Shown here: positions 1 through 33,389 of the stretch, piece after piece | Numbering within the stretch: position 1 is the first letter of the stretch | Layout of the letters: the number at the start of each line of letters is the position of its first letter | Source of the DNA: an uncultured Bacteroidota bacterium | GTDB lineage: Bacteria > Bacteroidota > Bacteroidia > Bacteroidales > CG2-30-32-10 | Assembly (NCBI GenBank): GCA_903847905.1 | Contig: CAINEZ010000176.1 | Span: 1-33,389, forward strand | Reading direction: 5' to 3' | Length of the DNA: 33,389 nt | Position numbers and translations under genes: made by a program | The notes under the pieces: generated by a model | What the model saw: only the letters and a program-made list of their open reading frames with translations | What the model was told of the DNA's origin: nothing | Database searches by the model: none

Positions 1-2158
1 ATTTTTTTATCACGTTTTGCTGTTTTACAAGTTGAATTATTTCGTCAAAATGTTTTTCTTTAATGACAATATCCATATTTTTTATTTTATCATCATTTTG
101 GGAATTTTCAATTAGCTCACGTATTGCAAGCATAGAAGCCTTTCTGCATATAAATTCGATGTCGGCACCTGTAAGGCTTTCGGTTTCCTTAGCAAGTTTT
201 TTAAGATTGATTTTTTTATCTAATGACTTTTTTCTGGTATGAATCTCAAATATTTTTTCTCTTGTATTTTCATCAGGAGATGGCAATTCGAACATCAGGT
301 CAAACCTTCCACTTCTTAACAAAGCCGTATCAATCAAATCAATTCTGTTCGTCGCTGCCAAGACCATAACTCCTTTCATATCTTCAATACCATCCATTTC
401 TGTGAGAAATTGACTGATAACCCTTTCCGTAACATTCGATCCGGAAGTATCTCCGCTTCTGCGCGGAACAACACTGTCGATCTCATCTAAGAAAAGAATG
501 GTAGGCGCCGCCTGTCTTGCTTTTGAAAACAATTCTCTGACACCTTTCTCTGATTCCCCAATATATTTACTCATGATTTGAGGGCCTTTAACCGAGATAA
601 AATTCACTCCGCTTTCATGCGCAATTGCTTTAGCTAAATACGTTTTCCCCGTTCCCGGTTTTCCATAAAGAATAATTCCCTTCGGTGGATTTGTATTTGC
701 CTTTTCAAAAATATCTGCATATTTCAAAGGCCATTCTACAGCTTCTTTCAAAGCTTCTTTGATTTCATCCAAGCCTCCTACATCTTCCCATTTAACATCG
801 GGGACTTCCACGAAAACTTCACGAATCGCAGAGGGCTCCACTTCTTTCATGGCATCATAAAAATTATTCATGGTAACTTCAAGTTCCATCAATAATTCAT
901 AAGGGATCTCTGCCATTTCAAAATCAATTTTCGGCAATATCTTTCTTAGTGCAGTCATAGCAGCTTCCCTTGCCAACGCTTCCAGATCGGCGCCCACAAA
1001 GCCATGTGTAATTTCAGATAGTCTTTCGAGGCTGACATCTTGCGCTAACGGAATTCCACGTGTGTGTATTTGCAGGATTTCCAGCCGGCCTTTTTTATCG
1101 GGGATAGTAACTGCTATTTCCCTGTCAAACCGTCCCGGCCTCCTGAGAGCAGGATCAATCGTATTGGGAATGTTAGTCGCCCCGATTACAATTACCTTTC
1201 CTCTTGATTCCAATCCATCCATTAATGCTAAAAGTTGCGCTACAACACGTTTTTCAACTTGTTTCTCCCCTCCCATATCTTCCCTTTTAGGAGCAATGGC
1301 ATCAATTTCATCAATAAAAATAATGGAGGGCGCATGTGCCTGGGCTTCCATAAAAACTTTCCGTAAACGCTCTTCGCTTTCGCCATAAAACTTACCCATG
1401 ATTTCGGGACCGGAAATGTGAATGAAATAAGCATCTGTTTCGTTGGCGACAGCCCTTACGATAAGGGTTTTCCCTGTTCCCGGAGGTCCATAAAAAAACA
1501 CTCCTTTTGGAGGGGTGATACCCAAACGCTCAAATACTTCGGGGTATTTTAAAGGAAGCTCGATCATTTCTCTTATGCGCTGCACCTGCATGGCAAGCCC
1601 TCCGATATCTTCATAAGATACTTTCGCCGAACGTTTTTCCGCCTGCTTTGATATATCTAGTTGGATATCGGTATTGGGTTGAATAAGCACAACTCCCGAA
1701 GGAATAGTTTCTGTAACGGTATAATCTATGGATCGCGATCCAAAAAGGCTGGCTCTTACTTTATCACTCTCCGATACCGGTAATCCTGCAATCAATGACC
1801 CGATATATTTTGCATCATTTGCCTTGTACAATGAACCCGAAGAAGTATTTGGTTTAAGCCTGATTTTTTTTGCTTCTTTATAGTCCGTTTGGGTGATTTT
1901 TATTTTTTCATCAATACCAGCCTGTGCATTTTCTCTCGTTATTCCATCTATCTGTATAATTCCTTTTCCTCTGTCATCAGGATAACAGGGCATTACTTTT
2001 ACGGGAGTTTTGCGCTTACCTTCAATAACACCAATATCCCCAGGCTCAAATCCTGCGGTCTTCATATCTTTTGGATCAATTCTGGCAATTGCTCTGCCTA
2101 CATCTTTAACCAATGCTTCTTTTACTTTTAAAGTGATAATATCTTGAGATGATGCCAT
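1..2158 (-). CDS. Cdc48/VAT-type AAA+ ATPase, two AAA modules (3' end beyond left edge)
   Basis: The reading frame runs leftwards from the ATG at 2158-2156 ([16 protein letters not shown]) for 719 codons without a stop and leaves the window, so the C-terminus is missing. An N-terminal Cdc48-N double-psi barrel-like part (about residues 1-180) is followed by two AAA modules. The first has Walker A GPPGTGKT near residue 224 and Walker [10 protein letters not shown]. The second has GKPGTGKT near residue 499 (a Lys in place of the usual first Pro) and ILFLDEIDS. Both show the arginine-finger pattern RRPGRFD or RSGRFD. Family members are hexameric unfoldases/segregases of about 720-760 residues, so little is lost. 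It is the last visible gene of the gas-vesicle operon, 78 bases after the ArsA-type gene. Its role there is inferred to be remodelling or extracting gas-vesicle proteins; the family call is firm, the role is not. Confidence 0.93.
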
Positions 2159-2236
2159 TTTATTGATAATTTAAATATGTGTTAGTAATATATGTATTAA
2201 TATTCCTTATGCGGCAGGCTAATTCTTCCGTTATTA

Positions 2237-3220
2237 TTATATTATCATGTTAGCCATCATCATTCTATTTCCTTTTTCATCGGCCAGCATATTGGCGAAA
2301 AGAAGTATTCTTAGTTGATTCAGCTTTTCAATTCCTGTGATTTCTGATGGGAACAAAGGAATAACAACCCTATTCAAATCGTTATAATAGCTTCCGATCT
2401 GCTCCATATATTTCAATTGCGACTTTTTTTTCTCTTTGCAAAAAGAACATCCTTCCGATTCAATTACATTATTCACGATCATTTGCCGTACTTTAACATT
2501 ATATGTATTCAGGGCAGAAATCAGCCGTTTTGTTTCCAGAATTGCCATCGATTCAGGGATACACACCGGAATAAATTCACTTCTCGCGCTATCGCAAAGC
2601 AACCTTTCTATTTTTTTTACAGTCTTTTTCAGGTTTAGGAGCAATGTATCCATGTCGTCTTGTTGAGAACTACCGGAAAAACGAGAGATCATATATCGAT
2701 ATTTCCATCTCATTTTTACTATAACTTTAATCAGTTGATCCAAAAGTTTCGGAGAAGATATCAGTCTTAATGCATGACCAGTAGGCGCGGTATCTACAAC
2801 ATATTTTTTGAACATTCCTTTTTCGATATAAGAAATGATCTTGATAAAACTCATAATCTCGTCAATACAAGGTATTGATAAATCTAACAAAATATCAATG
2901 TCTTCGTCATCGAGATTAGTCGAAGTATCTAAAAAGGATTTTATTTCTTTATCATGCTCCTCTTTAAATTCCCGAAATGCTTCATCGGCAATAATTTCAA
3001 TGGCGGAGAGGTTTTCCACTCCTTGTATCGGTTGAATCCTATTTCCAATTTTTTGCTCCAGACAATCCGAGATGGAATGCGCCGGATCTGTGGAAATAAT
3101 CAGGGTTTTGCTGGCTTTTGACAATTCAATACCTGCGGCTATAGCACAACTCGTTTTCCCCACACCACCTTTTCCGCCAAACAGAATAAGTTCTTTGTTC
3201 GCTAAACCCGACAGAGCCAT
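2237..3220 (-). CDS. ArsA/Get3-family ATPase of the gas-vesicle operon
   Basis: A 327-residue protein with the deviant P-loop GGKGGVGKT (residues 15-23), switch I DPAHS (45-49) and switch II DTAPTGH, all diagnostic of the ArsA/Get3 class of SIMIBI ATPases. A C-terminal CSFCKEKKKSQ holds a CxxC like the zinc-binding pair at the Get3 dimer interface. The length suits a single-domain, dimer-forming member rather than the two-domain arsenite-pump ATPase. No arsenic genes lie nearby; the gene starts 4 bases after the Hsp20-type gene inside the gas-vesicle operon. Get3 carries hydrophobic tail-anchored proteins, so a plausible but unproven role is chaperoning hydrophobic GvpA/GvpJ subunits before assembly. 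The start at 3220 gives the P-loop its usual position close to the N-terminus; no Shine-Dalgarno sequence is seen. Confidence 0.9.
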   Translation of the reverse strand: MALSGLANKELILFGGKGGVGKTSCAIAAGIELSKASKTLIISTDPAHSISDCLEQKIGNRIQPIQGVENLSAIEIIADEAFREFKEEHDKEIKSFLDTSTNLDDEDIDILLDLSIPCIDEIMSFIKIISYIEKGMFKKYVVDTAPTGHALRLISSPKLLDQLIKVIVKMRWKYRYMISRFSGSSQQDDMDTLLLNLKKTVKKIERLLCDSARSEFIPVCIPESMAILETKRLISALNTYNVKVRQMIVNNVIESEGCSFCKEKKKSQLKYMEQIGSYYNDLNRVVIPLFPSEITGIEKLNQLRILLFANMLADEKGNRMMMANMII

Positions 3221-3224
3221 TTTT

Positions 3225-3740
3225 TTATTTTTTTATCCTGATTTCAAGGATTCCGTTGTTATATTTAAATTCCATTTTTTCTTTTTCTACTTTTAATGGA
3301 AGTAACTGCTCCTTGTGATATTTCCTGGTTTTACTTTCGGCTGAAATATCAAGAATGTCTTCATGAAGATCAATCTTTATATCGTTTTCCTCTATACCGG
3401 GCATTTCTGCAATAATTACCAGTTCTTCTTTTTCATCAAAGATATCGGTCATTGGTTCGCGTTCTTCTTCGACTTTTGGCCCTTCAGGAGTTTTCCTGAT
3501 ATTACCGAAAGTCTCTACTGTAGGCTTTCCCCCAACTGCCGATTTGATCGTGAAGCCATAAACCCCTTTCATCCCTTTTTTAAGATGATCCAAATTGATC
3601 TCACCTTCTTTATTGATTGCGCCCCCTTCATTTTGAAGTTTTCCGGCGAGGTCAACTAATTTTTCAATGCCTTTAAATAACCCACCTAGTCCAAAAACAT
3701 CAAGATCCGATTCTTCTTTTTTATTTTTATCATTTTCCAT
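3225..3740 (-). CDS. gvpH: Hsp20/GvpH-type small heat-shock protein
   Basis: A 171-residue protein. The C-terminal half (about residues 95-171) is an alpha-crystallin-like domain: an acidic start (MTDIFDEKEELVIIAEMPGI), the pattern IKIDLHEDILDISAES, and a closing NGILEIRIKK. The N-terminal part (DVFGLGGLFKGIEKLVDLAGKL and a segment around GVYGFTIKSAVGG) resembles the leader found in gas-vesicle GvpH proteins rather than in ordinary Hsp20. Two residues suggest caution: the usual A-x-x-x-n-GvL motif appears as YNNGILEI, and there is no IxI tail. It lies between gvpJ-like and ArsA-type genes with short spacing, so it is probably cotranscribed. GvpH-family proteins are thought to interact with GvpA and other assembly factors. 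The gvpH symbol rests on context plus the leader. Confidence 0.82.
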   Translation of the reverse strand: MENDKNKKEESDLDVFGLGGLFKGIEKLVDLAGKLQNEGGAINKEGEINLDHLKKGMKGVYGFTIKSAVGGKPTVETFGNIRKTPEGPKVEEEREPMTDIFDEKEELVIIAEMPGIEENDIKIDLHEDILDISAESKTRKYHKEQLLPLKVEKEKMEFKYNNGILEIRIKK

Positions 3741-3780
3741 TTTGTATTGTTTTTTATTTGTTAATACTAATTTTATTCGC

Positions 3781-4086
3781 TTATTTTTTTGTTTTTAAAG
3801 GTGCTTCCAGTTTTTCCAGACGCTCCAACAATTTATCCTGTTGTTGTTTAAATTCAGCTTCCTGTGCTTTTGAAGATATGAATGTGTCGTCCTGCCACCA
3901 ATTTATCCCCATCTCCATAGCTTTGTCCACAGAAGCTACTAACAATCGGATTTTAATAGTCAACAGATCAATATCTGCAATTTGTATTTTAATATCTCCG
4001 GCAATTACAATACCTTTATCGAGAACCCTTTCCAGAATATCGGCTAGATTGGTCGCATTTACTCCATGAACAATTTGTTCTGACAT
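3781..4086 (-). CDS. gvpJ: Gas vesicle minor structural protein, GvpJ/GvpM type (GvpA family)
   Basis: The GvpA-fold signature is clear: LADILERVLDKGIVIAGDIKIQIADIDLLTIKIRLLVASVDKAMEMG. The following INWWQDDTFISS is typical of the GvpJ/M branch and absent from GvpA. The C-terminal 35 residues are charged, probably helical, with EAEFKQQQDKLLERLEKLEA. I place the start at the ATG at 4086-4084 (MSEQIVHGV, 101 residues) because a GGAGG Shine-Dalgarno sequence (4094-4098) sits 7 bases upstream. A longer reading from 4158 adds 24 residues that show no family resemblance. GvpJ-type proteins occur in small numbers at the vesicle tips or nucleation site. It follows a 190-bp intergenic stretch with palindromic repeats and precedes the Hsp20-type gene by 40 bases. 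Confidence 0.9.
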   Translation of the reverse strand: MSEQIVHGVNATNLADILERVLDKGIVIAGDIKIQIADIDLLTIKIRLLVASVDKAMEMGINWWQDDTFISSKAQEAEFKQQQDKLLERLEKLEAPLKTKK

Positions 4087-4276
4087 TATATATCCTCCAT
4101 CTTTATATTTAACTTCAACATTTGCTTCGCTGTCATTAGTTGCATAGTCATTCGTCAATATCTATTAATATCAATGAACCTGCCTGCCGGTAGGCAAGTT
4201 TCCTAATCCCACATATGCGGGATGAATATCTGTTTTTCTTTTCCTTTCGCTATTTTCCAATATCAATTAATATCTT
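4087..4276. repeat. Intergenic palindromic repeats (two types)
   Basis: This gap between the gvpV-like and gvpJ-like genes holds two short palindromes also found elsewhere in the window. The first, at 4177-4200, is centred on CCTGCCGGTAGG. The second, at 4206-4223 (ATCCCACATATGCGGGAT), is an 18-base palindrome with one mismatched pair. Relatives of the first are at about 14500, 27934 and 31448, and a relative of the second at 10512. They could act as a processing or attenuation structure in the operon mRNA, but their presence inside other genes points to a mobile repeat. Confidence 0.6.
4094..4098 (-). promoter_or_regulatory. Shine-Dalgarno GGAGG that decides the gvpJ-like start
   Basis: A perfect GGAGG on the minus strand with a 7-base spacer to the ATG at 4086. 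It supports the shorter GvpJ-like protein. Strong Shine-Dalgarno sequences are uncommon in Bacteroidota, and the sugar-nucleotide genes further right lack them. Confidence 0.6.
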
Positions 4277-4588
4277 TTAATAATCAATAGTTACAGTTTT
4301 CCATTCTTTTTTCCCGTCATCCTGATTATCTTGATTTTCTTCCGGCGAAGCACTGTTTTTCTTTCCTAACGAAGCAACATAAAATTCTTCGATCTCTTTC
4401 AATCGATTGTTGATAGGTTCCAGCCTTAACAGTAATTTTGCCTGTTCATTTTGTAATCTGGATCTTTCCTTTTCAAGCATATAAAGTTTAAGAAAATTAT
4501 GGTTTTGATTTTCGGAATCAGCGCTTGTTCTGATGCTCTGCACCGTTTTCAGGCTACGTAAGCCTTTCGATAAATTTGATTTTTGCAT
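4277..4588 (-). CDS. Small coiled-coil gas-vesicle protein, GvpV-like
   Basis: A 103-residue protein with three parts: a basic N-terminus (SKGLRSLKTVQSIRTSA, residues 7-23), a central helix (about 30-70) with heptad-like KERSRLQNEQAKLLLRLEPINNRLKEIEEF, and an acidic, Asn/Gln-rich tail. The order of a short R-x-L-x-T-x-x-S motif followed by EKxRLxxE...RLxxI resembles the small cyanobacterial GvpV protein, as I recall that family, and its place next to gvpN fits. GvpV has no well-defined function; it is treated as an accessory assembly protein. The resemblance is short and low in complexity, so the family name is tentative, but the gene is very likely real: it fills the gap between two sure gvp genes on the same strand. 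The start at 4588 has only a weak AAGAAAAG ahead of it. Confidence 0.6.
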   Translation of the reverse strand: MQKSNLSKGLRSLKTVQSIRTSADSENQNHNFLKLYMLEKERSRLQNEQAKLLLRLEPINNRLKEIEEFYVASLGKKNSASPEENQDNQDDGKKEWKTVTIDY

Positions 4589-4634
4589 AATACTTTTCTT
4601 GCATTAATTATTATTAAGAATCGTTGGTACAAAA

Positions 4635-5555
4635 TCAGGAATATTGCATAATCAATTCCTGAACAATTACTCTTACTCTTTCCTGGTTGGTTTTTGAACC
4701 AATCCGGCTTGTTTCAGAGGTCAGAATATCCTGGCATATCTTCATGAACATTTCTTTGGATTCCGAAGATGTTGTTTCTAATGTACGCAATGTTTTTGCG
4801 ATCATTATGGATCCCCGTATTGTCGGATCAAATTCGGTTTTTCCTGATTCACGCAGCCCTCTTACAATTTTTACAATTTTTTCAGCTTCTTCAAACGGAA
4901 GTCCCGATTTAGCTATTGTAATTTGTAATTCCGTATCATAGTCAAAATGATCGAGGTCCATTGTCACCATCCTGTCGCGTAAGGCATCCTGTGTTCTGTT
5001 GACCCCTGCATATTCTTCAGGATTTGAAGTAAAAATGGCGCAAAAATCAGGATGAACCTTTAGATAACTATTTTCTCCCTTCGTTGATGCCGTGCTCATC
5101 ATGCGTTCCTGAAGAATGGGGAGCAAAATATTATTTGCTTCCGGACGAGAACGGGTAAATTCATCATATATAAGCGTGAAGCCGTGTTTTACGGCTAAGG
5201 TCAACCGGTTATTGACCCATTCTTTGGTCATATCTTCCTCATATTTGTGAACTGAATGGATAAACCGGTCATCTAATTTTTTGAATTTATATCCGCTTTC
5301 ACCACCTATCAGGTCGGAAGTTTTAAATTCGGCATCACCATGAATAATAACAACAGGCCTTCCAATTTTACCTGCCAAATGCATAGCCACTGTTGTCTTG
5401 CCCGTTCCTGACGGTCCCCTGAAATGAACAGGAAACCCTGCTTTCAAATAAGTTTTTGCACGATCAGTAATATCTTTAATATAATCTGTCTCGACAAAAT
5501 TATACATCGGTGTAGGTTCAAGCACTGTATTGACTTCCTGACTCATTGATTTCAT
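4635..5555 (-). CDS. gvpN: GvpN, MoxR-like AAA+ ATPase of gas vesicle assembly
   Basis: A 306-residue AAA+ protein. It has Walker A GPSGTGKTT (residues 47-55), a Walker B-like LIYDEFTRSRPEANN, and sensor-1 AIFTSNPEEYAG. The strings HFRGPSGTGKT, VVIIHGDAEF and GVNRTQDALRDRM are characteristic of GvpN. The start at 5555 (MKSMSQEV) is supported by AAAGGA at 5563-5568 with a 7-base spacer; a second ATG at 5546 is possible. GvpN is needed for gas vesicles to reach full size, probably through ATP-driven action on growing vesicles. It is 33 bases downstream of the zinc-finger gene and 46 bases upstream of the GvpV-like gene, within one operon. This is the most secure gas-vesicle marker here beside GvpA. 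Confidence 0.95.
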   Translation of the reverse strand: MKSMSQEVNTVLEPTPMYNFVETDYIKDITDRAKTYLKAGFPVHFRGPSGTGKTTVAMHLAGKIGRPVVIIHGDAEFKTSDLIGGESGYKFKKLDDRFIHSVHKYEEDMTKEWVNNRLTLAVKHGFTLIYDEFTRSRPEANNILLPILQERMMSTASTKGENSYLKVHPDFCAIFTSNPEEYAGVNRTQDALRDRMVTMDLDHFDYDTELQITIAKSGLPFEEAEKIVKIVRGLRESGKTEFDPTIRGSIMIAKTLRTLETTSSESKEMFMKICQDILTSETSRIGSKTNQERVRVIVQELIMQYS

Positions 5556-5587
5556 TAATTAGTCCTTTCGTTTATAAGATTTATAAT

Positions 5588-5899
5588 TTAACAATACCCT
5601 TTTCCTTTGCATTTGGTGCAGGGTAATCCATCACCTGAACGTCCCGTTGCAGAGCAGGCGGGACAAATTTTATTACCAACGGAAAGGGTTCTTCCTTTTC
5701 CTCCGCATACAATACATGGAACCCTTGCGCCCAATGGATTTATCCCCGTGCCGGAACAGAAAATACATTTCCGTCCCGGTTCTTCAACTTCTACCACACC
5801 TGTTCCTTTGCATACCAGACAGAATGATGACTTAGCAAGTAATTCAAAGCAATCTTTTCCTGTCCCTTTACAGTATGCGCATTTGATTTTTGTTCCCAT
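5588..5899 (-). CDS. DnaJ-type CxxCxGxG zinc-finger protein, six motifs
   Basis: A 103-residue protein made almost wholly of CxxC motifs: Cys 7/10, 27/30, 45/48, 62/65, 79/82 and 94/97, most followed by GTG or GKG as in the cysteine-rich domain of DnaJ/Hsp40. DnaJ has four such motifs binding two zinc ions; six would allow three sites. No J domain and no substrate-binding C-terminal domain are present. The ATG at 5899 is only 2 bases after the stop of the coiled-coil/winged-helix gene, which implies translational coupling. The fold call is firm. The role is unknown: a small zinc chaperone or thiol protein for gas-vesicle assembly is the natural inference from its position between that gene and gvpN. 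Confidence 0.85.
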   Translation of the reverse strand: MGTKIKCAYCKGTGKDCFELLAKSSFCLVCKGTGVVEVEEPGRKCIFCSGTGINPLGARVPCIVCGGKGRTLSVGNKICPACSATGRSGDGLPCTKCKGKGYC

Positions 5900-5901
5900 T
5901 A

Positions 5902-7122
5902 TTACCAGATGGATTTACGTTTGGATTTTGGGTAATAGGCGTTTTCAAGTTTTAGTATTCTTCCTTCATCCAATAACTTTTTAGCTACATAGCCTAATCT
6001 CATGCGACTTTCGCCAAGTGGTTTTTCCATTTCAGATATACTTACTCCTTTTTTATGTGTATTGACATAATTCAGAACTTTTGCCTCTAATGTCTTTTCA
6101 TCTTCTGAATCATCATTTTTTGTTTCCTTTTTCACCGGACTTTCTTCCCGCACTTCTTCCTTAACAACTTTCTTCACTTCCTCCTTAACAACTTTCTGTT
6201 CTACTATTGGTTTCTGAATTTTCAGCATTTGTTCTTTTCCTGTCGAAAAAGCTCCAAGTTTTTGTTTTAGCTTTGCAATGCTATCAAATTCCGCAGCTGC
6301 TTGTGTCCTGTCAGTATAAGAGTCATTCAGAAGCGTGGAAACAAACTGTTGAATTTCATTAATTTTATTTTGGATTCCTTCAGACATAGCATTGAATTCA
6401 TCAAGTCTTTTTGCGTCATTTTTAGAGAGATCTTTTCTCAGAGTTGAGGCCATTTTTTCATTTTCCCTGCTGATTTCAGATAATCTTTTTTGAAACTTTT
6501 TCAGCATGGTATTGGTATATTCAACCCTGTCCGTGAGATTTGACGACAATTCATTTCTCAACTTGGCCGACATCTGCACATGCTCATTGTCATATTTTTT
6601 AAGCAATTCATTGGTATCTGCAAAAATATTTTTCACTTCATCTTCGATATGCAGAATATCTTTCTGAATAGCCTTCATCATCTTATCAAATTCCTTTAAC
6701 CTGTTCTTATCCCAATGCAATCTGTTTGTTTCTTCCTTTGCAAATTTCCCTTTTAGTTCATCAGCCATCTGACCACGGGTAACAGAAAAATCGTTAAGCA
6801 TATTAGCCACCGAAGTTTGGATGTCTTCAACTTCTTGTTGGATTTTAGCTATATTATTTTTAATGTTTACCATTAAATTTTCGCGAATGTCTGTCATTAA
6901 TTTTCCGAGTTCATTCAGCCGGTTCTTTTTCCCTTTGGCAAGGTTTGATCTCAATGCAGAGGCCATTTCCATTTGGTCTTTTCTAAAACTCTCCAGGGTT
7001 GTTTGAACTTCTTTTACCAGTTCTTCGTTGTCTTTCAACCTCTGCTGATATTCGTTTGCTCTTTGTTTATAAGAAGCTAATATTTCTTCTTTTAAGTTTT
7101 TCATGTCATTTGTTAAGCTCAT
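5902..7122 (-). CDS. Repeat-bearing coiled-coil protein with C-terminal winged helix; possible GvpC-like outer-shell protein
   Basis: A 406-residue, highly charged helical protein. Residues 50-280 hold four to five imperfect repeats beginning M-A-x-x-L-R/K-x-x-L and followed by R-L...M/F...I: anchors at M53, M119, M184, M224 and a weaker A275, spaced 66, 65, 40 and 51. A Lys/Glu/Val linker (about 308-343) leads to a predicted winged-helix domain (about 345-400: AKVLNYVNTHKKGVSISEME, then LGYVAKKLLDEGRI and a wing ENAYYPKS). GvpC proteins also consist of amphipathic helical repeats that wrap the GvpA shell, so a GvpC-like role is plausible, but these repeats are not the cyanobacterial 33-residue ones and I do not claim homology. 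The winged helix is odd for a shell protein. The start is supported by AAGGAG at 7129-7134. Confidence 0.75.
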   Translation of the reverse strand: MSLTNDMKNLKEEILASYKQRANEYQQRLKDNEELVKEVQTTLESFRKDQMEMASALRSNLAKGKKNRLNELGKLMTDIRENLMVNIKNNIAKIQQEVEDIQTSVANMLNDFSVTRGQMADELKGKFAKEETNRLHWDKNRLKEFDKMMKAIQKDILHIEDEVKNIFADTNELLKKYDNEHVQMSAKLRNELSSNLTDRVEYTNTMLKKFQKRLSEISRENEKMASTLRKDLSKNDAKRLDEFNAMSEGIQNKINEIQQFVSTLLNDSYTDRTQAAAEFDSIAKLKQKLGAFSTGKEQMLKIQKPIVEQKVVKEEVKKVVKEEVREESPVKKETKNDDSEDEKTLEAKVLNYVNTHKKGVSISEMEKPLGESRMRLGYVAKKLLDEGRILKLENAYYPKSKRKSIW

Positions 7123-7219
7123 TTTTTTCTCCTTTTTTTAGGGTTTATATTTATTTTATTTTTATTTATTCGTTAATGTGAGTGATTATAATGGATACGT
7201 TGAATATTCTTTTCTTAAA

Positions 7220-7894
7220 CTATACTATTTCTTTTTCTTTCAATACGTTTTTTTTGACATTTTTAATGTCTTTGCAAAACACCTGAACACCTTTTTCAAG
7301 TAACATTTTGAAACTTTTGGTTATATTGTTATGAATCGTTTGAAAATCCAATAATTTCTTTTCGACAAGATCTTTTCTTTCTTTCTGCACTTGTAAAATA
7401 TGTTCCAGTTCCTGTTTAAATGTTTTAATTTTTTCTTTGCATTCTTTCGATTCGGTATCTTTTAAATCAAGAATACCTTTTCTTAAAAAGCGGGCCATTG
7501 CTTTTTGATCTTCGATATATTGACAAAATTGATTCTCTGCTTCTTTCTCTTTCTCATCCAACAAAAAGAAAATATCTTCCATCATCTTGTCATAATCGTT
7601 TTTACGCAGGGAACCATTCTTGGCCAGATTTTCACGTAATTCTGAATTTAAACATGTTCTTTCTTCTCTAAGGTCGTTCAGAGAATTTTGGAAATCTTTC
7701 AATAAAACATGTGAGGATTCGGTAACAGCTTCGGAGGTGGAAAAAATTGTTTCGATCTTTTGGATACGAGCTTCATAAGAAGTAATAAAATCTTCGATAA
7801 AATCATTAATGCTTGCTTGAGGCGTTTCTTTCATGTCAATTAAATTGTTTTTAAATTTTTCATTGAATTGAATAAAAAAATCTTGGTAAATCAT
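7220..7894 (-). CDS. Coiled-coil protein related to the downstream repeat protein (GvpC-like candidate)
   Basis: A 224-residue charged, helical protein directly after gvpA. Two segments carry the same motif as the 406-residue downstream protein: residues 82-108 (LNSELRENLAK...R...MMEDI) and 133-163 (MARFLRKGIL...KIKTFKQEL), 51 residues apart. The two genes therefore look like diverged paralogues. It has no winged helix, no signal peptide and no membrane segment. Its place between gvpA and the rest of the operon is where gvpC lies in cyanobacteria, which supports a shell-strengthening or assembly role by analogy. Function is not established. The start at 7894 has only AAGAAAG ahead of it; a later Met at residue 21 is the next choice. 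Confidence 0.7.
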   Translation of the reverse strand: MIYQDFFIQFNEKFKNNLIDMKETPQASINDFIEDFITSYEARIQKIETIFSTSEAVTESSHVLLKDFQNSLNDLREERTCLNSELRENLAKNGSLRKNDYDKMMEDIFFLLDEKEKEAENQFCQYIEDQKAMARFLRKGILDLKDTESKECKEKIKTFKQELEHILQVQKERKDLVEKKLLDFQTIHNNITKSFKMLLEKGVQVFCKDIKNVKKNVLKEKEIV

Positions 7895-7962
7895 GCTTTC
7901 TTATCGGAATAAAAAAGGATGGTTTAGCAAGAAAAGTTTTTAACTGTTCCGGTGCATTTTAA

Positions 7963-8169
7963 TTATGCAGCTTTTGCAGTTAAACCAATTGCTTCTGCAT
8001 ACTTCAGATAAGTTTCAACAGATGCAACTACTAATCTAGCTTCTATAGCAAGTAATTCGATACCTACTAATGAAACTCTAACCCATGCGTCAACCACAAC
8101 ACCTTTGTCAAGGATACGGTCGATTACTTCTACCAGGCTGGATGAGCCAATTGTCTTTTCTACTGACAT
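7963..8169 (-). CDS. gvpA: GvpA, main gas vesicle shell protein
   Basis: A 68-residue protein with the full GvpA core: [40 protein letters not shown] and [14 protein letters not shown]. The length and the [16 protein letters not shown] strand-turn-strand part are as in typical GvpA. It forms the hydrophobic-faced ribs of the gas-filled shell. A canonical AGGAG Shine-Dalgarno sequence (8178-8182) lies 8 bases upstream of the ATG, and a sigma-54 promoter match lies at 8248-8262. It is the first gene of the operon, as expected for the most abundant product. Confidence 0.97.
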
Positions 8170-8177
8170 TTTTTAAT

Positions 8178-8182
8178 CTCCT
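8178..8182 (-). promoter_or_regulatory. Shine-Dalgarno AGGAG of gvpA
   Basis: AGGAG on the minus strand with an 8-base spacer before the gvpA ATG at 8169. It confirms the start and suits a highly translated shell gene. Confidence 0.65.
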
Positions 8183-8247
8183 ATTATTTGTTTATAATTT
8201 CCGTGCTTCTCATTGAGGGACGGATTACCTCTTGGATCGACGGGTTA

Positions 8248-8262
8248 ACAAACGACGTGCCA
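8248..8262 (-). promoter_or_regulatory. Sigma-54 (-24/-12) promoter of the gas-vesicle operon
   Basis: Read on the minus strand: TGGCAC-GTCGT-TTGT. The consensus is TGGCAC-N5-TTGC; the -24 half is perfect, the spacing is exact and only the last base of the -12 half differs. Transcription would start near 8237, leaving a leader of about 68 bases before the gvpA ATG. The next gene upstream encodes an NtrC-type sigma-54 activator, which makes the match far more credible than an isolated hit. Confidence 0.75.
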
Positions 8263-8276
8263 GAAATAAAAAACAC

Positions 8277-8295
8277 ATACGATCCGTGTTCGTAT
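8277..8295. promoter_or_regulatory. Inverted repeat upstream of the sigma-54 promoter
   Basis: ATACGA and TCGTAT separated by 7 bases, centred about 49 bases upstream of the predicted gvpA transcription start. It may be a binding site for the NtrC-type regulator or another factor, although it is nearer than usual for an enhancer site. Confidence 0.35.
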
Positions 8296-8395
8296 ATGCC
8301 TGATTCCGAATGAATAAAAAAAGATTTATTTATTTTTAAAAATGAGAAATTGTCAAAAAATGAATTCTATTTTGAAGAGAAATTATAACAAAAAA

Positions 8396-8409
8396 CGCAC
8401 AGGTGTGCG
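8396..8409. terminator. Palindrome CGCACA-GG-TGTGCG: terminator of the regulator gene or enhancer site
   Basis: A perfect 6+6 inverted repeat with a 2-base centre. On the minus strand a GC-rich stem is followed by TTTTTTG, as for an intrinsic terminator of the regulator gene that ends at 8641. It is also centred about 165 bases upstream of the predicted gvpA start, a normal distance for an NtrC-type enhancer site. The sequence alone does not decide between the two, and both could be true. Confidence 0.45.
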
Positions 8410-8436
8410 ATTTTAATATTCTATAACGGATAGGAT

Positions 8437-8456
8437 AGAATGGGTAATCAAATTTG
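8437..8456. repeat. 20-bp direct repeat, copy 1 (downstream of the regulator gene)
   Basis: The 20 bases here match those at 10211-10230 at 19 positions (shared core GGGTAATCAAATTTG). The two copies flank the sigma-54 activator gene in the same orientation. This copy is about 210 bases upstream of the predicted gvpA transcription start. Confidence 0.5.
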
Positions 8457-8631
8457 CCACAGATTCACAGATTTATAAAATTAATTTTTATAATTAATGA
8501 CCCATGTTACACAGAAACACATTTTGCTTGCTCGTTCATTGCGAGGGAGTGACCTGCCTACCCGCTTCACCAGCAATGACAGATTCCATAGTTTTTAGAG
8601 ATGCCCATAAATTTAATCTATGAATTTGTGG
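8457..8631. repeat. Fold-back (MITE-like) intergenic element
   Basis: Imperfect inverted arms at 8457-8477 (CCACAGATTCACAGATTTA) and 8614-8631 (TAATCTATGAATTTGTGG) enclose an inner inverted pair, CATTGC at 8537-8542 and GCAATG at 8573-8578. This nested fold-back layout resembles a small non-autonomous repeat. Together with the promoter and palindromes at 8248-8409 it accounts for most of the 471-base gap between gvpA and the regulator gene; no further ORF is evident there. Confidence 0.45.
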
Positions 8632-8640
8632 TGTTTTTAA

Positions 8641-10092
8641 CTAATCACCATTTTTTTTGATGACGATATTGAATTTTTTCATTTTCCTGATCAATGCATC
8701 CCTTGAAATACCAAGGATTTCAGCAGTTGCTTTCTGATTATATTCACAATTATGCAATGCCAGCCGGATCAATTCCATTTCATTTTCTTCCAGATTTAAT
8801 TTGATGGAACTAACAAACTTTGATGATTTTGATTTGAGCTTAACCGGAAAATTTTGTACTCCCAAAGGGCCGCCATTACTGAGGATAATTGCTCTTTCCG
8901 TCATGTTTTTCAACTCCCTGACATTACCCGGGAAGTCATATTTCTTCAAAGCCTGAATGACGTCTTTATCAATTTGGGGAGTATGTTTATTGAATTTCAT
9001 AGCGAAATCCTTGGCGAAATAAAGCAATAGCGGTTCAATGTCCTCCGGCCGTTCCCTAAGAGGCGGAAGGTGAATGTGCAGAGTATTCAGCCGGTGAATC
9101 AGGTCGAGGCGGAATTTTTTTTCTTCCACTAATTTATCTAAATCATGATTGGTGGCCGAAATAATCCGAAAATCGGTAGAAATTTTATTAGTATCCCCAA
9201 CAGGGGTAATCTTTTTTTCTTCAATTGCCCGTAAAATTTTTGCCTGAAGATTCAAAGGCATATCAGCGATTTCGTCGAGAAACAATGTCCCCTGATCACA
9301 GATTTCAAAAAAGCCTTTTTTATCGGCTATCGCACCTGTAAACGATCCTTTTTTATGTCCAAAGAATTCACTTTCTAGAAGAGAATCCGTAATTGCGCTA
9401 CTATTTACCGCCCAAAAAAGATTATCTTTCCTGGTACTGGCAAAGTGAATAATTCTCGCGATATTTTCTTTTCCCGTACCGCTTTCTCCCGTAATGAGCA
9501 CATTGGTATCAGAATATTGTGAAGCAGTCATGGCCACTTCAAGAACATCCATAATCTGCCGGCTTACACCTACGAAATGACGTCCGATTCTTTCTTCCAA
9601 ACTTTTGGAAATTAAAGAGTCTTTTTCTTCTATTTTCTTCATTTTCTGCTGGAGATACAGAAATTTCTGGGTACGCTCAATTGCAATCTGAATATCAATA
9701 TGCCTGAAGGGTTTTCTGAGATAATCAATTGCACCTAACCGCATGGCTTTGATCACAGTATCCATATCTCCATGGGCCGAAACAATAATAACCTCCATGT
9801 CAGGATATTTCTCCTTTACTTCTTTTAAAATGTCCAAACCATCAGACCCGGGTAAGCGAACATCAAGAATTAATAAATCAATTTTCTGTTTTTTTAATAC
9901 CGATAAACCCTGATTGGCAGTATTGGCCTCTATAGCCTGAAATCCATTATTCTGAAGAAATTCATTCAATTCTTCAGTAAAATGCTTTTCATCATCCAGT
10001 ATAAGAACTGTAAACTTGTTCTGAGGGAATGAAGTTTTTTTTGTAGCATCTGTTTCCATTACAATTGAGTTGGTTTTGGAATTTATGTTCAT
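8641..10092 (-). CDS. NtrC-type sigma-54-dependent response regulator
   Basis: A 483-residue protein with three domains. The receiver (about 27-145) has the acidic pair D33/D34, phospho-acceptor D77 in LLILDVRLPG, S105 and K127. The AAA+ domain has Walker A GESGTGKE (202-209), the sigma-54 contact loop GSFTGA (249-254, Ser for the usual Ala) and Walker B GTLFLDEI (268-275). A Fis-type helix-turn-helix ends the protein (ATAEILGISRDALIRKMKKF). All parts for phosphorylation-controlled activation of sigma-54 RNA polymerase are present. Neighbours are a multi-PAS kinase upstream on the same strand and, downstream, a sigma-54 promoter before gvpA, so it probably controls gas-vesicle production; an NtrC-like regulator (GvrA) does so in Serratia. 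An alternative start is the Met at residue 12. The specific target is inferred. Confidence 0.95.
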   Translation of the reverse strand: MNINSKTNSIVMETDATKKTSFPQNKFTVLILDDEKHFTEELNEFLQNNGFQAIEANTANQGLSVLKKQKIDLLILDVRLPGSDGLDILKEVKEKYPDMEVIIVSAHGDMDTVIKAMRLGAIDYLRKPFRHIDIQIAIERTQKFLYLQQKMKKIEEKDSLISKSLEERIGRHFVGVSRQIMDVLEVAMTASQYSDTNVLITGESGTGKENIARIIHFASTRKDNLFWAVNSSAITDSLLESEFFGHKKGSFTGAIADKKGFFEICDQGTLFLDEIADMPLNLQAKILRAIEEKKITPVGDTNKISTDFRIISATNHDLDKLVEEKKFRLDLIHRLNTLHIHLPPLRERPEDIEPLLLYFAKDFAMKFNKHTPQIDKDVIQALKKYDFPGNVRELKNMTERAIILSNGGPLGVQNFPVKLKSKSSKFVSSIKLNLEENEMELIRLALHNCEYNQKATAEILGISRDALIRKMKKFNIVIKKNGD

Positions 10093-10210
10093 TTATTTAT
10101 ACTGTCAATACCTCGGTGATTTTATATTGTAAAACGAAAATGGAAGGTTAAAGTTACGTAAAAAAATTATAAAAAGCAAATGGTTGGTGATTTCGGGTTC
10201 GATAAATGGT

Positions 10211-10230
10211 AGAGTGGGTAATCAAATTTG
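10211..10230. repeat. 20-bp direct repeat, copy 2 (upstream of the regulator gene)
   Basis: It matches 8437-8456 at 19 of 20 positions and lies 119-138 bases upstream of the regulator ATG. A binding site for the regulator itself is one explanation; a duplicated repeat is another. No sigma-54 promoter match was found between it and the regulator gene. Confidence 0.45.
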
Positions 10231-10238
10231 TTCTCCAA

Positions 10239-10247
10239 GGGGGGGGG
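10239..10247. repeat. Run of nine G (C on the coding strand) between kinase and regulator genes
   Basis: A nine-base homopolymer in a low-GC region, 5 bases past the kinase stop codon and about 150 bases before the regulator start. Such runs are prone to slippage; here it could alter spacing in the leader of the regulator gene. Confidence 0.5.
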
Positions 10248-10251
10248 AGGA

Positions 10252-13200
10252 TTAATGGACAATAGGTAAGATAATCCGCATGGTTGTTCCTATTAAAGGA
10301 TCGCTTTGGATTTCAATATTCCCGCCCATTTCTTTAATTATTCCGAATGAAATGGAAAGTCCCAGCCCAGTTCCTTGCCCTGCTTTTTTTGTAGAATAGA
10401 ACGGAAGCATAATTTTGTCTATTTCACTTGCTTTAATTCCTATTCCATTATCTTTAACTTCAACATAAATGACTTGATCATCCTGATGCGTGCTGATATT
10501 AACCACCTTTCGATCCTGCACATGCGGGATCAATGTTTTCTTTTTTTCTTCCACAGCATCTTTGGCATTTGTCAGTAAATTCAGGATTACCTGTTCAAAT
10601 TTATATGTGTTTCCGAGAATAGGCTGGATTTTTTTGTCAAGGGAAATTCTTATATCAATTGCTTTGTGCTTATATTGCTCTGATACCATTGATATAGCGT
10701 TTTTAATGCTATCATTTATATCAAATAAAGTAAGGATATAATCGTCATGATCCTGGGAAAAAGCCCTTATGTGATCAATGATGTTTCCAATTCTTAAAAT
10801 ATTTTCAAATACTTTATCAGATTTGTCCTGAAGGTACTTTTCGTCAATAGTTTTTTTTGTTTTAATTTCAAGGAAAATATTTTCAAGACTCAAAGAAATG
10901 GTATTTAACGGTTGATTGATTTCATGTGCAATACCGGTAGCCATTTCCCCCAAGCCCGCCATGCGTTCAGTATGAATCAGCTTCCTTTCCATTTGTTTTC
11001 GTTGAGAGATATCCCTGATTATGGCCATAAATGCTTTTGGTTTACCACCGCTTTCCTGAATTAGAGTGGAACTGATTTCGCTAATAAATCGTGATTTATT
11101 TTTTTTAGTCAGTCGGACCTCTATATTTTGAACCAAGCCTTCGGACACTGTCCTTTTTTGCATCTCTTTCACTTTTTTAATTTCTTCAGGAGGGATGAAG
11201 CGTAAAAAATGCTTTCCTATAAAATTAGCTTTGTCTTCATCCCCCATAATTTCAAGAGTAATATTTGATACTTCTGTAATACGGCCATTCAGATCCAACA
11301 TAACTATACCTTCCGGTAGCGCATTCAATAATGTATGCGTTTCTTTTAATGCATTTTCTGTATTTATAAGCGAAGAGATGTCATTATTTGCGCCTCTGAT
11401 TCCTAAAAGAATCCCTTTCTTATCCAATATCGGCAAACAATTCACTTGCATGAAAACACTATGGCCTGTCTTATCTATATATTCAATAACCAAATTTCTT
11501 AAAACTTTTTTATCAGATAATTGGGCAAAGATTTTTTTCTTCAATTCAATTATAATCTTTGATTCAAAAAGATCATAGAAGTGTTTTATGCCAATGATTT
11601 CTGCCGGCGTGTATCCCATGATATCTGCTACAACAGGATTTGAATACGTATATAAGCCTTGAGCATCTGTTTCCCATATCCATTCTCCGACAGTTTCAGT
11701 GATTTGTTTATACCGTTCATCGCTTTCGCGTATTATTTTTTCAAAAAACCTGCGCTGCAATACCGCAGAGGTTTGGTTTATGAATGCCTGAACGACATTT
11801 TCATTTTTAAGCTCTTCGCCTTTTTGCAATATAAATGAAACCGATCCATACAATTCATTGTTTATAGAAAAACCCATCAAATGGACACTTCCCATGTTAA
11901 GCATCTTTTCAACAGCCAGGCAAACGGAACGAGGAATAGATTCTGCGGAGAGCTCATATAACCCTCCGTGAACCTGAATTATCTCTTTACTGCATAAGTC
12001 TTTATGCTGACGGGCAAAAGTGATATCATCTTTTGGTTTCACTTTCATTCCAACTATGCTTCTGCCTAATACTTTTTGTATTTTATCGATGATTGTGTTT
12101 TCAGCAAAAAATGATTCAACCGTAAGTTCGGTTACTCCTTTGTCAAAGGAATTGATCAGAATATATTTTGCTCCCGTTAGTTTTCTGAAGATTTCTGAGA
12201 TATAATCATAGATATTTTCTTCATGTGCGATCTCAACATACTTCATGGCTGATTCCGTCAATAAGGCAATACTCTCACTATAATAGTCTTTATCCTTATC
12301 CTTATTCTTGATATTGCTCACGATGCAATGGGATTGCAGAAAATGGCCATGCTTATCATAAGAAATTCTTCCTTCGAAGTATGCATGCATTATTTTTCCG
12401 TCCCCGCGCAGTACATCAAATTGTATATCGTTAATATAGCTCTGTTTAATGAATTTCAGAAAAATTTCCCTGAACATATTCTTATATTCAGGAGTAATAA
12501 AATCTACAAAATTTCTCCCGACAACTTTTTCTTTGTCTGAATATGCTAATGTATCTAGTGCGGCATGATTTACATCAAGGATGGTTCCATCTATACTGAG
12601 CGAATAATATCCAAATACTGCTTGTTCGTATAACAAACGGTAGTGTTGTTCGCTTTTACGCAATGCTTCTTCTGCCTGCTTGCGCTTGGTAATATCTTCA
12701 AAAGATGCCTGCATGCAAATTGGCTGGCCATTTGAATTAAATACCATGCTTGCTACTATCCGGATATCGAAGAGATTCCCATTCTTTCCTTGCCCAACCA
12801 ATTCCCCATTCCAGTTCCAGCGTGCGTGCAAGACCTTTATTATTTCCGCAGCCTTTTCTCCCATCAGCCAGAATTCCGTTATTGATTTTCCAAGTATTTC
12901 TGACTGTGAGTCATATCCCCACAACGAGAGAAATGCGGAATTCACATAGCTCAGATTTCCTTCAAGCCCAAAGATTGCAATTGCATTAAATGTTGATTCA
13001 ACAGCCCAATTCTTTACCAGAAGAGCCTCCTCCGTCTGCTTGCGCTCGGTGATGTCCCTGAAAATGCCATAAGTTCCGATAAGTATTCCCTTGTTGTTAA
13101 ACTGCGGTGTTGCCGTTACCAATAAGCAATGCCGTTCACCATTTGGAATAATAATATCGATTTCATAAGTAGACTTTTCCGCTCGCGACCGCTTCTCCGT

Positions 13201-13542
13201 TTCCTGCAATATCACTGGAATCTGTTCAGCGCTCACAAAATCTTTCAAATTACGCCCTTTTAAACTTCCGGGGGGCACACCAAAAATCCGCTCGGCTGCA
13301 GGATTTACGAAAACAAAACATTCATCCAAATCAACAACGCCCATTCCTTCACCCTGATTTTCGATAAGCAAGTGATACTTCTCTTCGCTTTCTTTCAGAG
13401 CTTGTTCTGCCTGTTTGCGTTTGGTTATATCAGATAAAGACACAACTAAGCAAGCTTCTTCTTCTTCTTCTTCTGCAAGAAACATTCTTGCTACATCAAA
13501 CTGAAGAATAAGCTCATCACTTTGAATAATTTCATCTTTCAT
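10252..13542 (-). CDS. Multi-PAS/GAF sensor histidine kinase (N-terminus begins inside a PAS domain)
   Basis: A 1096-residue soluble kinase. Residues 1-42 look like the last strands of a PAS domain (ELILQFDVARMFLA, then CLVVSLSDITKRKQAE). Next come three PAS domains (about 50-415), a GAF-like domain (about 420-600), two more PAS domains (about 605-850), HisKA with His873 in GIAHEINQPLN, and HATPase_c with N-box ILNLLTNAKDA, G1 KDNGIGI and G2 GQGTGLGLSI. All catalytic parts are intact. The HATPase domain carries an in-frame TLIPHVQDR between N- and G1-boxes that matches a dispersed palindrome. Six Glu in a row (residues 24-29) are encoded by a CTT microsatellite on the plus strand. The start overlaps the upstream stop as ATGA with a GGAG 7 bases ahead. 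Adjacent to the NtrC-type regulator, it is its likely partner. The start in mid-PAS suggests it was once continuous with the sensor encoded at 14834-17497. Confidence 0.9.
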   Translation of the reverse strand: MKDEIIQSDELILQFDVARMFLAEEEEEEACLVVSLSDITKRKQAEQALKESEEKYHLLIENQGEGMGVVDLDECFVFVNPAAERIFGVPPGSLKGRNLKDFVSAEQIPVILQETEKRSRAEKSTYEIDIIIPNGERHCLLVTATPQFNNKGILIGTYGIFRDITERKQTEEALLVKNWAVESTFNAIAIFGLEGNLSYVNSAFLSLWGYDSQSEILGKSITEFWLMGEKAAEIIKVLHARWNWNGELVGQGKNGNLFDIRIVASMVFNSNGQPICMQASFEDITKRKQAEEALRKSEQHYRLLYEQAVFGYYSLSIDGTILDVNHAALDTLAYSDKEKVVGRNFVDFITPEYKNMFREIFLKFIKQSYINDIQFDVLRGDGKIMHAYFEGRISYDKHGHFLQSHCIVSNIKNKDKDKDYYSESIALLTESAMKYVEIAHEENIYDYISEIFRKLTGAKYILINSFDKGVTELTVESFFAENTIIDKIQKVLGRSIVGMKVKPKDDITFARQHKDLCSKEIIQVHGGLYELSAESIPRSVCLAVEKMLNMGSVHLMGFSINNELYGSVSFILQKGEELKNENVVQAFINQTSAVLQRRFFEKIIRESDERYKQITETVGEWIWETDAQGLYTYSNPVVADIMGYTPAEIIGIKHFYDLFESKIIIELKKKIFAQLSDKKVLRNLVIEYIDKTGHSVFMQVNCLPILDKKGILLGIRGANNDISSLINTENALKETHTLLNALPEGIVMLDLNGRITEVSNITLEIMGDEDKANFIGKHFLRFIPPEEIKKVKEMQKRTVSEGLVQNIEVRLTKKNKSRFISEISSTLIQESGGKPKAFMAIIRDISQRKQMERKLIHTERMAGLGEMATGIAHEINQPLNTISLSLENIFLEIKTKKTIDEKYLQDKSDKVFENILRIGNIIDHIRAFSQDHDDYILTLFDINDSIKNAISMVSEQYKHKAIDIRISLDKKIQPILGNTYKFEQVILNLLTNAKDAVEEKKKTLIPHVQDRKVVNISTHQDDQVIYVEVKDNGIGIKASEIDKIMLPFYSTKKAGQGTGLGLSISFGIIKEMGGNIEIQSDPLIGTTMRIILPIVH
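10512..10531. repeat. Palindromic repeat in frame inside the HATPase domain
   Basis: GATCC and GGATC bracket a GCATGTGC-like centre. It resembles the intergenic palindrome at 4206-4223. It encodes part of TLIPHVQDR, a surface loop between the N- and G1-boxes where extra residues would be tolerated. Confidence 0.5.
13455..13474. repeat. CTT microsatellite (six units) in the kinase gene
   Basis: Six CTT units and a partial seventh encode the Glu run at residues 24-29 of the kinase. A change by whole units keeps the frame. Confidence 0.6.
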
Positions 13543-14837
13543 AATTTCGCTCCGATTTTGTTTCCTTCAGGTAGTTGACCATAATTTTTTTTGAAATTTT
13601 TCAACAGCTTTTTTTCTAATTCAATATAGTCGGCAGTAACGTGATACCGTATGCTCACATTATCATTATGAATGAATTCCGCTATACATTTATTCTTTAA
13701 CACTTTTCCGTTATAATTTGCAATGCGTCGGCGTAGATTTTTAGAAGAACCTATGTAAATAACACGACTGCTGCATTTCGGGTAAGGTATCTTCGTTGAA
13801 AGACACAGTTCGTAAACGCCCTGTTCAGTAGGGATTCGATTAATGGTTTTTAAAATTAATACGATGGGATTGCTGAATGAAATCCCATTTGGATAGTAGC
13901 AATCACTTCGTTCTCTGAAGTTGGGTATGGAAAGTAGTTTTCGACATTCACAGATTGTTCGCACTGAAATGTGGATGTCGTATTGCTTTTTCAGAATAGT
14001 TTGAATATCCTTATCGGTTAGCGCTTTGTCGGATTCATCAATAAAATTCTTAATAACATTAGCATAAAATCTTCTTTTTGAAATAAAAAGATTTTTCAAA
14101 ATGATAGTTTTTCCGCTTTGCATCTGAAGTAACAAAACGGAACCAAGCCTTGAAAGTCTTGATTCATCAAGATTAGGATGCGGATAAAGTAAAATGAATT
14201 TTCTCAACGTCAAAGGTTTGATATACGATACATCCCCTGCCTCCCAAAACTTTTTCTGAAATTCAATAATTCCGCGGACTATATGTTCTGAGAGTTTATT
14301 TCTCGTATTAATCATTTTCACCACAACTTCTTTATTCTGTCCGTTTAAGGGATATTGCTTTATTAATCTTTCATCGGCTATTTCAATTTTGAATATATGA
14401 CCGGGGTTTTCGGGAATACTTAGTGTTTGTCCATAATGTCCGACTTCTTCCCCGCCTGAATGACGCAGTCGGGCAGGGTTACACTCGTCAAAAAAATGTC
14501 TGCCTGTCCGCCTGCCTGCCGGCAAGGCAGGGTAGGCAGGCTCGATTACCCCAGTAAACTCCGCTTTTTTTGACTTCGAAAGCCTCGAATTCGAACATTC
14601 TGATCCAAACACTGACTTTATGGACAGACACTGAGTTTCCGTGCAAGCACTACTTATGTTTTCATTTGCCGGAACAACCTTAGCAAAAAAAGAAACTCGT
14701 TTTTCTTTGTAATTTTCGAAGCCATTAATTTTTCTTTCTACAAAACTTAGGTATTGATTCATTGACATTTTAAGAATTTTCGATAATGTTATTTTTGCTA
14801 TTGCTGATCCATGCAAAGGAGATATTTTCCTTTTCAT
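13539..14837 (-). CDS. Sigma-54 (RpoN)-like protein fused to a GIY-YIG domain, lying between two sensor genes
   Basis: A 432-residue protein. Residues about 140-255 follow the RpoN core-binding pattern: NKLSEHIVRGIIEFQKKFWE, then YIKPLTLRKF, DESRLSR (compare HESTVSR) and IILKNLFIS. Residues 272-305 follow the RpoN DNA-binding part: ALTDKDIQTILKK and VRTICECRKLLSIP, which matches the RpoN-box frame RT....R..L.IP but differs from ARRTVAKYRE. Region I, needed for activator control, is short or absent (residues 1-45 at best). Residues 338-426 are a GIY-YIG domain: GVYEL, VIYIGSSKNLRRRI, ELEKK and a late LPEGN, so the key Tyr, Tyr, Arg, Glu and Asn are present. Residues 100-135 (YPALPAGRRTGRHFF, then NPARLRHSGG) are encoded by an inserted palindromic repeat. 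Both ends overlap the neighbouring genes as ATGA. Possible roles: a specialised or inhibitory sigma-54 factor, or a homing-type insertion. Function unknown. Confidence 0.75.
   Translation of the reverse strand: MKRKISPLHGSAIAKITLSKILKMSMNQYLSFVERKINGFENYKEKRVSFFAKVVPANENISSACTETQCLSIKSVFGSECSNSRLSKSKKAEFTGVIEPAYPALPAGRRTGRHFFDECNPARLRHSGGEEVGHYGQTLSIPENPGHIFKIEIADERLIKQYPLNGQNKEVVVKMINTRNKLSEHIVRGIIEFQKKFWEAGDVSYIKPLTLRKFILLYPHPNLDESRLSRLGSVLLLQMQSGKTIILKNLFISKRRFYANVIKNFIDESDKALTDKDIQTILKKQYDIHISVRTICECRKLLSIPNFRERSDCYYPNGISFSNPIVLILKTINRIPTEQGVYELCLSTKIPYPKCSSRVIYIGSSKNLRRRIANYNGKVLKNKCIAEFIHNDNVSIRYHVTADYIELEKKLLKNFKKNYGQLPEGNKIGAKL
14440..14545. repeat. Compound palindromic repeat in frame inside the sigma-54-like/GIY-YIG gene
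   Basis: Two adjoining palindromic parts, one around CCCGCCTGA...TCGGGCAGGG and one around CCTGCCTGCCGGCAAGGCAGG, add about 35 residues (LPAGRR...NPARLRHSGG) that have no counterpart in sigma-54 proteins. The second part shares its core with repeats at 4177, 27934 and 31448. Confidence 0.65.
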
Positions 14838-17497
14838 TGAGACTTTATGGAAATACGTATTTCTGTTTTTTTTCCGTTTAGAATTTTGCTACTCAACTGC
14901 TCAATTATTTTTTGAGCAAGTTCTTCTTCTGTATATCCCAGTACCGGTGCGTATTTTCGGATAATATCACCAAACGCCTTGTTCTGCTTCAGGAGACTCA
15001 TTGATTCCGTAAACACGAGAACCCCTTCAGGAATAAACTTAAAGATATTTTCAATTATTGCTTTGTAATGTTCATCTTTTCTCCGAAGGGTTTCTTCCTC
15101 CTGCTTGCGGTCGGTGATGTTCTCATGCATAAAAACAAATCGTTCCGGTTTTCCATTGCTATCAAATAAAGGGAATACAACCGTCCGTACCCAAACAGGG
15201 GTATCAGGGAATTCGGAGACTGAATCGTGGGGATTGTAACGCACATCAGGAAAGCGAACAACTTCTCCGTTTTTAATACGTTCAATTAACTCTTTAAATC
15301 CTTGTTGTATTAACTGCGAATCATTAAAAAATGAAAAGTCAGGAGGGGGAACTCCGCCAAAAAGCAAGGTGTGCGCAGAATTTACTTTAAGTGTGAAACC
15401 TTCTTTATCTACAATTTGAATTGACATCGGATTTTTTTCAATGATGTCCTGTACCATTTTCTCAACCTGCTTACGCTCGGTGATGTTAACGATTATTCCC
15501 CGCAAACCGGCGACCTTGCCATCATGAATAATAACCGTCGAATGGATCGTGGCAGGGAAGGTACTCCCATCCTTTCTCTGCATAGTGAATTCGTTCGAGC
15601 CAATATTTTCGCCCTTTATGATTTTCTGTATATTTTCCGATGCACGGCCACGATCATCGGGAATAATCATGTCCAAAACATTCAAACCAACAGCGAAGTC
15701 CTCCTGAGTGTAACCGAAGTCATCGAAGGCGTTCTTGTTTACGAAGGTCAGCACGCCATGTGCATCCATTTCGTAAACGGTTTCAGGCAACAACTCCCCG
15801 AGCTTCCTGAAGCGCTTCTCGCTCTTTTTCAGCGCCTCTTCTGCCTGCTTGCGTTGTAGGACTATGGAAGTTTGATTTATAAAAGTATCGATAATGTCTG
15901 CATTTTCGAGCACCTCCCCTCTTCGCAGGAGCAAAACAGCACTTCCATATAACTCATCACCGACGGAAAGCCCCATAGCATAAACATTTTCAACATCCAG
16001 CAATAGTTCTATCGAGTGACAAATTGCCCGCGGAATTTTTTCACCTGATAATTCAAATAATCCACCGGGAACTTGTAGCTTTTCTTTACGTAATAATTCT
16101 TTAAAGATACGATCATCGGGTTCCATAGTATATCCTTCGACCTTTTTCCCCAGCAATTTCGTGATTTGGTTGTTAATTGTTTTATCTGCATAAAACGATT
16201 CACTGGTTAATGTGTTCGATGTTTTATTGTATGAATTGATGATCACATATTTTGCTCCGGTTAAATTTTTTAATACATCCCGTATATAATCATAAATATT
16301 CTCGCCTGGCGATATAGTAACATATTTTACGGCTGCCTGGGAAAGCAGGGCAATATTTGCAAGATGTCGTTTTTCCTTTTCCTCAGCCTGTTTGCGTTCA
16401 GTGATGTCCCGTGCTATAAAAATAATCCCGGATATATTCCCTTCCTCATTTTTCAACGGGGAGGATGAAAAAAGTATCGGAATTTCTTTTCCATTTTTCG
16501 CCAGAAAATCAGTTTCATAATTTTTTACGATTTCCCCCTTTGTTATTTTTTCTAACAGATCCCTTTTAAGACTACCTTTACTGAAAAGCATCCCAACGGA
16601 TTTTCCTTCTAATTCTTTTTGCTTATATTTTAATGAATCTAAGGTTGCTTTATTTACGGTAAGTATAAATCCATCCTGATCTAAAAGAAGTAAAAATTCC
16701 TCAATAGAAGAGATAATATTCTCAGCAGCAACAGCAGGAGAGATAGATAAAAACTTATATTTAATTATGGCATAAACCACAGCCACTGTAAAGATCAGCA
16801 GGAACACATTTGCCAATGATGGAATTTCCTGAACATTCAGTTTTGGAATCACCACATCAAATATTGTCCCACCCACTAAGCCAATACAAACAGAAGCCAC
16901 AATTATTTTTGCCTGCTTTTTTTCAAATAATTTCTCTGTTTTTCTCCAATACCGGTATATAAAATAGATTGCCAGAATCGTAAATGAAATATAATAAGCA
17001 TAAAAAAGATAAGGCCAGATTGTATCAGACCAATTATTTACCCAGCCATAATACTGTTGTACATGATTTATCGCCAGACAATTTGTCCATTGTTTGTAAA
17101 TGAAAAACAGTGGAATAATCAGAGTAATAACTCTAATAAAATTCTTCCTTAAGATATCCTCCTTTTTAGCAAAAGCAAGAGAAAAATAACAAAGAGCGAT
17201 TGGGAAACCAATCCACCCTATGGAAGAAATATTCTGAAATAGTTTTGCAGTATCCTTTGAAAGATCATAACCGGCAGGAAAAATATCAGCAAAATTCCAT
17301 ATTGCAAAACAAGCCATTAAAACAGCACAAGACCTGTTAAGTATGGATTTTGGGGTTTTATAAAACACAAAAACCGCCAAACTTATATATGCAAGGATAC
17401 AGAAAAAATGCAGAAATGATAATAAAATCATTTGTTTATATATTGTTTGATACCGATACGGAACTGGTTTGCAATCCGAAACTTCGGGATAAACCAT
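14834..17497 (-). CDS. 7TM-PAS-GAF-PAS sensor protein without kinase core (possible first half of a split kinase)
   Basis: An 887-residue protein. An N-terminal seven-helix membrane region (about 24-250) is of the histidine-kinase 7TM type. It is followed by PAS (262-372), a GAF-like domain (378-550), PAS (555-680), a further PAS (682-800) and an unfinished PAS (807-887), which ends at RISIKSQ just where the last strands should follow. There is no HisKA or HATPase. The GAF-like domain closely resembles that in the kinase at 10252-13542 (NIYDYI, LTGAKY, GGLFELS, ELYGSA, INQTS in order). The missing PAS strands appear at the start of that kinase, with the sigma-54-like/GIY-YIG gene in between. 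The stop overlaps the next start as ATGA. The true start may be the Met at residue 23 (17431), just before the first helix. What it senses cannot be told; it would sit in the inner membrane. Confidence 0.85.
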   Translation of the reverse strand: MVYPEVSDCKPVPYRYQTIYKQMILLSFLHFFCILAYISLAVFVFYKTPKSILNRSCAVLMACFAIWNFADIFPAGYDLSKDTAKLFQNISSIGWIGFPIALCYFSLAFAKKEDILRKNFIRVITLIIPLFFIYKQWTNCLAINHVQQYYGWVNNWSDTIWPYLFYAYYISFTILAIYFIYRYWRKTEKLFEKKQAKIIVASVCIGLVGGTIFDVVIPKLNVQEIPSLANVFLLIFTVAVVYAIIKYKFLSISPAVAAENIISSIEEFLLLLDQDGFILTVNKATLDSLKYKQKELEGKSVGMLFSKGSLKRDLLEKITKGEIVKNYETDFLAKNGKEIPILFSSSPLKNEEGNISGIIFIARDITERKQAEEKEKRHLANIALLSQAAVKYVTISPGENIYDYIRDVLKNLTGAKYVIINSYNKTSNTLTSESFYADKTINNQITKLLGKKVEGYTMEPDDRIFKELLRKEKLQVPGGLFELSGEKIPRAICHSIELLLDVENVYAMGLSVGDELYGSAVLLLRRGEVLENADIIDTFINQTSIVLQRKQAEEALKKSEKRFRKLGELLPETVYEMDAHGVLTFVNKNAFDDFGYTQEDFAVGLNVLDMIIPDDRGRASENIQKIIKGENIGSNEFTMQRKDGSTFPATIHSTVIIHDGKVAGLRGIIVNITERKQVEKMVQDIIEKNPMSIQIVDKEGFTLKVNSAHTLLFGGVPPPDFSFFNDSQLIQQGFKELIERIKNGEVVRFPDVRYNPHDSVSEFPDTPVWVRTVVFPLFDSNGKPERFVFMHENITDRKQEEETLRRKDEHYKAIIENIFKFIPEGVLVFTESMSLLKQNKAFGDIIRKYAPVLGYTEEELAQKIIEQLSSKILNGKKTEIRISIKSQ

Positions 17498-17643
17498 TTT
17501 CTATCGGCATTATAGGTTCTAATCATCTTTTGCAAATCTGATAAGAATCTGTATAAATTACTTTCAAATGTATAAATAATTTCCGATACTAACTATAGCG
17601 ACACCGTGTTTTTTTTAAAAAAAGTCTTAAAGGCAGATACTAA
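17498..17643. other. Short intergenic region upstream of the sensor operon
   Basis: It must contain the promoter of the leftward sensor operon. I find no convincing sigma-54 or -7/-33 match and no ORF. Confidence 0.4.
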
Positions 17644-17763
17644 TTAATCAAACACTTCCATTGCTTTAGCCAGATCCGCATTCACAATTTTTGCATAAAC
17701 CTGAGTCGTTTTAATTGAAGTATGGCCCATCAATTTAGAGACATACTTAATTCTCATTTCTAT
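17644..17763 (-). pseudogene. Tyrosine recombinase 3'-end remnant, copy 1
   Basis: The minus strand encodes EMRIKYVSKLMGHTSIKTTQ, then VYAKIVNADLAKAMEVFD and a stop, which matches residues about 364-401 of the intact recombinase at 20516-21772, including the conserved His and the nucleophile Tyr. Upstream the match stops abruptly at about 17763, where the tandem-repeat array begins. The catalytic Arg residues are absent, so it cannot be active. Confidence 0.85.
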
Positions 17764-17772
17764 TCCAGACAG

Positions 17773-18140
17773 CGAACAAGTTGCGAAAAAATCTTTCACC
17801 ACTGAGACAATAGCTAAACTATGCTGCGAACAAGCTTTTTTAAGGCGCGGGAAAAACCGGACGAAACCACGAACAAGCTTTGAAAAAGCCTTTCGATAAC
17901 GCGACAATAGCCGAACTTAGCTGCGAACAAGCTTTGAAAAAGCCTTTCGATAACGCGACAATAGCCGAACTTAGCTGCGAACAAGCTTTTTCGAGGTGCG
18001 GTAAAAACCGGACGAAGCTCCGAACAAGCTTTGAAAAAACCTTTCAATAACGCGACAATAGTCAAACTTAGCAGCGAACAAGCTTTTTCGAGGCGCGGTA
18101 TAATTTGGTCGAAACAGCGAACAAACCGATAAAAACCGCT
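17773..18140. repeat. Tandem array of alternating 54-bp and 43-bp units
   Basis: All units start with CGAACAAG, mostly followed by CTTT. Type A units (54 bp) lie at 17773-17826, 17870-17923, 17924-17977 and 18021-18074; the second and third are identical. Type B units (43 bp) lie at 17827-17869, 17978-18020 and 18075-18117; a decayed unit follows from 18118. The order is A-B-A-A-B-A-B. Each A unit (the first is diverged) has a small hairpin GCTTT-GAA-AAAGC. Each B unit can fold into a longer one, clearest at 17978-18020: AGCTT..TCG pairs with CGAAGCT, with an inner CGGT-AAA-ACCG. The 43-bp unit is not a multiple of three, so the array is unlikely to be coding. It lies between two recombinase remnants. 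Confidence 0.9.
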
Positions 18141-18223
18141 GACTACCTGTAACGATACTGTGTAAAACTGCCGAAAAAAATAAATTTTAGAAAATTCAAG
18201 AAAGAACTTTTACAAAAGGGTTA

Positions 18224-18463
18224 TTAATCAAACACCTCCATCGCCTTATCCAGATCAGCATTTACAATTTTTGCGTAAACCTGAGTGGTTTTAATTGAAG
18301 CATGACCCATCAGCTTTGAAACATACTCTATTCTCATTCCTTTACGAAGTGCACGGGTTGCCCATGTATGGCGTGAAGTGTGGAAATGAACGTGCTTTTC
18401 TATTTTGGCAGTTTTTGCCAGATCTTTCAGATCAGTGTTAGTATAAGCAGTGATGGAAGAAAT
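18224..18463 (-). pseudogene. Tyrosine recombinase 3'-end remnant, copy 2
   Basis: The minus strand encodes a C-terminal piece with HVHFHTSRHTWATRALRKGM, RIEYVSKLMGHASIKTTQVY and a VFD-stop end. It matches residues about 324-401 of the intact recombinase, with roughly nine in ten bases the same by eye. It keeps the second Arg, both His and the Tyr but lacks the first Arg and the arm-binding and core-binding domains. The match ends at about 18463, 19 bases before the inverted repeat that precedes the AbiEi-type gene. Confidence 0.88.
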
Positions 18464-18481
18464 AATAAAGCAAATTGTTTA

Positions 18482-18528
18482 AATCAAATTATCGGCACTT
18501 TTCTGCATTTGCTGCCGATAATTTGATT
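18482..18528. promoter_or_regulatory. Inverted-repeat operator candidate of the toxin-antitoxin pair
   Basis: Perfect 16-base arms: AATCAAATTATCGGCA at 18482-18497 and its complement at 18513-18528, with a 15-base loop. The right arm plus its left flank recurs at 19291-19311, just before the toxin start. A -7 match TATTTTTG (18528-18535) abuts the right arm, so a protein bound here would cover the promoter. AbiEi-type antitoxins repress their own promoter by binding inverted repeats. Confidence 0.65.
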
Positions 18529-18535
18529 ATTTTTG
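18528..18535 (+). promoter_or_regulatory. Bacteroidetes -7 element TATTTTTG ahead of the AbiEi-type gene
   Basis: It matches TAnnTTTG. If used, transcription would start near 18542, downstream of the TTG at 18533, and the true antitoxin start would lie further right, for instance the TTG at 18581. Confidence 0.35.
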
Positions 18536-19288
18536 CAGTATAAAACAAACACAATCGGAAAAAAAACAGACATAGAGCAATTGATTTCTTTCTTTAAAAA
18601 GGAAAAAGTATTCAGCACACAAGATCTGTTAAAGTTTTATAAACAGAAAGAAGTCGCTGTTAACAGGAATACTTTAAACTGGAGGGTATATTATCTTATA
18701 AAAAAAGGAATAATTGCAAGAATAGGAAAAGGACAGTTCAGGGTAGGAAATTTGGGTATTTTTAAACCTGAACTTTCGCCAATAATTAAGAAAATAAACA
18801 AGCAACTGAAAAAAACATTTCCTTTTCTAAAATACTGTCTTTGGGATACTGAACAAATACGTGGACTTTCACAGCATTTGCCATCATTAAAACTCACTAT
18901 TGTTGATGTTGAAAGAGATGGAATGGAAGCTGTTTTTCACAGCCTGCAGGATAAATTCAAAAATGTTTTTTTAATGCCTGACATGGAAGTAATGGAAAAG
19001 TATGTAATACCGGCAAAAAATCCTATTGTTATAAAAACGCTTGTATCAGAGTCCCCTGTTTATGAGATTGAAGGAATAATGGCTCCGGCAATAGAAAAGG
19101 TACTTGTTGATGTATTTTTTGAAGAGGAGTTCTCAACACTTCGCGGTATGGAAATGAGCTATATTTTTAAAAATGCGTATGAGATGTATTCCGTTAATCC
19201 AGGCAGACTATTGCGATACGCTACACGCAAGAGAAAGAAAGAGGAAATAAAGAAATTTTTAATATCCAATAATCTGGCAGCAAAGTAA
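18533..19288 (+). CDS. AbiEi-type antitoxin (winged-helix transcriptional regulator)
   Basis: About 251 residues. The N-terminus (about 12-70) is a winged helix: LISFFKKEKVFSTQDLLKFY, then NTLNWRVYYLIKKGIIARIG and KGQFRVG, as in the AbiEi antitoxin N-terminal domain. The rest (YCLWDTEQI, SLKLTIVDVERDGMEAVF, KVLVDVFFEEE) follows the AbiEi C-terminal domain. It lies 24 bases upstream of the AbiEii-type nucleotidyltransferase on the same strand. In type IV abortive-infection pairs the antitoxin opposes the toxin and represses the operon. The start is unclear: the frame has no early ATG. TTG at 18533 is the longest choice (a TGA lies three codons further upstream), but it overlaps a promoter-like -7 element; TTG at 18581 would still keep the winged helix. 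Confidence 0.85.
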   Translation: MQYKTNTIGKKTDIEQLISFFKKEKVFSTQDLLKFYKQKEVAVNRNTLNWRVYYLIKKGIIARIGKGQFRVGNLGIFKPELSPIIKKINKQLKKTFPFLKYCLWDTEQIRGLSQHLPSLKLTIVDVERDGMEAVFHSLQDKFKNVFLMPDMEVMEKYVIPAKNPIVIKTLVSESPVYEIEGIMAPAIEKVLVDVFFEEEFSTLRGMEMSYIFKNAYEMYSVNPGRLLRYATRKRKKEEIKKFLISNNLAAK

Positions 19289-19290
19289 TG

Positions 19291-19311
19291 TTTGCTGCCG
19301 ATAATTTGATT
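19291..19311 (+). repeat. Repeat of the operator half-site before the toxin start
   Basis: These 21 bases (core GCTGCCGATAATTTGATT) are identical to 18508-18528. Here they end one base before the ATG of the toxin gene, so they fill the whole antitoxin-toxin gap and could serve as a second operator or a translation control site. Confidence 0.6.
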
Positions 19312-19312
19312 T

Positions 19313-20371
19313 ATGATAAGTAAAGAAACATTCCATATTGACTGGATAAAAGAAGTATCTGCCAAAAACAGAAATGCAGATAAAACACTTATCGAGAAAG
19401 TGTGCAGGGCTTTTACATTGCTTGAAGGGCTGAGTGAATCCGGATTGGAGTTTGTTTTTAAAGGTGGAACAGCTTTGATGCTCCTTACCGGAAGCACAAA
19501 AAGACTTTCGATAGATATTGATATTGTCTTAACCGTGCATACTGATTTATCTGAAATATTTGAAAAAATATCAATTGATAAGGGTTTCATTAACACCGAA
19601 GGGCATCACAGAAAACAAAGAACAGGTATTAACAAAGCACATCATAAGTTTTATTACAAGCCGGCATTTAGGACAGCCCAGGATATGGATTATATTTTGC
19701 TGGATATTTTGTTTGAAATACCAAAATACAGGCATATCCGGAAAGTTAAGATTGAAAACTCTTTCGTTATGACAAGTGGGGATGCTGCGGAAGTAAACGT
19801 ACCCTGTTTTGAAGATATGCTCGGTGATAAACTTACAGCATTTGCCCCAAATACTACAGGAGTACCTTATAAAAAAGGTGATAACAGCATGTCTATGGAA
19901 ATATGCAAACAACTGTATGATATCGGAACCCTGTTTGATTTGGTTAATGATATGGAAACAATAAAAAGCACATTTCATCAATTTGCCGAAACAGAGGCAA
20001 AATACAGGGAACTGAATATAACACCATTTGAAGTACTCGAAGATATTTACCAAACAGCATTATGCATAACAACACGCGGACAGGATGGAAAAGGAGATTA
20101 TGCAGCATTATTGGAAGGGATTACAAAAGTCCGTTCTTATATATTCTCTGAACCATATCACATAGAAAGAGCCATCAATGATGCAGCAAAAGCAGCTTAT
20201 CTTTCACAATTAATAAAAAAAGAAAGAAATAGTATTGATAAATATATAGATGCTGAACAAATCAGAAATATGGTTATAGAGCAACCTTTCAATACAAAAC
20301 TTAATAAACTTAAAAAAACGCATCCAGAAGCTTTCTTCTACTGGTTTAATGTTTGTGAGTTAATGAAGTAA
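19313..20371 (+). CDS. AbiEii-type nucleotidyltransferase toxin
   Basis: A 352-residue protein with the AbiEii hallmarks near the N-terminus: FVFKGGTALMLLTGSTKRLS followed by IDIDI (the metal-binding Asp pair), and later VPCFEDMLGDKLTAFAPNTTGVPYKKG, which matches the conserved Asp-Lys motif. Family members are DNA polymerase beta-fold enzymes; relatives add nucleotides to tRNA acceptor ends or otherwise block translation in infected cells. The ATG is 24 bases after the AbiEi-type gene. With the upstream regulator it forms a type IV toxin-antitoxin/abortive-infection pair, framed by recombinase remnants, which suggests it arrived as cargo. All motifs are present; likely active. Confidence 0.92.
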   Translation: MISKETFHIDWIKEVSAKNRNADKTLIEKVCRAFTLLEGLSESGLEFVFKGGTALMLLTGSTKRLSIDIDIVLTVHTDLSEIFEKISIDKGFINTEGHHRKQRTGINKAHHKFYYKPAFRTAQDMDYILLDILFEIPKYRHIRKVKIENSFVMTSGDAAEVNVPCFEDMLGDKLTAFAPNTTGVPYKKGDNSMSMEICKQLYDIGTLFDLVNDMETIKSTFHQFAETEAKYRELNITPFEVLEDIYQTALCITTRGQDGKGDYAALLEGITKVRSYIFSEPYHIERAINDAAKAAYLSQLIKKERNSIDKYIDAEQIRNMVIEQPFNTKLNKLKKTHPEAFFYWFNVCELMK

Positions 20372-20390
20372 TTAATGGCTAATAAAGAAT

Positions 20391-20450
20391 TTAATCAAAA
20401 ACATCCAACACCTTATCCTTATCAGCATTTACGATTTCAGCATAAACCTG
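20391..20450 (-). pseudogene. Tyrosine recombinase 3'-end remnant, copy 3 (short)
   Basis: The minus strand reads QVYAEIVNADKDKVLDVFD, corresponding to residues 383-401 of the intact recombinase, with several changes. Only the extreme 3' part is present. It lies between the toxin stop and the terminator hairpin. Confidence 0.7.
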
Positions 20451-20456
20451 ATTTCA

Positions 20457-20492
20457 AACATTTGACATTTTTTTTAAAAAATGTCAAATGTT
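20457..20492. terminator. Bidirectional terminator between toxin and recombinase genes
   Basis: A perfect 17-base stem (AACATTTGACATTTTTT and its complement) with a 2-base centre, flanked by T and A runs within the stem. It lies between the convergent ends of the toxin gene (20371, plus) and the recombinase gene (20516, minus). Confidence 0.7.
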
Positions 20493-20515
20493 AGGATAGG
20501 GAAATAAAGAATAAA

Positions 20516-21772
20516 TCATTTGGATTTTTCGACCTTACTCTCAGGTTTTATAGGGGGGACAGGTTTATTATCAAACACCTCCATCGCCTTATCCAAATCA
20601 GCATTGACAATTTTTGCGTAAACCTGAGTGGTTTTAATTGAAGCATGGCCCATCAGCTTTGAAACATATTCAATGCGCATACCTTTACGAAGCGCACGCG
20701 TAGCCCATGTATGCCGGGAAGTGTGGAAATGAACATGCTTTTCGATACCGGCATCATTGGCAAGGTCTTTCAGATCAGTGTTAGTATAAGCAGTGATGGA
20801 AGAAATTGCTGTATGTAATTTTGTTGGAGTTGAAATATCAGCATATTTATCAAGGAAAGGGAAAATAAATGATTCCTTTTTAGAATCCTTGCTGTGATAG
20901 CTTTTAATAATTGATATTGCTTTTTCAGGAAGCTTTATTGAAATTACGGAACCGGTTTTTTGAGTATTCAATAAAAGGTGGGTATTATCAAAATTGCTCC
21001 ATTTAAGAGTAATCAAATCAGAAATACGGATACCTCCGGCATAGCATGCAAGGATATACATATTGCGGTGATGGTACTTCATGGATTCTTTATCTAGAGG
21101 AAGATCTTCGATAGCTGCAATTTCTTCTTCAGTGAGAAAAACTTTTTCTGTATTCTTCCAGGTTAATTTATAGGTAAGGAAAGGGTTCTTTGCGAATTCA
21201 AGGTGTTTATCCTCCACCGCTTCATTTAAAATGCGCCTGATGGCTCTGAAATTAGCAATAACGGTATTATTTGTATTTTTATAGAAAGTGCGTAAATGAT
21301 CCTCGTACTTTTTCAGAAAGGCAGTGTCAATCATTTTTATTGTAAGCTCTTTCCCGTTAACGTATGCTTTCAACTTTGAAACAACAGCCTCAAACCTTTT
21401 ATAAGTCCCGATTTTGCCTTTATTCTCGTATAGCTTATTAAATTTTCCGGCATAAGCGAAAAATTCAACAGGCGCTTTACCCTGCAATGCTTCTTTGATT
21501 TCATTAACAGTTGATGAAGGATCATCTGTTTCTTTGTCTAACAGGCCATCAAGTGCAATCCTTGTTTTTTCTGCGATGTACTTATTCATGCGTATTGAAT
21601 TCGGATGATTAGGCTTTACTTTCTGGGCGTCTTCATCCCAATACTTCGGAAGCACATTTATTTGTAAAGAATAGTATTTTGTCTGCCTGTTTTTTATTAA
21701 ACGGATATAAACAGGAATTTCACCATTTTTTCTTGCTTTATGATGTAATAAAATTATCTTTGTAGTTGCCAT
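20516..21772 (-). CDS. Tyrosine recombinase/integrase (Bacteroidetes type), intact
   Basis: 418 residues from the ATG at 21772 (MATTKIILLHHKARKNGEIP). An arm-binding N-terminus (1-90) is followed by a core-binding domain (about 100-200) and the catalytic domain. The catalytic set is complete: R249 (GGIRISD), K272, H350 and R353 (HFHTSRHTWA), H376 (LMGHASIKTT) and nucleophile Y385. A longer frame to 21913 would add 47 residues of poor quality, and a -7 element (21789-21796) lies just ahead of the chosen start. It carries an extra 17-residue tail after VFD, where the remnants at 17644 and 18224 have a stop, so those come from related but different recombinases. It may have moved or rearranged the neighbouring accessory genes. 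Confidence 0.93.
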   Translation of the reverse strand: MATTKIILLHHKARKNGEIPVYIRLIKNRQTKYYSLQINVLPKYWDEDAQKVKPNHPNSIRMNKYIAEKTRIALDGLLDKETDDPSSTVNEIKEALQGKAPVEFFAYAGKFNKLYENKGKIGTYKRFEAVVSKLKAYVNGKELTIKMIDTAFLKKYEDHLRTFYKNTNNTVIANFRAIRRILNEAVEDKHLEFAKNPFLTYKLTWKNTEKVFLTEEEIAAIEDLPLDKESMKYHHRNMYILACYAGGIRISDLITLKWSNFDNTHLLLNTQKTGSVISIKLPEKAISIIKSYHSKDSKKESFIFPFLDKYADISTPTKLHTAISSITAYTNTDLKDLANDAGIEKHVHFHTSRHTWATRALRKGMRIEYVSKLMGHASIKTTQVYAKIVNADLDKAMEVFDNKPVPPIKPESKVEKSK

Positions 21773-21788
21773 CTGCGTTGGTTTTCTG

Positions 21789-21796
21789 CAAAGATA
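21789..21796 (-). promoter_or_regulatory. -7 promoter element of the recombinase gene
   Basis: On the minus strand TATCTTTG fits TAnnTTTG. The start of transcription would be about 9 bases before the ATG. No good -33 element is seen at the usual spacing. Confidence 0.4.
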
Positions 21797-21974
21797 AGCA
21801 AAATGCTGAAATAGGTAAAACAATAGGTTAAACAATTTACATTTATTTATGAACAAAGGGGTAAATTTCCAAAAGCAGAAAAAAGCAAAAGTCTTTATTA
21901 ACAAGCATTTCAATAAAATGAGGTGCGAAGCGAAGCGGGCATCGTGATCCCAGCCAGATCACGCCTATAACGTC

Positions 21975-22009
21975 AAAACCCCCGAAAAAACTAAAGTTTC
22001 GGGGGTTTT
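21975..22009. terminator. Strong intrinsic terminator hairpin, usable both ways
   Basis: A perfect 13-base stem AAAACCCCCGAAA / TTTCGGGGGTTTT with a 9-base loop (21988-21996), A run before and T run after. It sits between two divergent genes, where no terminator is needed, so it may be left from a gene lost at the edge of a mobile segment. Confidence 0.8.
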
Positions 22010-22189
22010 TAATTGAAGGGGTAAACATTTTATTTTATATTGATTTTACTAAGTTCTGTTAATATTTAAAATAACGGCTTATATTTGATTAAGGTTTATT
22101 AACGATTAAATATAAAAAAAATAATTATCACTCATTTTGCCTTATAGTAAAACTATACTATTAATTTCGCATAGCTTAAAAGAATAATT

Positions 22190-22594
22190 ATGTTAAGTAT
22201 AAAAAAATCGCAATTACCTTCTGCTGGACAGGGTTTATGGGCAGAAAAGGATTTTAAACGAGGCGAAATCATAGTTCAATATGATGGAGAAAAAATAACA
22301 TGGAAAGAATGTGAAAGGCGTAATCTGGCTCAGGAAGGCTATGGTTGTTATTATTTATATATCAGTAAAAAAAGATGTATTGATGCTCAATATACAATCT
22401 GGGCAAAAGGGCGGTATGCTAATGATGCAGCAGGTTTGTGTCGTATATCAGGATTGAGAAACAATTCAAAGTATGAGATAATAAAAGGTGATGTTTTTAT
22501 AAAAGCTTCAAGGAATATAATAGTTGGTGAAGAAATTTTTGTTTCATACGGCAAAAGTTATTGGAATACTCTGAGAAAAGAGATAATAAATTAG
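22190..22594 (+). CDS. Small SET-domain protein (lysine methyltransferase fold)
   Basis: A 134-residue protein that is almost only a SET domain: IKKSQLPSAGQGLWAEKDFK then GEIIVQYDGE, RYANDAAG...NNSKYEI (the pseudoknot N-H/N-S-x-Y region) and GEEIFVSYGKSYW. Family members transfer methyl groups from S-adenosylmethionine to protein lysines. The pre-SET and cysteine-rich post-SET parts of eukaryotic enzymes are absent, as in the short bacterial and viral forms. It lies alone on the plus strand in the mobile patch, between the recombinase and a phage-type muramidase. The substrate is unknown. Confidence 0.85.
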   Translation: MLSIKKSQLPSAGQGLWAEKDFKRGEIIVQYDGEKITWKECERRNLAQEGYGCYYLYISKKRCIDAQYTIWAKGRYANDAAGLCRISGLRNNSKYEIIKGDVFIKASRNIIVGEEIFVSYGKSYWNTLRKEIIN

Positions 22595-22672
22595 AATGAG
22601 TAATTATTCGAAAAGCATAGGGTTTGGCGAGTCCCATAACGCTTCATATAATTTCAAAAGAAAACTTTTATT

Positions 22673-23260
22673 TCAATCCTCAAATGAATATGAAATAATT
22701 CGGCGTAACCAACCTAATTCATATTTTCTATTAGACGAATCGGATGTAACCAGATATTCTACATACTTGAGTCTTTCATCTTTTATAACGTAGAAAACCA
22801 TCTTCTGATCCGGATAATTATTGATAAGACTAACTTCATCTGGTGTTAAAAAGAAATCCACTTTTACCGGCATGTTAAACATGGTTTCCAGTACTCCTTG
22901 TAGCCACTTTGTTCCATAGGCAAAGGATGCCCAATACCAGTCAAAAATGAATTCGGCAATTGATTGATTTTTGAACAGGTCGCAGTTTATTGCATCCCAG
23001 AATAATGCTTTACCAATATTAAAGGCATCATCATAAGTAAGAGCCTTCATTATAGTAACAAAATCTTTTACAGGAACAACAGATAAATCTTTTCCTTTTG
23101 TTTTTTTATACCAGGTTTCAATTGTTTGTGCTGCACAACCCCTGTTTGTACCTATTAATCTTCCTTTTGAATCGTAATTACCTTTATCATTAGGATCATT
23201 TTGAAAACCTGCTTCCCAGTTTCCGATAGTATCGAAAAACTTTTTAGTAAACTGTGCCAT
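22673..23260 (-). CDS. Phage-type N-acetylmuramidase (GH108 with C-terminal peptidoglycan-binding part)
   Basis: A 195-residue protein. The start matches GH108: FFDTIGNWEAGFQNDPND, where the Glu in WEAGFQNDP is the expected catalytic acid, then GTNRGCAAQTIETWY in place of the usual G-G-x-T-x-x-GI. Middle: IGKALFWDAINCDLFKNQSI and FIFDWYWASFAYGTKWLQGV (compare xxDxxVNxG...xxxLQ). The end (LTPDEVSLINNY, then YEYLV-like and LGWLRR) suits the PG_binding_3 domain. No signal peptide is seen, so release would need a holin, or it acts after lysis. No other phage gene is next to it. It may be a prophage remnant or domesticated lysozyme. The ATG at 23260 gives the full domain. Confidence 0.85.
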   Translation of the reverse strand: MAQFTKKFFDTIGNWEAGFQNDPNDKGNYDSKGRLIGTNRGCAAQTIETWYKKTKGKDLSVVPVKDFVTIMKALTYDDAFNIGKALFWDAINCDLFKNQSIAEFIFDWYWASFAYGTKWLQGVLETMFNMPVKVDFFLTPDEVSLINNYPDQKMVFYVIKDERLKYVEYLVTSDSSNRKYELGWLRRIISYSFED

Positions 23261-23325
23261 ATTTTTTCTTTTATAAATTATAATAACTGTTTTCTACAAA
23301 ATTAAAAAAATATTATATCTATAAA

Positions 23326-23426
23326 TCAAAAACAGCATTTACAATTATTGCATAAACCAAATGATTTTTATATAAGCATTACCTGTCAGCTTTGAAACGT
23401 ATGAAATACTTATCCCTTGCTAAGAA
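23326..23426 (-). pseudogene. Tyrosine recombinase 3'-end remnant, copy 4 (decayed)
   Basis: The minus strand reads GISISYVSKLTGNAYIKI and, after a shift, VYAIIVNA and VFD, corresponding to residues about 364-401 of the intact recombinase. A frameshift and a stop have broken it, and the conserved His of LMGH is changed to Asn (LTGN). It marks the right edge of the mobile patch. Confidence 0.65.
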
Positions 23427-23517
23427 TTCGTTTATTAGCATTTATCTTGCAGATTATGTAAAAAAAATAATATGAAAGTTGAACCCGTTTTGTAAATTTT
23501 CGAAAAACACTTTTCTC

Positions 23518-23549
23518 TTTAGCTATTTATCGAAAATTTTCTATTTTTG
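23518..23549 (+). promoter_or_regulatory. Bacteroidetes-type promoter of the sugar-nucleotide operon
   Basis: A -7 match TATTTTTG (23542-23549) with TTTAG (23518-23522) 19 bases upstream as a partial -33 element. Transcription would start near 23556, about 33 bases before the ugd ATG. Confidence 0.45.
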
Positions 23550-23588
23550 TTTTGTAAAGAATATTTACTGACTATTAAATAAAAGATT

Positions 23589-24908
23589 ATGCAAGTTATT
23601 ATTGTTGGAACAGGTTATGTTGGCTTAGTTACAGGGACATGTTTTGCCGATGTTGGTGTAAACGTAACCTGTATGGATATTGATAAAGTGAAGATAGAAA
23701 ACCTTAAGAAAGGTATCAGCCCGATATATGAACCGGGTCTGGATGAAATGATCGAAAAGAATGTTGTAAAAGGAAGATTGCGTTTTTCGACCGATATTTC
23801 AAGTTGTGTAAATAACGCTGATGTAGTTTTTATAGCTGTAGGAACACCTCCTGATGAAGACGGCAGCGCCGATTTGCAGTATGTACTTTCTGTTGCTGCT
23901 GAAGTAGGACGAAATATGAATAAATATTTAATGGTGGTTACAAAAAGCACTGTTCCTGTAGGTACAGCACAAAAGGTAAGAAGCGCTGTTCAGGCTGAAC
24001 TTGACAAACGTGGCAGCAAAATTGAATTTGATGTTGCTTCAAATCCCGAATTTCTCAAAGAAGGCGCTGCTATTGATGATTTCATGAAACCTGACCGTAT
24101 TGTTATTGGTGTTGAATCTGCCAAAGGCGAAGAGGTTATGAGCCATCTCTACAAACCTTTTGTAATGAACGGTCATCCTTTAATTTTTATGGATATACCT
24201 TCCGCAGAAATGACAAAATATGCAGCCAATTCAATGCTTGCTACAAAGATCAGCTTTATGAATGATGTTGCAAACCTTTGTGAAATTGTGGGAGCGGATA
24301 TTAACATGGTGCGCAAAGGTATCGGCAGCGACTCCCGCATTGGAACAAAATTTATTTATCCCGGTATAGGATATGGCGGATCTTGTTTTCCGAAAGACGT
24401 TAAAGCCCTTATCAAATCGGCTTCTGAAAACGGATATGATATGAGAGTTTTGAAGGCGGTGGAAGATGTTAACAATGACCAGAAATCTGTTTTGTTCAAT
24501 AAAGTTAAAAAATATTTTAACGATAATCTGAAAGGAAAAGTAATTGCGCTATGGGGACTGTCTTTTAAGCCACAGACAGATGACATGCGTGAAGCGCCTT
24601 CGCTGGTTATCATAAAAAAACTTATTGAATCAGGATGCAAAGTAAAAGCTTATGATCCCGTTGCTATGGAGGAATCACAGCGAAGGGTAGGAAACACTAT
24701 CGAATATGCAAAAGATCCATACGATGCCTTGAAAGATTCAGATTGTCTTCTGGTAATTACTGAATGGACTGAATTCCGCTTGCCTGACTACGCCCTGATG
24801 AAAAAACTTATGAAAAAGCCTGTAATATTCGACGGGCGTAATATTTATAATAAGAAAGAAATGAAAGAAGAAGGATTCGATTATTTTTGTATTGGAATAA
24901 AATGTTAA
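23589..24908 (+). CDS. ugd: UDP-glucose 6-dehydrogenase
   Basis: A 439-residue enzyme, the normal length. The NAD site is [10 protein letters not shown] (residues 7-16); the catalytic Cys is in [42 protein letters not shown] and [16 protein letters not shown] are all family signatures. It oxidises UDP-glucose to UDP-glucuronate with two NAD. The next gene, 10 bases on, decarboxylates UDP-glucuronate, so the pair turns UDP-glucose into UDP-xylose. No Shine-Dalgarno sequence precedes the start. Confidence 0.97.
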
Positions 24909-24918
24909 ATTTTTATTA

Positions 24919-25854
24919 ATGAAGAAAAAAATTCTGGTAACCGGCGGCGCAGGTTTTCTCGGTTCTCACCTTTGCGAAAGACTGCTGAAAGAAGGGAATG
25001 AAGTGATTTGTCTTGATAATTATTTTACAGGGCAAAAACAAAATGTTGTCCATCTGTTGGATAATCCCTTCTTCGAGATTATTCGTCATGATGTTACTAT
25101 GCCCTTTTTTATTGAGGTGGATGAAATATATAATCTTGCATGTCCTGCTTCTCCTATTCACTATCAATATAATCCTATTAAGACTATCAAGACATCCGTG
25201 ATGGGCGCTATTAATATGCTTGGGCTTGCAAGGCGTATCAGGGCGAAAATATTACAAGCTTCAACAAGCGAAGTTTACGGAGACCCTGTGATTCACCCTC
25301 AGACAGAGGATTACTGGGGTAATGTGAATCCCATTGGTATCAGGGCATGTTATGACGAAGGCAAACGCTGTGCAGAAGCTTTGTTTGTAAATTATCAAAG
25401 GCAAAATAATATCAAGATAAAAATTCTCAGGATATTTAATACTTATGGTCCCCGTATGCATCCGAATGATGGCAGGGTAGTTTCAAATTTTATTGTTCAG
25501 GCTTTAAAAGGGAAAGATATTACTATCTACGGAGATGGGAGCCAGACAAGAAGTTTTTGTTATGTTGACGACCTTATTGATGTTATGATTCGGATGATGA
25601 AATCAGATGATAAGTTTACAGGACCTGTTAATGCAGGAAATCCGAATGAGTTTACTATTCGTGAATTAGCTGAAATGGTTATCAGGTTAACAAAATCAAA
25701 ATCGAAAATAGTAGCTTGTCCATTACCTGAGGATGACCCCTTGCAGAGACAACCGGATATTTCCCTTGCAAAAAAAGAACTCGGATGGACACCAAAAATT
25801 GAAATTGAAGAAGGATTAATAAAGACAATAGAATATTTTAAAAAAATAGTTTAA
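24919..25854 (+). CDS. uxs: UDP-glucuronate decarboxylase (UDP-xylose synthase)
   Basis: A 311-residue extended short-chain dehydrogenase. It has the NAD-binding [29 protein letters not shown], and STSEVYGDP followed by [15 protein letters not shown] and RACYDEGKR (catalytic Tyr and Lys), then [16 protein letters not shown]. This run is specific to UDP-glucuronate decarboxylases rather than GalE or RmlB. It makes UDP-xylose for surface polysaccharide. It follows ugd by 10 bases and is 2 bases before the RmlD-type gene, so the three are cotranscribed. Confidence 0.96.
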
Positions 25855-25856
25855 CG

Positions 25857-26741
25857 ATGAACATCCTTATTACCGGCGCTAAAGGTCAATTGGGCAGTGA
25901 AATAAAAGAACTCTCGCCTTTATACAAAAATATTAATTTCCTTTTTACTGATATTGAAGAATTAGACATTACCGATTATAATACTCTCGGGAAATTTTTT
26001 TTTAAAAATAAATTCGATTGTATTATAAATTGCGCAGGCTATACTGCGGTTGATAAAGCTGAATCGGAAATAAACCAAGCTGCCCTTATAAATACTACCG
26101 CCGTAAAATATCTTGCAGAATATGCATCCCAACAGAATGCCCTATTCGTTCATATTTCCACGGATTATGTTTTCGACGGCGGAAATTGCAAACCTTACCT
26201 CGAAAGCGACCTTACAAATCCGAAGTCCGTATATGGAAAGACAAAACTTGATGGTGAAGTTGAGGTTATTTTCAATTCACGAAAAGCCATTGTTTTCAGG
26301 ACATCATGGCTATATTCATCTTATGGAAATAATTTCGTTAAAACCATTTTAAAAGCAGGAAAAGAAAAAGGTTTTTTGAATGTGGTAAGCGATCAGATAG
26401 GTAATCCTACTTATGCAAGGGATATGGCAAAAACTATACTTGACATTTTACCACAATATAATTCGATAGAAAAGTTTCAGATTTTTAATTTTTCAAATGA
26501 AGGTGTGGCAAGTTGGTACGATTTTGCAAAAGAAATTATTGAAATTGCAGGAATAAAATGTTCTATAAATCCTGTTGAAACTAAAGATTATCCTGTTGTT
26601 GCTGCAAGGCCCTTGTTCAGCGTTCTTAGTAAAACTAAAATCAAAAAGCAATTTAATATTACTATACCTTATTGGAAAGACAGCCTTAAAGAGTGTATCA
26701 AAAAGCTTAATGAACAGGGTAAGCAGAAGTTAAAAAAATAA
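25857..26741 (+). CDS. rfbD: dTDP-4-dehydrorhamnose reductase
   Basis: A 294-residue RmlD-type reductase: ITGAKGQLGSEIKEL at the start, NCAGYTAVDKAESE, STDYVFDGG, YGKTKLDGE (catalytic Tyr and Lys) and RTSWLYSSYGNNFVKTI. It reduces dTDP-4-keto-L-rhamnose to dTDP-L-rhamnose. The partners RmlA, B and C are not in the window, so either they are elsewhere or the enzyme serves a related keto-sugar. The ATG is 2 bases past the uxs stop. Confidence 0.93.
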   Translation: MNILITGAKGQLGSEIKELSPLYKNINFLFTDIEELDITDYNTLGKFFFKNKFDCIINCAGYTAVDKAESEINQAALINTTAVKYLAEYASQQNALFVHISTDYVFDGGNCKPYLESDLTNPKSVYGKTKLDGEVEVIFNSRKAIVFRTSWLYSSYGNNFVKTILKAGKEKGFLNVVSDQIGNPTYARDMAKTILDILPQYNSIEKFQIFNFSNEGVASWYDFAKEIIEIAGIKCSINPVETKDYPVVAARPLFSVLSKTKIKKQFNITIPYWKDSLKECIKKLNEQGKQKLKK

Positions 26742-26748
26742 TATTTAT

Positions 26749-28509
26749 ATGGCTGAAATTGATAGCACCATTCTTGAAAAAGCCAAGAGTTGGCTTACCA
26801 ATAATTTTGATAAAAACACAAAAAAGCAAGTTCAGTATTTTATTGATAACGACCCTAAAGAGTTAGCTGACGCTTTTTACCGCGATCTCGAATTTGGCAC
26901 TGGAGGACTTCGTGGTATTATGGGTGTAGGTACAAACCGTATGAATAAATACACTGTGGCAATGGCAACACAGGGACTTGCAAATTATTTACTCAAAATG
27001 TTTCCTGCAGAAAAGCCTGTGAAAGTCGCTATTGCATATGATTCAAGAAATAACAGCAAAGAATTTGCACAGATAAGCGCAGATGTCCTTTCTGCTAATG
27101 GAATAAAAGTTTTTCTTTTCAGTGAACTCAGGCCGACGCCTGTATTATCTTTTACGGTAAGGTATTTGCGCTGCCAGGGCGGTATTGTGATAACAGCTTC
27201 ACACAATCCCAAGGAATATAATGGTTATAAGGTTTATTGGGATGATGGCGGTCAGCTTGTAAATCCTCATGATAAAAATGTAATTGCAGAAGTACAGAAA
27301 ATAAAAAGTATTGCTGATGTGAAGATGATTGCTGTTGAAAAAAATATTAAATTCATCGGCGAAGAAATTGACAAGGCATACATTACTTGTGTTAAAGGAC
27401 TTTCACTGAATCCGGATATAATAAAAGATTATAAAAATTTGAAAATTGTTTACACTCCTATTCATGGTAGTGGCGTGAATTTAGTTCCAAGAGCGTTAAA
27501 AGAATTTGGTTTTACAAATATTATCCCTGTTGAAGAACAAAATATTATTGATGGTGATTTTCCTACTGTAAAATCACCAAACCCTGAAGAACCCGCCGCG
27601 CTTGAGCTTGCTTTATCAAAAGCAAAAAAAACAAATGCCGACCTTGTCCTTGCTACCGATCCAGATGCAGATAGGGTAGGCGTGGCAGTAAAAGATAATA
27701 AAGGTGAATTTATATTATTAAACGGTAATCAAACCGCATCGCTCCTTATATTTTATTTATTGAATGCATGGAAAGAAAAGAATTTGCTTACAGGTAATGA
27801 ATACATTGTAAAAACTATTGTTACATCCGAACTCCTTAAGGACATTGCAATTTTTTTTAAAGTAGAGAGTATTGATGTGCTGACAGGTTTTAAATACATT
27901 GCGCAAATTTTAAAGCAAAATGAAGGAAAGCCTTGCCTGCCGGCAGGCAGGAAAAAGTTTATCGGGGGCGGGGAAGAAAGTTACGGTTACCTTGTAGGGG
28001 ATTTTGTGAGAGACAAAGATGCAGTAATTTCCTGTAGTTTGATTGCCGAAGCTGCTGCATGGGCTGCATCTAAAGGAAAATCTTTATATCAATTGTTAAT
28101 TGATATATACATTCAATTCGGGTTTTACAAAGAAACATTACTTTCGCTCACTAAGAAGGGTAAAGAAGGCGCTGATGAAATCATTCATATGATGGTTGAT
28201 TACAGGAATAACCCTCCCGCAAAAATTAACGGGCAGGATGTGGTAATGATAAAAGATTATCAATTACAAAAAGAAAAAGATTTTATTAATAAAACTGAGA
28301 AACCAATAAATTTGCCTAAGTCGGATGTGCTTCAATTTTTCCTTACCGATGGGAGTAAGATAACTGTTCGTCCTTCCGGTACCGAGCCTAAAATCAAATT
28401 CTATTTTGGTGTAAAAACTAAATTAAAGAACTTATCTTTATTTGAAAAAGAAAATAATACATTAAATGAAAAAGTGAAAGGAATCATTGCTTCTATGAAT
28501 CTGAAATAA
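26749..28509 (+). CDS. Phosphoglucomutase/phosphomannomutase with an inserted repeat peptide
   Basis: A 586-residue alpha-D-phosphohexomutase of the long (PGM2-like) branch. It has FGTGGLRGIMGVG, the active-site Ser in TASHNPKEYNGYK, the metal loop ATDPDADRVGVAV, the sugar-binding GGGEESYGYLVGDFVRDKDA and the phosphate-binding RPSGTEPKIKFYF. It interconverts hexose 1- and 6-phosphates and so feeds sugar-nucleotide synthesis. Before FIGGGEESYG, seven residues (PCLPAGR) are encoded by the palindromic repeat at 27931-27951. The family normally has only a short NEGKKKFIGGGEE-like stretch there, so the repeat seems to have inserted in frame next to the active site, and the frame is kept. Confidence 0.95.
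   Translation: MAEIDSTILEKAKSWLTNNFDKNTKKQVQYFIDNDPKELADAFYRDLEFGTGGLRGIMGVGTNRMNKYTVAMATQGLANYLLKMFPAEKPVKVAIAYDSRNNSKEFAQISADVLSANGIKVFLFSELRPTPVLSFTVRYLRCQGGIVITASHNPKEYNGYKVYWDDGGQLVNPHDKNVIAEVQKIKSIADVKMIAVEKNIKFIGEEIDKAYITCVKGLSLNPDIIKDYKNLKIVYTPIHGSGVNLVPRALKEFGFTNIIPVEEQNIIDGDFPTVKSPNPEEPAALELALSKAKKTNADLVLATDPDADRVGVAVKDNKGEFILLNGNQTASLLIFYLLNAWKEKNLLTGNEYIVKTIVTSELLKDIAIFFKVESIDVLTGFKYIAQILKQNEGKPCLPAGRKKFIGGGEESYGYLVGDFVRDKDAVISCSLIAEAAAWAASKGKSLYQLLIDIYIQFGFYKETLLSLTKKGKEGADEIIHMMVDYRNNPPAKINGQDVVMIKDYQLQKEKDFINKTEKPINLPKSDVLQFFLTDGSKITVRPSGTEPKIKFYFGVKTKLKNLSLFEKENNTLNEKVKGIIASMNLK
27931..27951. repeat. Palindromic repeat in frame inside the phosphohexomutase gene
   Basis: It contains the perfect 16-base palindrome TGCCTGCCGGCAGGCA (27934-27949). 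The 21 bases add seven codons (PCLPAGR) without disturbing the frame. LPAGR is also encoded by the repeat in the gene at 13539-14837. Confidence 0.8.
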
Positions 28510-28572
28510 TTGTAAATTTAACCCCTCATTAAAATATTTTTTAATAATCATAACAATAAAAAACTTTTAAAA

Positions 28573-29376
28573 ATGATAAAAACAGCAGTTATTACAGGAG
28601 GATCTTCTGGTCTTGGTTATGCGCTTGCCGAACTTCTCGGCAAACAGGGTTACCAAATTGTATTATTGGCAAGGAATAAACAAAGACTTAATAATGCTAT
28701 TGATGAACTGACAAAGAAAAATTGTGTCGCAAAAGGGATAATTTGTGATATCACCAATGAAAATCAGGTTCGTGAAACTTCAGAAAAACTCAAAGCCGAC
28801 TACGGTAAAATTGACTTTTTAATATTAAATGCCGGCGAAGTAACAACCAAACTACTTTGTGATTATACCAGTATTCCAGAATTGAAAAAAGACCTGGATA
28901 TTGATTTATGGGGAACCATCCAGACAGCATACTTTTTTACTCCATTGCTTGTCGAAGGTTCAAAAATGCTTATGACATCATCAGGGTTTGGTATAATGGG
29001 CGCCGCAGGATATTCTATTTATTGCGCTGCCAAAGCCGGAGTTGTGAATTTTGGCGAATCATTAAGAAGGGAATTGTTATATAAAAATATTGCAGTTTAT
29101 GTTGCATGCCCCGGAGATATGGATACTCCACAATTCAGGAACGAAGTAAAAAATCAACCCGAATGGATGAAACAAAGTTCCCCCCGAAAAGTGATGCCTG
29201 TTGAAGCTGCTGCAAATAAAATATTAAAGCAATGCAAAGGACACAAAAAGTATTTGATAACAACCGGTTCCGATGTTAAACTTTTAGCAATTGCATCTAA
29301 AATATTACCAAGAAAATGGAGAGACGGGCTTCTTGACGGTATGCTTCCACGTCCTAAATTAAATAAAACCAAATAA
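28573..29376 (+). CDS. Short-chain dehydrogenase/reductase, similar to 3-ketosphinganine reductase
   Basis: A 267-residue classical SDR. Cofactor site TGGSSGLGYALAELLG, NAGEV in place of NNAG, active-site Ser in MTSSGFGIMG and YSIYCAAKAG (Tyr-x3-Lys). The stretch CPGDMDTPQFRNEVK and a C-terminal hydrophobic helix region (about 230-260) resemble 3-ketodihydrosphingosine reductases, which act in sphingolipid synthesis, a known trait of Bacteroidota. The exact substrate cannot be fixed from sequence. It starts 63 bases after the mutase gene and is followed by the aminotransferase and CDP-alcohol transferase, which fits a lipid head-group pathway. Confidence 0.85.
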   Translation: MIKTAVITGGSSGLGYALAELLGKQGYQIVLLARNKQRLNNAIDELTKKNCVAKGIICDITNENQVRETSEKLKADYGKIDFLILNAGEVTTKLLCDYTSIPELKKDLDIDLWGTIQTAYFFTPLLVEGSKMLMTSSGFGIMGAAGYSIYCAAKAGVVNFGESLRRELLYKNIAVYVACPGDMDTPQFRNEVKNQPEWMKQSSPRKVMPVEAAANKILKQCKGHKKYLITTGSDVKLLAIASKILPRKWRDGLLDGMLPRPKLNKTK

Positions 29377-29416
29377 CCTGTTGTTAATTTATATTGGAAA
29401 TATTTCCATAAATATT

Positions 29417-30475
29417 ATGACTAAAGAAAATAAAAATATCACTTACCTTGACAGGAATGAAAGCCAATATGGTCCTTCCCCCGCTTGCTTTGAATCACTA
29501 AAGCAACCTGATTTCAAAACACTGAGCGAATATTCCCGGGATTATACCAGGGGCATTAAAAGCTGTTTATCAGAGAGGCTGGCGCATGAATTTAATATTA
29601 ATGAAAAAAATATTATACTTGGATATGGCGGCGAGGATATACTGAAACAAGTCGTACATTGTTACATTCATAAAGGCGATAAAATAATGATACCCTCTTT
29701 TTCGTGGTGGTATTACAAAAAAATTGCCGATGAAGTTTTAGGCGTAAAAGTTGAATACCCTATTGTTGAAGGAAAAGATTCGTTTTATTATGATATAGAT
29801 GGCATGCTTAAAATTTTTCAGGAACATAAACCAAAACTTGTTCTTATCAGTTCGCCGAATAACCCTACAGGAAACCGGCTTGAAATTGAACAAATAAAAA
29901 TGGTTCTTGGAAAAATGAGAGACACAGTGGTTGTTCTTGACGAAGCTTATACCTTGTTTTATAATAAAGATAATTCTCACCTTAAAGAGATAATTGAAGA
30001 ATTTCCCAATGTAATTATCATTCGTACATTTTCAAAGTATTATGGATTGGCTGGTCTCAGGATTGGATTTGCATTAATGGGAAAAAATCATGAACAGTTT
30101 TCATTATTCAGCGCGCGTTATCTAGGCTTTAACCGCCTTTCGGAAATAATCGCCATTGCTGCGCTCGATTCAAAAGAATACTATGACGGAATGTGTAAAA
30201 AAATGAATGATGACATGGAAATGTTTTTTGCCGAATTCAACAAATTGAAGGGTTTTAAAGCGTACAAATCATTTTCAAATTTTATTCTGGTGAAAATACC
30301 TTTAGAAATAAAAGAAAATTTAAATAAATATCTTACCGATCTCGGCATGATTGTTAAATTTATGTCGGAAGACGGGCTTTTCAGCCATATACGAATAACA
30401 ATCGGTACGCAGGAACAGAACAGCAACCTTATGAAAATGATAAAAGCATTTCTTCGCGATAACCCTGTAAAATGA
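29417..30475 (+). CDS. Class I/II aminotransferase-fold enzyme, HisC/CobD-like (PLP-dependent)
   Basis: About 352 residues from the ATG at 29417 (MTKENKNITYLDRNESQYGP); a TTG at 29381 would add 12 unlikely residues. Family marks: LDRNESQYGPSP (substrate arm), ILGYGGEDIL, SSPNNPTGN, VVLDEAYTLF and the PLP lysine in RTFSKYYGLAGLRIGFAL. This is the histidinol-phosphate aminotransferase branch, which also includes threonine-phosphate decarboxylase. No histidine gene is near. The stop overlaps the start of the CDP-alcohol transferase as ATGA, so the product likely feeds that pathway, for example by making an amino-alcohol phosphate; this is inference. Confidence 0.88.
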   Translation: MTKENKNITYLDRNESQYGPSPACFESLKQPDFKTLSEYSRDYTRGIKSCLSERLAHEFNINEKNIILGYGGEDILKQVVHCYIHKGDKIMIPSFSWWYYKKIADEVLGVKVEYPIVEGKDSFYYDIDGMLKIFQEHKPKLVLISSPNNPTGNRLEIEQIKMVLGKMRDTVVVLDEAYTLFYNKDNSHLKEIIEEFPNVIIIRTFSKYYGLAGLRIGFALMGKNHEQFSLFSARYLGFNRLSEIIAIAALDSKEYYDGMCKKMNDDMEMFFAEFNKLKGFKAYKSFSNFILVKIPLEIKENLNKYLTDLGMIVKFMSEDGLFSHIRITIGTQEQNSNLMKMIKAFLRDNPVK

Positions 30476-31350
30476 GCTGGATAACGGATTACAAAAAATC
30501 TCTTAAAATGATAGAAGTCGAGGAAATCTTCGACCTTATTTTATACAGACCGCTTGCTTTTATTTTTGTGAAATTAATTATCCGGACGAATATTACTCCT
30601 AACCATCTTACATTTGCTGCAATTGTAATGGGAATAATTGCCGGATGCTTTTATTCACAAGGCGCGCAGGCTTGCTTTGTGGCAGGAGGTATATTCTATT
30701 TATTATTTAATGTACTCGATTGCAGCGACGGACAGCTTGCAAGGCTTAAAAAAAACGGAACACATACAGGAAGGATAATTGATGGTATAGCCGATTACAT
30801 TGCTGTTATCGCAGTTTTTATAGGAGTTGGAATTGGATTTGCTGCTAATTCCGAAAACCCTGCATTCTGGTGGACAATGCTTGCAGTAGCGGGATTGAGC
30901 AATATCATACATTCAATTCTTGTTGATTATTACCGTAACCGGTTTCTGGATTATGTGCTTGAACGTAAAAATACTTTTGAAGAAGATTTGGAAGATTATA
31001 AAAAAGAATATGAAGCGATAAAAAATAATAATAGTAAATGGCTCACTAAAATTATTATCCGCATTTACCTTAAATACATGAAATTTCAAGGTAATATTGC
31101 TGCAAAGAAAAAAAATGAAAAATTATTTATAACCACACCGCAGGAATATTATCAGAAAAACAAAACAGCTATAAGGCTATGGGTTATTTTAGGTCCCACA
31201 TCACAGATCACAGCAATGATTATTTGCACTTTGTTTATGCGTGTTGATATTTTCTGCTGGATAATGGTAATAGGATTTAATGGAATAGCTTTAATCGCAT
31301 GGATATTGCAAAAGAATATTGATAAAACTTTAAATACAATAGAACGCTGA
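30472..31350 (+). CDS. CDP-alcohol phosphatidyltransferase family membrane enzyme
   Basis: A 292-residue membrane protein. The family signature DG-x2-AR-x8-G-x3-D-x3-D is complete within DCSDGQLARLKKNG and HTGRIIDGIADY. Hydrophobic segments flank it (about residues 38-80, 100-145, and two near the C-terminus, 230-285). Family members join a CDP-activated alcohol to another alcohol or lipid in the inner membrane. The preceding aminotransferase gene overlaps by 4 bases and the LicC-like nucleotidyltransferase lies downstream, which together suggest transfer of an activated head group. The last residues IER-stop lie in a dispersed repeat (31341-31379). Confidence 0.93.
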   Translation: MSWITDYKKSLKMIEVEEIFDLILYRPLAFIFVKLIIRTNITPNHLTFAAIVMGIIAGCFYSQGAQACFVAGGIFYLLFNVLDCSDGQLARLKKNGTHTGRIIDGIADYIAVIAVFIGVGIGFAANSENPAFWWTMLAVAGLSNIIHSILVDYYRNRFLDYVLERKNTFEEDLEDYKKEYEAIKNNNSKWLTKIIIRIYLKYMKFQGNIAAKKKNEKLFITTPQEYYQKNKTAIRLWVILGPTSQITAMIICTLFMRVDIFCWIMVIGFNGIALIAWILQKNIDKTLNTIER

Positions 31351-31597
31351 TAACGCAGATAAATATGATGAACACTGATAAAGTAAAAGATAGATTTTTT
31401 AATCTTATTTGATTATAAACTTTGCGAAACCTTTGTGCCTTTGAGCCCCTGCCTTGCCGGCAGGCAGGTTAGTGGCAAATAATACAAAATGCCACAAAGT
31501 CGCTATACCGATTGCTATCGGTACTAAGAAACGCTAAGATATTATCTTTTGTGAACAATGCAGGTTGATCATAAACAATCAGCGTCATCCGCGTTCT
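31341..31597. repeat. Composite of dispersed repeats between CDP-alcohol transferase and nucleotidyltransferase genes
   Basis: Inverted arms of one element lie at 31341-31379 (AGAACGCTGATAACGCAGAT...) and 31565-31597 (its complement, ending GCGTTCT). Between them are a palindromic repeat with core TTGCCGGCAGGCAGG (31448-31468) and a 7-base-stem hairpin TACCGAT-TGCT-ATCGGTA near 31504-31521. A third arm copy is at 32341-32379. Apart from these I see nothing in the 265-base gap. Confidence 0.65.
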
Positions 31598-31615
31598 ATT
31601 ATTTATTAATAAAAT

Positions 31616-32353
31616 ATGAAAGCTGTAATATTAGCGGCAGGAATTGCTTCGCGATTAAGACCTTTAACAGATAACACTCCTAAATGCTTGTTAAAAGTAG
31701 GAACTAAAAACATCCTTGAACTAACCATTGAAAATCTTCTCGCAAACAATATTTCAGAAATTATTATTGTTACCGGTTATCTTGAAAACCTTATTAAATC
31801 ATTTGTAAAAGAAAAATTCCCTCAATTGAATGTTACATTTTTTTATAACGAATTATATGCTTCAACAAATAATATTTATTCATTGTGGCTTACAAAGGAT
31901 GCGGTGCATGGCAATGATATGCTTTTGTTTGATAGTGATATTATTTTTGATAAGCAGATAATTGCAGAATTAATTAATTCGGGATTTAAAAATTGCCTCG
32001 CTTTGAAAAAACATGATGTCGGCGCTGAAGAAATAAAAGTTAAAGCTGATGAAGAAGGGAAAATTATTGAAATTAGTAAAGAAGTAAAACCTTCCGAAGC
32101 AGCAGGCGAATCAATAGGTATAGAACTATTTGAAAAAAAATCGCTGGCTAAACTTTTCAAAATAATTGACCGTAAAATAACTGTTGAAAATAAAGTAAAC
32201 ATATTTTATGAAGCAGCTTTTCAGGATTTGATAAATAATAAAGACGATATTTATGCAGTAGATATTTCCCGTTATTATTGCATTGAAATTGATACAGCTT
32301 CGGATCTTGAAAATGCTGTTGGAGTTATGAACAATAAAATAGAACGCAGATGA
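31616..32353 (+). CDS. Nucleotidyltransferase, LicC-like (phospho-alcohol cytidylyltransferase candidate)
   Basis: A 245-residue sugar-nucleotidyltransferase-fold enzyme: MKAVILAAGIASRLRPLTDN then TPKCLLKVG (nucleotide-binding loop), FFYNELYASTNNIYSLWL, and the metal-binding LLFDSDIIFD. NEXYxxTNNIYSLWL is typical of choline-phosphate cytidylyltransferases of the LicC type rather than of glucose-1-phosphate enzymes. It would activate a phosphorylated small alcohol with CTP, giving the donor for the CDP-alcohol transferase upstream. The substrate is inferred. The last residues (IERR) lie in the same dispersed repeat that ends the upstream gene. Confidence 0.88.
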   Translation: MKAVILAAGIASRLRPLTDNTPKCLLKVGTKNILELTIENLLANNISEIIIVTGYLENLIKSFVKEKFPQLNVTFFYNELYASTNNIYSLWLTKDAVHGNDMLLFDSDIIFDKQIIAELINSGFKNCLALKKHDVGAEEIKVKADEEGKIIEISKEVKPSEAAGESIGIELFEKKSLAKLFKIIDRKITVENKVNIFYEAAFQDLINNKDDIYAVDISRYYCIEIDTASDLENAVGVMNNKIERR

Positions 32354-32379
32354 CGCTGATGATTATGATCAACACTGAT
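32341..32379. repeat. Dispersed repeat overlapping the nucleotidyltransferase stop codon
   Basis: A 39-base copy of the element at 31341-31379 in the same orientation (about five of six bases the same by eye). In both places the repeat begins just after an AT and supplies the C-terminal IER and the stop codon. Confidence 0.65.
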
Positions 32380-32464
32380 TTTATACGTGGTTATTGGTAA
32401 AATCAGCTTACTATTATATTTATCTCATTTTTTTGATTTATAAAATTTAGGAAATAAAAAAATG

Positions 32465-32472
32465 TAATTTTG
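32465..32472 (+). promoter_or_regulatory. -7 promoter element ahead of the methyltransferase gene
   Basis: TAATTTTG fits TAnnTTTG and lies 19 bases before the ATG at 32492. The nearest TTTG upstream (32432-32435) is too far for a standard -33 element. Confidence 0.35.
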
Positions 32473-32491
32473 GGGAAATAAAAAAACTAAC

Positions 32492-33389
32492 ATGAATAAA
32501 CTTTATTTCGGAGATAATTTAGAAATATTAAAAAGCCTGTACAAAGAGAATCCGCAGGGTTTTATTGATTTAATTTATATTGATCCGCCTTTCAATTCTA
32601 AAAGAAATTACAATGTTCTTTTTGAACATGTAGAATTAACCGACACAAAAGCTCAGAAAGAAGCATTTGCAGATACATGGAGCAATGTTTCTTACATTGA
32701 TACTTTAAACGAAATATTGGAATTAAATAAAAATATTTACGATTTTTTAAAAGCATTCGATAAAATTTCTAATTCAAAAAGTTCGGTATCCTACCTTACA
32801 ATAATGACTATCCGCATAATTTACATGCACAAATTATTAAAAGATACAGGAAGTTTTTATTTGCACTGTGACCCAACTATGAGCCATTATTTAAAAATGA
32901 TTTGTGATTTTATTTTTGGTGAAAAGAATTTTAGAAATGAAATCATTTGGCATTATAGAAGATGGACAAATGCACAAAAGCAATTTCAAAGCATGCACGA
33001 TGTCATTCTGTTTTATGCAAAGTCCAGTAATAATGTTTTTAATTTTACTGAAGTTGATATGTCAGAATCTCAAAAGAAAAAATATGAGAGAGGATGGGAT
33101 AGTAATGTAATTCATACAGATAATGATAAATATTCTCAATTAATTGTTTATAAAAAAGAAAAATTAGAAGAAGCTGTAAAAGCTGGTAAAATGAATTTAG
33201 ATAAATTTAAAAATATTGTATATAGAGAAAAACCTATTGTACCAGCGTCAGATGTAATTATTATGCCAACAATAAATTCCCAATCTAACGAAAGATTAGG
33301 ATACCCAACGCAAAAACCAGAAGAATTATTGGAATTAATAATAAAAGCAAGTTCAAATGAAGACGATGTAGTTGCTGATTTCTTCTGTG
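32492..33389 (+). CDS. Beta-class adenine-N6 DNA methyltransferase, Mod-like (3' end beyond right edge)
   Basis: Starts [16 protein letters not shown]; 299 codons are visible without a stop. The catalytic motif IV is [12 protein letters not shown] near residue 30. The S-adenosylmethionine-binding motif I begins at the very end (VVADFFC, expected to continue G-x-G). Motif IV before motif I, with [13 protein letters not shown] just ahead of motif I, defines the beta class, common in type III restriction-modification Mod subunits and also found in orphan methyltransferases. The middle part ([27 protein letters not shown]) fits Mod proteins. Whether a restriction gene follows cannot be seen. Confidence 0.92.

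Follow-up and report, generated by a model that had tools for sequence, protein, structure and literature searches.

The window (the whole stretch of 33,389 nucleotides of DNA that was analysed) carries on its reverse strand a gene encoding a 432-residue protein, in which a sigma-54 DNA-binding domain is joined to a GIY-YIG nuclease domain. Relatives of this fusion in other genomes, apart from that in Arcobacter, lie beside sensor genes with pure microsatellites in or next to them, and most of these repeats start immediately after a DNA element of the sigma-54 type. The best explanation, to which we give a probability of a little under 60%, is that the fusion protein would be part of a module dedicated to diversifying the adjacent repeats. 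The pattern points to an inbuilt means of varying sensor genes in several bacterial groups.

The fusion gene, defined by its open reading frame and translation, an ATG start, Pfam matches and the family alignment, occupies positions 13539–14837 (reverse strand). The protein consists, in order, of a conserved N-terminal motif, a variable linker, the sigma-54 DNA-binding domain and the nuclease domain. Homology to Sigma54_DBD extends over residues 167–310 (13908–14339, reverse strand), with an E value of 7.5e-11 and 42.5 bits against a gathering score of 22.8 in Pfam, while the NCBIfam model rpoN_sigma matched residues 169–310 (E = 2.5e-11). This part contains a helix-turn-helix (DESRLSR) and an RpoN-box-like helix (SVRTICECRK). 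When a profile of the fusion family was compared with solved chains, RpoN was the best match (5ui5, sigma-54 on promoter DNA, E = 2.5e-13), and alignment with a profile of 35 RpoN sequences using hhalign gave a probability of 99.5 (E = 1.2e-21). Past the RpoN box the protein continues, the GIY-YIG domain coming next in all members. In the window this domain spans residues 338–426 (13560–13826, reverse strand), as judged from Pfam and from invariant columns in relatives; the Pfam match itself covers residues 358–417 (E = 5.1e-5, 23.9 bits, gathering score 22.6), and the family profile also matched the solved structure of T4 Endonuclease II (E = 0.0047). The catalytic-type residues are Y342, Y361, R371, E408 and N426. 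In a six-sequence alignment G340, Y342, Y361–G363, R371, E408 and N426 were invariant, and G(V/I)YE, YIG, R371, E408 and N426 were kept in every aligned member of the family.

A preliminary description of this DNA had claimed such a fusion at 13539–14837, and with both domains above their Pfam gathering scores that claim stands. The profile searches that it proposed matched the RpoN and GIY-YIG families significantly, and DESRLSR, an RT....R..L.IP frame and the GIY, YIG, R, E and N residues all lie where it had placed them. It had also read residues 140–305 as following the RpoN layout, which held for the DNA-binding domain; most of the core-binding region, on the other hand, could not be aligned. 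The alignment with the RpoN profile becomes confident only where the core-binding region is about to end, and about 140–170 residues precede the DNA-binding domain in the fusion family, compared with some 330 in RpoN. We also considered the N-terminal motif as a counterpart of sigma-54 region I, for which a profile comparison with RpoN N-termini gave no support (probability 1.6). The source genome encodes a separate, ordinary RpoN of 495 residues.

Structure prediction, likewise proposed in the preliminary description, gave a poor model for the window protein (pLDDT 42) but succeeded with the core of a homologue (locus L098, 25% identical to the window protein), for which the model reached a pLDDT of 68 and matched both folds. 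It superimposed on the RpoN box of 5nwt with a Z value of 9.4 and an rmsd of 1.5 Å over 59 residues, and on T4 Endonuclease II and UvrC with Z values of 7.9 and 7.7, respectively; the latter two, middling on their own, count jointly with the sequence matches. The fusion of a sigma-54 DNA-binding domain with a GIY-YIG nuclease domain is thus confirmed, and no joint sigma-54/GIY-YIG model matching the whole protein was found in Pfam, NCBIfam or PHROGs. In two close pairs of fusion genes dN/dS was 0.30 and 0.20, which indicates purifying selection. Homopolymeric tracts also occur at two of the loci, i.e., G10 inside the fusion gene of L100 (7835–7844) and G12 ahead of that of L118, directly after TTGC (4852–4863).

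Within the window, the fusion gene overlaps both of its neighbours by ATGA, its start lying on the upstream stop and its stop on the downstream start. The upstream ORF (14834–17497, reverse strand; Pfam and a PAS HMM) encodes an 887-residue 7TM and PAS sensor, and the downstream ORF (10252–13542, reverse strand; Pfam and an HMM of polyE-PAS domains) encodes a histidine kinase of 1096 residues. The first ends, and the second begins, inside one and the same PAS domain. The joined halves fit a PAS HMM built from the relatives from end to end (positions 4–128 of 128, 39.7 bits), whereas the separate halves matched only positions 4–38 (upstream) and 86–128 (downstream), so that the fusion gene sits inside a PAS-coding region. 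Neither this split domain nor the GAA tract described below had featured in the preliminary description. A simple target-site duplication, suggested by ATGAAA at both ends of the insertion, was rejected, because removing one copy did not restore the reading frame. In the downstream half, starting 65 bp beyond the stop codon of the fusion gene, is a (GAA)6 microsatellite that codes for a poly-Glu loop of the PAS domain (13456–13473, reverse strand); it provides the one occurrence of TTGCN(GAA)5 in the 4.55-Mb source genome. Directly before the repeat we found, from the sequence and from motif statistics, a degenerate -24/-12-like site, AG-N8-TTGC (13475–13488, reverse strand), whose positional counterpart in relatives is GG-N8-TTGC. 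The -24 half of this presumed target has decayed to AG, so that the window copy may be weak or inactive.

Part of the linker, roughly residues 69–114, comes from a dispersed palindromic repeat (core CCTGCCTGCCGGCAAGGCAGG-like; 14497–14632, reverse strand) that is read in frame and that had 39 other matches among those listed in a DNA search of the same genome. As the preliminary description had indicated, two PAS sensors flank the fusion gene and an NtrC-type sigma-54 activator is encoded nearby (8641–10092; Pfam). Farther away are a gas-vesicle neighbourhood (2237–5899; a GvpA-type protein, an ArsA-type ATPase, Hsp20, an AAA ATPase and a DnaJ zinc-finger-like protein) and a gene for a tyrosine integrase that has Arm-binding and SAM-like domains (20516–21913), a possible sign of an integrated element near the locus.

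A survey of the fusion and its neighbours, also proposed at the outset, brought to light nine more distinct loci with this fusion, in the phylum of the window, in beta-, gamma- and alpha-proteobacteria and in Arcobacter, with a PAS sensor carrying a microsatellite as the recurring neighbour. Searches of plasmids by tblastn yielded members on pSTJ2 of Sulfuricystis multivorans, pDCB1 of Diaphorobacter sp. JS3051 and pACLO of Arcobacter cloacae, all annotated merely as "GIY-YIG nuclease family protein". Profile searches added metagenome-assembled genomes (MAGs) named Rhodospirillum, HGW-Gammaproteobacteria-2 and HGW-Betaproteobacteria-9. In the phylum of the window, 2 of 395 genomes carried the fusion (that of the window and G133), as did 6 of 399 in the order of G455 (G455; G476, the Sulfuricystis genome; G504; G527; G571, whose copy appears truncated; and G729). 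Among 281 alphaproteobacterial genomes there was one carrier, which was already known. A scan of genome contigs for exact peptides of the window protein alone found no relative, whereas the aligned family did recover relatives; phage records and IMG/VR yielded no fusion.

With the exception of that in Arcobacter, every fusion locus adjoins a PAS sensor gene, or the remnant of one, with pure microsatellites: (GAA)6–14 inside the PAS domain and/or (GCAA)3.5–32 between the fusion and sensor genes. In proteobacteria the partner, downstream of the fusion gene, is a protein of the Protoglobin-PAS-PAS-GGDEF-EAL type (from a Pfam run on the L098 copy), and in G133 and the window it is a PAS histidine kinase, also downstream. 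The GAA tract numbers 6 (window), 7, 7, 8, 8, 9, 9 (an orphan sensor gene), 12, 13 and 14 units and encodes a poly-Glu loop in one of the PAS domains. The GCAA tract begins shortly after the stop codon of the fusion gene and contains 3.5, 5.5, 6.5, at least 9.8 (gapped) or 32 units. A short leader ORF starts at that stop codon (ATGA), and its frame is shifted by changes in the number of GCAA units; in L070, L071, L098, L099 and L100 the ATGA-coupled start does not share the reading frame of the sensor. Switching through changes in GCAA length is at most a possibility.

The orphan gene, on contig 9 of G504 (L152, about 5957–7386 of the reverse complement), encodes a HAMP-PAS sensor with both (GCAA)28 and (GAA)9, each following its own GG-N8-TTGC site. 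No fusion gene was recognized in the 9.5 kb fetched around it, and this sensor would be a target in trans. On Arcobacter plasmid pACLO, the region that separates the fusion gene from a divergent chemoreceptor gene contains an (ATCTT)4.6 array (L072, 5654–5676), which is 43 bp ahead of the fusion gene and has no sigma-54-type site.

At the fusion loci and the G504 orphan locus together, 15 of 17 arrays (listed in 18 rows, one row being the second half of the gapped array) started 0–1 nt after an exact GG-N8-TTGC, a pattern whose background frequency is 1 per 2,328 positions; two of the 15 belong to the orphan gene, elsewhere in a carrier genome. The exceptions were the window, with AG-N8-TTGC, and the ATCTT array of Arcobacter. 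Examples are TTGGAAAGCGCCTTGC followed by (GCAA)n and CTGGCATCCGCCTTGCG followed by (GAA)n in Diaphorobacter, and CTGGAATACGTGTTGCA followed by (GAA)7 in G133. The motif corresponds to the sigma-54 element, whose consensus is TGGCACG-N4-TTGCW, the GG lying near -24 and the GC near -12 (PMC2725144). The rule relating site and repeat had been noted before loci L117–L120 were fetched, and all seven arrays of these four loci fitted it. In L100 the GAA tract and its site are both missing, while the GCAA array has its site.

These arrangements bear on two other ways of reading the nuclease. The fusion gene could be a selfish homing endonuclease whose sigma-54-derived domain recognizes a conserved site in PAS-sensor genes; the gene would then insert close by and spread, and cutting would vary the repeats only incidentally. 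GIY-YIG domains are common among homing enzymes, the gene is found on plasmids and in a shared, mobile-looking region, and in the window it is inserted into a PAS-coding region. However, at nearly every locus the gene lies next to an undamaged presumed target rather than splitting it, and even the window insertion lies 65 bp from the repeat and does not split its own site. Moreover, the fusion gene and sensor are kept as a pair in fixed order, the site is carried by two different repeat types, and arrays of up to 32 units are unexpected for simple homing. We therefore regard homing as unlikely.

Alternatively, the protein might regulate transcription of the adjacent sensor gene, or compete there with sigma-54, using the nuclease fold for binding only and with ordinary slippage acting on the repeats. 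Sigma-54 can bind promoters in the absence of core RNA polymerase (PMC2725144), and the GCAA site lies just ahead of the sensor ORF. The GAA site, by contrast, is about 1 kb inside the coding sequence, the catalytic-type residues are invariant, and repeats that start exactly at the site are left unexplained, so that we find a purely regulatory role rather improbable.

The association of site and repeat was also compared with other genomes. TTGCN(GAA)5 occurred in 3 of the 395 genomes of the phylum, i.e., in the two fusion genomes and in an unrelated gene for an outer-membrane-type protein, where the GG is absent. Arrays of at least five GCAA units were present in 14 of the 399 genomes of the order of G455. 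They followed GG-N8-TTGC in six of six cases in fusion genomes (one being the G504 orphan locus) but in none of the eight judged elsewhere, excluding one array that ran off its contig and a second array in G795; Fisher's test gave p = 1/3003, although the six are related loci. In G511, G519, G534 and G842 (L135, L131, L130 and L125), GCAA tracts of 5–30 units lie in genes resembling type I restriction-modification genes, with no sigma-54-type site, and these look like ordinary contingency loci. Matches of the GAA-site pattern in viral contigs proved to be unrelated acidic phage proteins and were discarded, and the GCAA-site pattern had no match in viral contigs. The codon bearing the TT of the -12 half is always CTT or GTT; codon usage multiplied over eight genes gives 1.9e-7, a value that shared ancestry makes less extreme in truth, and this points to constraint at the codon level.

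Many of the loci are related by descent, so that conservation of the site is not fully independent between them. Shared ancestry might then suffice, with sensor, repeats and fusion gene inherited or transferred together and no causal link between site and repeat, and the proteobacterial loci are indeed clearly homologous. Nevertheless, outside the GG and TTGC the sites differ from one another in sequence, the repeat units that come after them are not all alike, rare CTT codons are kept, and the pattern recurs in the phylum of the window, at about 25% protein identity, and in the orphan sensor. We consider it very improbable that co-inheritance is the whole explanation. The first suggestion of the preliminary description, a sigma-54-like factor with a dedicated or inhibitory role in gas vesicles, drew on the gas-vesicle genes within the window and the sigma-54-like DNA-binding domain, but is scarcely credible given that most of the core-binding region cannot be aligned and region I cannot be detected, that the recurring partner in relatives is a PAS sensor bearing repeats, and that no gas-vesicle gene was noticed on viewing their neighbourhoods.

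An 8.3-kb region common to Diaphorobacter pDCB1, HGW-Gammaproteobacteria-2 and HGW-Betaproteobacteria-9 allowed near-identical copies to be compared. In 8,323 aligned columns there were three events, i.e., one SNP, one GCAA unit (5.5 versus 6.5) and the lengths of the GAA tract, which were 8, 14 and 13 units, respectively; two of the three copies are MAGs, in which repeat length may be misassembled. Between the two MAG copies the sole difference in 10.5 kb was one GAA unit. Repeat length is thus the main thing varying between otherwise near-identical copies, and pure repeats that differ in length in this way are what characterizes a contingency locus.

In the module that we propose, the sigma-54-like domain would bind to the -24/-12 element but would not serve as a sigma factor. 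The adjacent repeat would be nicked or cut by the nuclease domain, and repair would then add or remove units. Changes in GAA number would alter the length of the acidic PAS loop without breaking the frame, while changes in GCAA number would shift the frame or spacing between the upstream start and the sensor ORF. A sensory kinase or c-di-GMP enzyme would in this way vary quickly, locally and heritably, and further sensors that carry such a site may be remote targets. In the window, the gene for the fusion has itself inserted into the PAS-coding region beside its presumed target. The preliminary description had offered, as its second suggestion, a sigma-54-derived part guiding a nuclease to DNA, and the comparative evidence favours that reading. 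Several points count against the module: microsatellites can vary by slippage alone, members are rare (2/395, 6/399 and 1/281 genomes), the Arcobacter array lacks the site, and in the window the GG is replaced by AG. In addition, it is assumed that the nuclease, which is attached at the -24 side of the DNA reader, can reach the repeat. A stronger claim, that this is a programmed microsatellite mutator in several phyla, in which a non-transcriptional sigma-54 domain guides the GIY-YIG nuclease, in cis and in trans, to -24/-12 elements adjoining short repeats within sensor genes and thereby alters repeat length and signalling at a high, targeted rate, seems to us evenly balanced.

If the proposal is correct, a sigma-factor DNA reader steering a nuclease to sites beside repeats would represent a new way of targeting mutation, and would link the evolution of sigma-54 with genome diversification. 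The target rule, GG-N8-TTGC, can be read from a genome, and the idea is directly testable, since three of the carriers, in Diaphorobacter, Sulfuricystis and Arcobacter, are named isolates. To our knowledge few locus-specific mutators are known, such as diversity-generating retroelements and site-specific inversion systems. Variation at simple-sequence contingency loci is usually regarded as passive, arising from slippage. Neither the fusion nor a nuclease associated with repeats of this kind turned up in our searches of open-access full texts, preprints aside. The module would be new in kind, and its function is a proposal drawn from comparison of sequences.

Compared with sigma-54 itself (RpoN, PF04552), the fusion protein has the same helix-turn-helix and RpoN-box fold and motifs, and its sites have the same GG-N10-GC layout. 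Unlike RpoN, it runs on into a nuclease, most of its core-binding domain cannot be aligned and region I is undetectable, and its associated sites lie at repeats, some deep in coding sequence. With GIY-YIG nucleases (PF01541; the UvrC N-terminal domain, T4 Endonuclease II, R.Eco29kI and the I-TevI type) it shares the fold and catalytic-type residues, but here the domain is joined to a sigma-54 DNA reader. Like the simple-sequence contingency loci of tetra- and trinucleotide phase variation, the fusion loci have pure short repeats, in or before genes, that differ in length; they differ in that the repeats come right after a sigma-54-type site and a dedicated nuclease gene lies alongside, whereas other GCAA loci of the order of G455 have no such site. 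An analogy, with no relation implied, may be drawn with diversity-generating retroelements, in which a dedicated enzyme is similarly linked to the gene diversified, with a defined site and possible remote targets, although the fusion system would employ a nuclease and repeat length in place of a reverse transcriptase and template.
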